Origin: Pseudo-nitzschia pungens
Taxonomy: Eukaryota > Bacillariophyta > Bacillariophyceae > Bacillariales > Bacillariaceae
Direction of reading: 5' to 3'
Assembly (NCBI GenBank): GCA_037355855.1
Contig: CM074763.1
Span: forward strand, 4,154,001-4,218,000
DNA: 64,000 nt
In this document: piece by piece, positions 1 through 64,000 of the stretch
How the letters are laid out: every line of letters begins with the position of its first letter
Numbering within the stretch: position 1 is the stretch's first letter
Notes under the pieces: generated by a model
What the model saw: only the letters and a program-made list of their open reading frames with translations
Databases searched by the model: none
Told to the model about the DNA's origin: nothing
Program-made: the position numbers and the translations under genes

Positions 1-1
1 C

Positions 2-928
2 ATGTCTTCAGAGAAGTATGCCAAGAAAGCAGTGGATGCAGTCGAGCAGGAGCTTGGGACAGAGAAGTATGGGTACAAGTATCTCCCGAAGAAAGTAACC
101 ACTCCACTGACGAATGATTACAGACCTGAGATTGACTTGACTCAGGAGCTGGATCCACAGATGCAGAACTATTACCAAGGCCTGATTGGAGTTCTTAGAT
201 GGCTTTGTGAACTTGGTAGGTTGGATTTGGTGACGCCTGTATCCCTGATGTCAAGGTATTTGGCTCAAGCAAGGATCGGTCACTTGGATCAGCTGTTCCA
301 TATGTTTGCATATATCAAGAACCATGCCAGGTCAAGGCTGGTATTTGATGATGCTATCCCTGATATTGATGAATCCAGCTTCGCTCAGTGTGATTGGAGT
401 GAGTTCTATCCCGACGCCAAGGAGGTAATCCCACCAGATGCTCCAGAAGCCTTGGGCAAAGCTATTGTTATGTCGTGTTTTGTTGACGCAGATCATGCCG
501 GATGCAAAGCAACCAGAAGATCCCATACTGGTATCATTATCTTCTTGAATAATGCCCCTATTCTTTGGTTCAGCAAGAGGCAAACCACAGTGGAGACTTC
601 TACCTTTGGTTCTGAGATTGTGGCAATGCGCATTGCTGTTGAGATGATTGAAGGCCTCAGGTATAAGCTTCGGATGCTGGGTGTGCCCATTGCTGGATCC
701 ACCAATGTATTTTGTGACAACGATTCAGTTGTAAAGAATGTTACCAGACCGGAGAGTCCATGCAACAAGAAACATAACAGCGTTGCCTACCACAAGGCAC
801 GCGAGGCTATTGCTGCTGGAACGATTCGGGTTGCAAAGGAACCAGGTGAGAGCAACATTGCTGACCTATTCACTAAGTTGCTTAATGGTCCAATGTTGAA
901 GAGCCACTGCGAGCGATGCATGTGGTAG
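2..928 (+). CDS. Ty1/copia polyprotein, C-terminal part (RT end and RNase H), 5' truncated by window
   Basis: Open from the window edge, about 308 residues, stop TAG at 926-928. The text reads as the end of a copia pol: a connection region (GVLRWLCELGRLDL, MSRYLAQARIGHLDQL) and then RNase H, with the first acidic residue in SCFVDADHAGC, the TGIIIFL strand, the WFSKRQTTVETSTFGSE signature holding the catalytic Glu, and the closing ADLFTKLL motif. RNase H removes the RNA template during reverse transcription in the virus-like particle. The ATG at position 2 is internal, because gag, protease, integrase and most of RT lie upstream of the window. The 3' UTR and LTR follow directly. The wording is typical of diatom copia elements (family knowledge); the element looks autonomous but its coding state upstream cannot be judged. 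Confidence 0.93.
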   Translation: MSSEKYAKKAVDAVEQELGTEKYGYKYLPKKVTTPLTNDYRPEIDLTQELDPQMQNYYQGLIGVLRWLCELGRLDLVTPVSLMSRYLAQARIGHLDQLFHMFAYIKNHARSRLVFDDAIPDIDESSFAQCDWSEFYPDAKEVIPPDAPEALGKAIVMSCFVDADHAGCKATRRSHTGIIIFLNNAPILWFSKRQTTVETSTFGSEIVAMRIAVEMIEGLRYKLRMLGVPIAGSTNVFCDNDSVVKNVTRPESPCNKKHNSVAYHKAREAIAAGTIRVAKEPGESNIADLFTKLLNGPMLKSHCERCMW

Positions 929-1474
929 GTGTTAGCTGCATTATTTGGGGTACCTTTGGTACCTGACAAGCAGCTCGGACGCAGCAGATTTTTATTTCGA
1001 TCTTTCGGAAGCAGTCGATTTCGGATTTCGATTACGAGTTCTTCGAACACTTCGATTTCGGACGCGATTTATTCGAACGCAGTTGATTTCGATATGTTAT
1101 ATTGGGAGTCTCCGGTACACCGGTTCCGGGGACTATAAACTTGAAAGACAATAGGCTGATTGATTGATTCCCTTGTACGTGTCAAGGGATGGAACCAAGG
1201 GCAAAACGTCCTGGGCAAAACACCCTCCGGTTCAAACCCCTTTTTTTTCTTTTTTTTACTACGAATCAGCCGGGCCTCTGATAGAGAACTGCAATATTTG
1301 ATGCAGTTTTGATCTCTGACAAGTGACATGGATACATCCCTGAATTTCTATTATGATCCATCCAAGTGTCCTGGTACAGCAAACAAGAGCACTGGTGTTC
1401 CCCTGGGAGTATCTGTTTCCGGGGACTGGTATAGTTGCTCAATACAGGACTACTAGCATGAATCACGGGGACTA
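929..1474 (+). promoter_or_regulatory. copia 3' UTR with polypurine tract
   Basis: This 0.55-kb non-coding stretch follows pol. It ends in CACGGGGACTA (1464-1474), immediately before a TG that starts the LTR; this is the polypurine tract that primes plus-strand DNA. Two more near-identical GGGGACT motifs occur at about 1125 and 1423. Much of the stretch is recognisable in inverted order at about 41993-42540: the gccgggcctctg string, the aatatttgatgcag string and the accggt...ggggac segment. That links this element to the large non-coding LTR element. The short ORFs here are not supported. Confidence 0.7.
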
Positions 1475-2354
1475 TGAAGATGTTCAAAGTGGTGCTATGA
1501 TCTGTGCTAGCAAGGCCCCTGTGTAGGAGAGTATACTGAGGCTACAGGCAGCAGCCTCCAGTAACTGACTAACAGGTGCTGAGCTGAGTGCTAGGGCTGT
1601 GTGCTAATTGGTAGCATACAGGCTTAGCAACGGGCGTAGCAATAGGCTTAGCTACAGGCTTAGCAACAGGCGTAGCAACAGGCTTAGCAACAGGCTTAGC
1701 AACAGACCTATCCTGTCTAGTATGGATTGCTAGCAGAGTTTACTAGGGTCGTCGCGTACGATTTGTACCAATCGTACGTACCCCGAGTAAAGCACCTTTA
1801 TGGTGTAGCTAGATGCTACAGGGTTAGGGTTGCTAATGCTACGAGATACTGAAAGATGCTAAACTACCATGATACCAATGCTAAGGTACTATGCTACCGC
1901 CGGGGTCGGGTCATTGGTGTATATTATGTACCATGACTGGATACCAGGCCCAAACAGTTACCCAACGCGTTAGCAAGCAAGCAAGCACACGATTGAATTA
2001 AGCGGAGCTTAATTAAGCTACGCTACTCTGCCACGCTACTCCGCTACGCTACCCGTAGAATACAGTACCAGAGCTACAGAGCTCTGTTATCATACGAGTT
2101 ATCGGAGCGCTGTCACGATACAGAGCTGAGCGCTTTGGCTCAGCTCCTTTCACTCTTTCTGTTACACTCTAAAATAAACACATCCTATCACGCCCTCACC
2201 ATGATCGATTCCGATGTACCTCTAGGGAAGTACCTTGTAGTAACTGAGTGTATGCAATATAGACTGAACAGTATCTTCTGTAGTCTCACCATTTGCCAGG
2301 ACTCTATGTGGTATTATTGTTATTGTTATCCCTTATTTTTCAGTACGCAGTACA
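1475..2354 (+). repeat. degenerate copia 3' LTR
   Basis: Starts TGAAGATGTTC just after the polypurine tract and probably ends at the TACA at 2351-2354. The right edge is soft. Its distal part (about 2260-2330) is the diverged reverse complement of 41480-41570, the LTR of the non-coding element. The middle does not align by eye. It contains a 12-bp minisatellite (cttagcaacagg) at about 1618-1707. No partner LTR lies inside the window. Confidence 0.6.
1618..1707 (+). repeat. 12-bp minisatellite in LTR
   Basis: Seven to eight units of cttagcaacagg, with variants cgtagcaacagg and cttagctacagg, in tandem within the degenerate copia LTR. Confidence 0.85.
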
Positions 2355-2394
2355 AGTCGGTTTTACGAAGATTGCTGACGAGCAATATCAACGC

Positions 2395-3598
2395 AAAACA
2401 CCTAAGGACCAGGGGGAGGCTTGTGTCTTGAAAACAGTGTTGAACTTGAGGTTAAACTTGGGATTGCTTTATAGCAAAGACACTTAGAGATCGGGGAACT
2501 CGCAAACACTTAGGGGCAATTGGCTTGGAAACAGGAACCTGCAGCGAGACACTTATGGGCCAGGGAAGCAGTGGAAACAGTATCCAGGGGCTATTGGCTT
2601 GAAAACAGGGACCTTGAGCGAGACACTTAGGGACCAGGGAAGCTGCTTGCTTGAAAACAGGGGCTTCAGTAGAAACACCTAGGGACCAGAGGGAGGCTTG
2701 TGTCTTGAAAACAGTGTCGAACTTGAAGTTCAAGTTGAGGTTGCTTAATAGCGAAAACACTTAGGGATCAGGGAAATCGCGAACACTTAGGGTCCAAAGA
2801 AAATGTAGTCTTGAAAACAAGGGGCGATAGTAGCTGTAGTCTTGGAAACAAGAGTGCAATAAGTAGGAGGTACTTAGGGATCGGTTGGTCTTGGCTTGAA
2901 AACAGGTGTAGTAGGGGGAGCCTTAAGCGAAAACACTTAGGGACTAGGGGGCTTGGCTAGGAAACAGGGGTACTCTTAAGTGAGAAACACTTAAGGAGTA
3001 GTGGGCAATTGGCTTGAAAATAAAGGGGGAACTGGAAGATATGCTCGCGCGAACTTGCAAGGACTTAAGGATCAGCGAGTAGGAACCTTCTAGAAGGGGG
3101 GGTGTATATGTGTTCGACAACTTCAACTTGAAAAGACTTAAAGAAACTCAGCAAGGAACCTTGAAGAATGTAGAACGTTAAGTGGATATCACTTAAGGGG
3201 CTTGAAAGACTGTATAGCGTTAAATAATAAGGTAGCTTGAAAACAGATCAAAAAACCGAGCTCGGAGACAAAGCGGAACAGAAGCAGCTGTAGAATTAGT
3301 ACTGGAACCACTGTAGGAAATTATGTGTCCTTGTTTTCGTGTTGGTGCTGTTGTTGCCGAATCGATCGACCGACCGGCAGAGGAAACAAGCAACCACAGC
3401 AACCAAAGGAAGCAAGGAGCAGCCAAACAAACAGCAGAATCAGATAGGGGAGGTCTCTGTTAATAGGTGTAGTGCTTGGTGTTGTTGTAGGAGCTTTAGA
3501 AGTGGGTGAGATATCAAAGGAGAAAGTTGTGTAGAAATCTACGTGTTTTAAGTACTGGAACATCGGAACGTCGGACAAAATCGCGCGTCGCAAAATTG
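2395..3598 (-). repeat. inverted LINE 5'-UTR fragment
   Basis: The reverse complement begins at 3598 with the LINE 5' terminus (caattttgcgacgcgcg, cgttccgatgttccagtac, acacgtagatttctacac). It runs through the CTGTTTTCAAG / CCCTAAGT box region seen at 8207-9720 and 20577-21800. It breaks off near 2395. The 5' terminal base abuts an ORF2 tail in the opposite orientation at 3599, a structure like LINE twin priming. The ORFs here are short and unsupported. Confidence 0.85.
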
Positions 3599-3990
3599 TG
3601 GGCTACAGCTATCATCCATCAGTTCTTTCTCACTTGCTGGGATCTTTGGACCTACTGGAATGAACGACTCAATGGTCCTGGGAGAACACTTGAGGCTGAA
3701 CAACACCAATCTCTTGATGCTTCCATTTCCTCTGAATTGGCCATTGGTGCAGCTGGTGCACTCCCCCAGTCACACTCCCTTCTCCAAACCCCTCTCCAAG
3801 TCCTTCAAGGTTACACCCTGACTGCAAAGAGGCAGTGGCTTGCAACCATTCACCTTGCCAGGAAACAGTATGCAGCTCCTGACCCACCAGTGCAACCATA
3901 CCTACAAGAGGCTGCCCTACTGCGCACTTGGCTTACTGACTCTTAGGGTTGCTTTCCCCTTGTCCCTTGGTGTTATCCACTATTTCTCCA
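3599..3990 (+). pseudogene. LINE ORF2 C-terminal remnant with partial 3' UTR
   Basis: Codons 3599-3946 give the last ~115 residues of LINE ORF2 (WATAIIHQFFLTCWDLWTY to the end, LLRTWLTDS), nearly the same as the tails of LINEs A, B and C. About 44 nt of 3' UTR follow, then it stops without the 3' hairpins or tail. It has no APE, RT or RNase H. The left edge is fused to an inverted LINE 5' end; the right edge is fused to another 5' terminus at 3991. It is a dead fragment. Confidence 0.9.
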
Positions 3991-4972
3991 CAATTTACGC
4001 AACACACATTTTGTCCGACATTCCGATTTTCCAGTACTAAAAAGACGTAAATTTCTACACAACTTTACAATGCGATATCTCGCTCCCTTTTACACCCCCA
4101 ATCACAATACCAGGACCCATACATACTAACAGCGACCTCAACTTTATGATGCTGCTATTAGTTCCGTTGCTTGCTGCTTTCTTTGGTTGCTTTGGTTGCC
4201 TTCACCATGGGTTGGCGATTCAATTCGGCAACAGCAGCAGCAGCAGCACCAAAACTGACATAAAATTTCAACAGCACTTCCAGTACAGATTCTACCGACA
4301 TTCGAGTTATTTCTGCTTTGATCTGTTTCCAAGCCGCTCCACCCCCCAAGGCCCTTAGGTATATCTTATACTTAATGCTCTACACTGTTTCCAAGCTGCT
4401 TAAGGGATTATCACTTGATGTTCTCCTTTCTTCAAGGTTCCTTCACAAACAGCCCCTTCCACTGTAGGAATATTTCTACAAGAAATTCCAGCTGTCATCT
4501 GTTTTCAAGTCCATTGCCCTGCTGGACCATAAGTGTTTTCGCTTATGTTCCTTCTGTTTTCTGACCCAAGCCCCAAAGCCACTAAGTACAGTTTGCTTAA
4601 GGCCCCCCTACCTACATAACCCTCTCAGGTGTATAGTCTAAATGTCATCTGTTTTCAAGTCTACTGCCCTGCTGGACTATAAGTGATATTGCCTTAGGTC
4701 CAACTGTTTCCTACCCCAAGCCCCAAAGTCGCTAAGTATTCTTTACTTAATGCACCACCACCTACATATACCTCTCCAGTTCACAGTACAGCTGCCACCT
4801 GTTTTCAAGCCTACAGCCCTGATGGTCCATAAGTGTTCACTTAAAGCCCTGTTTCCAAGCTACTACAAAGTTCTAACAGGAGGACAGCTGTTACAAATTT
4901 TGTAGTAGGCTCCACTGCCTCTATACAAATACGAATACCACTATGAATACTATATGTACCATATGTATGGTA
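3991..4972 (+). repeat. LINE 5'-UTR-only segment 1
   Basis: Begins with a diverged LINE 5' terminus (caatttacgcaacacacatt, then ccgacattccgattttccag). The usual CTGTTTTCAAG, accataagtg and cgcttaagg boxes follow. It ends where a second 5' terminus starts. It contains no ORF1 or ORF2 sequence. Confidence 0.75.
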
Positions 4973-6236
4973 CAATTTGCGCATTGCGCATTTTGTCCAA
5001 TGTTCCGATGTTCCAGTACTAAAAACACGTAGATTTCTACACAACTTTACAATGCGATATCTCGCTCCCTTTTACACCCCCAATCACAACCCCAGGACCT
5101 CCATGTATTAACCAAGACCTGTGCTCTTCATTTCTGCTATCAGTTCTGTTGCTTGCTGCTTTGTTTTGGCTGCTTCTTTGGTGCCTATTCACCACTCGGC
5201 CGACGATCAAGCAGCAGCAACAACGGCACCAAAACAAAATCGACATATAATTTTCTACAGCACCTCCAGTACAGATTCTACAGCAATTCGCAAATAATAT
5301 TGTCGCCGTCTTACTGCTTCGATCTGTTTCCAAGCTCCACCCTCAAGGCCCTTAAGTATATCTTACACTTAATGTTCTACATTGTTTCCAAGCTTCCTAA
5401 GTGATTCTCACTTAACGTTCTACATTCTTCAAGGTTCCTTGCTAAGTCCCCTAAGTCTTTTCAAGGTGTAGTTCCTTGCTGAGTCCTCTTAAGTCTTTTC
5501 AAGTCAAAGTTCACAAACAGCCCCTTCCACTGTAGGAATCTTTCTACAAGAAATTCCAGCTGTCATCTGTTTTCAAGTCTACTGCCCTGCTGGTCCATAA
5601 GTAATTTCAGTTATGGTCCTCCTGTTTTCTGACCCAAGCCCCAAAGCCGCTAAGTACAGCTCGCTTAAGGCTCTCCCACCTACATATACCTCTCAGGTGC
5701 ACAGTATAAATGTCATCTGTTTTCCAGTCTACTGCCCTGCTGGACCATAAGTGTTTTCGCTTAAGATCCTACTGTTTTCTGACCCAAGCCCCAAAGCCGC
5801 TAAGTACAGTTTGCTTAAGGCTCCCCTACCTACATATACCTCTCAGGTGCACACTTCAACTGTTATCTGTTTCCAAGTCTACTGCCCTGCCGGACCATAA
5901 GTGATATTTCCTTAGGTCCACCTATTTTCTGATCCAAGCCCCAAAGTCGCTAAGTATTCTTTACTTAATGCTCCACCACCTACGTATACCCCTCCAGCTC
6001 ACAGTACAGCTGCCACCTGTTTTCAAGCCTACAGCCCTGGTGGTCCATAAGTGTTATCACTTAGAGCCCTTGTTTCCAAGCTACTACAAGGTTCTAACAG
6101 GAGGACAGCAGCTGTTTTGAATTTTGTAGTAGGCTCCACCGCCTCTAAGTGTTTTTGATATGAGCATGTGCTACTACGAAGTTCTAACATGGGGACAGCA
6201 GCTCCTGTTACGAATTTGGTAGTAGACTCCACTGCC
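4973..6236 (+). repeat. LINE 5'-UTR-only segment 2, with internal duplications
   Basis: A second copy of the same kind begins at caatttgcgcattgcgcatt. A unit of about 170 bp (ctgttttcaagtctactgcc ... cctacatatacctctcaggtg) is repeated several times between 5560 and 6050. Two units with the tactacaaggttctaacagg string follow near 6080 and 6170. No coding sequence follows. Confidence 0.75.
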
Positions 6237-6440
6237 TCTATGATTGGGACTGACTGCTCGCATTACTGATGCTGCCATCAAGCAATTCAGAGAGCAGTTA
6301 TGCTTTTGTATGCTGACCACTCGTATTACTGATACTATGTATCTCGGGAAGGGTTTTGCTTGTGTCGGCTGACCACTAGCATTACTGATGCTTTACAGCA
6401 GCATTCAAGGGACAGTTTTGCTTGTGTCCTTCCCTTTCAC
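6237..6440 (+). repeat. short degenerate tandem repeat
   Basis: Three loose units of roughly 60-100 bp share the string ctgaccactcgtattactga (with variants) near 6251, 6314 and 6370. No gene is visible. Confidence 0.55.
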
Positions 6441-6715
6441 ATTCTTGTTACCCCGTCTCCTGTACGCTTTGCAACAGCAGTGTTTGTTGTGCTCTGGACC
6501 GGTTCGTTTTTTCCTGTTTCTTACCAAGGTTTGTTTGCAAAATAGTCATCTTTACAACCTGGGGCCTAAATCCCCCATGGTTGACGCGATGCGTCGTTCT
6601 ACAACTTGGGGTCCTGACTCTTTGATTGAGGCTATGATAAAGTCTGGTTACAGACTGAGAAGCTTTTAACCACCTTCGGTGGATTTTCCTACTTAAATAA
6701 GTATATTATTATTTT
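6441..6715 (+). repeat. 3' end of a divergent LINE of the same superfamily
   Basis: Shares with LINEs A-C the blocks aaggtttgtttg, cttggggtcctgactctttg and the hairpin AGTCTG-GTTA-CAGACT (6641-6656). A second hairpin CCACC-TTC-GGTGG (6670-6682) and a tatattattattttt tail follow. The rest is diverged, so it is an older or sister family, or a SINE carrying that LINE tail. No ORF is present. Confidence 0.75.
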
Positions 6716-6760
6716 TAGTACTGGAACATCAGAACGTCGGAATGCGCGTTGCGCAAATTG
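6716..6760 (-). repeat. LINE 5'-terminal stub, inverted
   Basis: These 45 bp are the reverse complement of the LINE 5' terminus (caatttgcgcaacgcgcatt ... ccagtact), directly after the preceding LINE tail. Only the terminal part is present. Confidence 0.75.
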
Positions 6761-6794
6761 TAACTACAGCCATGGTGTAAATCATACTCTCAAG

Positions 6795-7195
6795 ATGGCA
6801 ATCAGTGGGGATCCTGAGGGACGTCACTGGGTTAGGTTTGATACAGCAGGGACTGAGGCTATCTCCTTTGCTGCATTTATTGAGAAAATCCTCAAAACGC
6901 TGTCACAAGGTACGCCAGGGAATAGGAAGTGGTGCTTTATCATGGACAATTTGCTGGCTCACCATAATCCACTGACACTGAATGCAATTCAAGTGGGGTG
7001 GCTCAATTTGTGTTTTGTGCCCCTTATTATCTAGTGGATGGACCCATTGAGTATGTATTCAATACAATCGAAATGTCATTGAGCTACAAGATGTACCATA
7101 TCTCTGGTTTTGTTGAGCTCCAGCAGGAGCTGTATGCAAAAATTTTGGGAATCCCTGAGTTCGTGAACTACTTTTTGAACGTTGGGTCCAATTGA
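6795..7195 (+). pseudogene. IS630/Tc1-mariner-type DDE transposase remnant
   Basis: Two overlapping frames (6795-7034 and 6998-7195) together give the C-terminal half of a DDE superfamily endonuclease. Visible are FIMDNLLAHHNP with the second catalytic Asp, APYYLVDGPIEYVFNTIE with the catalytic Glu, and a helical tail. The frame changes near 7000-7030, and the N-terminal third with the first Asp is missing. Such transposases cut and paste DNA at TA targets (family knowledge). The fragment cannot be active. No TIRs could be assigned to it. Confidence 0.8.
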
Positions 7196-7261
7196 GTGTA
7201 TTGTTGTGTCTCCACCATTGTCAATTGTCGCATCTCCACCATTGTTGACTTCAATTTTGGT

Positions 7262-7757
7262 TGCATTTCTTAGTGGTAGTTTGCTTTTGCACGTTGCAAA
7301 AAAAGAAATAATGAATTAGTGTTGCTGGATCTGCTGGGTGGATCAATTACAAGAGCAATCAATTGATTTGTGTTTTGGTGTTCTGGTTTTCATGTAACAA
7401 ATGTTCCATATCCACCTCTGTAGATAAATAATAGTTAAAGACAAGTCTAACCAATCAGATTGCAAGCACATCCCTCTTCAATCCCATCAGTTCTTCTATA
7501 CTTGGATGCGTCTGCGACTTCAATCCTACCATCTAGACATCCAAGGTTTTCTAGGGTGCCTATGTTAAATATCTACCAATGGAAATGAATATAATCAAGT
7601 GTTTGATACTTAGATATGGGAGTTACATGGGAGTGACATGGGAGAGATCAACTGCCATCGCTATTGAGGTACAATTGAAAACCTATCTGAAATGAACTCG
7701 AGCAACTCTAATTCATTATTTCTATTTTTGCAACTTGCAAAAGCAAATGCACTAACT
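7262..7757. repeat. inverted-repeat (MITE-like) element
   Basis: The arm at about 7262-7325 (gcttttgcacgttgcaaaaa ... aataatgaattag) is the reverse complement of about 7699-7757 (ctaattcattatttc ... ttgcaacttgcaaaagcaaa) with few mismatches. About 370 bp of non-coding spacer lies between. The size and arms suit a non-autonomous DNA element. No clear TSD was seen and the mobilising transposase is unknown. Confidence 0.65.
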
Positions 7758-8142
7758 AGAACAAGAATACCACCAACAGTCAACATGGTGGCCAGTGCTG
7801 GTGCTAGTACAAACATGCCAACCAAAACGTTGTTTCAAAAGCATACACTGGTCTCCTCCATGTGGAATGAGTGGTTGGGGCTTGGCACCTTCAAAAGAGG
7901 AAAACTTCCCCGGCGGAATTGAAGATCTTGAGAAGAATAGCCGTCAATGGAGGAAACATTTCAGTACAGCAGAGCAAAAGAAATTTTTGTGACTCAAAGG
8001 TATTATTGAATTGGTGAAGGGCAGAATTGCAGCTGGAGTACCTGTAGAAGCAATACTGGAAGAAAGGGGCGAGTTAATGAAGACAAAGACAAAGTCATTT
8101 TTCCTCCCTTGCAAACCTTGCAAACCACGTCCTAAAGGCTAA
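7758..8142 (+). pseudogene. GCR1_C-like DNA-binding domain remnant (Crypton-associated?)
   Basis: Across two frames with a shift near 7880-7900 and an in-frame TGA at 7990-7992, the text reads LVSSMWNEWLGLG, then IEDLEKNSRQWRKHF, then LKGIIELVKGRIAAGVPVEA. It ends at TAA 8140-8142. The order W-x-EW, a second QWRKHF block and a basic helix fit the GCR1_C (transcription activator GCR1-like) domain, known from yeast Gcr1 and from stramenopile Cryptons and host genes. No tyrosine recombinase is visible. The family call is by eye. Confidence 0.5.
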
Positions 8143-8190
8143 GTCATTTTACTTGAATTAGATGACAATGGCAACTAATTATCTTAGTGT

Positions 8191-8206
8191 TTACATTACA
8201 ATACTA
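8191..8206. repeat. target-site duplication, left side of LINE A+B composite
   Basis: TTACATTACAATACTA directly before the 5' terminus of LINE A. The identical 16 bp follow LINE B at 39574-39589. Confidence 0.85.
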
Positions 8207-9779
8207 CAATTTTGCAACGCGCGATTTTGTCCGACGTTCCGATGTTCCAGTACTTAAAACACGTAGATTTCTACACACAATTCCCCTTTGATATCTCCCT
8301 CACTTCTAAAGCTCCAACAACAACACCAAGACCTACACCTACTAACAGAGACCTGCGCTACACACTTCTGCCATTAGTTCAGTTGATTGCTGCTCTCTTT
8401 GCTTGCTTTGGTGCCCTCACCATTGTCCGTCGGTCGATCGATTGATTCGGCAGCAACAAGCAAAAGGACACATAATTTTCTACAGCAATCCCAGTACTAA
8501 TTTCTACAGCTGAATTGTTTCGGTTAGTCTCCACGCTCAGTTTTCATTCTGTTTTCAAGCTCTTTTCAAGACCCAAACTTCAAGGTGCTTAAGTATACCA
8601 TTACTTAATGCTCTACATTGTTTCCAGGTCCCTTAAGTGATACCTACTTAACGTTCTCCATTCTTCAAGGTTGAACACATACATACCCCCCTTCTAGAAG
8701 GTTCCTACTCGCTGATCCCTTAAGTATTTGCAGGTTTTGCGAGCATATCTTCCAGTTTCCTCCCTATTTTCAAGCCTACAGCCCCCCCTGCTCCTTAAGT
8801 GTCTATCACTTAACAGCTCCCCTGTTTCCTAGCCCAGCCCCCTAGTCCTTAAGTATTTGCTTAAGACTCCCCTACTACATCGGTTTACAGTTCCTCTGGT
8901 CCCTAAGTGTCCGCAAGTTCCCTGGTCCCTAAGTACCTGTTTTCCAGCAAGCAGCTTCCCTGGTCCCTAAGTGTCTCGCTCAAGGTCTTTGTTTTCAAGC
9001 CAATTGCCCCTGGATACTGTTTCCACCCTCCCCTGATCCCTAAGTGTTCGCAAGTTCCCTGATCCCTAAGTACCTGTTTTCCGGCAAGCAGCTTCCCTGG
9101 TCCCTAAGTGTTCGAGAGTTCCCTGATCCCTAAGTGGCTTTGCTATATAGCACCCCCCAGTTTCTCAAGACAACAGCCTCCCTCCTTGTTCCTACGGCCC
9201 CTACTAAAGCCCCTGTTTTCAAGCAAGCAGCTTCTTTGATCCCTAAGTGTTTGCGAGTTCCCTGGTCCCTAAGTACCTGTTTTCCAGCAAGCAGCTTCCC
9301 TGGTCCCTAAGTGTTCGCGAGTTCCCTGATCCCTAAGTGGCTTTGCTATATAGCACCCCCCCAGTTTCTCAAGACAACAGCCTCCCTCCTTGTTCCTACG
9401 GCCCCTACTAAAGCCCCTGTTTTCAAGCAAGCAGCTTCTTTGATCCCTAAGTGTATTCGAGTTCCCTGATCCTTAAGTACCTGTTTTTCCAGCAAGCAGC
9501 TTCCCTGGTCCCTAAGTGCCTCGCTCAAGGTCCCTGTTTTCAAGCCAATTGCCCCTGGATACTGTTTCCACTTATAAGTACTCGCGAGTTTGAACTTCAA
9601 GTTCCCTCCTGAGCCTTTTAAGTGTGCCCTGTCATTGGTATCCCCCGGTCCCTAAGTGTTTCTACTAAAGCCCCTGTTTTCAAGCCATCTGATCCCTGGC
9701 GCTTAAGTGTACCACTTGGAATCATCCCTGGTTCGAACTTGGATACACAAGTCTACAAGCCATTTTGCTGCAGGTTCTA
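8207..9779 (+). promoter_or_regulatory. LINE A 5' UTR, CCCTAAGT-box region
   Basis: Starts with the terminal block shared by all copies (ttttgtccgacgttccgatg, acacgtagatttctacacac). Dozens of alternating boxes follow: CTGTTTTCAAGC and (G/T)CCCTAAGTG. A segment of about 206 bp is duplicated in tandem (9118 onward repeats at 9324 onward, both with ggctttgctatatagcaccc). The box array is a likely promoter or regulatory region by position; there is no direct evidence of function. The small ORFs are shadows of the repeats. Confidence 0.65.
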
Positions 9780-9946
9780 CACGATTTGCAGTAGTCTACA
9801 GGAGTTTCTAAATTTTGTAACTCCAGAGCACCTCTGTGGGTTTCGAACGTGCCTTTTCTGGTAGTGCTCCAGTTCTTTTTGGATCCCCTGGAGTTTTTTC
9901 CTGTCCAGAACAACGTTGGACCTGTTGTTGCTGCTGTACCCTGGTT
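9780..9946 (+). promoter_or_regulatory. conserved 5'-UTR module, copy A
   Basis: About 165 bp conserved at 21889-22054, at 48202-48364, and more loosely at 59925-60070 on the minus strand. Hairpin GGAGTT...AACTCC spans 9801-9824. The block ccagagcacctctgtggg follows. A second stem AACAAC/GTTGTT (9909-9914 with 9924-9929) precedes the near-invariant gttgctgctgtaccc. It sits just upstream of the minisatellite and ORF1. The paired bases differ between copies but stay complementary, which favours an RNA role. Confidence 0.6.
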
Positions 9947-9979
9947 CAAACCCAGCGTACAACCCCAAGCTATCCATCC

Positions 9980-11515
9980 CGCAGTCAGGCTCCCAGCAGT
10001 CAGGCTCTCAGCAGTCAGCCCACCAGCAGTCAGCCCACCAGCAGTCAGCCCATCAGCAGTCAGCTCACCAGCAGTCAGCCCACCAGCAGGCAGCTCACCA
10101 GCAGTCAGCCCACCAGCAGTGAGCTCACCAGCAGTCAGCCCATCAGCAGTCAAGCTGTCAACAGTCAGCCCACCAGCAGTCAGCCCACCAGCGGTCAGCT
10201 CACCAGCAGTCAGCCCACCAGCAGTCAGCCCACCAGCAGGCAGCTCACCAGCAGTCAGCCCACCAGCAGTCAGCCCACCAGCAGTCAGCCCACCAGCAGT
10301 CAGCCCACCAGCAGTCGGCCCACCAGCAGTCAGCTCACCAGCAGTCAGCCCACCAGCAGTCAGCCCACCAGCAGTCAGCCCATCAGCAGTCAGCTCACCA
10401 GCAGTCAGCTCACCAGCAGTCAGCCCATCAGCAGTCAGCTCACCAGCAGTCAGCTCACCAGCAGTCAGCTCACCAGCAGTCAGCCCACCAGCAGTCAGCC
10501 CACCAGCAGTCAGCCCACCAGCAGTCAGCCCACCAGCAGTCGGCCCACCAGCAGTCAGCTCACCAGCAGTCAGCCCATCAGCAGACAGGCCACCAGCAGT
10601 CAGCCCACCAGCAGTCAGCTCACCAGCAGTCAGCCCATCAGCAGTCAGCTCACCAGCAGTCAGCCCACCAGCAGTCAGCTCACCAGTAGTCAGCCCACCA
10701 GCAGTCAGCCCACCAGCAGTCAGCCCACCAGCAGTCAGCCCACCAGCAGTCAGCTCACCAGCAGTCAGCCCATCAGCAGTCAGCTCACCAGCAGTCAGCC
10801 CACCAGCAGTCAGCTCACCAGTAGTCAGCCCACCAGCAGTCAGCCCACCAGCAGTCAGCCCACCAGCAGTCAGCCCACCAGCGGTCAGCTCACCAGCAGT
10901 CAGCCCACCAGCAGTCAGCCCACCAGCAGGCAGCTCACCAGCAGTCAGCCCACCAGCAGTGAGCTCACCAGCAGTCAGCCCATCAGCAGTCAAGCTGTCA
11001 ACAGTCAGCCCACCAGCAGTCAGCCGACCAGCAGTCAGCCCACCAGCAGTCAGCTCACCAGCAGTCAGCCCACCAGCAGTCAGCCCACCAGCAGTGAGCC
11101 CACCAGCGGTCAGCTCACCAGCAGTCAGCTCACCAGCAGTCAGCCCACCAGCAGTGAGCTCCCCAGCAGTCAGCCCACCAGCAGTCAGCTCACCAGCAGT
11201 CAGCCCATCAGCAGTCAAGCTGTCAACAGTCAGCCCACCAGCAGTCAGCCGACCAGCAGTCAGCCCACCAGCAGTCAGCTCACCAGCAGTCAGCTCACCA
11301 GCAGTCAGGCCCACCAGCAGTCGGCCCACCAGCAGTCAGCCTACCAGCAGTCAGCCCATCAGCAGACAGGCCACCAGCAGTCAGCCCACCAGCAGTCAGC
11401 TCACCAGCAGTCAGCCCATCAGCAGTCAAGCTGTCAACAGTCAGCCCATCAGCAGTCAGCCCACCAGCAGTCAGCCGACCAGCAGTCAGCCCACCAGGAG
11501 TTAGGCTCTTAGCTG
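9980..11515 (+). repeat. 15-bp minisatellite (about 100 units) in LINE A 5' UTR
   Basis: Tandem units of CAGCAGTCAGCCCAC with variants at the sixth codon-like triplet (CTCAC, CCCAT, CCGAC). Higher-order repeats are visible: a block containing tcaagctgtcaacagtcagc recurs near 10149, 10989, 11214 and 11426. The unit is a multiple of three and has almost no stop codons in several frames, which produces long open frames on both strands. These are not taken as genes. LINE B carries a different repeat at the same place. Confidence 0.95.
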
Positions 11516-11564
11516 TTAGGCTCACCGCAGTTTGCCCACCAGCGGTCCGTTCCTCCAACCCAAC

Positions 11565-14445
11565 ATGGCTCCCATTCCCCCAGCTTCCAGCCGCAAAAGG
11601 CGCCCCTCGTCTTCATCCCCTTCCAACAAGCGCGCCTTTGTGAGGACTCCTCCTTCTCGACGCCTTGGTGGTTCCTCCACTGAGGTTACTCCCACTCTCC
11701 CTCCTGCTCGGAACTCTTCCAGGTCAGGCTCCCAGTCTTCAGGTGAGCCATCAGATGATGATGTTTCTTTTTCTTCTGCCGGGTCTAGCTCCTCTGCTGG
11801 GTCTTCCTCCTCTGTTTCTACCAAATTGACTGAGGATGTCGACATGACAGATCCTGAGCAGCCTCCCACGCAGCAGCACACTGGGCAGTCTGATCCTGGG
11901 ACACCTGGCACTGGGACCTCAGAACCCTAGGCCGTCTGCCACTGGGCCGTCAGGTGCTGGGACCTCTGGAGATGGCAAGCCAGCTCCTTCTCAGCCGGTG
12001 CGTCCTCCTGGCTCTACCCTCACTCCAGGTCTTAAGCAAACCACTATTGCATTCTCTTCTGACAAGTCTTCTGCTTCTTCTTCACCGACTGAGCGGAATA
12101 TTCTTCGCCAGAAAGCCCTAGCTGCCGCCAACAAAGCTCACACTGACTCCTTTCTCTGGTGCTTCTATGGTGAGGGGTCCTGTACTGGTCGTTCATCTAT
12201 CCCCCTCTCTACTCATGCCCTTCGCAAAACTCCAGCAGGATCCCGGCTCTGGACTGGGTGTCCCAGTCCCACTCACTTCTTCAGCAAGAAGGATGGGAAA
12301 GACAAAAAATCAATCCATGATGTCTGTCAATCTGTCATTCCTCCAGTCTATGCTGAAGCTTTTCCAGACAACTCTGATTGGAGAACTGCTTCTTTGGAGT
12401 CCCTGGTTTCCCTTGCCTCTGCTTGCTTTCAAAATTCTGCCGCCTGGACCAAGCAACCCTCTGGACAAGCCCTGAAGAAATGTTTTATTGGTTTGGCCAA
12501 GATGTCCCCTGAGTGTTTTGAAACTTTGTATTCTGAGGGCAACCTTTTGCCTAGTACTGAAGGCAAAGTGTGGTTGGCAGCCAACCAAGTCCTTGGCTCC
12601 CACTGGCATTTTACGAAGCGACCTCCAGCTCCTACCTCTACAGTAAAGGGTCCTGCTCCCAGCCCTAGATCCGTGTCCTTCCTTCCTGGCTTGGGTGGTG
12701 CCACTGTCCATTCCTATTCTGATGGACACTTCCTTCAACGGAAAGGAGTTTGCTCCAGTGATTCCAGGGCCCCAGTTGACGTCACTGAAGGTTCTAAATG
12801 CTCTCACAGTTCCTATGTCACACTCTCACTTCCCCGGCTGATGTCTCCACGCCCTGTGGATTTGTACGATGAACTGCTCAAGTCTCTCAGGGAAGCCTTG
12901 GGGCTCATCTGGGACGTGGACAAGCGCCTGGTGCTTTATGTGTTTCCTTCCAGAGCTCGGCTCGACCCCAAAGCCAAGCCTATCACTAAGTTGTGGTCCT
13001 CTGACACCCCCCCAGACAGAAAAACCTTGGAAGTGTATGTTGCTCAGCTCTGGCTAAGCAGCAGAACTTCTCCCCATTTAAGGTTCCTTGTAGGGCATAG
13101 TGTCTCCTTGCAGGATCTCCTTTCTTCAGATTTGCTTGAACTCCTTAAGGAGCGCGACATGGATTTGAAGTATGACCACATCCAGGCTCCAGTCCTCGTC
13201 ACCTGTGGCTTTCTTCTTGGATCCTACATGCAGAGTTTTGATCTTGACCATTATAATGCATTGCTTCAGACCCATCCCCGGTTCCAGGCATTCCCTGTTG
13301 CTGTTATTCAGAAGAACATAAGTCTGGACAGTTCCAGAGCCCCTGAACTCAACCCTGTCCCCGCTGCCCATGTCCTCTGTGATGCTAACAAGAGGGCCCA
13401 AACTGTTAAGTTGCTTAAAGGCCAGTTCAACAGATGCAAGCCTTCTGACATTGCCTGCCTTCCTGATGGTAAATTCTACAAGTTTATTGAGACTGCAACC
13501 AATCCTTCTGACAGGCCTCTCCTCCCCTCCAAGCTTAGGATTGTGAAACAAGCCAAGTACCGTCAATCTAAGTTTATTGAAAGCCATGAGACTTCTCCTG
13601 TTCTGGGGGTTGTTGATCTTGATCATCCTGTTGACTTGGGTCAAGGCTTGGGCTTTAAGACCTTACGCCGAGTGTTATTGGGTATTCGAACTCGTGACAA
13701 TTGGTCTTGGCCTCTATTTCTTTCAGTTGATGTAAGCTCTTACCGTGGGGAGATCCTTGCTTTGTACAACACCACTACCAAAGCTGAAGCCTTGGCCATG
13801 CTGTCTTTCCTTCCTATTTTTCTGGAAGCTCAGTATGGTCCCTGTGTTCGGCAGTGGTTTTCTAAAGAATGTTTGGCTGAAATGGAAGCCTTTCACTGGG
13901 ATGCTACTGCCAAGTGTGTTGTCGAAACTGCTCCAGCTTCTGATACTTTGCTTGATGACTCTCTCCCCTTCTTTGGTGAGGGTGATGCCAGGGATTGGGA
14001 ACTAGTTGATGATGACTTGTCAGAAGATTCTGGTCCAGAACTTACTTTTGATTTGGATCTGCACTTTCAGCTTCAAGCCCGTGATGACAGTGGGGGTTGT
14101 GGTTATGATGATGCCCAATCCATGGCGACTTTGGCCACTGGTACAACCAACCTCACTGTTGCTCAGTCTCCAACTCCTCAGGATTCTGCAGTCGGTGCTT
14201 CTTCTGTTAACCCTTTGCCTGGTCCTTCACCAGCTGATTCGCATGCTGCCCAGCCTGTGAACAAGTCTGGGGATGGGGATGATGTGGCTGCTGATCTCCA
14301 GGTTGGTGTTGCTGCCATTGCATTTTCTCCTAGCCATGATACCAGTGTCAGTGATTTGAGCCCTGCCAACGCCTCTACCAAGTCCGCTCCAGCAACCCTT
14401 CCTTCTCCCGTGCGACAGACACGGTTTCCTTCTGATCATGGTTAG
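11565..14445 (+). pseudogene. LINE A ORF1, frameshifted
   Basis: The start is taken at ATG 11565 (MAPIPPASSRKRR), which matches the start of LINE C ORF1 (MPPPPPASRRKRS). The frame reads to a TAG at 11928-11930. A one-base slip near 11,915 moves the reading to the frame that stays open to TAG 14443-14445. The protein has a basic Ser/Pro-rich N-terminus, a conserved core (FLWCFYG, GCPSPTHFFSKK, GSHWHF, CSHSSYVTLSLPRLMS, YDHIQAPVLVTCGFLLGS) and an acidic tail (DWELVDDD). No CCHC knuckle, RRM or coiled coil is evident, so the nucleic-acid-binding role usual for LINE ORF1 is an inference. ORF2 starts inside its stop codon region. Confidence 0.85.
14438..14445 (+). promoter_or_regulatory. ORF1 stop / ORF2 start overlap ATGGTTAG (LINE A)
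   Basis: The ORF2 ATG lies 2 bases upstream of the ORF1 TAG. The same 8 bases occur in LINEs B and C. This arrangement suits termination-reinitiation of translation (inference). Confidence 0.8.
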
Positions 14446-17400
14446 GTTTTCTGGTGTGAGGTCTGATGGGATGCCTGATTCTTCAAATCCCATCCTTGCT
14501 TCCACCGGTTCTACTTCTCCCTCCTCTGTTTCTCTCCCTGCTTCTCATTTTGTCCAATTAACTCTACATGGGGACTCTCTTGCTGCCAAGGATTCTGATA
14601 TTTTTGGACATCCTTTTCCTCAAGCCCCATCCTCTAACTCCACTATCATCACCTTTCAAAACATTGGGCCCCAGCGCAAAGCTGCTTTCATGTCAAGATC
14701 CAGGCACAACTCCCGCCAATTTGTCAAGAGCAAGGCTAGTGTTACCCTTTATGCTGAGCACTGTTTGAATGAATCCAAGCTCCTTCCTTGTGACCTCTTC
14801 AACCGGCGCCTGAAGAATGTCTGCCCCTCCAGTTTTTCATACCTTGCCAACAACAAGCATGAAGCTTCTGACTGCACTTGGCTTCAGCCTGGAGGCACTG
14901 GTTTTACCCTTGATCAGCTCTTTAGTTCCCACAAGGTTGCTCATGGGGCTGATCCTTCTGGACTTGGAAGGTGGACCTTTGTCAAGTTTCAGGGCAGGGC
15001 TGGTTCCACTGTCACAATGTTTTCTGCCTACTGCCCTGTTGAAAATGACAGGGATCTTGGCTCAGTTTGGAATCAACAGTACAGGTACTTTCAAGCAGCT
15101 GAGAATCTTTTCTCTCCCAATCCTTGCATTCTCTTTCACCGGGATCTAACTGCTGCCCTTCATGCCTGCCTGGGTGCCGGTGACCAAGTTATTCTTGGGA
15201 TTGATCAAAATGCCGATGTTAGATCTGATGGTTTATCTTCTGAGCTCAAGGCCCTTGGTTTCAGAGATGCTGTTTTGTCCTTGCACTCTCAGTCTTCTCC
15301 TCCAGCCACCCACAACAGAAACACCACCAGGACTCCAATTGATGCCATCTGGGTCTCTGAATCTGTTGATGTTCTCAGGGCAGGGTACTGTCCCTTTGGT
15401 GGTGCCCAAGGAATGGATTCGGATCATCGCTTGCTCTGGATTGAAGTCTGCAATAGCAGCATCATGGGAAAACATCTGCCTCCTCCTGTCCACTGCTCCA
15501 TGTCCAGACTGCAATCTTCTCATCCTCATCTGCGTCAACGGTATTTCAAGCGTGTCAGGCACAGTTTTCTCAAGGCTGGAGTGTTTTCTCTCCAGGCCAA
15601 GCTGGAGCAGTTGCTGGCTCAGTTTCAATCTGGTGACATTTCTGTGAAAGTAGATCTCATCAACATCTATGAAGTCCTTCATGAAACCTCCACCTCTCTC
15701 AGGCTGTCTGTTGAACAACATCTCTGCAACACAAGAGCTGGGATGGTTCCATGGTCACCCCAGCTCCAGGTGTATCGTGATACCATTGATTTCTGGCGCC
15801 GTGTAGTGAAGTTGAGGCAGGGTGTGTCTACCAGTCATACTGTTTTGAAGCGGCTGGCTTCCAAGCTTTCTCTCTACAAAGGGGAACACTGTGATTTACC
15901 CAGTGCTATCTTCCATTTGAAACAAGCTTACAAGCAGTACCGGGCTGTGAAACAGCTGGCTCCCTCTTGGAGAGACTCTTTCAACCAAGGCCTGGTGGAT
16001 GCGCTTCTTACTGAGGGTAAGCCCCACAACCAGAGTGCTTCCCAGATTCGTGCCCGGATGCGGAGGGAAAGGATTCAAAGAGAGCTTGGTGTTGCAGCTA
16101 GGTCAATTCGTGGGCGCATCAACAAAGCAGCAGTCTTGAAGGCTATTGCTGTTGGCCCTGACGGTGCTGAACAGGTGTTGGAGTCCCAGTCAACTATGGT
16201 TCCAGCTATGGCTGACTCTAATGTCAGGCGCCAACAACAGTGTATTGGCACTCCCTCCATGGCTCCCTCTTTCATCCAAGACTTTGGATATTTAGGTACA
16301 GGCCCCGCTTCTGCTGCAGTTCTTGAAGGATCCTACACTCCTCCACCTGACACTGACAAGTATCTCTGTGAATTTCTTTCCTGTCTCAAAGTGCCTGATT
16401 CTCTCCTGCATCTGCCCCCTTTTGATTATTCTGTGAGCCCAGCTGATAATGCTGCTGCTTGGAAAAGTCAGAGGGAACGCACTGCAGGTGAACCTTCATG
16501 TTTGAGCTTTGCCCATCACAAGTCCTTTGCCCTTGACCCACAGTTGAATTGCTTTGATACTCTTCTGAGATCAGTCCCACTGATTGTTGGTTTCTCTCCT
16601 GCTGCCTGGCAAGTCATCACTGATGTTGAGATCTTCAAGAAACCTGGTGAATATAGGGTTGACAAGATGAGGCTGATCCAGTTGATGTCTCCTGAATTTC
16701 AGATCAACAACAAGATGATTGGCAGACGCATTCTTGCCCATGCTGAACGTGCCAATGCAGTTGCTGCTGATCAGCATGGGAGCAGGAAGCACCACAAGGC
16801 CATCAACACCTGCCTGAACAAGAAGCTCATCTGTGATGTGTTACGCCAAAAGCGCAGATCTGGTGCTGTTGCCATGAATGATGCCAAGGGTTGCTATGAC
16901 AGGATCTCTCATCCCATTGCTGGTCTCACTCTCCAGAGTTTTGGCCTTCCAGCGCATGTTTGTGAAGTTCTTTTGTCTACCCTGCAGCGTGCCAAACACC
17001 ACATCAAAACTGGTTTTGGCCGATCAGGCCCTGTGTATGGTGATGAACCTGTCCCTCTCAGTGGTTGTGGCCAAGGCAACGGTATTGGTCCCACTCTCTG
17101 GGCACTGGTTTCTACTATTGTCTTCAGGATGATGCAACAGGCAGGACATGGTGTCCACCTTGTCACTTCTTTGTCCCTGCAGCTGGTTTCCCTGGTGGGA
17201 TTCGCTTTTGTGGATGACACTGATTTGTTCTGTGCTGGTTCTGATCCCACCACCTCTGGTGAGACCTTGGCTGTTGATTTTCAGGATGCACTTGACAGAT
17301 GGGCAGGTGGCATTATTGCAACTGGAGGTGCCATTGAACCTGCCAAATCCTTCTGTTATTTGATTGATTTCAAATGGACTGGATCTGGTTGGGACTATCG

Positions 17401-20271
17401 CTCCATTGCTGACATGCCAGGTGACTTTACTGTTGCTGACAAGTTTGGACATCGTGCTACCCTGGATCGCTTTGAGGTTGACCATGCTGACAAAACCCTT
17501 GGTGTTTTCATCTCCATGGATGGCAATGAGGATGCCCAAATTGCTCACATGGAGTCCCAGTCTAAGGCTTTTGGGTCTCAACTGAAGGCTTCCAAGTGTG
17601 AGAAGAGGGCTTCCCTCTACACATTCAAGTATTCTTTCATGAAGTCTGTTGAGTATCCCATGCCTGTCACTCAACTTGATGAGGGTACCTGGACTAAGAT
17701 TCTTCACCCCGCCCTTGTCCCTGTGCTGAATAAGGCTGGAATGTCCCGCAGCTTTCCCAGACATGTGTTCTTTGGTCCATCTCTTTATCAAGGCTTTGGT
17801 TTCATTCATCCATATCTTCTCCAAGAGTTCAGCCATATTGCCACTATCTTCCAGGAATCTGTCCGGTCCTCACAAACTGGCAGGATTCTGAGGCTCACTG
17901 CTGAGGCTCTCAGGCTTGAATTGGGTGTTCCTCTCCATCTTGGGTCACACCCTATCATCCCTTTGCCTCATACATCACTCCTTGTTGGTATAAGCATGTA
18001 TGGAAATTCTTTTCCATGCATCCTGTGAGCTTGGCTGAAGACTTCCCAGACCCTCCTCTGCTGCGCTCCAATGATTGCTACCTCATGCAAGCCTTTGTTG
18101 ATGCTGGCTTCAGAGGTGCTGACTTGTCCCTCCTGAATCTCATTCGGTTGTCTCTCAGGGCTGTTTCTCTTGCTGATATTTGCACTCCTGATGGAAAAAA
18201 GCTGTCCCCAGTGGCCTTCCAATTGCAGTCTTCCAACCACTTGAGAGATCATCTCGACTGGCCAAGATGTCCCCCACCTTGGCCTCAGCCAGCACAGCGC
18301 CTGTGGACTACGGCTCTTCAGACATGTTTTCTTCCTCCCTGTCCACTCCCTGCAGCTAGAGCCTTGGCTCATTCTTTTCATCTTGGGCCTTGGCTCTCTC
18401 CCCAGACAGCTTTTCTTTGGCCCTGGTACTTGTCTTCCTCTACCAATAGATTGTTCTCCAAATGTTCTACTGGTTGGAAGGTGGGCACCTCCCAAGGAAG
18501 GGGCAGATTCAGATTCACCTCTGAAGTTCTTCCTGAGAAACCTCCCTGTGCTCATGTGCTTGTCTCTCCTGTGACCCATGGTCAAGTTGTTTGAGTTGTT
18601 GGTTCTTCTGATTTTGTCTCTGAACCTCCTGATGTGGATCCTCTGAGGTACAACCCATTTGACTCTCTTCCAGCTTCTCCTGAGGATGCCTTTGACTGTC
18701 TTTGTGAGTCTCCAAGAGTGCTTCTCCACAAGTATTCCCTCCCATATGGGGGTTGTCAGGACCTTGCCGATGCCATTCAGAGTGGCACTGCCAGTGCTGT
18801 TTGTGATGGTTCCTTTGATCCTGCTCTTCTGAGAGGTACTTCTGCCTTCATCCTGTCACCCAATACCTCCACCAAGACTACCTCATTGTTCCTCACTGGC
18901 TGTAACTTTGTCAGTGGCTCCCCTGAGGATCAGTCTTCTTACCGGAGTGAACTGGCTGGCATCATTGGGGTTCTCACTTGTTGCACTGCTCTGGTGGATC
19001 TTTTTGATATTGCCTCTGGCTCTATCACCATTGCACTTGATGGTGACACAGCTCTCAAACAGGCTCAGGGGTCTTGGCCCCTGGTCATTTCCCAGAAGTC
19101 TTTTGATTATGTCTATGTCATCCGCAACATGATTTCTGCTCTTCCCATTTCAGTGCACTTCCGGTGGGTTCAGGGGCATCAAGCTGGATTCTTTCTTGAC
19201 TGGTGGTCCCTTCGCAATCATCAGGTTGATGGCATGGCCAAGGCTTTTCTCTCAGCGCATAGAGCTTCTGCCTACCACTTTCCCAGACTTGTGTTTGAGC
19301 CCTGGGCATTTTCCCTCAATGGTTCCAAGTGTTCAAGGTTTGATCAGAATGCTCTGCATGTTGCCATTGCTGGCCCCCCTCTTCTCCAATACTGGAAGAC
19401 CCACCATGATATTCCCATTCCCCAACCTGTTCTGGGCTCCATCCATTGGTGTGTCCATCAGTCTGCCTTCAAGCGTCTCCCTCCTGGCATGCAAAGGTGG
19501 TTTGTTAAGTTTGCTTCTGGATGCATTGGTGTTGGCAACCAGCTACTTCACTACCAGCATCAGGATCACTCCAGGTGCCCCTTGTGTGATGCAGACAATG
19601 AGAAGGTCTCTCATGTGCTCTCCTGCAAGGACCCTGGGGCTGTCAAGCACAGTGTGTCTGCCTTCAAGGGCCCCTTGCAGCAGAGGCTTGAGGCTGAACA
19701 GACTGATCTATTCTTGGTGGCTGCCATTGTGGATCTTCTCACCAGGATTAGGAAAGGTCAGCGCATCTATCCCTCCTCATATTCCCATGCCATTGCTGGT
19801 GCTGTCAGAGCACAGAGGACCATTGGTTGGCACAACTGGCTTCTTGGTAGGTGGTCTCCTCTCTGGCACCAGATCCAGGCTGACTACTACTCCCAAATTG
19901 GAAGCAAGCGCTCCCCCAGACGATGGGCTACAGCTATCATCCAACAGTTCTTTCTCACATGCTGGGATCTATGGACTTATAGGAATGAACGGCTCCATGG
20001 TTCTGGGGGTACACTTGAGGCTGAACAACACCAATCCCTTGATGATTCCATCTCCTCTGAATTGGCTCTTGGCACAGCCGGTGCTCTCCCCCAGTCACAC
20101 CCCCTTCTCCAAACCCCTTTCCAAGTCCTACAAGGTTATACCCTCACTGCCAAGAGGCAGTGGCTTGCCACTATACACCTTGCCAGGAAACAGTATGCAG
20201 CTCCTCCCCCACCAGTGCAGCCATACCAGCGAGAGGCTGCGCTGTTGCGAGCTTGGCTTACTGGATCTTAG
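14438..20271 (+). pseudogene. LINE A ORF2 (APE-RT-RNase H), frameshift and nonsense
   Basis: APE endonuclease residues are visible: N75 (FQNIGP), E107 (YAEHCLNE), D256-x-N258 (DQNAD), and S328-D329-H330. RT: D815 in NDAKGCYDRI, the GCGQGNGIGPTLW block, and FVDD with D926-D927. RNase H and a CPLC...H...C finger follow. Compared with LINE C, one base is lost near 17,945 (ggtgtcaca reads gggtcaca), so the first frame ends at 18028. Reading resumes in another frame, meets a TGA at 18592-18594 where LINE C has an Arg codon, and continues open to TAG 20269-20271. It nicks target DNA and copies LINE RNA when intact; this copy is dead. Confidence 0.93.
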
Positions 20272-20576
20272 GGTTGCTTCCCCCTTGTTCCTTGGTGTTA
20301 TCCACTATTTCCCTGCTCCCCGTCCTGTCCAACATTATGATTCTGGGAATTCTTCCAGTTTCTTCTTCTTCCCCCTTTTTTATTTCTCACAGGTCCCTGT
20401 TTTGTGGGACCTGTTTTTGTTTCTTTCCCTGCTTGATGTTCCAGGTTTGTTTGGCAAAATTGTCGTTCTACCACTTGGGGTCCTGACTCTTTGATGGAGG
20501 CGACGTTAAAGTCTGGTTACAGACTGAGTAATTTAGTTCCACCTGTGGTGGTAAAGTTATTTAAATACGTATATTA
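20272..20576 (+). promoter_or_regulatory. LINE A 3' UTR with conserved hairpins
   Basis: Hairpin AGTCTG-GTTA-CAGACT at 20510-20525 and CCACC-TGT-GGTGG at 20539-20551, then ttatttaaatacgtatatta. Both hairpins recur in B, C and the divergent tail near 6.65 kb with changed but paired bases. By analogy with stringent LINEs they may be the RT recognition site. Confidence 0.7.
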
Positions 20577-21888
20577 CAATTTTGCGACGCGCGATTTTGT
20601 CCGACGTTCCGATGTTCCAGTACTTAAAACACGTAGATTTCTACACAACTTTCCCCTTTGATATCTCACTCACTTCTAAAGCTCCTACAACAAAACCAAG
20701 CACTACACCTATCAACAGAGACCTCCCCTGTCTGATTCTGCTGTTTGTTTGCCTGCTCCTTGCTCCCTTTGGCTGCTGTGGTTGCTTGTTTCCTTTGCCG
20801 GTCGGTCGATCGCTTCGGCAGCAACACAAGCAAACGGACACATAATTTTCTACAGCAATTGCAGTACTAATTCTACAGCAGCTCTGCTTCAGTTCCGCTT
20901 TGTCTCCGAGCTCGGTTTGTTTTTTGATCTGTTTTCAAGCCATATTCTTATTTAACGCTATACAGTCTTCCAAGCCCCTTAAGTGATACCCACTTACCGT
21001 TCTACATTCTTCAAGGTCGAACCTACTTAACGTTCTACATTCTTCAAGATTGAACACATATACACCCCCCTTCTAGAAGGTTCCTACTTGCTGATCCCTA
21101 AGTATCTGCAAGTTCGCGCGAGCATATCTTCCAGTTCCCCTTTATTCTCAAGCCAATAGCCCACCTGCTCTTCTAAGTGCCTATCATTTAAGAGCTACCC
21201 TGTTTCCTAGCCAAGCCCCCCAGTCCCTAAGTGTTTTTGCTTAAGGCTCCCCCTACTACACCTGTTTTCAAGCCAAGACCAACCGATCCCTAAGTACCTT
21301 ATACTTATTGCACTCTTGTTTCCAAGACTACAGCTACTACAGCCCCTTGTTTTCAAGACTACAATTTCCCTGGTCCCTAAGTGTTCGCGAGTTCCCTGAT
21401 CCCTAAGTGTTTTCGCTACTAAGCAACCCCAACTTGAACTTCAAGTTCGACACTGTTTTCAAGACACAAGCCTCCCTCTGGTCCCTAGGTCTTTCTACTG
21501 AAGCCCCTGTTTTCAAGCAAGCAGCTTCCCCGGTCCCTAAGTGTCTCGCTCAAGGTACCTGTTTTCAAGCCAATTGCCCTCGGATACTGTTTCCACTGTT
21601 TCCCTGGTCCCTAAGTGTCTCGCTCAAGGTCCCTGTTTTCAAGACAATTGCCCCTGGATACTGTTTCCACTTATAAGTACTCGCGAGTTTGAACTTCAAG
21701 TTCCCTCCTGAGCCTTTTAAGTGTGCCCTGGCATTGATATCCCCCGGTCCCTAAGTGTTCCTACTAAAGCCCCTGTTTTCACGCAAGCAGTGTCCCTAAT
21801 ACCAGGTCTTTGATACAAGCCAGTTGTCGGTGGTTGGTTTCTAAAGTCTTTTTCTACAGTCTGTTTGGTTTCTACAGTCTGTTTCTAC
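20577..21888 (+). promoter_or_regulatory. LINE B 5' UTR, CCCTAAGT-box region
   Basis: The same terminal block and box array as in LINE A (cccctgttttcaagc, ggtccctaagtg), about 1.3 kb. It also matches the reverse complement of 60,280-61,494 in LINE C. It contains no credible gene. Confidence 0.65.
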
Positions 21889-22054
21889 ACGATTTGCAGT
21901 GGTCTACTGGAGTTTCTAAATTCTGTAACTCCAGAGCACCTCTGTGGGTTTCGAGCGTGACTCTTCTGGTAGTGCTCCAGTCTTTTCTTTTGGTTCCCCT
22001 GGAATTTTTCCTTGTTCAGACCAACATTGGACCTGTTGTTGCTGCTGTATCCTG
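21889..22054 (+). promoter_or_regulatory. conserved 5'-UTR module, copy B
   Basis: Aligns base by base with 9780-9946, including the GGAGTT...AACTCC hairpin and the ccagagcacctctgtggg block. The second stem is shorter here (CAAC/GTTG). Confidence 0.6.
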
Positions 22055-22079
22055 TTTCCCAGCATACAACCTATCACTC

Positions 22080-23262
22080 AACTGGTGCTTTTCAGTTTGT
22101 TGATTTGCCCTCAACCGGTGCTTCTCCTGCCCCGGCCTTTGTCATCACCTGGCACTTTTACATCCCAGAGCAGTGTCTGCTGTTGCTCCAGCACCCAACG
22201 GGTTGCTTTTCAGCTGTTGGTTTGCCCTCCATTGGTGCTTCTCCTGCCCCGGCCTTTGCCCTCAACCGGTGCTTCTCCTTCCCCGGCCTTTTTCATCACC
22301 TGGCACTTGCACATCCAAGAGGCGTGTCTGCTGTGGGTCCAACACCCAATTGCCTGCTTTTCAGTTGTTGGTTGGCCCTCCACCGGTGCTTCTCCTGCCC
22401 CGGCCTTTGCCCTCAACTGGTGCTTCACCTGCTCCGGCCTTTGTCATCACCTGGCACTTGCACTTCCAAGAGGCGTGTCTGCTGTTGGTCCAACACCCAA
22501 TTGCCTGCTTTTCAGTTGTTGCTTTGCTCTCAACCGGTGCTTCTCCTGTACCGGCCTTTGCCCTCACCCGGTGCTTCTCCTTTCAAGCGCGGCGTTTCAG
22601 TTTTTGCTCCTGCACTCCACTGGAGGTTTTCTGCTGTTGATTGCCCTCCACCGGTGCTTCTCCTGCCCCGGCCCTTTCCCTCAACCGGTGTTTCCCCTGC
22701 TCCGGCCTCTGTCATCACCTGGCACTTGCACATCCAAGAGGCGTGTCTGCTGTTGGTCCAACACCCAATTGCCTGCTTTTCAGTTGTTGCTTTGCTCTCC
22801 ACTGGTGCTTCTCTTGCCCCGGCCTTTGCCCTCACCCGGTGCTTCTCCTGCCCCGGCCTTTGTCATCACCTGGCACTTGCACATCCAAGAGCGCGGCGTT
22901 TCCGTTGGTGCTCCTCCACTCCGCTGGAGGTTTTCTGCTGTTGAGTTTCACTCCACCAGTGCTCCTCCTGCCCCGGCCTTTGCCCTCAACCGGTGCTTCA
23001 CCTGCTCCAGCCTGTGTCATCACCTGGCACTTGCACATCCAAGAGGCTGGTCTGCTGTTGGTCCAGCACCCAATTGCTTGCTTTTCAGCTTTTGTTTGCC
23101 CTCAACCGGTGCTTCTCCTGCCCCGGCCTTTGTCATCACCTGGCACTTGCACTTCCAAGAGGCGTGTCTGCTGTTGGTCTAGCACCCAATTGTTTGCTTT
23201 TCAGCTGTTGTTTGCCCTCAATCGGTGCTTCTCCTGCCCCGGCCTTTGCCCTCACCCGCAGC
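22080..23262 (+). repeat. complex minisatellite in LINE B 5' UTR
   Basis: A ~34-bp unit (ggtgcttctcctgccccggc plus cctttgccctcaacc) alternates with a ~100-bp unit containing gtcatcacctggcacttgca and gcgtgtctgctgttggtcc. The gtcatcacctggcac string occurs about seven times (near 22140, 22285, 22441, 22710, 22861, 23017, 23130). It lies at the same position as the unrelated 15-bp repeat of LINE A. Long open frames through it are repeat artefacts. Confidence 0.9.
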
Positions 23263-23269
23263 TGGTACA

Positions 23270-26200
23270 ATGCCTCCCCCTCCAACTAAGGGGTGGCCCA
23301 CCTCCCAAGCAGCTTCCCGGAAGAAAAGATCCTCCACGCCTCCTTCTTCTGCTCGGTCTGCCTCTGGGGCTCGGTCTAACAAGCGCCCATTTGTGCAAAA
23401 GACCCCTCCAAGACATTCTAGTGTCACCTCTGCTCTTACTACTCCCTCTCCTACTCTTGATACCAGATCATCCTCTTCCTCTGCCTCATCAGCCTCTTCA
23501 TCCTCTATGAATGGGTCTTCTGTTGATGATATGTCTTCATCTTCTTCTGTGTCCTCATCTGCAGGTGTGCTTTCTGATGTTGAGATGCTTGGCACTGAAT
23601 CTGCACCAGGGGAATCTGCACCAGGGGACACTGCACCAAGGGATTCCTTGCAAACTTCTTCTCTGTCAACAGCTTCTCAGCTAGGCTCCCAGGAGTCAGG
23701 TCCTCCGCCGTCAGGTACTCTGTCAGGTTCTCAGTCGTCAGGTACTCTGCTGTCAGACCCCAAGATGATAAGCTCCCAGTCCTCAGGCTCCCAGTCCTCA
23801 GGCTTCCAGCAGCAGGGCTCCCAGCAGCAGGGATCCCAGCAGCAGGGCTCCCAGCTGTCTGGACCCCGGCCCCCAGTCTCCCAGCAGCCAGGATCCACCC
23901 CGGCAGGCTCCCAGCTGCCAAAGGGCTCTGGGACCTCAGGCAAGTTCCCTGCTTCATCTATCCTCAAGCAGTCTACTCTTGCCTTTTCCTCTGCCCAGAA
24001 GTCTGATCCCTCTCAGCAGCAAGCACGCCAATCCCAACGCCAGGAGGCTCTGGCTGCTGCCAACAGGGCTCATTCCGCTTCCTTCCTCTGGTGTTTTTAT
24101 GGTAAGGGCCCCTGTTCTGGCAAGGCTCCTATCCCATCTGCAATTCATGCCTTTCGAAAATCTCCAACTGGTAACCGGTTATGGGCTGGGTGTCCAAGCC
24201 CTACACACTTCTTCAGCAAGAAGGAGGGTAAAGACAAAAAATCCATCCATGATATTTGCCGGACTGCCATCCCTCCTGTTTATGCTCAGGTTTTTCCGGA
24301 CACTCCAGACTGGCGCAATGCCTCTGTAGCTTCCTTGGCTTCTATTGCCTCTGCTTGCTTTCAAGGCTCTGCCCCAGCCTGGACCAAGCAACCATCTGGC
24401 CAGGCTCTGAAGAAATGTCTTATTGGTTTGGTCAAGATGTCTCCTGAGTGTTTTGATGACCTGTATTGTGAGGGCAACCTTTTGCCTAGCACTGAAGGCA
24501 AAGTATGGTGGGCAGCCAATCAGGTGCTTGGCTCTCACTGGCATTTCAAGAAGCGCCCTCCTACACCTGCGCCACCAGTGGCTGATGATGCTTCCACTTC
24601 CAAATCTTCCACTTCCAAATCAGTGTCCTTTCTTCCTGGTGGTGGTGATGCTACTGTCTTGTCCTCTTCTGCTGGGCATTTCCTCCAACGCCGAGGGGTT
24701 TGCTCCAGTGATTCTAGAGCTCCAGTGGATGTCACTGCTGGCACCAAGTGTTCTCATAGTTCTTATGTCACTCTGTCCCTTCCAAGGTTGATGTCACAAC
24801 GCCCTGGGGAACTGTATGATGAGCTGCTCAAGTCTCTCAAGGAAGCTTTGGATCTTCTATGGACTGTTGACAAGCGTCTGGTGTTGTATGTTTTTCCCTC
24901 CAGAGCCAGGCTCAACCCCAAGGCCAAGCCTGTTACCAAGTTTTGGACGACACTTCCTGACAGGAAGACCTTGGAATTGTATGTTGCTCAGCTCTGGCTT
25001 CGCAGTAGAACTGCTCCTCATCTACGCTTCTTTTTGGGACACAGTGCTTCCCTGGAGAAACTCTTTTCAGCACAATTGCTCCAGAGGCTCAGAGACCGTG
25101 ACATGGACCTGAAATATGACCACATACAGGCCCCAGTTATTGTCACCTGTGGCTTTCTCCTTGGATCTTACATGCAGAGTTTTGATCTTGACCACTACAA
25201 CGAATTGCTTCAGACTCATCCCAGGTTTCAGGCATGTCCTATTGCTGTTATCAGGAAGAATATCAGCCTTGACAACTCCAGAACTCCTGATCCCAATCCG
25301 GTTCTGGCTGCTCATGTTTTATGTGATGCAACAAAGCGCGCCCAAACTGTTAAGCTCCTCAAAGCCCAGTTCAACCGTTGCAAACCTTCAGACATTGCCT
25401 CTTTACCTGATGGTAAATTCTACAAGTTTATTGAGACAGCTACCAATCCTTCTGACAGACCTCTTCCCCCCTCCAAGCTCAAGACTGTTCGCCAGGCTAA
25501 GCACCGCCAAGCCAAATTTATTGAGAGCCATGAAACTGCTCCTGTTCTGGGGGTAGTTGATCTTGATCTTCCAGTTGACTTGGGCCAAGGGCTGGGTTTG
25601 AAGACACTGCGCAGTGTGCTTCTGGGTATCAGAACCCGTGACAATTGGTCATGGCCTCTTTTTCTTTCTGTTGATACCAGTTCATACCGAGGCGAGATCC
25701 TTGCTTTGTACAACATCACTACCAAGGCTGAAGCAATGGCCATGTTGTCTTTCCTGCCTATTTTTCTGGAAGCTCAGTATGGTTCTTGTGTTCGACAATG
25801 GTTCTCTTCTGAGTGCTTGACTGAAATGGAAGCTTACCATTGGGATGATGCAGTCAATTGTGTTGTGGAAACTGCACCTGCTGCAGATCCAATGCAGGAT
25901 AACTCTCTTCCCTTTTTTGGTGATGGGGATGCGCGAGATTGGGAACTTGTTGATGATGACTTGTCAGTTGACCTTGCTCCTGATCTCACTTTTGATCTGG
26001 ATTTGCACTTTAACCTCCAAGCCCGTGCTGACAGTGGTGGTGGAGGCTTTGATGACTCTCAATCCATGGATACTTTAGCGACTGGCACTTCCAATCTTAC
26101 TGCTGTCCAGGCCTCAGCGCCTGCAGGTGCTGTTCCTCCTGGCGGTGATCCTACCCATGTGGCCAAGGCTGATGCCTCCCCTGGTATCTCTCCTGTTGTT

Positions 26201-26464
26201 CCCCCTGAAGTTCCTGACCCTCCCCATGATGCCATGGCTGGTGACCTCCCTGTGGCCTCTCCTGAGTCCTCACCTGCAGTTCCTGCTGCCGGTGGTGGGG
26301 AAGATGCAGCATCTGCATTGAGGCTTGGAGTTGCTGCAATTGCATTCTCTTCCAGTCATGATGCTAGTGTCAGTGATTTGAGCCATGCCAATGTCTCTAC
26401 CAAATCAGCTCCGGCAACTCTTCCTTCCGTGCGACAGACTCGGTTTCCTTCTGATCATGGTTAG
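23270..26464 (+). CDS. LINE B ORF1 protein (unknown fold)
   Basis: The start is chosen at ATG 23270 (MPPPPTKGWPTSQAASRKKR), which resembles the start of LINE C ORF1; the frame stays open 45 bases further up. It is about 1,064 residues. The N-terminal third is Ser/Pro/Gln-rich with a GSQQQ repeat. The core is FLWCFYGKGP, GCPSPTHFFSKK, PSGQALKKCLIG, then SVSFLPGGGDATV and CSHSSYVTLSLPRLMS. An acidic Asp-rich tail (RDWELVDDDLS) follows. No zinc knuckle was seen. It probably coats LINE RNA as other LINE ORF1 products do (inference). Its stop overlaps the ORF2 start. The reading frame is undamaged. Confidence 0.88.
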   Translation: MPPPPTKGWPTSQAASRKKRSSTPPSSARSASGARSNKRPFVQKTPPRHSSVTSALTTPSPTLDTRSSSSSASSASSSSMNGSSVDDMSSSSSVSSSAGVLSDVEMLGTESAPGESAPGDTAPRDSLQTSSLSTASQLGSQESGPPPSGTLSGSQSSGTLLSDPKMISSQSSGSQSSGFQQQGSQQQGSQQQGSQLSGPRPPVSQQPGSTPAGSQLPKGSGTSGKFPASSILKQSTLAFSSAQKSDPSQQQARQSQRQEALAAANRAHSASFLWCFYGKGPCSGKAPIPSAIHAFRKSPTGNRLWAGCPSPTHFFSKKEGKDKKSIHDICRTAIPPVYAQVFPDTPDWRNASVASLASIASACFQGSAPAWTKQPSGQALKKCLIGLVKMSPECFDDLYCEGNLLPSTEGKVWWAANQVLGSHWHFKKRPPTPAPPVADDASTSKSSTSKSVSFLPGGGDATVLSSSAGHFLQRRGVCSSDSRAPVDVTAGTKCSHSSYVTLSLPRLMSQRPGELYDELLKSLKEALDLLWTVDKRLVLYVFPSRARLNPKAKPVTKFWTTLPDRKTLELYVAQLWLRSRTAPHLRFFLGHSASLEKLFSAQLLQRLRDRDMDLKYDHIQAPVIVTCGFLLGSYMQSFDLDHYNELLQTHPRFQACPIAVIRKNISLDNSRTPDPNPVLAAHVLCDATKRAQTVKLLKAQFNRCKPSDIASLPDGKFYKFIETATNPSDRPLPPSKLKTVRQAKHRQAKFIESHETAPVLGVVDLDLPVDLGQGLGLKTLRSVLLGIRTRDNWSWPLFLSVDTSSYRGEILALYNITTKAEAMAMLSFLPIFLEAQYGSCVRQWFSSECLTEMEAYHWDDAVNCVVETAPAADPMQDNSLPFFGDGDARDWELVDDDLSVDLAPDLTFDLDLHFNLQARADSGGGGFDDSQSMDTLATGTSNLTAVQASAPAGAVPPGGDPTHVAKADASPGISPVVPPEVPDPPHDAMAGDLPVASPESSPAVPAAGGGEDAASALRLGVAAIAFSSSHDASVSDLSHANVSTKSAPATLPSVRQTRFPSDHG
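26457..26464 (+). promoter_or_regulatory. ORF1 stop / ORF2 start overlap ATGGTTAG (LINE B)
   Basis: Same 8-base overlap as in LINEs A and C. It decides the ORF2 start, although the ORF2 frame is open for 72 bases upstream. Confidence 0.8.
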
Positions 26465-29400
26465 CTCTTCTGGTATGAGGTGTGATGGGATGCCTTCCAA
26501 TCCAAATCCCATCAATGCTTCTCCTGTTTCTCCCTTTTCCCCCTCCGCCTCTTCCCCTGTCTCTCATTTTGTCCAATTAACTCTTCATGGAGACTCTCTT
26601 GCTGCTAAGGATTCTGACAGTTTTGGTCATTCCTTCCCTCAAGCTCCATCCTATAACTCCACCATCATCACTTTCCAAAACATTGGACCACAGCGCAGAG
26701 CTGCCTTTATGTCCATGTCCAAGCACAACGCCCGTCAATTTGTCAAGAGCAATGCCAGTGTGGCTCTTTTTGCTGAACATTGTTTGAATGAATCCAAACT
26801 CCTGCCCTGTGATCTTTTCAATCGGCGCATGAAGAATGTCAGTCCCTCAAGTTTTTCCTATCTTGCTAACAACAAGCATGAAGCTTCTGCCTGCTCTTGG
26901 CTTCAGCCTGGCGGCACAGGTTTTTCCATTGACCAGCTGTTCAGCTCCCACAAGGTTGCACATGGAGCTGATCCATCTGGTCTTGGCAGATGGTCCTTTG
27001 TCAAGTTTCAGGGCAGGGATGGCTACAATGTCACCATGTTTTCTGCCTACTGCCCAGTTGAAAATGATAGGGATCTTGGCTCAGTCTGGAATCAACAGTA
27101 CCGATACTTTCAAGCCGCTGAAAATCTTTTCAGGCCCAATCCATGCATTCTCTTTCTCAGGGATTTAACTGCTGCCCTTCAAGTCTGTCTGGGTGCAGGT
27201 GATCAAGTCATTGTTGGGATTGACCAGAATGCTGATGTCAGGACTGATGGCTTGTCTTTTGAGCTCAAGGCTCTTGGTTTCAGAGATGCCATTCTTACCC
27301 TTCATAGTACGTCTTCTCCTCCTGCCACTCACAACCGCAACACTACCAGAACACCAATTGATGCCATTTGGGTCTCTGAGAATGTTGATGTTCTCAGGGC
27401 TGGGTATTGTCCCTTTGGAGGTGCCCATGGTATGGAATCTGACCATAGACTGCTTTGGATTGAGGTTTGTAATTGCAGCCTCATGGGCAAACATTTGCCA
27501 CCTCCTGTGAGATTCTCTCATTCCAAACTCCAGTCCTCCCACCCTCATCTGCGACAACGGTATTTCAAGCGAGTGAGGCACAGCTTTCTCAAGGCTGGAG
27601 TGTTTTCTCTCCAAGCTAAGCTGGAGCACCTACTGGCTCAGTTTCAGTCTGGGGATATTTCTGTGCGCACTGATCTCATCACCACATATGAAGTACTCCA
27701 TGAAACCTCTACCTCTCTCAGGCTCTCTGTTGAACAAAACCTCTGCCACACTAGAGCTGGTTTGGTTCCATGGTCACCTAAGCTGCAAGTCTATCGTGAT
27801 ACCATTGACTTTTGGCGGCGTGTTGTTAAGTTGAGACAGGGTGTGTCCACCAGTCATACTGTTTTGAAAAGGTTGGCCTGCAAGCTTTCTCTCTACAAAG
27901 GAGAACACAGTGACCTTTCCAGTGCTCTCCTCCATCTGAAACAAGCTTACAAGCAATACCGGGCAGTGAAGAAATTGGCCCCCTCATGGAGAGACTCCTT
28001 CAATCAAGGCCTGGTGGATGCACTTCTTGCTGAAGGCCAGCCTCACAACCAGCATGCTTCCCAGATTCGTGCCAGGATGCGCAGGGAACGTCTTCAACGA
28101 GAGCTTGGTCTCGCTGCTCGGTCTATTCGGGGACGTGTCAACAAGTCAGCAGTCTTGCGCGCTATTGCAGTTGGCCATGATGGTGTTGAACAGGTCTTGG
28201 AATCTCAGTCTACTATGGTTCCAGCTATGGCTGAATCCAATGTCCGGCGTCAACAGCAGTGTATTGGCACTCCTTCCATGACTCCCTCCTTCATTCAAGA
28301 TTTTGGCTACCTAGGCACTGCCCATGCTGCTCCCCAAGTCCTTGATGGCACATACATTCCTCCTCCTGCCACTGACAAATACCTTTCTGAATTTCTTTCC
28401 TGTCTCAAAGTCCCTGACTCTATTCTGAGTTTGCCCCCCTTTGACTATTCAGTGTGTCCAGCTGACAATGCTGCTGCCTGGAAACGCCAGAGGGAACGCA
28501 CAGCAAGTGAACCTTCTTGTTTGAGTTTTGCCCACCACAAGGCATTTGCCCTGGATCCCCAGCTGAACAAGTTTGACACTCTCCTGAGATCCGTCCCTTT
28601 GATTGTTGGCTTCTCTCCTTCTGCTTGGCAGGTCATCACTGATGTTGAGATCTTCAAGAAACCTGGTGAATATAGAGTGGATAAGATGAGACTCATCCAG
28701 TTGATGTCTCCTGAGTTCCAAATCAACAACAAGATGATTGGCAGACGCATTCTTGCCCATGCTGAACGTGCCAATGCCGTGGCTGTTGATCAACATGGAA
28801 GCAGGAAACATCACAAGGCCATCAACACCTGCCTGAACAAGAAGCTCATATGTGATGTGTTGCGGCAGAAGCGCAGATCCGGTGCTGTTGCTATGAATGA
28901 TGCCAAGGGCTGCTATGATAGGATCTCTCATCCCATTGCAGGTCTCACTCTCCAGAGCTTTGGGGTTCCTGCACATGTGTGTGAGGTTCTTTTGTCTACT
29001 TTGCAACTTGCCAAGCACCACATCAAAACTGGTTTTGGTCGGTCAGGTCCTGTGTATGGTGATGAACCTGTTCCTCTCAGTGGTTGTGGCCAAGGCAATG
29101 GTATTGGTCCAACTCTTTGGGCTTTGGTGTCCACAATTGTCTTCCGAATGATGCAACAGGCTGGGCATGGTGTCCATCTTCTCACTTCATTGTCACTGCA
29201 ACTGGTTTCTCTTGTGGGTTTTGCCTTTGTGGATGACACAGATTTGTTTTGTGCTGGCTCTGATTCCTCCACATCTGGTGAGGAATTAGCTGTTGACTTT
29301 CAGGAAGCTCTTGACCGGTGGGCTGGTGGGATTATTGCCACTGGTGGTGCTATTGAACCTGCCAAATCCTTCTGTTATTTGATTGATTTCAAATGGAATG

Positions 29401-30690
29401 GATCCGGTTGGGACTATCGCTCAATTGCTGACATGCCTGGTGACTTCTCTGTTGCTGACAAGAATGGCAATCGAGCTACCCTGGATCGTTTTGAAGTAGA
29501 CCATGCTGACAAGACCCTTGGGGTTTTTATCTCCATGGATGGCAATGAGGAAGCACAGATTGCTCACATGAAGTCACAGTCTCAGTCTTTTGGCTCTCAG
29601 CTCAAGGCTTCCAAGTGTGAGAAGCGCGCATCCCTCTACACCTTCAAGTATTCTTTTATGAAGTCTGTTGAATACCCCATGCCTGTCACGCAACTTGATG
29701 AGGCCACTTGGACTAAGATAATTCACCCAGCTCTTGTTCCTGTGCTGAATAAAGCAGGGATGTCACGGACATTTCCCAGACATGTGTTCTATGGTCCTTC
29801 CCTCTATCAAGGCTTTGGATTCATCCATCCATACCTCCTCCAAGAGTTCAGTCATATTGCCACCCTCTTTCAGGAATCTGTCAGGTCCTCACAAACTGGT
29901 AGGATTCTCAGGCTCACTGCTGAATCTCTACGGCTCGAACTTGGCATTCCTCTCCATCTTGGTGTCACACCATATCATCCCTTTGCTTCATACGTCACTC
30001 CCTGCTGGTACAAACATGTGTGGAAGTTTTTCTCTGTTCACCCTGTGAGCTTGTTTGAAGACTTCCCAGATCTTCCTCTGTTACGTTCCAATGACTGTTA
30101 TCTCATGCAAGCCTTTGTCAACTCTGGCTTCAGAGGTGCTGACTTGTCCCTCTTGAATCACATGCGCATGTCCCTCAAGGCTATTTCCCTTGCTGACATT
30201 TGTACTCCAGATGGGAAAAGACTCTCTCCCATGGCCTTCCAGCTGACATCCTCCAATCACTTGAGGGATCATCTTGACTGGCTGAGATGTCCTCCATCTT
30301 GGCCTCCAGCAGCAAAGCGCTTATGGACTAAGGCACTTCAGACCTGTTTTCTTCCCCCCTGTCCACCCCCTGCAGCCAGGGCACTGGCTCCTTCTTCACC
30401 TTGGGCATTGGCTCTCTCCCCAGACAGCTTATCTCTGGCCTTGGTTTTTGTCTCCATCCACCAACAGAATATTCTTCAAAACTTCTACTGGCTGGATTGT
30501 GAGCACCTCCCAGGGCAGGGGCAGATACAGGGTCACTTCTGACCTCATTTCTGACAAACCAGCCTGTGCTGATGTGCTTGTCTGCCCTGTTATCTGTGGC
30601 CAAGTTGTTCGAGTGGTTGGGTCCTCAGCCTTTGTTTCCGAACCTCCTGACATGGATCCTCTGGTGTACAATCCATTTGATTCTCTTCCA

Positions 30691-30695
30691 GACTC
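30691..30695. repeat. 5-bp TSD (gactc), left of DNA transposon
   Basis: gactc at 30691-30695 and again at 37646-37650. The uninterrupted LINE C has one copy (ttccagactccccag on its sense strand). Confidence 0.9.
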
Positions 30696-30728
30696 TACCG
30701 TTCGCGCTACGGTGTAAAACCCTATTTT
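30696..30728 (+). repeat. left TIR of DNA transposon
   Basis: TACCGTTCGCG then ACCCTATTTT at offsets 24-33. It also holds a small palindrome, taccgt...acggt. It pairs with 37613-37645. Confidence 0.85.
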
Positions 30729-31046
30729 TGTGCATAATCTAAGTAAAAAATATTCAAAATATACATACACCAATATCGAATATAAATGAACACGTGCTTA
30801 CCATTTTTCAGCACATCACCAACGCTGACGTTGAATTTTGGAAATTATAAGCCTTTTGGTTACAATGGCAACGTAGGAATTCAGTCCTGCAACTCCTTTT
30901 CACTCCAGTCATGGATTGATTTCTTGTGATGCCAACATCAAAACTTCATGTCTTTCGATTGAAACTCTTCTTCGAACGCTATTCATTTGACTTGTTTTTA
31001 CTCCTTCAGAGTTAACGTATTGCAACTATTGAGGCATCAGCAGAAA
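30729..31046 (+). promoter_or_regulatory. transposase leader region
   Basis: Non-coding, AT-rich stretch between the left TIR and the transposase ATG. A pyrimidine-rich tract ending in tactccttcag at 31001-31011 could be a 3' splice site, so a small upstream exon is possible. No promoter motif is recognised. Confidence 0.35.
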
Positions 31047-34000
31047 ATGAACACATTCCACTGGCAAAATGATCCTCAGCGTCAGTTACGCGCCCCAAAT
31101 TGGCAGCAGCAGTCATGTTCAGCAATGTGGCGATCGCCATTGCATCCGAGCATGCATCCGGCAGATTTGTTGACTCCTCAGCAATATGACGGGTATTCAC
31201 CTACCAATTGGTTGCCCTGCTTTCCACTCCAACCTCTGACTCGACAAGATCTGCAACAGAGAGGAAATAGGCAAGGGCTGCAACGACAGAGAGAAGAATG
31301 GAGAGAGCAACAAAGAGAGATAGAACAAGAAAGGCAACAAGAACGAGAGCAAATGGCAGAGCTGTGGCGACAGAGAGGATGGATAGAGCAACAGCGAGAT
31401 AGAGCGCATCGGCCACAGCAACAAGAGCAATTGGTGGAGGAGCTGTGGCGACAGAGAGAATGGACAGGAGAGCAACAGCGAGATAGTAGAGCGCATCGGC
31501 TGCAACAACAAGAGCAAATAGAAAACCTATGGGAATGGACAGAACGACAGCGAGATAGAGGGCATCGGCTGCAACAAAAAGGGCAAATGGTAGAGCTGGG
31601 GCAACAGAGAGAAAGAGCACATTGGCCACCACATCAAGAGCAAGTGGAGGAGTTGTGGCAACAGAGAGAGACAACCAAATGGAGAGACCAGCGGCAAAAA
31701 GACGAGCAATCATGGTATGGGCCATGCTGGAGAGAGCAACGGCAACAAAAGCAACACGACAACAAGGCGGCGACGCAACAAAGGGTTGAGTCACCATGGA
31801 GTGCAGCTCAAAAGGTGGTGAGATTCACAAAGGCGGTGACCGCGACATATAATTGGAATGAAGAGAGCCAGACACCCCTCCTTTTGCATCTGAAGGCAGA
31901 GAACCGTTTAAATCAAAGAGGATGGGCAAGATCAATGATGGGCATGTCCGATACAAAGACTGATGGGGAGGCATTGCAATACTATCACTTACTAGTCAAC
32001 AGCAGTCCACCTTCAACAAGACACGTCGAAATCATGGATGCTTTTGGATACGCATTTGACATGAATTCGAGTCATACCCATAATGCGTTGGTCAAGAAGC
32101 GCAAGATTTCTGTTGAAAAACCAATTCATCCGCAGCGAGGTGCAGAGCTTTTCCGAACACCGGGAACAGAGAAGAAGCGGAGACCTGTGTCTTCCGGGGA
32201 GAGACGTGTCACATTTAGTGATGTTAAGGCCATGAAAACACCAAACCACTTCACGAGGCTTCAAACCAATCTAGATACAACCTTGAGGCGCCTTGCTCCA
32301 GAAGTGACCGAAAGCACTCGAAAAAGCGCAGCTGAGCATGTGAAGGTGACAGCGAAGTTCACTCAGCTTATCCTAGACTTCAAGCGTTTGGATACAATAC
32401 CATTGCTTCAAATTCTTGCTGGAGACAGTGACATTGAGATCACTAGCAAGGGAGTAATTGATGACTTGCGTGAGAAGGCAAAGGTATACTGTGCAGCGGA
32501 GCAAATGCTGTCGAAGAAGAGATACAGTGGAAGCATTGAGTGCCAACAAATGATGGCAGCAGGTGTTGCAATGGTACCAAGTATCTCGATGGAAGCAGCG
32601 CAATACCTCATTGCAACCATTCGCCACAGTCTCTTGGTTGAGCTTGGATATAATGCAACGCCTGAAGAAGTTGCTCGGTCGTCTCCCTCCTCTTGGAAAA
32701 TTAAGGGAGCGCTTGCTCGTTTGGCAGCAAGCTGTCTTGCAATGAAACTTGCTATTATTGATGCAGCAAAGTACGTATATCTTGCTTGTGACAAAGGACA
32801 TAAAGATGGTGTAGATCACTTTGTCAAAATTCTTTCCTGCTGGGATAGACAAGCAAAGAAGGTGGAGTTTTTCATGCTTGATATGGATGGCGCAGGTAGC
32901 TCAGATGAAGATGCTGCGGACGCAGTCTCCTTTTCAATGGCACAGAAAGAAGTAGGGAAGAATCTATCAGGAATCGCAACAGATAGTGGCGGCGGAGGGA
33001 CATTGGAAAGTTTCTTGTTGGCCTTGCAACGTAGGGGTGTTGTTGAGGATAATGGGCTCAAATTTGTGAGTCCGTGCTCTCTCCACTGTCTCCAACTTAT
33101 GTTTGCGCTTCCTGTAGAGAAATCTCTTGGTTTGGGAGGTCTCCAAACAAGAAACGCAATGCAGCTATTACACTCGATGCATGACCTTGAAAAGTACTTT
33201 CCCCGAGAGGTCTGGAAGCAGATCGTTGCTGATAAGATCACCGAACTTGGCTTGGATCTTGATGTTCCAAAAGCAATGCCAAAGCCTGTGACGACAAGGT
33301 GGTGGTGGCTCCATGTGTCTGCTGATATGGCAATCACATATTGGTCCGTGTGGAAAGGAGTTGCAAAAGACTGCATTGCAACCTTTGGAACTACATCCTA
33401 TGCAAACATTGTCTCCTCAAGTCTCGAGGCCATGATGAAAGAAGAAGTGTATTATGTTGATATCTTGTTCATCAGGTGTTATGCAGCCTTCATGATCAAT
33501 CCACACTTCGAGTTCTTGCAAATGAAAGGCCAACAGTCACAAGTCGCCGGATTCAATAGCGAAAGCATGCTTGTCCGGACCTTCTTAATGGGAAAAGATA
33601 TCCAGTCGCTCCAGGAAGGTGGGTGGAGGAAAAACAACTGTTTTAAATCAGTTGTCGCTCATCTTAGTGGCCAACGATGGCCAACAAAAAAAGAACAAGA
33701 TGCCATTGACGAAAAGCGGCAAGCACTCCTTGAAGCGTTTGGTCCAAAGAATTTTGTGACGAAAGAGAATAAAGCGCAAAAGATGATTAAGTCGTTAGTT
33801 AGAGAACGCCGGCAACGAAATGAAATCCATATGATCATTCAGTTGCACAAGGAGTCCAGGAAAGAAAACTATTGGGTAGACCTCAAAGATAACACAAGCA
33901 ACACACTTACAGCTATCCATTCCCTCTTCGGGTTCTCGAGGCGCAGAAAATGCTCAGAGAAACGTGGAACCAGATTAGCAACTAGCAAAGAAAAGAGGGA

Positions 34001-35621
34001 AGAATTAGGAGCACTTGGTGAAGTTAGTCGACAGCAATTTGATCTGGAATATAAAGAGAATGAACGCAAGATGACTGACATAGATGAAAAGCTTTCGAGC
34101 ATTCAGCTCGGAAGGAAAGAAAACTTGTTGCAGACTTTTGAAGTTGCTCTGGATGACAACGATCGCAGCTTTAACAAGGATCAGTTCAAAGGTCCCCTGA
34201 AAGTTCTATTTGATTCCAAGGGAGATGAAGAGTTCGATACTATCAGAGTAACAACGGCGCTGCTGGAGACAAAGCTTGCTGAATTAGCCTTGGAGATTGA
34301 AGAGCTGAAGCTTGAGTTGCGGCAACGACTTGACAAAGAGCTAGTAGAAGGCCCATCATTGTCGCAAGAAGATGAAATGGTGGAAGAGCAAGAGATAGCT
34401 ATCAATGAGAACAGCGCTGTAGTCGAAGATGCTGTCGAAATCAACAGAGACTTCCAGGACATCATTAAGCGCCAAACAGATATTTTTCTTACCCTGGCGA
34501 AGCGACAATTCAACAAGCACTTCCCCAGATGGGCAAATCAGTTGATATTTTTTGGGCTTGCATCTGAAAAGGAGACAGCAGAAGTTGTTGCGAATTTCCT
34601 TCTTGGTAACAGCCTTGAACAATTCAATAACGTAGTTTTTGAATCACCTGTTCACGGTCAATCGGTTGATCTTGGAGAGTTTGCAACTTATTTGATTGAA
34701 ACGTGTACCCCGGAGAGCTTATTGGATGCGCAATCGACAAACTATTTCCAAAATCACAGAGTGGGTATCGCGAGACTTGCCGAAGGCCATGATTTGTGGG
34801 GAGAAGATGTCGAAGAACAAGTGAAGCTCCTGAAGGACTTTGTGGAGGACGCCATATTACCGGTGCCATCCAATACACAATTTGTTGAGCTTTGCATCAA
34901 GGAAGGGATGTATGTTGGGAAGGCAAATAGAACTGAAGCATCCCGCTCTGTTCTTGGTATCATCCGCACGTTCCTTGTACGGGAAGCGAATGCCCGAGCA
35001 AGGGAACACGCCCAACACCGAGAATTAAAAGCAAATCAGTACTGCAACAAGGGGAAGATAGGTGAGAGGGAAATGCATCTTAAATCAAAAGAGGTGGACA
35101 AGGAGACTCGAATCAATCCGCGTGGAAGGTTTAAAACACAGGAGATCTTGAATATTTTGGACTCACTTATTATGGATGACAGCGAGAAAGACATTTCTCC
35201 CGAGAAGGAAGCAAGAATAAATCGCTTGATGAAGAAGCTCTCTGAACAGGATTTACATTATGCACAGAGGAAGAAGACAAGATTACTCCAGAAGGTGAGA
35301 GATGGGAAGAAAAGAAAAAAGAAACAAAACAAACTGCAAAGGCGCCAAGCTGTCGTACTCACCGACACAACCCTCGGTCGGATTCCCTATAGCAGTCTAG
35401 CCAGAGTTCACATGGACGAAGTAAAGAAAGAACTCGAGGCACGTGATGCTGATTTTGATGATGAATGGGGTATTAAGCGCCTTGTGACTGCATTGAAAGA
35501 AGCTTTGAAGAGTTTCCATGGCAACGAGAAATACATGAAAGAGTACTCGAGATCATTCCATCCACTGACTGAAGAACTACAGCAACGCTTTCCTTTCACC
35601 ATCCTCGAAAGCGAAGTATGA
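31047..35621 (+). CDS. giant RNase H-fold transposase (hAT-like), 1,524 aa
   Basis: The start is chosen at ATG 31047 (MNTFHWQND); the open frame upstream has no ATG. Residues ~65-235 are a Gln/Arg/Glu-rich coiled coil with about four units like RAHRLQQQEQ-VEELWRQRE. A basic linker with KKRK follows (residues ~350-400). The putative catalytic core has D582 (ACDKGHKDG), D646 (IATDSGGGGTLES), a CSLHC motif (C677, H680, C681) and TTRWWW (R751-W752). These match in order the D, D, C-x-x-H and TRW blocks of hAT transposases. The third acid is uncertain; E1297 in ANRTEASRS is one candidate. A long helical region (~950-1150) and a lysine-rich segment (~1410-1440) follow. It would cut and paste the element. 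The usual hAT length is 600-900 aa. No stop or shift is seen. Confidence 0.8.
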   Translation: MNTFHWQNDPQRQLRAPNWQQQSCSAMWRSPLHPSMHPADLLTPQQYDGYSPTNWLPCFPLQPLTRQDLQQRGNRQGLQRQREEWREQQREIEQERQQEREQMAELWRQRGWIEQQRDRAHRPQQQEQLVEELWRQREWTGEQQRDSRAHRLQQQEQIENLWEWTERQRDRGHRLQQKGQMVELGQQRERAHWPPHQEQVEELWQQRETTKWRDQRQKDEQSWYGPCWREQRQQKQHDNKAATQQRVESPWSAAQKVVRFTKAVTATYNWNEESQTPLLLHLKAENRLNQRGWARSMMGMSDTKTDGEALQYYHLLVNSSPPSTRHVEIMDAFGYAFDMNSSHTHNALVKKRKISVEKPIHPQRGAELFRTPGTEKKRRPVSSGERRVTFSDVKAMKTPNHFTRLQTNLDTTLRRLAPEVTESTRKSAAEHVKVTAKFTQLILDFKRLDTIPLLQILAGDSDIEITSKGVIDDLREKAKVYCAAEQMLSKKRYSGSIECQQMMAAGVAMVPSISMEAAQYLIATIRHSLLVELGYNATPEEVARSSPSSWKIKGALARLAASCLAMKLAIIDAAKYVYLACDKGHKDGVDHFVKILSCWDRQAKKVEFFMLDMDGAGSSDEDAADAVSFSMAQKEVGKNLSGIATDSGGGGTLESFLLALQRRGVVEDNGLKFVSPCSLHCLQLMFALPVEKSLGLGGLQTRNAMQLLHSMHDLEKYFPREVWKQIVADKITELGLDLDVPKAMPKPVTTRWWWLHVSADMAITYWSVWKGVAKDCIATFGTTSYANIVSSSLEAMMKEEVYYVDILFIRCYAAFMINPHFEFLQMKGQQSQVAGFNSESMLVRTFLMGKDIQSLQEGGWRKNNCFKSVVAHLSGQRWPTKKEQDAIDEKRQALLEAFGPKNFVTKENKAQKMIKSLVRERRQRNEIHMIIQLHKESRKENYWVDLKDNTSNTLTAIHSLFGFSRRRKCSEKRGTRLATSKEKREELGALGEVSRQQFDLEYKENERKMTDIDEKLSSIQLGRKENLLQTFEVALDDNDRSFNKDQFKGPLKVLFDSKGDEEFDTIRVTTALLETKLAELALEIEELKLELRQRLDKELVEGPSLSQEDEMVEEQEIAINENSAVVEDAVEINRDFQDIIKRQTDIFLTLAKRQFNKHFPRWANQLIFFGLASEKETAEVVANFLLGNSLEQFNNVVFESPVHGQSVDLGEFATYLIETCTPESLLDAQSTNYFQNHRVGIARLAEGHDLWGEDVEEQVKLLKDFVEDAILPVPSNTQFVELCIKEGMYVGKANRTEASRSVLGIIRTFLVREANARAREHAQHRELKANQYCNKGKIGEREMHLKSKEVDKETRINPRGRFKTQEILNILDSLIMDDSEKDISPEKEARINRLMKKLSEQDLHYAQRKKTRLLQKVRDGKKRKKKQNKLQRRQAVVLTDTTLGRIPYSSLARVHMDEVKKELEARDADFDDEWGIKRLVTALKEALKSFHGNEKYMKEYSRSFHPLTEELQQRFPFTILESEV

Positions 35622-36330
35622 ATAACATTGATAACTAGTGGATACAGGTCAAATCGATCAGTTTCTCTCGTCATTGTCGACTTTCAAAGCTCGAATTTGT
35701 TGCGTTTACGGACTGCGATTATTCAAAATTATGAGCCGTCCGTTGGTAGTGCTGCTCTACATGGAACGCAAGAGCCTTCGCTTTGCTTCCCACAAAAATC
35801 TGTCAATCAGTTGTATCCAAAGTCATGAAAGGGCTTCAAGGTTGATTGTCGAATGTGTTTTTTTCGATGTTTGGTAATCTCTGTTGTTTCTCTTACTTCA
35901 CATGGAGATTTCAGTCGATGTGAGAATACCAATGGGGGAAACAAAATCACAAGAGCATTAACATTGCAGCCTGTTGGCACTTGCGGAAATTGTCAGTGTT
36001 AAATATCAAAATATCAAAATTGTAGCTCCCGGGACTTGTGCACCCAATGAAATTAATTCCTACCAAATGCTGCTGAAAACGGACCAATCAGAAAATACTT
36101 TCTATTTTCAGTGGCGTTGCTCTTGTCATAAGAAGGTTGGACGTGAAGGGACGAAAGGAACAAGTAGAAAGTGTACAAGAAACTACTGAAAATGAACGCG
36201 GAAAGCAAAGAAAAAGGAAGCAAAGTTTGCAAAGGCTGTGCTCAAATAGTTTCGTAACGCTGTATTGCGCGTCATAAAGTTGCAACTGGATAAAAAATAT
36301 TAACGAAAGATACAATACGTCTCAGTCACC
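35622..36330 (+). other. non-coding spacer between the two transposon genes
   Basis: About 0.7 kb, AT-rich, with short ORFs of under 80 codons and no recognisable motif. Nothing is supported here. Confidence 0.5.
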
Positions 36331-36585
36331 ATGGGATTATTCGCAGAGGAAGTAAGTGACTGTGATGACATGAGCCTGAGCTGATGTGTCGTAGATTTTG
36401 ATGTGTATATTGTAATCACTTGCAAATCCGATTGTCGCCTTGCTCATTTACACACATGAAATTTTGGATTTAATTTGTCCAAAGCAGAGCCGCGAAAGCA
36501 AATTTTCACCTAAGCCATCCCAACAGTTCCAAGTAAGTATATCACCTCAAGAGCATTGTTGTAGGATGTATCATAAATTCTAACG

Positions 36586-37329
36586 ATGGTGTCGTTTTCT
36601 TTTCAAGCCTTTCGTACGACCATTGAGAATGGCGTACATGTCAGCCGACGCCTCGGCACAGAGCAGTTTCCACTTGCTGAGGAAATGTATGTTGGTGATC
36701 TGATGAAATTCTTAAAGCATTGCTGCTGTCCGGATCAAAGTAACCGGTGTGTCTATTGCAGTGATGGTTACGATTACCGTAACATTCCCAGAGGATTCAA
36801 GCTTCATTTTGATCAAGAGACAAGCAGCGTCTGGCACTCTAATTCCACTCCATCACAAAAATGTGCTTCGGTCTACGTTGATGGAGGTCGAGTTGCTTTC
36901 AACAAGCTCAACGAAGGGATTAAAATACCTATACGGGAAGGGACTACAATCTATTTTCGGCCTGATCTCAATCGAAGATCTAGTCTCCTTAACATGGAGT
37001 TTCGCGTTGTTGCGGAGAATAGTACGGTGATCGATCTTACTCATCATTCTATAGAGGTGAAGGACGAGCCACGCGAAGAAACCCCTGTCGCAATTGCTAC
37101 AGCATTCAAGCCATCCTTTTCTATCCCGCAGAGCATCAAACTTGGCGTTGATCCGCCGTCAAGCCCATTTTCGCAGACACCTACTAACAGGCCTTTGCGT
37201 TGCGATCCTCCTGGATCCTCTCCGTGCTTCAGGTCTCCTGAAGCTGAGAGTTTGCCACCGAGAGCAACAATGGTACTACCGGTACATTCCGTCCCCCTGA
37301 ACAACCCAAAGAAGCACAAAGTTGACTGA
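36586..37329 (+). CDS. transposon accessory protein with SIM, SUMO-site and NLS-like motifs
   Basis: The open frame from ATG 36586 is 247 codons. Features: a Cys cluster (C46-C48, C55, C58) that could bind zinc; a beta-rich middle (VYVDGGRVAFNKL, IREGTTIYFRP); VIDLT at 148-152, a SUMO-interacting motif; VKDE at 158-161, a sumoylation consensus; a Pro/Ser-rich tail; and a C-terminal PKKHKVD, an NLS-like string. An upstream spliced start is possible: ATG 36331 with donor gtaagt at 36352, an exon 36488-36536 and an acceptor ending at 36607 keep the frame. If so the N-terminus would differ. No family is recognised. It may help target the transposition complex in the nucleus (inference). Confidence 0.6.
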   Translation: MVSFSFQAFRTTIENGVHVSRRLGTEQFPLAEEMYVGDLMKFLKHCCCPDQSNRCVYCSDGYDYRNIPRGFKLHFDQETSSVWHSNSTPSQKCASVYVDGGRVAFNKLNEGIKIPIREGTTIYFRPDLNRRSSLLNMEFRVVAENSTVIDLTHHSIEVKDEPREETPVAIATAFKPSFSIPQSIKLGVDPPSSPFSQTPTNRPLRCDPPGSSPCFRSPEAESLPPRATMVLPVHSVPLNNPKKHKVD

Positions 37330-37612
37330 TGTTGCCAGTAACCTGGAGAACAGATCTCTGTTGCGTACGGTAGGGGTTCTGTAGTCTATCAGGCGTCGTG
37401 TAAATACCACCACGAGGAGAACAAGTGGTAAGATTAGCTGCGCTCTAGTAGGTACACCAGAAGTTGTTGCACAAGCAAGTACGTCCTGTATTTTCGATAC
37501 TCAATACTGTAATTAGAGAGTTTTATTATTACTACTTAGGAGATCTAAATTATTGCCTTTGGCAACTAGCCGGCGCATTTATTGTCATCATAAAAAGTAT
37601 TCAGTTTTGAAT
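37330..37612 (+). other. right subterminal region of DNA transposon
   Basis: Non-coding. It holds an internal gcgtacggtag at about 37365, resembling the right tip, and no gene. Confidence 0.4.
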
Positions 37613-37645
37613 AAAATAGGGTCTGAATATAATACGCGTACGGTA
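37613..37645 (-). repeat. right TIR of DNA transposon
   Basis: The reverse complement reads TACCGTACGCG, then ACCCTATTTT at the same offset as in the left TIR. Confidence 0.85.
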
Positions 37646-39250
37646 GACTCCCCAGTAGATGCCTTTGATGCACTCTGTGCGTCTCCAAGAGTACTTCTCC
37701 ACAAATATTCCCTACCACAGGCTGGCTGTCAGCACCTTGTTGATGCTATCCAGAGTGGTACTGCCAGTGCTGTATGTGATGGTTCATTTGATCCGGACCT
37801 TCTCAGAGGAACTTCCGCATTCATTCTGTCACCCAATACCTCCACCAAGACTGCTTCATTGTTCCTCACTGGCTGTAATTTTGTCAGTGGATCCCCAGAG
37901 GATCAATCATCCTATAGGAGTGAACTGGCAGGCATCATTGGGGTTCTCACCTGTTGCACTGCTCTGGTGAGTATCTTTGATATTGCTTCTGGCTCTATCA
38001 CTATTGCTCTGGATGGTGACACAGCTCTCAAACAGGCTGAGGGATCATGGCCATTGGTTATTTCCCAGAAGTCTTTTGATTATGTTTATGTCATCAGAAA
38101 CATGATTTCTGCCCTGCCAATCTCTGTGCACTTTCAGTGGGTTCAGGGACATCAAGCTGGAATCTTTCTTGATTGGTGGGCCCTTCGCAATCATCAGGTT
38201 GACAGCATGGCAAAGGCATTTCTCTCTGTCCATAGAGCTTCTGCCCATCACTATCCCAGACTTGTGTTCGAGCCCTGGGCTTTTTCTCTCAATGGATGCA
38301 AGTGTTCAAGGTTTGATCAAAATGCTTTGCATGTTGCCATTTCTGGTCCTCCTCTTCTTCAATATTGGCAGACCCACCATGACATTCCCATTCCACAACC
38401 TGTTTTGAGTTCCATCCATTGGTGTGCCCATCTGTCTGCCTTTAAGCGTTTACCTCCTGGCATGCAAAGGTGGTTTGTCAAATTTGCTTCTGGATGCATT
38501 GGTGTTGGCAACCAACTCCTTCACTACCAGTATCAGGATCACTCCAGGTGTCCCTTGTGTGATGCAGACAACGAGAAGGTTTCTCATGTGCTCTCTTGCA
38601 AGGATACTGGGGCTGTCACGCATAGTCTGTCTGCCTTCACGGGACCACTGCAGAAGAGGCTTGAAGTTGAACAAACTGATCCATCATTGGTGGCTGCCAT
38701 TGTGGATCTCCTCACCAGAGTTCGGAAGGGCCAGACCATTTATCCATCATCCTGCTCACTTGCAATTGCGTCTGCTGTCAGGGCACAGAGGACTATTGGC
38801 TGGCACAACTGGATTCTTGGTAGGTGGTCTCCTCGCTGGTATCAAATCCAGGCTGACTACTACTCCCACATTGGAAGCAAGCGCTCTCCCAAACGATGGG
38901 CCACAGCTATCATCCATCAGTTCTTTCTTACCTCCTGGGATCTTTGGACATATAGGAATGAACGACTCCATGGTCCTGGGGGTACCCTTGATGCTGAACA
39001 ACACCAATCTCTTGATGCTTCCATCACCTCTGAATTGGCCATTGGTGCAGCTGGTGCACTTCCCCAGTCACACTCCCTTTTGCAAACCCCTTTCCAAGTC
39101 CTACAAGGCTACACCCTGACTGCCAAGAGGCAGTGGCTTGCAACCATCCACCTTGCCAGGAAGCAGTATGCAGCACCTGTCCAACCAGTGCAGCCATACC
39201 AACGAGAGGCTGCTCTCCTCAGAGCCTGGCTTACTGGACCTCAGGGTTGA
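37646..39250 (+). pseudogene. LINE B ORF2, 3' part (RNase H and zinc finger)
   Basis: The ORF2 text resumes at the second gactc with DSPVDAFDALCASPRVLL. RNase H acids are visible in SAVCDGSF, SYRSELAG, ALDGDTAL and NHQVDSMAK. The finger CPLCDADNEKVSHVLSC and the C-terminal AWLTGPQG follow, with TGA at 39248-39250. The frame is intact but cut off from its start by the transposon. Any product would need a start inside the transposon end. Confidence 0.93.
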
Positions 39251-39573
39251 TTACACTTTGTACCTTGGTTTTGTCTTCTGTTCTTGCTTCTCATCCTGTC
39301 ATTTACCTTTTGATACTGGATCTTATCCCAATATCTCCATTCCCATCTTACTTTCTCTCAAGTCCCTATTTTGTGGGACTTGCTTGTCTTTTTCCCTGTT
39401 TGATCTTCAAGGTTTGTTTGAAAAATTTGTCGTTCTACCACTTGGGGTCCTGACTCTCTGATGGAGGCAACGTTAAAGTCTGGTTACAGACTGAGTAATT
39501 TAGTTTCACCTTTGGTGAATAAAGTTATTTAAATACGTATATTATTATTATTATTTAAATACGTATATTATTA
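39251..39573 (+). promoter_or_regulatory. LINE B 3' UTR with conserved hairpins and tail
   Basis: Hairpins AGTCTG-GTTA-CAGACT (39477-39492) and TTCACC-TTT-GGTGAA (39505-39519). The string ttatttaaatacgtatatta with (tta) repeats occurs twice in the tail. Confidence 0.75.
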
Positions 39574-39589
39574 TTACATTACAATACTA
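39574..39589. repeat. target-site duplication, right side of LINE A+B composite
   Basis: TTACATTACAATACTA, identical to 8191-8206. Confidence 0.85.
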
Positions 39590-39597
39590 GGTGCTGG

Positions 39598-39724
39598 AGC
39601 AATCAGAAATAGAAAAACGCGTGCAATGCACAGTACGTTGAGTTTTTCAAAAAAATGGTATGAACTTACCTTACATATCCTACATATTACACTTCACGAT
39701 TCAAAATTGAAAGGGGGCTCCAGG
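39598..39724 (+). repeat. palindromic element P1, left TIR part
   Basis: AGCAATCAGAAATAGAAAAA starts the left end. The string ttgaaagggggctccagg is where copy P2 interrupts it. P1 resumes at 41031. It belongs to the same family as P2 but is more diverged. Confidence 0.75.
39720..39724. repeat. TSD of P2 (CCAGG), left
   Basis: CCAGG here and at 41026-41030, flanking P2. Confidence 0.75.
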
Positions 39725-40059
39725 AGCGGTCGGAAATAGAAAAACCCGCGCACCGCGTGACAGGTTAAGTTTTTTCAAAATGAGACATATGAACTTACCG
39801 TACATACTACATATATCAACGTGTGATCTACGTATTACTACGTAGAACGTGAATTTAAAAAGGGGGATCCGGGAAACTAAAAATAGATTTTTTTACGTAA
39901 TTAATTAATTACGTACGTAATAAACTTGCTTACGTACGTAATTAATTGATTAATTACACAAAATATTACGTACGATTGCTTAATTACGTACGATTGCTTA
40001 ATTACATACGATTGCTTAATTGAGCTCTTAAGTGGCATATATAATAATTAAATAAGCTA

Positions 40060-40325
40060 AATAGTACAGGGGGACAGCAAGCAGCAGCAACGCGTCGATA
40101 ATACAGGGGGGGGACAGCTAGCAGCAAGCAGCAGCAACGCATCAATAATACAAGGGGGGGGACAGCAAGCAGCAGCAGCAGCGCGTCAATAATACAAGGG
40201 GGGGGACAGCAAGCAGCAACGCGTCGATAATAAAGCAGGGGGGAGACAGCAAGCAGCAAGCAGCAATCAGCAGCAACGCGTTGATAATACAGGGCGGGGA
40301 CAGCAAGCAGCAAGGAGCAATAGGC
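40060..40325. repeat. tandem repeat with G-runs inside P2
   Basis: About five units of 50-60 bp with gggggggacagcaagcagca and cgcgtcgataatac. The runs of seven to nine G alternate with CAG-rich parts. The minus strand gives a Cys/Leu-rich ORF that is a repeat artefact. Confidence 0.85.
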
Positions 40326-40349
40326 GCCAACATGAGAGGCGCTTCTGTG

Positions 40350-40625
40350 TGTGGCCATTTAAAGTGGCGCTGACAGCAACTTATTCGTACGTACCGTCAT
40401 GTACGTACGGTAGCGCCACTTAAAGGGGCGTTTCTACAGTACAATGGTAATGGCGCTGACAGCCAAGTCCTACTTTAAATCTTACCAGTAAAGGCGCCAT
40501 TTAAAGTGGCGCTGACAGCGACTTATTCGTACATACGGTTGTCAGCTCTAGTGCAAGTCATAGGTTGTACGTAGGTACAGAATAAGTGGCTGTCAGCGCC
40601 ACTTTAAAAGGCGCGTACTGTCTAC
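40350..40625. repeat. set of palindromes inside P2
   Basis: ccatttaaagtggcgctgac and its reverse complement occur at about 40356, 40500 and 40575. With cgtacgtacc/gtacgtacgg strings they can form nested hairpins. No gene. Confidence 0.7.
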
Positions 40626-41030
40626 ATGCATTATCAGATTAAAGCAATTTGGAGGCTTTAATAAGTGGCTTAAGATCAAAATTGATATAAGGCTTATTTA
40701 AATTATCAGCGTCGTTAAATTGACTACTTTACCTATTTAAGCCACATAATTACGTAATTAATTGTTCAATTGTACGTAATTAACTGCAATTGTGCGTAAC
40801 TTTGCGCAATTAATTAATTAAAATTACGTACGTAATAAAATTAATTACGCACCCCAAAAACAACTATTTTTAGTTTCCCGGATCCCCCTTTTAAATTTGA
40901 ATCTTTCTACGTATTAATACGTAGATCACACGTTTTTATAATATGTAGGATATGTACGGTAAGTTTGTATCTTGAAAAAACTTAACCTGTGGCGCGGTGC
41001 GCGCGTTTTTCTATTTCCGACCGCTCCAGG

Positions 41031-41467
41031 AAACCGTTTCTTTTTTGTTGCGTACTTAATTTTTATTATGTACGTAATTCATTCTGTTTCTTGCATAATA
41101 AATTGATTAATTATGCAAAATATTACGCATGATTGCAGTTTATTACGCATGATTGCACAATTATGTGTATTAATTACGCAATTATCTAGATTAATTATGT
41201 AAATAAGCCAACTAATAACTGCTCACCCAAATGATGGTTATAGCCTCTTTGTGTGGTGCTTAAAGCCCCTTCAAATTGTAATGGCCCCTTAAGTGATGCT
41301 TATAGCCCCTTTCATTGGCCATGATAGCCTCTTTCAATGGCACTGATAACCCTTTCAGTGAAATTGCCCCTCTCAGTGACGCTGATAGCCCATCTTTAAA
41401 GTGTCTATTTTTTGCCCTTACCCCATGTGCTGTTACTTGCGCGATTAACTTCAATTGTGTGTAATTG
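41031..41467 (+). repeat. P1, middle part, with degenerate tandem repeat
   Basis: The start (aaaccgtttc ... aaattgattaattatgcaaa) aligns in direct orientation with P2 at 39,885-40,020, as expected if P1 resumes after P2. Positions 41225-41400 hold about six loose units of about 28 bp (tgatagcccctttcantggc-like). It ends at the LTR element at 41468. No gene. Confidence 0.65.
41462..41467. repeat. TSD of non-coding LTR element (taattg), left
   Basis: taattg here and at 61591-61596. The first t is ambiguous, so the TSD is 5 or 6 bp. Confidence 0.7.
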
Positions 41468-41992
41468 TGTAATGATTTTGCTCATCACCAAAACAGGGAT
41501 AGCAGCAACAACAGTACATCACGGAGTGCCAGCAAATGGTTAGACTACAGAGGATACTGTTCAAGCGCTATTGCATATACCATGAGCACACTAGTTACCA
41601 CCCTAGAGGTACATTAGAGATGTCAAGTATCGATGCCGGGCATGATGTGTTCTTTTAGAGGTTTGAGAGTATTCCAAAGAGTGAGAGCTTTCCGGATGGA
41701 GCTCTGAATAATGATTCCGTGTTGTATCGCTGATTCGTATGTTGGTAAAGGGTCAGGGTACGTAGGTCCAGTACTTAATTCAACGTACTGACCATACCTT
41801 TTACTGACACCTGTAGCACCAGTACTGTAGCGTACGCGCTGTATGCTGTAGTACTGTACTTGATCAATGCGCTCGCTAACTTGCTCGCTTGTGAACTAAC
41901 TGCAGGGGCTGGGTATCTGGTTATAGTACAAATCGTACACAATGACCATATCCCGACGGTAAGTAGCATAATATCGAGGTGAAATATCTTCA
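41468..41992 (-). repeat. 3' LTR of non-coding LTR element (intact)
   Basis: On the sense (minus) strand it runs TGAAGATATTTC...AAAATCATTACA. It preserves the empty sites for the gag-only element (gcata at 41573-41577) and for LINE C (41897-41914, one base different). Confidence 0.85.
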
Positions 41993-42003
41993 TAGTCCCC
42001 ATG
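41993..42003 (-). promoter_or_regulatory. polypurine tract of non-coding LTR element
   Basis: The sense strand reads CATGGGGACTA directly before the LTR TGAAGA. It matches the tract of the copia element (CACGGGGACTA at 1464) and nearly that of the gag-only element (TTGGGGAACTA). Confidence 0.75.
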
Positions 42004-45000
42004 ATTCATGCCAGTACTCAAACGCCGTACATAGCTCCATGTAGAACCTACAGTAGTACAAGATACCAATCCAAGTCCAAGCAATACCAAGCAACACTTG
42101 CTGTGCATCCGTGTCCCCGGAATAAAGATCTCCAGATCAACACGTCGGTCATGATCAAAAGGACTTGGTACTTGCATGGATCATAAAATAGATCACCTTG
42201 TATCTGCACTGCTTGTCAGAGAGCAAACTGCATCAAATATTGCAGCTTTCTTCAATATCATGTCTTGTTTCTTCAAAGGTACAACAGAGGCCCGGCTAAT
42301 AGTAAAAAAAAATGGGGGGTTTGTGGACATCTTGTTCCAGCACTTCAGACCTTTTGCCCTTCATGCTTTCAAAGACATATCATACCGGTTATTAGGGCCT
42401 TTTGCCCCACACACCAAATTCTTGTCCTGGCACATCCCAAGACCATTAGCCTATTATAAATCATTTCTTTCAGTTGGACCACACCGGTCCCCAAACTGGT
42501 TGCTGTCTTCATACAGCCATTTGTGGTTGTAATTGTAATCATGAGCAAGCTGTCCCCGGAGCAGTAGAACTGTTACTGTTCCACTCGGTCTTTGTAGGAA
42601 TGCTTCTCCAATTGTTATCGTAGAGCCGAATCATGCTGCTCCTGGAACGGGATCAATCGACTTCTTGGTAGCCTTTAGAACAGCAGCTCCTGATTCATAG
42701 ATCATATTGATTCGTAGATCATATAGTCAAAAACATGCTGCTCCTGTAATAGGTTCGACCGGTTTGTTGGGTGGTTGTCCCCGGAACAGCAGTTCTGTTT
42801 TCATTCAATCAGCGTCATCTGTAGTCAAGTAGCTCATGGCAATCAGCGTCGGTCAGAGTGGCTGAGGCACTGCTTGCTAGGTCATGCAGTTCACTTCACT
42901 CCTGCACAAGACACACCATGCGCTAGCCAATCTGCCTGTTCTGTATCAACTTCGATGCTGTTGCTGTTGGTAATCTTCTGTTCTGCGCAACTCTGTTGCA
43001 AGACGTGTCTCGTAATATGGCAGTTCCTGATATGGCAGCTCGTAACAGTACGGTGCCTGGAATAGGAGCACCATGTGCCTTATCACTTTACGAGAGGCTG
43101 TTGTCTTTTTGGTACAGGCCGCAGCCCTGTACATGCAGGCCCGATTCTTACAACAGGCCGCAGCCCCGTACATGCAGGCCCAGCCCCGTACATGCAGGCC
43201 CAGCCCCGTACGTGTAGGCCCAATTCTTGCAAGGCTCGGACTCAGGTAACATCGTGTCTTTGTCCCCGCGAGTCTTCAATGAATCGCCCAAGATGCCATA
43301 TTTGCCGTACTCGCCGTACGCAACTGTAACGCTCCAACTGCGGCGCGTCACTGGTGCTTGTTGTTCTTGGCAGCAGGATGTCCCTGTCATCAGGGCATCA
43401 TCACGTCTTGTTCTGCTTGATCACAGTGGCAGACACAGCTTCGTAGTACATGTAGGCACACTCCTTGCAAGGCTCGTGATAACATGTATTTGTCCCCACG
43501 AGTCTTCAAGGGGTTGCCTGAGAGTTCATATGCGCAACGCTGTTGCGCTGCCATTGTTCCAGCCTACTAGCGTTCAACCTGTAACAGAGGCAGTATGTCC
43601 CCGTAACTGGAGGATCAGTACTGCTTCCGCTCGTTGGCGTTTCACTCGTGGTGACATGTCCCCGTAACTGGGACACCAATGCGTTTCTGCGCAATGCTCA
43701 GTGCTCTTGGGCTTGGCAACAGCTCTATACATGCAGGCTTGATTCTTGTAAGGCTCGTACTTGGATAATGTTGACTTTGTCCCCGCGAGTCTTCAAGGAG
43801 TCACCTCTGAGCTAAGTTCCAGTACGCAGCTGTGACATGCCATGCATCCGCCTGCAACGCTCCGAGTTGCACTGTGTTATATCAGATAGCTCAAATACTA
43901 GCCACACTCGTAGCCTCCACTTGCATCCCAAGGTGTGCTAGGCAAAACACAGTTCCTCTGCATGCCAGATATACAGCCACATTTGTAGCCTTTCATAGCA
44001 TGCTTAGGCCACACAGTTCTTCTGCATGCCATGCATCCAAGCCACAGCCTAATGGCCATGCTCTGCTTGACTGATCACTTTACAGCATTCATCGTGAAGA
44101 CAGACACTCCAATCTGTCCCCGCTGTCTGAAGCGATGGGTACTTGTCCCGACGTTACTCCAGTTCAGCAATCTATATTCTTGTACTGGCTCTGTTACACT
44201 CATAACAGAGCATGTCGCAGCAGTTCCATAGCAGGTCCATAGCAGGGAATGCCATAACAGGCCAAGTCCCCACAGGTCAAGCATTGTAACAGTAGGCATC
44301 GGCATTCACTGGGAAGGCAGGAACGGTCAAATCTGTCCCCGCTGCCTGAAGCGGTGAATCCTTGGTCTTTGTCGGTGCTGTGGTTTGATTGCCTCCAGCA
44401 ATTCAGCATGTTGGCATTGCTTCCTGCAATCTAGCGTGTCGGCATTGCTTCCTGCAATCCAGCGTGTCGGTATTGCTTCCTGCAATCCAGCGTGTCGCTC
44501 TTACAACTGGCTGCAGATCCATAGCAGGGAACGCCATAACAGGCCGCGTCCCCACAGGTCTCATCAGTGCAATTGACGTCAGCATATATAAGCCTACGCT
44601 CTGCTTGACTGAGCTCTTTACAGCATTCATCATGAAGACAGACACTCCAATCTGTCCCCATAATCTGAAGCGGTGGATGCTTGAGCTCAGTTGAATATAG
44701 CAGTGGCACTCACCGTGAAGACAGGAGTACCACGCCATTCTGTCCCCACTGTCAGAAGTGGTGAATACATATACTTGCTTCATTCGTATCAAGTCCATAG
44801 CAGGGAACGCCATAACAGATCGGGTCCACATTGTAGCAGGTCCATGCTAGCAGGGAATGCCATAACAGGCCAAGTCCCCTCGGGTCTCCGTACTGCTATA
44901 CTAACGTCGGCATTCACTGTGAAGACAGGAACGGTCAAATCCGTCCCCGCTACCTGAAGTGGTGAATCTTTTGGCTTGTCACGTAACTGCTTGTACGAGT

Positions 45001-47209
45001 CATCCAGTTGCTTTGCTTGTTCTACTTGTAATAGCAGAGACGTTATGTCCCCGTAATTCAAGCATCAGCTCGTCTCCCTGTTTGCACAGGCTCAGCAACT
45101 TGTCATTTGTCGCTAGGGCTCACCGGGAAGACAGGAATAGTCTAATTTGTCCCTGCTGACTGAAGCGGTGAACACTTGTTGCTCGTAGTCCCTGAGCTAT
45201 GGTTCGATTGCTTCCTTCAATTCGCGTGTCGGCATTGCTTCCTGCAATCCGGTGTGTTGGCATTGCTTCATATTTCTTCGTATCCTTTTCCTTGTATCTA
45301 CCATGCCGTAATCCTCTATCCATGTAAGTCGTGAGCTCTGTGAGCGTCACATTGCTCTTTACAAGCAAGCATCACATTGCTCCTCGTTGCTCCTTACATT
45401 GGATCATCTTCAGTTGAATGCGCCTTGTCTAACGCCAACAATGTGCTGCAGGTCCAAGTTGCGCTTGTCCCCTTGCTCCGGTCTGGTCCCCTTGCTCCTC
45501 AGCCAATCCTTCCTATCTGCAGTAGGCTTCTCTCCTGTCAGGGCATCGATGTTGTCCTCTTGCTGGTGCTGTTACTGTGCTTCGCTACAGTTGCTCTTTC
45601 GCTGCAAGGACAGGCACATTACATCGTCCCCGCTGTTCTTCAGGGAAAGAGACTAATTGGTCTGGCGTTTGCTGTAAATTGCCAAATCGCTGCGAATCGC
45701 GTCTAGCTCTGCTGTGAATCCACTCATTGCGTCTGCTGCGGCATGGTTGTAAGGACAGGGATATATCAATCCCTTCGCTTTGCTATTGAGCTGACTATTG
45801 ATCTGTTGCTATCAAGGGCTTTGCATCTAGTGTCTGCTTCTGTGGACCCACGCGTCTGCTGTGAATTGCGTCTTGCTTTCGATCCAGTTGCTGTTGATCC
45901 GTTGGCGTTGATCTGGTTGCTATCGATCCGGTTGCTGTCGATCCGTTGGCGTCGATCCGTCATTCCGCCGTGCGCTTTTCAGTTTAAGGACAAATATAGC
46001 ACATTGTCCCCGTTGTTCTTTCAGTGAAAGCAGCCGTACATAGCAATCTTGGTGAGCAATTTTTCAGGGGAGACCATTCGTCAGGGTTTTGTGGGCATTT
46101 GCTTGTAGGGCACGTCCGCTCGTAGGGGGGCAGTCTTCGGGCACTACCGATGACACCTTTTAGTCTGTCACGAGCAAAGATGGGGTTTTTGTTGAGGACA
46201 TTGGTAGTTTCAGAGATACTTTTGCAAATAATTGCAAACACACATACAGGCCTTTCCGCCATCGAAGGAACGTCACAAACGTTCAGCTTTGATGTCAAGA
46301 AGACATACAGGCCTTGCGGCCGATCCGTCCCTGGAAACAGGTCCCAGATCCTGATCCGTCCCTGTAGAACAGGATCCTGGGATCTTATCTTCTGTACACA
46401 ACAGGGTCACTGGATTTCAGGTCTATTCAGTTCCATTGCATTCATTGCAATCTTCAATTCTTTCGATACATGGATACCCTATCCAAACGACAAGAAATGG
46501 CAATCACCAAGGACACGCTTGTTCCAGGCGAAAGACGTTTGAGAAATACTCCAATCGATTTGGTCTGTGTGTTACTGATTGCGAGAGGCCCTCTCTCGGT
46601 GACAGTCCTTCTGAATCCTAGACGATCAACCATCCAATCAGTCCTTTGATTGGTTCTCGATGGTTATCTCCGTATGTCACCTGGCTACAATCCACACCTT
46701 CATTGCTTACAACTCGTAGCAATTGGTCCCCACTTACTCCTGCTGATCGGGCATAAGCTTGATGGAGCCACCATCAACTAAGTTTCATAGACACTGGCAT
46801 GGGTCTCATCCTAATGTCCCAGTCTGTCTGTTCAGCAGCCAGTCCCCGTTTACATCACCGCGGATTCCAAAGAGATATTCGGACATTCACTGGAGGCACT
46901 GCGATGTCAATCGTCTTGTTGACGATTGAGTTTTACATCCAGCAGATGGTTCTTTTCAATCCGGGAAGCTAAGATACAAGATGTCCGGGTCCGACGCTCG
47001 TCTTCCAAGATCTCAGATGCCAGACGGTGATCGGCCCACTGATTTGTGCGTTCTTTACATCAACCGCCTGATGCCGTCGCGGATCGGGCGTTCAGATTTC
47101 TTCAAGGCTCTAGTCAGCATCCTGACGTGAATGGCATTCTTACAGCGTTTCGGCGATTCGAATGTGTCTGGCCTTTTGGCCGAACGGCGAGACCTTGGGT
47201 CTAATAAAC
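42004..47209 (-). other. internal region of non-coding LTR element
   Basis: About 5.2 kb without a credible ORF (none above about 150 codons, none with a recognisable domain). 42,004-42,540 matches the copia 3' UTR. The rest carries about 25 GGGGAC motifs on the sense strand and several repeated cassettes: ttgtccccgcgagtcttcaa near 43,260, 43,493 and 43,775; tatgtccccgtaactgg near 43,597, 43,660 and 45,048. About 45,880-45,960 is a short repeat of ttgatccgttggcg type. The primer-binding site next to the right LTR (gtttattagacccaaggtct on the sense strand) matches no tRNA end that I recognise. Confidence 0.6.
44085..45172. repeat. six copies of a ~57-nt hairpin-forming cassette
   Basis: Copies near 44085, 44302, 44622, 44707, 44910 and 45117. 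The best copy (44910-44968) has nested complementary pieces TTCAC/GTGAA, CAGG/CCTG and ACGG/CCGT around tcaaat, with GTCCCCGC in the right arm. Spacing is irregular, and tccatagcagggaacgccat-type strings lie between copies. Confidence 0.65.
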
Positions 47210-47319
47210 TGTAATGATTTTGCTCATCACCAAAACAGGGATAGCAGCAACAACAGTACATCACGGAGTGCCAGCAAATGGTTAGACTACAGAGGATACT
47301 GTTCAAGCGCTATTGCATA
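47210..47319 (-). repeat. 5' LTR of non-coding element, piece 1
   Basis: Identical by eye to 41468-41577. It ends with gcata, the target of the gag-only element. Confidence 0.85.
47315..47319. repeat. TSD of gag-only LTR element (gcata), left
   Basis: gcata here and at 50409-50413; present once in the intact LTR at 41573-41577. Confidence 0.9.
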
Positions 47320-47636
47320 TGTAACACTCTAGGGTAGAATTAGATGGAGTGGTACGCGATAGAGGTATTTTAATAAAGAATAATTATAAAATTGTGTTAC
47401 GAAAGAGAATGGTTGAATACTTTACGAGATGGGAATGATTCCTTGAGTATCAATGAGCGATCAAGATTATCAGCGAGTCATAAGACTCTTGATATTTTAT
47501 CTTGATATTTGTCAGTATCCGTTGTATGTGTATATATACCAAACATACATACATGAATACTAAATATATTGGAGTACATGCGGGATTCAATAATCATTTA
47601 GAGCCCTCGTAGAGTAACATACGGTAGCATGTTACA
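47320..47636 (-). repeat. 3' LTR of gag-only element
   Basis: TGTAACACTC...GCATGTTACA on the plus strand; the ends are the inverted repeat TGTAACA. Identical to 50092-50408. Confidence 0.93.
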
Positions 47637-48786
47637 TAGTTCCCCAATGATTAGGTGAAGTTTGCATGTGGTTCAATACAATAGGTTCGGAGTTGTAGTT
47701 CAATAGGTTTGGAAAAGAGATATGCTTGTTCGGAGAACCAGTTGAAGATGATGATATATGCCATTCGAACCATTCTGAAGATATATGGTAATGTAGGTTG
47801 AACTGGGATTGAAGAAGGTTCTTCGTGATACTGAAAATCGAAGATTTGTTTCTTGTTCTTGAGAAGGGTCGTAAAGACATGGTAAAAATAGAAAAAGAGT
47901 CGAAGAAAATTCTTTTCCTCCCCCAACTGTGATGCACCTCCCCTTGGGTAGTGGAGCTGATTATAGAAATTCGGTTTGTTTGAAATCGATTCGGTCGAAA
48001 TCAGTTGCTCTTGGTAGGCATAAAAACACCTCCTGTTGTAATGGGAGTTAGGTAGGTGAAAAGCCGAGCGTTGGATGTGTTATTCTTTTGCAACGTCTGC
48101 GATTGTATGTAAAAGCAGAGAAGGGACGCATTGTTAGTATGGAATTGCATTCGGAATGCGTTGCGATTTGCCGTATACTTGTCCGGTCTTTTGTTTCGGT
48201 GAATTTGCAGCAGTCGATTGGAGTTTTGAATTTTGTAACTCCAGAGCACCTCTGTGGGTGTAGAATATGGATTTCATGGGATTGCTCCGGTTATTTCTGG
48301 AGCTCCCTGTGGACTATTTGTTTGTCCGGAACAAGGTTCGCCTTGTTATTGCTGCTGTACCCTTTATTTTGTTTTGCGTCTGGACCCTTTATCGATATCG
48401 ATATATTATACGATTCGATTGATTATTGATTCATGGCTTTAGCGTCTGTACCCTTGCAATTGGTTCGCGTCCGAACCGACCTGCGTCCAGATCTTTTATT
48501 GCGATTTGATTCTTTCTTTTGCCATAATTGAATCTTTATTTTTTTTTTTTTATTTGGTTGATTGTTGTTGCCGTCACTGTGGATCGGACTGAGCGCTTTG
48601 TATTTGAGTTCGAACATTTTGTTTGTTGCAACAGGGCTCATCTCTGTAGGTTCCTTCCCCTTCTGGGAGTTCTCCTCCATGCGTCTTCCCAGACAGCAGT
48701 GCTGTACTGGCATTCAGGTCCAGTGGAGCTGAAGGCATGGTGCTGGATTCGTGATCCTTATGTTTGTTGTTTGGTTTTAGTGGCTG
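47637..48786 (-). other. 3' non-coding region of gag-only element
   Basis: Contains the polypurine tract next to 47637 and the module at 48202-48364. A run of about 15 T (48537-48551) is also present. The open frames here are short and unsupported. Confidence 0.6.
48202..48364 (+). promoter_or_regulatory. conserved LINE-type 5'-UTR module, copy D, antisense in gag-only element
   Basis: Shares with 9780-9946 the GGAGTT...AACTCC hairpin, ccagagcacctctgtgggt, a gtgctcc/ttgctcc block and gttattgctgctgtaccc. The second stem is the best of all copies: AACAAGG-TTCG-CCTTGTT (48330-48347). It lies opposite to the gag gene. It may be a captured LINE fragment or a shared functional RNA/DNA module. Confidence 0.6.
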
Positions 48787-49860
48787 CTATGGTTGCCACG
48801 TAAGGCTGCCATCGAAGTTTCTTTCGACGCGGCCGCCATGTTCCATGCAATAGGATTCTACTGCTTGCCTGATATGGGCTTGGAATGTTTCGTTGGTGGA
48901 AGCAGCAGTGCTGCCATTTTTATTGCCAGGAGCCGAAGCAGTACTGTTGTTGCTGCTATTGCTCTTATTTCTTTTGGAATATTTATTTCTTGGACATTCA
49001 GACCAATCATGGTCGTGTCCTGCAATTCTGCAAAGGTTGTTGTACTTGCGCTTGCTGGGATTGCTGTTGTTTTCTTCTTCGTCTTCTGATTCAGCGTTGC
49101 TGTCGCTGTCTGAATTAGAGCTGTTGTTGTTGTCAGCGTCCGAATCAGAGCTGTTGCTGACGCTGTTTATATCAGAGTCGTATGGATTGTCGATGGAAGA
49201 ATGTTTTCGTTTGCTGAGTCTGTCCAGAGAGCTCATATGATCGATTATGAACTGGATAGTGGTTTGTGGTCGAACTCCTCTGTGGATCCGGCAATAGTCT
49301 TCAATCCATTCATTAGGGAAGCTGTGGAGCAAGATGGTCATTTGTTGCAAGTGGTTTAGATCAGCTGCAAAGCCTTGTAGTTTTGCAGTGTATTTGAAGA
49401 GCTGTTTCATTCGGTCTGCATGGTCTTTGCATGATACGTTGCTTGGCTTCTTGCATGATCCGGAGCTTTGGAGATAAGCGTGCATGATGTCTTTTGCATC
49501 TTCGGCGCTGCAATGTTCTTGCTTGATAAAGGCTGAAATTGCTCGCTTGTATCCATTTAGTGTTTGTGGATATCCTTGTCTCGTTAAGGACCTCCACTTG
49601 GTTTGGGTGTTAACAGATAGACATCGGCCAAAGTATTTGATGTATTTAGTTGCTGATATATCAAGGTCTTCTGCTGCATTTTGGAAGGCTTCTTCTGTGT
49701 GTAGGAGTTCTTCTAGTCCTCCTGTGTTGGTGAATAGAGGGACTTTGACGCTGTCTTCTTGGTCTTCAGCGTTGTAAACTGTTAGCGTAACAAGCTTGGG
49801 ATTGGAGCTGTCAAAGGCTCTCTTGTAAGGGATTGGAGGATCTCTGTATAGTCCTGCCAT
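48787..49860 (-). CDS. copia-type Gag protein, 357 aa
   Basis: ATG at 49858-49860, TAG at 48787-48789. Residues ~80-225 resemble the copia gag core (YFGRCLSVNTQTKWRSL, RMKQLFKYTAKLQGF, MTILLHSFPNEW). A Ser/Asp/Asn-rich acidic stretch follows (~240-275). A knuckle-like CRIAGHDHDWSEC comes next, then a Ser/Asn-rich tail. Gag builds the virus-like particle and packages RNA. Family gag is usually followed by protease in frame; here the gene simply stops. The frame is undamaged. The leader up to the right LTR (49861-50091) is rich in cgatcgattcg strings. Confidence 0.85.
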   Translation of the reverse strand: MAGLYRDPPIPYKRAFDSSNPKLVTLTVYNAEDQEDSVKVPLFTNTGGLEELLHTEEAFQNAAEDLDISATKYIKYFGRCLSVNTQTKWRSLTRQGYPQTLNGYKRAISAFIKQEHCSAEDAKDIMHAYLQSSGSCKKPSNVSCKDHADRMKQLFKYTAKLQGFAADLNHLQQMTILLHSFPNEWIEDYCRIHRGVRPQTTIQFIIDHMSSLDRLSKRKHSSIDNPYDSDINSVSNSSDSDADNNNSSNSDSDSNAESEDEEENNSNPSKRKYNNLCRIAGHDHDWSECPRNKYSKRNKSNSSNNSTASAPGNKNGSTAASTNETFQAHIRQAVESYCMEHGGRVERNFDGSLTWQP

Positions 49861-50079
49861 GTTGATTCGTATCGTTCGATCGATTCGGTGTGCGATCGAT
49901 CGCGTCGTAACTGCGGTTGTTTCGTTCGATCGATTCGTAGATTTCGATCGGCGTTTCGAAGCTTGGTTCCGATTGTAGGATTTTGCTTGTCAGGGTATCG
50001 ATGTATCCCTGTTGTTTAGGATGTTGAGGTTTTAGATTCAGTACTGAGTTCTTGTCTTTGTCTTCTACTTTCAAGCGGA

Positions 50080-50091
50080 CAGTAATTACTG
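50080..50091. promoter_or_regulatory. palindrome beside 5' LTR of gag-only element
   Basis: CAGTAATTACTG, a perfect 12-bp palindrome at the place where a primer-binding site is expected. No tRNA complement is recognised. Confidence 0.4.
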
Positions 50092-50408
50092 TGTAACACT
50101 CTAGGGTAGAATTAGATGGAGTGGTACGCGATAGAGGTATTTTAATAAAGAATAATTATAAAATTGTGTTACGAAAGAGAATGGTTGAATACTTTACGAG
50201 ATGGGAATGATTCCTTGAGTATCAATGAGCGATCAAGATTATCAGCGAGTCATAAGACTCTTGATATTTTATCTTGATATTTGTCAGTATCCGTTGTATG
50301 TGTATATATACCAAACATACATACATGAATACTAAATATATTGGAGTACATGCGGGATTCAATAATCATTTAGAGCCCTCGTAGAGTAACATACGGTAGC
50401 ATGTTACA
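50092..50408 (-). repeat. 5' LTR of gag-only element
   Basis: Identical by eye to 47320-47636. It is 5' for the gag gene, which runs right to left. Confidence 0.93.
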
Positions 50409-50413
50409 GCATA

Positions 50414-50750
50414 TACCATGAGCACACTAGTTACCACCCTAGAGGTACATTAGAGATGTCAAGTATCGATGCCGGGCATGATGTGTTCTTTTAGAGGTTT
50501 GAGAGTATTCCAAAGAGTGAGAGCTTTCCGGATGGAGCTCTGAATAATGATTCCGTGTTGTATCGCTGATTCGTATGTTGGTAAAGGGTCAGGGTACGTA
50601 GGTCCAGTACTTAATTCAACGTGCTGACCATACCTTTTACTGACACCTGTAGCACCAGTACTGTAGCGTACGCGCTGTATGCTGTAGTACTGTACTTGAT
50701 CAATGCGCTCGCTAACTTGCTCGCTTGTGAACTAACTGCAGGGGCTGGAT
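50414..50750 (-). repeat. 5' LTR of non-coding element, piece 2
   Basis: Aligns gap-free with 41578-41914, with one substitution at about 50626 and one in the LINE C target. The last 18 bp are the LINE C TSD. Confidence 0.85.
50733..50750. repeat. TSD of LINE C, 3' side
   Basis: taactgcaggggctggat, 18 bp, identical to 61495-61512. Confidence 0.9.
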
Positions 50751-51049
50751 TAATATTAATATACGTATTTAAATAACTTTAATCACCAAAGGTGAAACTA
50801 AATTACTCAGTCTGTAACCAGACTTTAACGTCGCCTCCATCATAGAGTCAGGACCCCAAGTGGCAGAACGACAAATTTTCAAACAAACCTTGAACATCAA
50901 GCAGGGAAAAAGACAAACAAGTCCCACAAACTAGGGACTTGAGAGAAAGTGAGATGGGAATGTGGATATTGGGATAAGAGCCAGTATCAAAGGGGATGGG
51001 ACAGGATGAGAAGCAGGAACAGAAGACAAAACCAAGGTACAAAGTGTAA
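50751..51049 (-). promoter_or_regulatory. LINE C 3' UTR with hairpins
   Basis: The minus strand holds AGTCTG-GTTA-CAGACT and TTTCACC-TTT-GGTGA, then ttatttaaatacgtatatta and a short tail. Confidence 0.75.
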
Positions 51050-54000
51050 TCAACCCTGAGGTCCAGTAAGCCAGGCTCTGAGGAGAGCAGCCTCTTGTTG
51101 GTATGGCTGCACTGGTGGGACAGGCGCTGCATATTGCTTCCTTGCAAGGTGGATGGTTGCAAGCCACTGCCGCTTGGCAGTCAGGGTGTAACCTTGTAGG
51201 ACGTGGAAAGGGGTTTGTAAAAGGGAGTGTGACTGGGGGAGTGCACCGGCTGCACCAATTGCCAATTCAGAGGTGATGGAAGCATCAAGAGACTGGTGTT
51301 GTTCAGCATCAAGGGTACCCCCAGGACCATGGAGTCGTTCATTTCTGTAGGTCCAAAGATCCCAGGAGGTAAGAAAGAACTGATGGATGATAGCTGTAGC
51401 CCAACGTTTGGGAGAGCGCTTGCTTCCAATGTGGGAGTAGTAGTCAGCCTGAATTTGATACCAGCGAGGAGACCACCTGCCAAGAAGCCAGTTGTGCCAG
51501 CCAATAGTCCTCTGTGCCCTGACAGCAGAAGCAATTGCAAGTGAGTAGGATGATGGATAAATTCTCTGGCCCTTCCGAACTCTGGTGAGAAGATCCACAA
51601 TGGCAGCCACCAATGATGGATCAGTTTGTTCAGCTTCAAGCCTCTTCTGCAGTGGTCCCTTGAAAGCTGACACACTGTGCTGTACTGCCCCAGTGTCCTT
51701 GCAGGAGAGCACATGAGAAACCTTCTCATTGTCTGCATCACACAATGGGCACCTGGAGTGATCCTGATACTGGTAGTGAAGTAGTTGGTTGCCAACACCA
51801 ATGCATCCAGAAGCAAACTTGACAAACCACCTTTGCATGCCAGGAGGTAATCGCTTGAAGGCAGACAGATGAGCACACCAATGGATGGAACCCAAAACAG
51901 GTTGTGGAATGGGAATATCATGGTGGGTCTGCCAATATTGAAGAAGGGGAGGACCAGAAATGGCAACATGCAAAGCATTTTGATCGAACCTTGAGCACTT
52001 GCTTCCATTGAGAGAAAAAGCCCAGGGCTCGAACACAAGTCTGGGATAGTGATGGGCAGAAGCTCTATGGACAGAGAGAAATGCCTTTGCCATGCTGTCA
52101 ACCTGATGATTGCGAAGGGCCCACCAATCAAGAAAGATTCCAGCTTGATGGCCCTGAACCCACCGAAAGTGCACAGAGATTGGCAGGGCAGAAATCATGT
52201 TTCTGATGACATAAACATAATCAAAAGACTTCTGGGAAATAACCAATGGCCAAGATCCCTCAGCCTGTTTGAGAGCTGTGTCACCATCCAGAGCAATAGT
52301 GATAGAGCCAGAAGCAATATCAAAAAGACTCACCAGAGCAGTGCAGCAGGTGAGAACCCCAATGATTCCTGCCAGTTCACTCCTGTAGGAAGATTGATCC
52401 TCAGGGGATCCACTGACAAAATTACAGCCAGTGAGGAACAATGAAGCTGACTTGGTGGAGGTATTGGGGGACAGAATGAAAGCGGAAGTTCCTCTGAGAA
52501 AGTCCGGATCAAATGAACCATCGCATACAGCACTGGCATTACCACTCTGAATAGCATCAACAAGGGGCTGACAGCCAGCCTGTGGTAGGGAATATTTGTG
52601 GAGAAGTACTCTTGGAGACGCACAGAGTGCATCAAAGGCATCTACTGGGGAGTCTGGAAGAGAATCATATGGATTGTACTCCAGAGGATCCATGTCAGGA
52701 GGTTCGGAAACAAAGGCTGAGGACCCAACAACGCGTACAACTTGTCCACAAATAACAGGGCAGACAAGCACATCAGCGCAGGCTGGTTTGTCAGGAATGA
52801 GTTCAGAAGTGACCCTGTATCTACCCCTGCCCTGGGAGGTGCTCACAATCCAGCCAGTAGAAGTTTTGAAGAATATTCTGTTGGTGGATGGAGACAAAAA
52901 CCAAGGCCAAAGAGAAGCTGTCTGGGCAGAGAGCCAAGGCCCAAGATGAAAAGAAGGAGCTAGTGCCCTGGCTGCAGGGGGTGGACAAGGGGGAAGAAAA
53001 CAGGTCTGAAGTGCCTTAGTCCAAAAGCGCTTTGCTGCTGGAGGCCAAGATGGAGGACATCTCGGCCAGTCAAGATGATCCCTCAAGTGATTGGAGGAGG
53101 TCAGCTGGAAAGCCATGGGAGAGAGTCTTTTTCCATCTGGAGTACAAATGTCAGCAAGGGAAATAGCCTTGAGGGACATGCGCATGTGATTCAAGAGGGA
53201 CAAGTCAGCACCTCGGAAGCCAGAGTTGACAAAGGCTTGCATGAGATAACAGTCATTGGAACGTAACAGTGGTAGGTCGGGGAAGTCTTCAAACAAGCTC
53301 ACAGGGTGAACAGAGAAAAACTTCCACACATGTTTGTACCAGCAAGGAGTGACGTATGAAGCAAAAGGATGATATGGGGTGACACCAAGATGGAGAGGAA
53401 TGCCAAGTTCGAGCCGTAGAGACTCAGCAGTGAGCCTGAGAATCCTACCAGTTTGTGAGGACCTGACAGATTCCTGAAAGAGGGTGGCAATATGACTGAA
53501 CTCTTGGAGGAGGTATGGATGGATGAATCCAAAGCCTTGATAGAGGGAAGGACCATAGAACACATGTCTGGGAAATGTCCGTGACATCCCTGCTTTATTC
53601 AGCACAAGAACAAGAGCTGGGTGAATTATCTTAGTCCAAGTGGCCTCATCAAGTTGCGTGACAGGCATGGGGTATTCAACAGACTTCATGAAAGAATACT
53701 TGAAGGTGTAGAGGGATGCGCGCTTCTCACACTTGGAAGCCCTGAGTTGAGAGCCAAAAGACTGAGACTGTGACTTCAAGTGAGCAATCTGTGCTTCCTC
53801 ATTGCCATCCATGGAGATAAAAACCCCAAGAGTCTTGTCAGCATGGTCAACTTCAAAACGATCCAGAGTAGCGCGATTGCCATTCTTGTCAGCAACTGAG
53901 AAGTCACCAGGCATGTCAGCAATGGAGCGATAATCCCAACCGGATCCATTCCATTTGAAATCAATCAAATAACAGAAGGATTTGGCAGGTTCAATAGCAC

Positions 54001-56890
54001 CACCAGTGGCAATAATCCCACCAGCCCACCGGTCAAGAGCTGCCTGAAAGTCAACAGCTAATTCCTCACCAGATGTGGAGGAATCAGAGCCAGCACAAAA
54101 CAAATCTGTGTCATCCACAAAGGCAAAACCCACAAGAGAAACCATTTGCAGTGACAATGAAGTGATAAGATGGACACCATGCCCAGCCTGTTGCATCATT
54201 CGGAAGACAATTGTTGACACCAAAGCCCAAAGAGTTGGACCAATACCATTGCCTTGGCCACAACCACTGAGAGGAACAGGTTCATCACCATACACAGGAC
54301 CTGACCGACCAAAACCAGTTTTGATGTGGTGCTTGGCAAGTTGCAAAGTAGACAAAAGAACCTCACACACATGTGCAGGAACCCCAAAGCTTTGGAGAGT
54401 GAGACCTGCAATGGGATGAGAGATCCTATCATAGCAGCCCTTAGCATCATTCATAGCAACAGCACCCGATCTGCGCTTCTGCCTCAACACATCACAGATG
54501 AGCTTCTTGTTCAGGCAGGTGTTGATGGCCTTGTGGTGTTTCCTGCTTCCATGTTGATCAACAGCCACGGCATTGGCACGTTCAGCATGGGCAAGAATGC
54601 GTCTGCCAATCATCTTGTTGTTGATTTGGAACTCAGGAGACATCAGCTGAATAAGCCTCATCTTATCCACTCTATATTCACCAGGTTTCTTGAAGATCTC
54701 AACATCAGTGATGACCTGCCAGGCAGAAGGAGAAAAGCCAACAATCAATGGGACTGTTCTCAGGAGAGTGTCAAACTTGTTCAGCTGGGGATCCAGGGCA
54801 AAAGCCTTGTGGTGGGCAAAACTCAAACAAGAAGGTTCACTTGCTGTGCGTTCCCTCTGGTGTTTCCAGGCAGCAGCATTGTCAGCTGGACACACTGAAT
54901 AGTCAAAGGGAGGCAAGCTCAGAATAGAGGCAGGGACTTTGAGACAAGAAAGAAATTCAGACAGGTATTTGTCAGTGGCAGGAGGAGGAGTATATGTGCC
55001 ATCAAGAACTTGAGCAGAAGCATGGGCGGTGCCGAGGTAGCCAAAATCTTGAATGAAGGAGGGAGTCATGGAGGGGGTACCAAGACACTGCTGTTGACGC
55101 CGGACATTGGATTCAGCCATAGCTGGAACCATAGTGGACTGGGACTCCAAGACCTGTTCAACACCATCAGGGCCAACTGCAATAGCTCTCAAGACAGCTG
55201 ACTTGTTGACACGTCCCCGAATAGACCTAGCAGCAAGGCCAAGCTCTCTTTGAAGACGTTCCCTGCGCATCCTGGCACGAATCTGGGAAGCATTCTGGTT
55301 GTGAGGTTTGCCTTCAGCAAGAAGCGCATCCACCAGGCCTTGATTGAAGGAGTCTCTCCATGAGGGGGCCAATTTTTTCACTGCCCGGTATTGCCTGTAA
55401 GCTTGTTTCAGGTGGAGGATAGCACTGGAAAGGTCACTGTGTTCTCCTTTGTAGAGAGAAAGCTTGCATGCCAGCCTTTTCAAAACAGTATGACTGGTGG
55501 ACACACCCTGTCTCAGCTTAACAACACGCCGCCAAAAGTCAATTGTATCACGATAGACTTGCAGCTTCGGGGACCATGGAACCAGACCAGCTCTAGTGTG
55601 GCAAAGGTTTTGTTCAACAGAGAGCCTGAGAGAGGTGGAGGTTTCATGGAGGACTTCATATGTGGTGATGAGATCAGCGCGCACAGAAATATCCCCAGAC
55701 TGAAACTGAGCCAGGAGGTGCTCCAGCTTAGCTTGGAGAGAAAACACTCCAGCCTTGAGAAAGCTGTGCCTGACACGCTTGAAATACCGTTGGCGCAGAT
55801 GAGGGTGGGAGGACTGGAGTTTGGAATGAGAGAAGCGCACGGGAGGTGGCAGGTGTTTGCCCATGAGGCTGCAATTACAGACTTCAATCCAAAGCATTCT
55901 GTGGTCAGATTCCATACCATAGGCACCCCCAAAGGGACAGTACCCAGCCCGGAGAACATCAACATTCTCAGAGACCCAAATGGCATCAATTGGTGTTCTG
56001 GTAGTGTTGCGGTTGTGAGTGGCAGGAGGAGAAGACGTACTATGAAGGGTAAGAATGGCATCTCTGAAACCAAGAGCCTTGAGCTCAAAAGACAAGCCAT
56101 CAGTCCGAACATCAGCATTTTGATCAATCCCAAGAATGACCTGGTCACCTGCACCCAGACAGACCTGAAGGGCAGCAGTCAAATCCCTGTGAAAGAGAAT
56201 GCATGGATTGGGACTGAAAAGATTTTCAGCTGCTTGAAAGTATCGGTACTGTTGATTCCAGACGGAACCAAGATCCCTGTCATTTTCAACAGGGCAGTAA
56301 GCAGAAAACATAGTGACAGTGTAACCATCCCTGCCCTGAAACTTGACAAAGGACCATCTTCCAAGACCAGAAGGATCAGCCCCATGGGCAATCTTGTGGG
56401 AACTGAACAGTTGATCAATGGAAAACCCTGTGCCACCAGGCTGAAGCCATGAACAGTCAGAAGCTTCATGCTTATTGTTGGCAAGGTAGGAAAAACTTGA
56501 GGGACTGATATTCTTCATGCGCCGATTGAAAAGATCACATGGCAGGAGTTTGGATTCATTCAAACAATGTTCAGCAAAAAGAGCTACACTGGCATTGCTC
56601 TTGACAAATTGACGGGAGTTGTGCTTGGACCTGGACATAAAGGCAGCTCTACGTTGGGGTCCAATGTTTTGGAAGGTGATAATGGTGGAATTAGATGATG
56701 GAGCTTGAGGGAAGGAGTGACCAAAACTGTCAGAATCCTTAGCAGCAAGAGAGTCTCCATGAAGAGTTAATTGGACAAACTGAGAGACAGGGGAAGAGGC
56801 GGAGGAGGAAAAGGGAGAAACAGTAGAAGCATTGATGGGATTTGGAGTGGAAGGCATCCCATCAAACCTCATACCAGAAGAGCTAACCAT
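51050..56890 (-). CDS. LINE C ORF2: APE endonuclease, reverse transcriptase, RNase H, zinc finger (1,946 aa)
   Basis: The start is set at ATG 56890, in the ATGGTTAG overlap; the frame is open 72 bases further up but that part belongs to ORF1. APE residues lie within ~75-330 (FQNIGP, AEHCLNE, DQNADV, SDHR). RT: NDAKGCYDRI at ~815, GCGQGNGIGPTLW, FVDD with D926-D927 in place of the common YADD. RNase H: D1457, E1505, D1535, D1598. A CCHC finger (C1714, C1717, H1726, C1730) follows, as in the zf-RVT domain. It makes target-primed reverse transcripts in the nucleus. The APE-RT-RNase H order fits I-group/Ambal-like LINEs (family knowledge). No stops or shifts. Confidence 0.96.
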   Translation of the reverse strand: MVSSSGMRFDGMPSTPNPINASTVSPFSSSASSPVSQFVQLTLHGDSLAAKDSDSFGHSFPQAPSSNSTIITFQNIGPQRRAAFMSRSKHNSRQFVKSNASVALFAEHCLNESKLLPCDLFNRRMKNISPSSFSYLANNKHEASDCSWLQPGGTGFSIDQLFSSHKIAHGADPSGLGRWSFVKFQGRDGYTVTMFSAYCPVENDRDLGSVWNQQYRYFQAAENLFSPNPCILFHRDLTAALQVCLGAGDQVILGIDQNADVRTDGLSFELKALGFRDAILTLHSTSSPPATHNRNTTRTPIDAIWVSENVDVLRAGYCPFGGAYGMESDHRMLWIEVCNCSLMGKHLPPPVRFSHSKLQSSHPHLRQRYFKRVRHSFLKAGVFSLQAKLEHLLAQFQSGDISVRADLITTYEVLHETSTSLRLSVEQNLCHTRAGLVPWSPKLQVYRDTIDFWRRVVKLRQGVSTSHTVLKRLACKLSLYKGEHSDLSSAILHLKQAYRQYRAVKKLAPSWRDSFNQGLVDALLAEGKPHNQNASQIRARMRRERLQRELGLAARSIRGRVNKSAVLRAIAVGPDGVEQVLESQSTMVPAMAESNVRRQQQCLGTPSMTPSFIQDFGYLGTAHASAQVLDGTYTPPPATDKYLSEFLSCLKVPASILSLPPFDYSVCPADNAAAWKHQRERTASEPSCLSFAHHKAFALDPQLNKFDTLLRTVPLIVGFSPSAWQVITDVEIFKKPGEYRVDKMRLIQLMSPEFQINNKMIGRRILAHAERANAVAVDQHGSRKHHKAINTCLNKKLICDVLRQKRRSGAVAMNDAKGCYDRISHPIAGLTLQSFGVPAHVCEVLLSTLQLAKHHIKTGFGRSGPVYGDEPVPLSGCGQGNGIGPTLWALVSTIVFRMMQQAGHGVHLITSLSLQMVSLVGFAFVDDTDLFCAGSDSSTSGEELAVDFQAALDRWAGGIIATGGAIEPAKSFCYLIDFKWNGSGWDYRSIADMPGDFSVADKNGNRATLDRFEVDHADKTLGVFISMDGNEEAQIAHLKSQSQSFGSQLRASKCEKRASLYTFKYSFMKSVEYPMPVTQLDEATWTKIIHPALVLVLNKAGMSRTFPRHVFYGPSLYQGFGFIHPYLLQEFSHIATLFQESVRSSQTGRILRLTAESLRLELGIPLHLGVTPYHPFASYVTPCWYKHVWKFFSVHPVSLFEDFPDLPLLRSNDCYLMQAFVNSGFRGADLSLLNHMRMSLKAISLADICTPDGKRLSPMAFQLTSSNHLRDHLDWPRCPPSWPPAAKRFWTKALQTCFLPPCPPPAARALAPSFHLGPWLSAQTASLWPWFLSPSTNRIFFKTSTGWIVSTSQGRGRYRVTSELIPDKPACADVLVCPVICGQVVRVVGSSAFVSEPPDMDPLEYNPYDSLPDSPVDAFDALCASPRVLLHKYSLPQAGCQPLVDAIQSGNASAVCDGSFDPDFLRGTSAFILSPNTSTKSASLFLTGCNFVSGSPEDQSSYRSELAGIIGVLTCCTALVSLFDIASGSITIALDGDTALKQAEGSWPLVISQKSFDYVYVIRNMISALPISVHFRWVQGHQAGIFLDWWALRNHQVDSMAKAFLSVHRASAHHYPRLVFEPWAFSLNGSKCSRFDQNALHVAISGPPLLQYWQTHHDIPIPQPVLGSIHWCAHLSAFKRLPPGMQRWFVKFASGCIGVGNQLLHYQYQDHSRCPLCDADNEKVSHVLSCKDTGAVQHSVSAFKGPLQKRLEAEQTDPSLVAAIVDLLTRVRKGQRIYPSSYSLAIASAVRAQRTIGWHNWLLGRWSPRWYQIQADYYSHIGSKRSPKRWATAIIHQFFLTSWDLWTYRNERLHGPGGTLDAEQHQSLDASITSELAIGAAGALPQSHSLLQTPFHVLQGYTLTAKRQWLATIHLARKQYAAPVPPVQPYQQEAALLRAWLTGPQG
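56883..56890 (-). promoter_or_regulatory. ORF1 stop / ORF2 start overlap ATGGTTAG (LINE C)
   Basis: Identical to the overlaps at 14438-14445 and 26457-26464. Confidence 0.85.
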
Positions 56891-59840
56891 GATCAGAAGG
56901 AAACCCAGTCTGTCGCAGGGATGGAAGAGTTGCCGGAGCTGATTTGGTGGAAACATTGGCATGGCTCAAATCACTGACACTAGCATCATGGCTGGAGGAG
57001 AATGCAATTGCAGCAACTCCAAGCCTCAATGCAGAGGCTGCGTCTTCCCCACCACCGGCAGCAGGAACTGCAGTTGAGGAATCAGGAGAGGCCACAGGGA
57101 GGTCACCAGCCATGGCATTCTGGGGAGGGTCAGGAACTGCAGGGGGAACTTCAGGAGGAATACCAGGAGAGGCATCAGCCTTGGCAACATTGGAAGGATC
57201 ACCTCCAGTAGGAACACCACCTGCAGGCGCTGAAGCCTGAACATCAGTGAGATTGGAAGTACCGGTTGCTAAAGTATCCATGGATTGAGAATCATCAAAT
57301 CCTCCACCACCACTGTCAGCACGGGCTTGGAGGTTAAAGTGCAGATCGAGATCAAAGGTGAGGTCTGGGGCAAGGTCAACTGACAAGTCATCATCAACAA
57401 GTTCCCAATCTCTTGCATCCCCATCACCAAAAAAGGGAAGAGAGTCATCCTGCACTGGATCTGCAGCAGGTTCAGTTTCCACAACACAATTGGCAGCAGC
57501 ATCCCAATGGTAGGCTTCCATTTCAGTCAAGCACTCAGAAGAGAACCATTGTCGAACACAAGAACCATAATGAGCTTCCAGGATAATAGGCAGGAAAGAC
57601 AACATGGCCATTGCTTCAGCCTTGGTAGTGATGTTGTACAAAGCAAGGATCTCGCCTCGGTATGAACTGGTATCAACAGAGAGAAAAAGAGGCCATGACC
57701 AATTGTCACGGGTTCTGATACCCAGAAGCACACTGCGCAGTGTCTTCAAACCCAGCCCTTGGCCCAGGTCAACTGGAAGATCAAGATCAACTACCCCCAG
57801 AACAGGAGCAGTTTCATGGCTCTCAATAAATTTGGCTTGGCGGTGCTTAGCCTGGCGAACAGTCTTGAGCTTGGAGGGGGGAAGAGGTCTGTCAGAAGGA
57901 TTGGTAGCTGTCTCAATAAACTTGTAGAATTTACCATCAGGTAAAGAGGCAATGTCTGAAGGTTTGCAACGGTTGAACTGGGCTTTGAGGAGCTTAACAG
58001 TTTGGGCGCGCTTTGTTGCATCACATAAAACATGAGCAGCCAGAACCGGATTGGGATCAGGAGTTCTGGAGTTGTCAAGGCTGATATTCTTCCTGATAAC
58101 AGCAATAGGACACGCCTGAAACCTGGGATGAGTTTGAAGCAATTCGTTGTAGTGGTCAAGATCAAAACTCTGCATGTAAGATCCAAGGAGAAAGCCACAT
58201 GTGACAATAACTGGGGCCTGTATGTGGTCATATTTCAGGTCCATATCACGGTCTCTGAGCCTCTGGAGCAATTGTCCTGAAAAGAGTTTCTCCAGGGAAG
58301 CACTGTGTCCCACAAAGAAGCGTAGATGAGGAGCAGTTCTACTGCGAAGCCAGAGCTGGGCAACATACAATTCCAAGGTCTTCCTGTCAGGAAGTGTCGT
58401 CCAAAACTTGGTAACAGGCTTGGCCTTGGGGTTGAGCCTGGCTCTGGAGGGAAAAACATACAACACCAGGCGCTTGTCAACAGTCCATAGAAGATCCAAA
58501 GCTTCCTTGAGAGACTTGAGCAGCTCATCATATAGTTCCCCAGGGCGTTGTGACATCAACCTTGGAAGGGACAGAGTGACATAAGAACTATGAGAACACT
58601 TGGTGCCAGCAGTGACATCCACTGGAGCTCTAGAATCACTGGAGCAAACCCCTCGGCGTTGGAGGAAATGCCCAGCAGAAGAGGACAAGACAGTAGCATC
58701 ACCACCACCAGGAAGAAAGGACACTGATTTGGAAGTGGAAGCATCATCAACTGCAGTTGGCGCAGGTGTAGGAGGTCGGTTCTTGAAATGCCAGTGGGAG
58801 CCAAGCACCTGATTGGCTGCCAACCAAACTCGTCCTTCAGTGCTGGGCAAAAGGTTACCTTCACAATACAGGTCATCAAAACACTCAGGAGACATCTTGG
58901 CCAAACCAATAAGACATCTCTTCAGAGCATGGCCTGAAGGTTGCGTGGTCCAGTCTGCAGAGGCTTGAAAGCAGAGAGAAGCAAGGGAAACCAGGGACTC
59001 CACAGAAGCAGTTCTCCACTCAGGGTTGTCAGGAAAAGCTTGAGCATATGCTGGAGGGATGGCAGACTGACAAACATCATGGATGGATTTCTTGTCATTC
59101 CCATCTTTCTTGCTGAAGAAGTGAGTGGGACTAGGACACCCAGTCCATAGCCGGGATCCTGCTGGAGTTTTACGAAGAGTGTGGATAGGGGTGGGAATGG
59201 AAGCACGACCAGTAAAAGGCCCCTTACCGTAGAAGCACCAGAGGAAGGAATCTGAGTGAGCTTTGTTGGCAGCAGCCAGGGCTTTCTTGCGCAGGGCATG
59301 TCGCTCTGCAGACGGTGTGTCAGAAAGAAATGCAAGAGTAGCTTGTTTCAGACTAGACTTGGAAGGAGAGACCTTGGAAGGAGGGTGCTTAGAGTCTGAG
59401 TGCTCAGAGCCTGGCTGGCCATCCCTAGACGTGGCACTGTTGGACTTTCCACTGTTGGGCTTCCCACTGTTGGACGTCCCACTGTTGGAATTTCCACTGT
59501 TGGACTTCCCACTGTTGGACTTCCCACTGTCAGACGTCCCACTGTCGGACTGCCCACTGCCTGAATGCCCTGTGTCTGAATGCCCAGTGTCTGACTGCTC
59601 AGTGCTCATATCAACATCATCTAGTGCACCAGTAGACACAGCAGAAGTGAAGGACATATCATCATCAGAAGGGAGTGAAGCCCTAGCTGTACGGGGAGAG
59701 GGAGGGGGAGAGGGAGTAGCCTGAAGAACGGAACCAGCAGGTAGTCGGCGGGAAGGGGTCCCCGTAAAGGCGCGTTTGTTTGAAGGAGTGTTAGCCAAGG
59801 TAGACCTTTTTCGCCTGGAAGCTGGCGGGGGGGGAGGCAT
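56883..59840 (-). CDS. LINE C ORF1 protein, 985 aa (unknown fold)
   Basis: The start is chosen at ATG 59838-59840 (MPPPPPASRRKRS), matching LINE A; the frame is also open to 60038 through the 5' module. The N-terminal part is basic and Ser/Pro-rich, with a repeat of SGKSNSGTSNSG type (about 59,404-59,600). The core blocks are as in A and B, and the tail is acidic. The first ~350 residues follow LINE A (NTPSNKRAFTGTPSRRL, AGSRLWTGCPSPTHFF) while the rest is nearly identical to LINE B. No zinc knuckle was seen. An RNA-binding role is likely by position only. Confidence 0.9.
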   Translation of the reverse strand: MPPPPPASRRKRSTLANTPSNKRAFTGTPSRRLPAGSVLQATPSPPPSPRTARASLPSDDDMSFTSAVSTGALDDVDMSTEQSDTGHSDTGHSGSGQSDSGTSDSGKSNSGKSNSGNSNSGTSNSGKPNSGKSNSATSRDGQPGSEHSDSKHPPSKVSPSKSSLKQATLAFLSDTPSAERHALRKKALAAANKAHSDSFLWCFYGKGPFTGRASIPTPIHTLRKTPAGSRLWTGCPSPTHFFSKKDGNDKKSIHDVCQSAIPPAYAQAFPDNPEWRTASVESLVSLASLCFQASADWTTQPSGHALKRCLIGLAKMSPECFDDLYCEGNLLPSTEGRVWLAANQVLGSHWHFKNRPPTPAPTAVDDASTSKSVSFLPGGGDATVLSSSAGHFLQRRGVCSSDSRAPVDVTAGTKCSHSSYVTLSLPRLMSQRPGELYDELLKSLKEALDLLWTVDKRLVLYVFPSRARLNPKAKPVTKFWTTLPDRKTLELYVAQLWLRSRTAPHLRFFVGHSASLEKLFSGQLLQRLRDRDMDLKYDHIQAPVIVTCGFLLGSYMQSFDLDHYNELLQTHPRFQACPIAVIRKNISLDNSRTPDPNPVLAAHVLCDATKRAQTVKLLKAQFNRCKPSDIASLPDGKFYKFIETATNPSDRPLPPSKLKTVRQAKHRQAKFIESHETAPVLGVVDLDLPVDLGQGLGLKTLRSVLLGIRTRDNWSWPLFLSVDTSSYRGEILALYNITTKAEAMAMLSFLPIILEAHYGSCVRQWFSSECLTEMEAYHWDAAANCVVETEPAADPVQDDSLPFFGDGDARDWELVDDDLSVDLAPDLTFDLDLHFNLQARADSGGGGFDDSQSMDTLATGTSNLTDVQASAPAGGVPTGGDPSNVAKADASPGIPPEVPPAVPDPPQNAMAGDLPVASPDSSTAVPAAGGGEDAASALRLGVAAIAFSSSHDASVSDLSHANVSTKSAPATLPSLRQTGFPSDHG

Positions 59841-59924
59841 GGTGGGGCTAGGATCGTCTGAATAGGCGTGTTGGCTCGGGCGCTGGTAGGCTGTCAGTGT
59901 TAACCTGTATGGATATATACAGAT

Positions 59925-60070
59925 GGGTGTATCCTGGAAACAGGGTACAGCAGCAACAACAAGGGTAACCTTGGTCTGGACAAGGAAAAGGTCCCTGTGG
60001 ATCCAAAAAATATACTGGAGCACACCCACAAAAGTCACTGGGGAACTCAGAAATTTTTGCTAAAAAACGA
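59925..60070 (-). promoter_or_regulatory. conserved 5'-UTR module, copy C (divergent)
   Basis: The sense strand retains cttttgtgggtgtgctccag, tttggatcca, ttccttgtccagacc, a stem CAAGG-TTAC-CCTTG and ttgttgctgctgtaccctg. The first hairpin is weak. It lies about 0.1-0.2 kb upstream of the ORF1 ATG. Confidence 0.55.
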
Positions 60071-61494
60071 GCAAAATTTGTCTCACACTTGGAGCACAAA
60101 AACTCTGCGCGCGGAAGAGCTCTGCAAATCGTGTAGCTTGTAGGCTTGTACTCGGCAAATCGTGTAGGCTTGTACTCGTACTGTACTCCTAGCTTGAAAA
60201 TTGTGTTTTGCAGCTACTGCAAATCATGTAGGCTTGTAGGCTTGCAAATTCGAATCGGAAATACAGCAGCCCACCGGGAAGCTAGTGGCTTGAAAACAGG
60301 GGCTTTAGTAGGAACACTTAGGGACCAGGGGATATCAATAGCAGGGCACACTTAAAAGGCTCAGGAGGGAACTTGAAGTTCAAACTCGCGAGTACTTATA
60401 AGTGGAAACAGTATCCAGGGGCAATTGGCTTGAAAACAGGGACCATGAGCGAGACACTTAGGGACCAGGGAAACAGTGGAAACAGTATCCGGGGGCAATT
60501 GGCTTGAAAACAGGTACCTTGAGCGAGACACTTAGGGACCGGGGAAGCTGCTTGCATGAAAACAGGGGCTTTAGTAGAAAAACCTAGGGACCAGGGAGAG
60601 GCTTGTGTCTTGAAAACAGTGTCGAACTTGAAGTTCAAGTTGGGGTTGCTTAATAGCGAAAACACTTAGGGATCAGGGAACTCGCCAACACTTAGGGACC
60701 AGGGAAATTGTAGTCTTGAAAACAAGGGGCTGTAGTAGCTGTAGTCTTGGAAACAAGAGTACAATAAGTAGGAGGTACTTAGGGATCGGTTGGTCTTGGC
60801 TTGAAAACAGGTGTAGTAGGGGGAGCCTTAAGCGGAAATACTTAGGGACTGGGGGGCTTGGCTAGGAATCAGGGGTACTCTTAAGTGATAAACACTTAAG
60901 GAGTAGTGGGCAATTGGCTTGAAAATAAAGGGGGAACTGGAAGATATGCTCGCATGAACTTGCAAATACTTAAGGAGCAGCAAGTAGGAACCTTCTAGAA
61001 GGGGGGTGTATATGTGTTCGGTCTTGAAGAATGTAGAACGTTAAGTGGGTTCAACCTTGAAGAATGTAGAACGTTAAGTGGGTATCACTTATGGGGCTTG
61101 AAAGACTGTATAGCGTTAAATAATAAGGTAGCTTGAAAACAGATCGAAAAACAAACCGAGCTCGGAGACAAAGCGGAAGAAAACAGAATCAGCTGTAGAA
61201 ATTAGTACTGCAATTGCTGTAGAAAATTATGTGTCCTTGTTTGCTTGTTGCTGCCGAAGGAAGCGATCGACCGGCAGGGAGACAAGCAACCAAAGCAAAC
61301 AAAGGAAGCAAGAAGCAGCCAAACCAATAGCAGAATCGAATAGGCGAGGTCTCTGTTAGTAGGTGTAGTGCTTGGTGTTGTTGTAGGAGCTTGAGAAGTG
61401 AGGGAGATATCAAAGGGGAATTGTGTGTAGAAATCTACGTGTTTTAAGTACTGGAACATCGGAACGTCGGACAAAATCGCGCATCGCAAAATTG
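60071..61494 (-). promoter_or_regulatory. LINE C 5' UTR, CCCTAAGT-box region
   Basis: Reading right to left: terminal block, then CTGTTTTCAAGC and TCCCTAAGTG boxes as in LINE B. A unique stretch near 60,120-60,260 repeats aaatcgtgtagcttgtaggc-like strings. No gene. Confidence 0.65.
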
Positions 61495-61512
61495 TAACTG
61501 CAGGGGCTGGAT
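61495..61512. repeat. TSD of LINE C, 5' side
   Basis: taactgcaggggctggat, identical to 50733-50750. Confidence 0.9.
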
Positions 61513-61590
61513 ATCTGGTTATAGTACAAATCGTACACAATAACCATATCCCAACGGTAAGTAGCATAATATTGAGGTGAAATATCTTCA
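61513..61590 (-). repeat. 5' LTR of non-coding element, piece 3
   Basis: Aligns gap-free with 41915-41992, with three substitutions. The element ends here; taattg follows. Confidence 0.85.
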
Positions 61591-61596
61591 TAATTG

Positions 61597-62226
61597 AGTG
61601 ATTCCTGGAAATACATAATACATTTCTTATGTATCCTAAGAAATGAAAGAGAATGTTCCCGAAAACATAGGGAGATATATTTGGGTTTTTAGCACATATA
61701 TAGTGGAAGTGCCATCTGTCCGACTTCCACTCTACATAAACCTAGATGGAATCAACCCAAAATTTTGGTCACTCAAAATGCGCAAGCACACTAAAAAGAA
61801 TCCGTAAAATGGTCCTTGTCACTGAAGAAAGAATTTTTGTTCAATTTTTCATGATTCCAAATTCCAAAATAGGCCTCATGCGTTGAGCCAGATCTAGGAT
61901 TTCCGTAGTGTGTGCAATTTTTACATGTGTTATGTAATTCCGGGATTGCTTATATGTATTATCTTGATATGTATTCACAGGAATCACTTAATAACTGCAA
62001 TTGTGCGTAATATTTTTAGTTTATCAATTAATTACGTAGGAAAGCAATTTTATTACGTGTGTAATTAATTCATTAGGCGAAAAAATAATGAATATGATTT
62101 CCCTTAGCCCCCTTTAAATTTTGAGTAGTATAATATTTTTTAGATTAAACGTATATATATGTGGGATAATATGATTTTGAAAAACTTAACATATCATGGT
62201 GAATGCGTTTTTTCTATTTCCAACTG
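61597..62226 (+). repeat. P1, right part with right TIR
   Basis: 61,988-62,226 matches the right arm of P2 (aactgcaattgtgcgtaa, tttttagttt, ccccctttaaatttt, aaaaacttaac) and ends gttttttctatttccaactgct, the reverse of the P1 left TIR. 61,597-61,987 has no visible gene or repeat. It completes P1 around the LTR element. A clean TSD for P1 is not seen. Confidence 0.65.
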
Positions 62227-62239
62227 CTCCTGTCATTGT

Positions 62240-62485
62240 TATGTCATTGTTGTGGTTGTTCTATTGGTTGTTTTGGTTATTTTGGTTGTTTTTGTGGTTT
62301 TTTTTGTTTTTTTGTGTTTTTTGTCTTGTTTTGTGGATCATGAGTGACTGACAACAACAACAACCAATAACCACACACAACTCACAACAACCAAGGGTGC
62401 CCAGAGCGCACAGTTGGTGTGTGGTTGTTGGTTGTTGGTTGTTGGTTGTTGGTTGTTGTTGTTGTTGTTGTTGTTGTTGTCATTC
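62240..62485. repeat. GT-rich / AC-rich low-complexity tract
   Basis: 62242-62340 and 62410-62480 are TTG/TTGG runs. Between them 62349-62395 is AC-rich (acaacaacaacaacc), so the strands can fold back. Confidence 0.8.
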
Positions 62486-63149
62486 ACTTCTGGTTGTTGT
62501 GGGCGCCAGTGTTTTTTGCTGGGGCCCTGGGCATATGTTTTGTATGGTTCATTTGGTTAGAATAAGTCTGAAGCAGTTTGTTTACAAAGTCTGATAATAG
62601 TAACATTTCTGTTAAACTGTGCACAAAATAATAAGACTACCTACTGGTATTCATAATTATGATCACAATGATCCTGCTCTTTCATGAGTGAGGAGGCAAA
62701 TCAACTACAGCTGCTATCAATTGACATTCCTGTTGTTGCTGGTGCTGCTGCAACAAGGGACAGACAACACAGAAGCATGATGATTCCAGTCTTTTGTGAG
62801 TGCAGACAAACAGCAACATGGTGCTCCTGGTCTTTTGTGAGTGCTGATACACAAATACAGGATGCTCAAGAAACAACAACATAATGATCGTGGTCAAAGC
62901 GTGGAATTTTTAGTCTCGTGAAAACTTGCACTTTTTGGTCTCGAAAAAAGTGCAAAAAAGTGTGAGTTTATCCCCCTAAACTTTTGTCCCAAAAGGGGGA
63001 TGAGCATTGACAAAGTTGACTTAAAATTGCGGAGTCTGCGCGAAATATTTTCAGTTCCGGAAGGTCCTTACAGGCTCTTTTTTAATAAAGAGTGAGGTGG
63101 TAATTCACTAGCTATTCGGGATTCATCCTCACAAATGCGCGTACGGTAC
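62486..63149. other. non-coding stretch, nothing recognised
   Basis: A loose repeat of about 60 bp (tcttttgtgagtgc at 62791 and 62832) and a g(t)gcaaaaaagtg cluster near 62,930-62,965. No ORF with a recognisable product. Confidence 0.5.
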
Positions 63150-63653
63150 TACGTAATTCTTATCAGCTGTCCCCTCCACGACTTTAATGTCCTTTACTCG
63201 CAAGTTTAGGGCATTTTGACCTTCGTCTGGTAGTAGATTTTTCTACAGGGCTCTACAGAGCAGCTCCTAGGCAACTTGTTGAGAAATCTCTCCAGTACTA
63301 ATTCTACATGATATTGTTCGAAATTACATTTTGGCTCCTACTCAACCAATCTTGACTTGATAACACCAGATAAACCAACTCTGGGCACAAGGGTTGGATG
63401 GACGTAGGTGGTATGGCTTCAAGTCTATTGCAACTGCTTCCAATTCAATCACCATGGTCAGGAGGAGTTGTAGCCTAATTTGTACATGAATTTGTGTAGA
63501 AAATTAGTACCAGACTTTCTTTCTGGGAAATGACAGAGTCGTGTCGTAGACTCCAGTAGAAAAATGTACCACCAGGGTGAAGGTCAAAATGCCCTAAACT
63601 TGCGAGTAAAGGACATTGAAGTCGTGGAGGGGACAGCTGATAAGAATTACGTA
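63150..63653. mobile_element. foldback element with 75-bp near-perfect arms
   Basis: 63150-63224 is the reverse complement of 63579-63653 with one mismatch (tacgtaattcttatcagctg ... attttgaccttc). The inverted homology continues more weakly inwards (gtagatttttctac with gtagaaaaatgtac). The ~350-bp spacer is non-coding. No TSD can be fixed because the flanks are repetitive (gtacggta, acgtattacg). Confidence 0.8.
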
Positions 63654-63689
63654 TTACGTATTGTACATGTTAGTGCACCAGTCGAAGAT

Positions 63690-64000
63690 ATTATGTACGT
63701 GTTCCCAATTAGAAAGTGCGTAGCTCTAATTCTACTCGTAAACCTTACGTAACTTACTTGTTGACCCAAAAATTCAGAACTTGGTTTGTATCATGAGCGT
63801 TTAATCAAGCAGAATCTTGCTTCATCGGAATATGGAATTTCCGCCAACAAAAAGAAACAATGACCATCGGAATCTTAGTCAAAGATAGGTACGTGTTCCC
63901 ATATTATTAGAAGAAGTGCGTACTCGTAATCGTAATCGTACGTACGGTAGGGCCTTACCTGTAATCTTAGTTCTTGCCCCAAAAATTCAGAACTCGGTTT
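63690..64000. repeat. ~100-bp direct repeat with ~100-bp spacer
   Basis: tacgtgttcccaattagaaa ... cccaaaaattcagaacttgg at about 63697-63786 recurs at about 63891-64000, with a cgtaatcgtaatcg expansion in the second copy. Truncated by the window end. Confidence 0.75.

Follow-up and report, generated by a model that had tools for sequence, protein, structure and literature searches.

The window analysed here, a stretch of 64,000 nucleotides from Pseudo-nitzschia pungens, contains a DNA transposon of 6,950 bp (positions 30696–37645) inserted within one LINE copy. We consider it probable that this is an autonomous cut-and-paste transposon from a deeply divergent hAT-fold lineage that inserts at GANTC. 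The features of its borders, ends, and insertion site are the following.

30691–30695, no strand: left target repeat GACTC, a direct repeat with 37646–37650; a single GACTC is present in LINE copy C
30696–30706, plus strand: left TIR TACCGTTCGCG, 10 of 11 positions matching the right end; the same ends occur in four genome copies
30719–30728, plus strand: left subterminal repeat ACCCTATTTT, from the end-to-end comparison
37613–37622, minus strand: right subterminal repeat ACCCTATTTT, from the end-to-end comparison
37635–37645, minus strand: right TIR TACCGTACGCG, from comparison of both ends
37646–37650, no strand: right target repeat GACTC, a direct repeat with 30691–30695
52650–52655, minus strand: empty site AGACTC in LINE copy C, where the alignments of copy C to both flanks meet

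The insertion is real and its borders are exact because LINE copy C (minus strand, about 50751–59294), which is about 94–95% identical to the flanks of the insertion, crosses the site with the sequence CCAGACTCCCC, that is, with one GACTC and without the element. An earlier reading of the letters alone (the sequence-only reading) had already derived exact borders from this LINE, and we confirm them together with its description of TACCGT(T/A)CGCG TIRs, GACTC on both sides, and a length of 6.95 kb. The two 11-bp TIRs, TACCGTTCGCG and TACCGTACGCG, are accompanied by the subterminal repeat ACCCTATTTT, which recurs in inverted orientation at the opposite end and at an equal distance (element positions 24–33). 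The left TIR may start one or two bases further out under alternative readings of the TSD. A second occurrence of TACCGTACGCG in the window, at 63138–63148 (minus strand), was rejected as a further copy, as it does not adjoin GANTC and no partner end was seen.

When the genome was searched (66.9 Mb in 28 contigs; all copy counts are lower bounds), at least three further full copies with proteins 98% identical were found, at C3:6644444–6651385, C6:2481983–2488924, and C8:3464189–3474756, the last of which carries a nested insert of ∼3.6 kb between ORF1 and ORF2. A related element of 6,665 bp on C12 has a transposase that is 66% identical over 1,380 aligned codons and the ends TACCGTGTGCGCGG, and a distant element of 6,081 bp on C9 has a transposase that is ∼26% identical over the core and the ends TAGAACTCCAACATCC and TAGTACTCCAACTTCC. 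C3, C6, and C7 also carry partial or decayed fragments. The count of six two-ended elements used below leaves out the pieces C3:4405743–4414346, in which no ends were found on looking, and C6:3751865–3753374, and the C7 piece, which has one end, is counted apart.

DNA searches with the ends of the window family (family A) and no GANTC condition recovered at least four left and at least four right ends. No short non-autonomous copies were found with the pattern GANTCTACCGTNNGCG, which matched at least 11 places, all of them known ends, whereas its reversed control matched none. As GANTC is part of GANTCTACCGTNNGCG, this pattern says nothing about the target rule, which is tested instead by the end searches made without it. 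The search for TACCGT-ended copies and their TSDs that the sequence-only reading had proposed yielded at least three more full copies, all in GANTC repeats. No relatives were found in viral contigs (queried with the window protein, A1, and A7) or in contigs of prokaryote genomes (queried with A1 and A7), searches from which records near the source genome were possibly left out.

Between the C3, C6, and C8 copies, ORF1 DNA identity is 99.89–99.96%, and movement has therefore been recent; the transposon is real and recently active. Purifying selection on the transposase is evident, with dN of about 0.010–0.011 and dS of about 0.039–0.040 between the window ORF1 and the C3, C6, and C8 copies, and dN of 0.25 and dS of 1.9 between the window ORF1 and that of C12. 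All four family-A copies, and C12 as well, have open reading frames; the C9 transposase has one in-frame stop. The features of ORF1 are listed below, with the rows of a 23-row alignment of relatives as evidence for the conserved residues.

31047–35621, plus strand: ORF1, a 1,524-aa transposase in a single open frame (dN/dS versus C3 and C12; six relatives at 36–45% identity)
31251–31669, plus strand: family-specific Q/R-rich coiled-coil repeats in the N-terminal region (repeat families D1–D3)
32790–32792, plus strand: putative first catalytic aspartate, D1 (D582), at the end of strand 1 (578–583); D in 20 of 23 rows, gap in 3
32982–32984, plus strand: putative second catalytic aspartate, D2 (D646), after strand 4; D in 22 of 23 rows, gap in 1
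33075–33086, plus strand: CxxH block (C677, H680); C and H in 23 of 23 rows
33297–33302, plus strand: RW block (R751, W752); R in 19, Q in 1, and a gap in 3 of 23 rows; W in 19 and a gap in 4
33309–34856, plus strand: mostly helical insertion domain of the predicted model, residues ∼755–1270, with approximate borders
34887–34889, plus strand: putative catalytic glutamate (E1281) near a helix start, in VPSNTQFVEL; E in 18 of 23 rows, 5 gapped

The order D, D, CxxH, RW, E is a mark of the hAT superfamily, and it is present in ORF1. As the sequence-only reading had proposed, positions 31047–35621 hold a 1,524-aa reading frame with D, D, CxxH, and RW blocks in hAT order, and these blocks are conserved in the alignment. 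D582, D646, and E1281 form a conserved triad that would provide DDE catalysis; E799, E800, and E839, which vary between relatives, were rejected as the third residue. The N-terminal Q/R coiled coil noted previously is present, but it derives from tandem-repeat DNA of this family, is gapped in the six relatives, and is absent from the part of the C12 N terminus that was examined. The proposed C-terminal extension of ∼750 residues holds an insertion domain and the putative catalytic E1281, after which 243 residues follow.

The predicted model of ORF1 has an RNase H-like core that, like that of Hermes, is interrupted by a large helical domain. The alignment to Hermes spans positions 148–923 of the model, with 392 residues aligned and the insertion domain inside this range. 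The Foldseek scores of the window model (TMt 0.32–0.41) are low, partly through large insertions, and they cover solved structures, so that a closer fold may exist among transposases without one. Sequence comparisons gave no such link to hAT. Pfam scans of the window protein (E up to 10) listed no family at cut-off and no hAT model, and those of the 21 members of set A4 (E up to 1) gave a best E-value of 0.042 and again no hAT model. The hAT C-terminal dimerization domain, PF05699, was unlisted in both scans, as was any N-terminal BED or zinc-finger model; the BED zinc finger is common, not universal, in hAT transposases. No PDB chain was matched by sequence or profile search. When ORF1 was compared by hhalign with three similar ordinary hAT proteins of this genome, the results were not significant (P 0.025, probability 1.9%, and P 0.097, probability 0.6%); the comparison with P 0.025 lines up D, D, and CxxH. 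The HMM and structure searches suggested in the sequence-only reading gave a Hermes-like predicted fold and no significant profile match.

All six two-ended elements lie within identical direct repeats (GACTC, GAATC, GATTC, GAATC, GACTC, and GATTC), and the single C7 end adjoins GAATC. Because GANTC starts at only 0.33% of positions in the examined loci, its presence at all ends is not due to chance. In four of the six elements (C3, C8, C12, and C9) the direct repeat ends at exactly 5 bp; in the window copy and C6b it runs on by chance to 6 and 7 bp, respectively. The duplication is at most 5 bp and a duplication of 8 bp is excluded; the sequence-only reading had set the element apart from hAT on this point, and no copies with 8-bp TSDs were found.

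Because of the palindromic symmetry of GANTC, a duplication of 5, 3, or 1 bp accounts equally for the letters at every one of the six elements. The duplication and ends would be GANTC and TACCG (TAG in place of TACC in C9) in the 5-bp reading, ANT and CTACCG (CTAG in C9) in the 3-bp reading, and N and TCTACCG (TCTAG in C9) in the 1-bp reading. The target is GANTC under every reading, since the G and C on the outside belong to the host in each case and the uninterrupted LINE site reads GACTC. Although all three readings fit the sequences equally, 5 bp is favored because the predicted fold is hAT-like and hAT duplications span 5 to 9 bp in the published descriptions consulted. The 5-bp TSD gactc proposed earlier is accordingly upheld as a GACTC on both sides and as an upper limit, but the same sequences fit the two shorter readings.

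The ends of the C9 element were first found with GANTC as a condition, and with 12-bp TIRs and a free TSD length they did not rise above shuffled sequence. In a 40-bp scan free of any TSD condition, the best pair had 31 matches and kept the register of the given ends, 7 bases farther out; the given ends had 28 matches, and four shuffles reached no more than 27. The case for the C9 ends is good, not perfect, and weaker than for the other elements. In the literature searched, which excluded Repbase Reports, we found no hAT-type transposon with a GANTC target; GANTC is described in bacterial repeats (PMC2229807).

The element also contains a second gene, which was absent from the sequence-only reading.

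36586–37329, plus strand: ORF2, a 247-aa accessory protein with no known domain (homologues in C12, C9, and six database relatives)

The ORF2 homologues of C12 and C9 are 56 and 38% identical to it in the alignment, and one of the six database relatives is labelled Psemu1, which we take to be Pseudo-nitzschia multiseries. ORF2 lies downstream of the transposase on the same strand in C12 and family A and upstream on the opposite strand in C9. Because it is kept beside the transposase in both layouts, this conservation suggests that ORF2 belongs to the transposition machinery. ORF2 has no Pfam or PDB match; by eye, we suspect a putative FHA-like fold.

Judged by its predicted fold, the element operates in the manner of a hAT transposon, and a common ancestor with hAT is most likely. 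It has in common with Hermes and canonical hAT elements a helical domain dividing the predicted RNase H-like core, the D-D-E, CxxH, and RW residues, and short TIRs with subterminal repeats. The hAT superfamily is also characterized by flank-hairpin excision chemistry, a biochemical mark that lies outside sequence comparison. Unlike canonical hAT elements, the one described here lacks a Pfam-listed BED or dimerization domain and has a second gene. ORF1 is about 2.5 times longer than the Hermes transposase (1,524 versus 612 aa, PMC10368747), and at most 5 bp are duplicated at GANTC, whereas Hermes is described as duplicating 8 bp at nTnnnnAn (PMC10368747), which is a looser rule than GANTC. Ordinary hAT elements of the same genome, in which PF05699 has at least 17 matches, share the block order but differ in having PF05699 and, in the three examined, an ATSASSERIFS block. 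The stretches around these ordinary hAT elements run into long tandem arrays.

The element fails the usual hAT marks of PF05699, BED, and an 8-bp duplication. The last of these is not decisive because groups departing from the 8-bp duplication (hAT5, hAT6, and hAT7) have been described (PMC12730594). This transposon seems to represent a highly diverged and so far undescribed offshoot of a familiar type of DNA transposon, one that targets GANTC and carries a partner gene. Where the sequence-only reading had left a choice between a new superfamily and a strongly diverged hAT lineage, our results point to a highly divergent lineage with a hAT fold, and a superfamily of its own is the less favored alternative.

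The main competing view, which we hold to be a substantial though lesser possibility, is that these elements form a separate lineage of superfamily rank, sister to hAT and of the same ancestral fold, with a strict GANTC rule, its own termini, and a conserved two-protein system. It is in keeping with the failure of Pfam, PDB, and profile comparisons to connect the sequences with hAT and with a target rule and second gene that are common to families only ∼26% identical in the transposase core. However, transposase ancestry is the usual basis for defining superfamilies, and these elements share the split core of Hermes; moreover, hAT already includes groups with 5-, 6-, and 7-bp duplications.

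Membership in the hAT5 group, attributed to Kapitonov and Jurka (2007), is improbable. A 5-bp duplication is the hallmark of hAT5, which is reported from invertebrates and fish (PMC9004415), and such a duplication, if the 5-bp reading is right, fits all six elements, as do 3 and 1 bp. In a transposase phylogeny, hAT5 and hAT6 fall within the lineage of Blackjack and other animal hAT elements (PMC12730594). From this published placement, a hAT5 transposase should be recognizable as a hAT protein, and ORF1 is not.

An origin in a superfamily other than hAT (KDZ, Transib, IS3EU, or a Tc1/mariner type that duplicates the 3 bp ANT within GANTC) appears more doubtful still. Transib elements make 5-bp duplications, but these are CG-rich and the ends are of the CACTG type, whereas the elements here have a GANTC repeat and ends of TACCG, TAGAA, or TAGTA. 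The TSD of KDZ (Zisupton) elements is given as 8 bp (PMC12730594), in contrast with a direct repeat that stops at 5 bp in four of the six elements here, and no KDZ-type transposase model was among those listed in the Pfam scans. IS3EU and GingerRoot have TA..TA termini as here (PMC10045372, PMC12730594), and those of fungal IS3EU are described as TAYGG..CCRTA. By description, however, the usual TSD of IS3EU is 6 bp, against exactly 5 bp in four of the six elements; a published transposase phylogeny does not separate IS3EU from IS481EU. For TBE elements of Oxytricha, which are of the Tc1/mariner type, ANT duplications are described, with GANTC, beside GANTG and GANTA, at excised-circle junctions (PMC6765146), and ANT is one of the three readings that fit the six elements, a reading for which TBE elements offer a precedent. 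TBE elements differ in having telomere-like ends, which are not seen in the present element, and a Tc1/mariner transposase. That the interval is no transposon and holds host genes between chance repeats, as a low copy number (at least four close copies) might suggest, is hardly credible: the sister LINE copy has the empty site, the ends recur at four places with differing flanks across three contigs, and ORF1 is nearly identical in three copies.

For the divergent hAT-fold transposon that we favor, ORF1 would act as a DDE transposase (D582, D646, and E1281) that binds the TACCG ends and subterminal repeats and excises the element, in an order of cleavage that we infer. Both ends would then be joined at GANTC, most likely across a 5-bp stagger, although the exact stagger is presumed, and repair would turn this stagger into the GANTC duplication. 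ORF2 may help in end binding, target choice, or assembly of the complex.

hAT transposases are regarded as 8-bp enzymes with weak target preference. If our reading is true, this lineage would show how a pair of hAT active sites can change its spacing and become sequence-specific, with a shorter stagger and a seemingly fixed GANTC target that are kept between families ∼26% identical. The recently moved copies with open frames bring this within reach of experiment, and the small, defined target could be relevant to gene-delivery tools. The case also illustrates that a fold search uncovers transposons that are missed by profile libraries.

Three long copies of a LINE with large ORFs lie in the window, together with several other repeats.

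Repeats in the window
9978-11547, tandem-repeat stretch with many overlapping self-matches
12103-20576, long LINE copy with large ORFs
24038-39550, long LINE copy with large ORFs, host of the transposon
41573-41912 and 50409-50748, near-identical dispersed repeat (99.7% over 340 bp)
47320-47636 and 50092-50408, near-identical dispersed repeat (100% over 317 bp)
50751-59294, minus strand, long LINE copy with large ORFs, retaining the empty site
63138-63148, TACCGTACGCG, with GANTC absent beside it
63146-63256 and 63546-63657, 111-bp inverted repeat pair, gap of ∼290 bp

Within the tandem-repeat stretch, several reading frames, drawn from both strands, stay open over long distances. Near the right end of the window, TACCGTACGCG adjoins the 111-bp inverted repeat pair, and the two are possibly an unrelated fold-back element.

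The family-A copy on contig C8 (G000:C8:3464189-3474756; L011, L031) carries a nested insert of ∼3.6 kb, which is flanked by a 17-bp overlap. Because the open frame of this insert is similar to the second of the ORFs carried by the LINE in the window, the insert looks, from its sequence, like a 5'-truncated LINE insertion.

Elsewhere in the P. pungens genome, ordinary hAT transposase genes (L045-L051, L053, L059, L060) are bordered by arrays of ∼185-190-bp units, so the ends of these elements are masked. In the N-terminal half of the transposase of the C9 element (L015:1788-4178), there is a CCHC-like knuckle, CPICNEQHLLVDC; none was seen by eye in the window protein.

When the flanks of the six complete elements were analyzed, two of the GANTC targets were found to be enclosed by longer near-palindromes (TTTCGAATCGAAA in the C3 copy and AAAGATTCTTT in the C6 copy of family A). 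Based on these two sites, the target of the transposon might be a longer dyad than GANTC.
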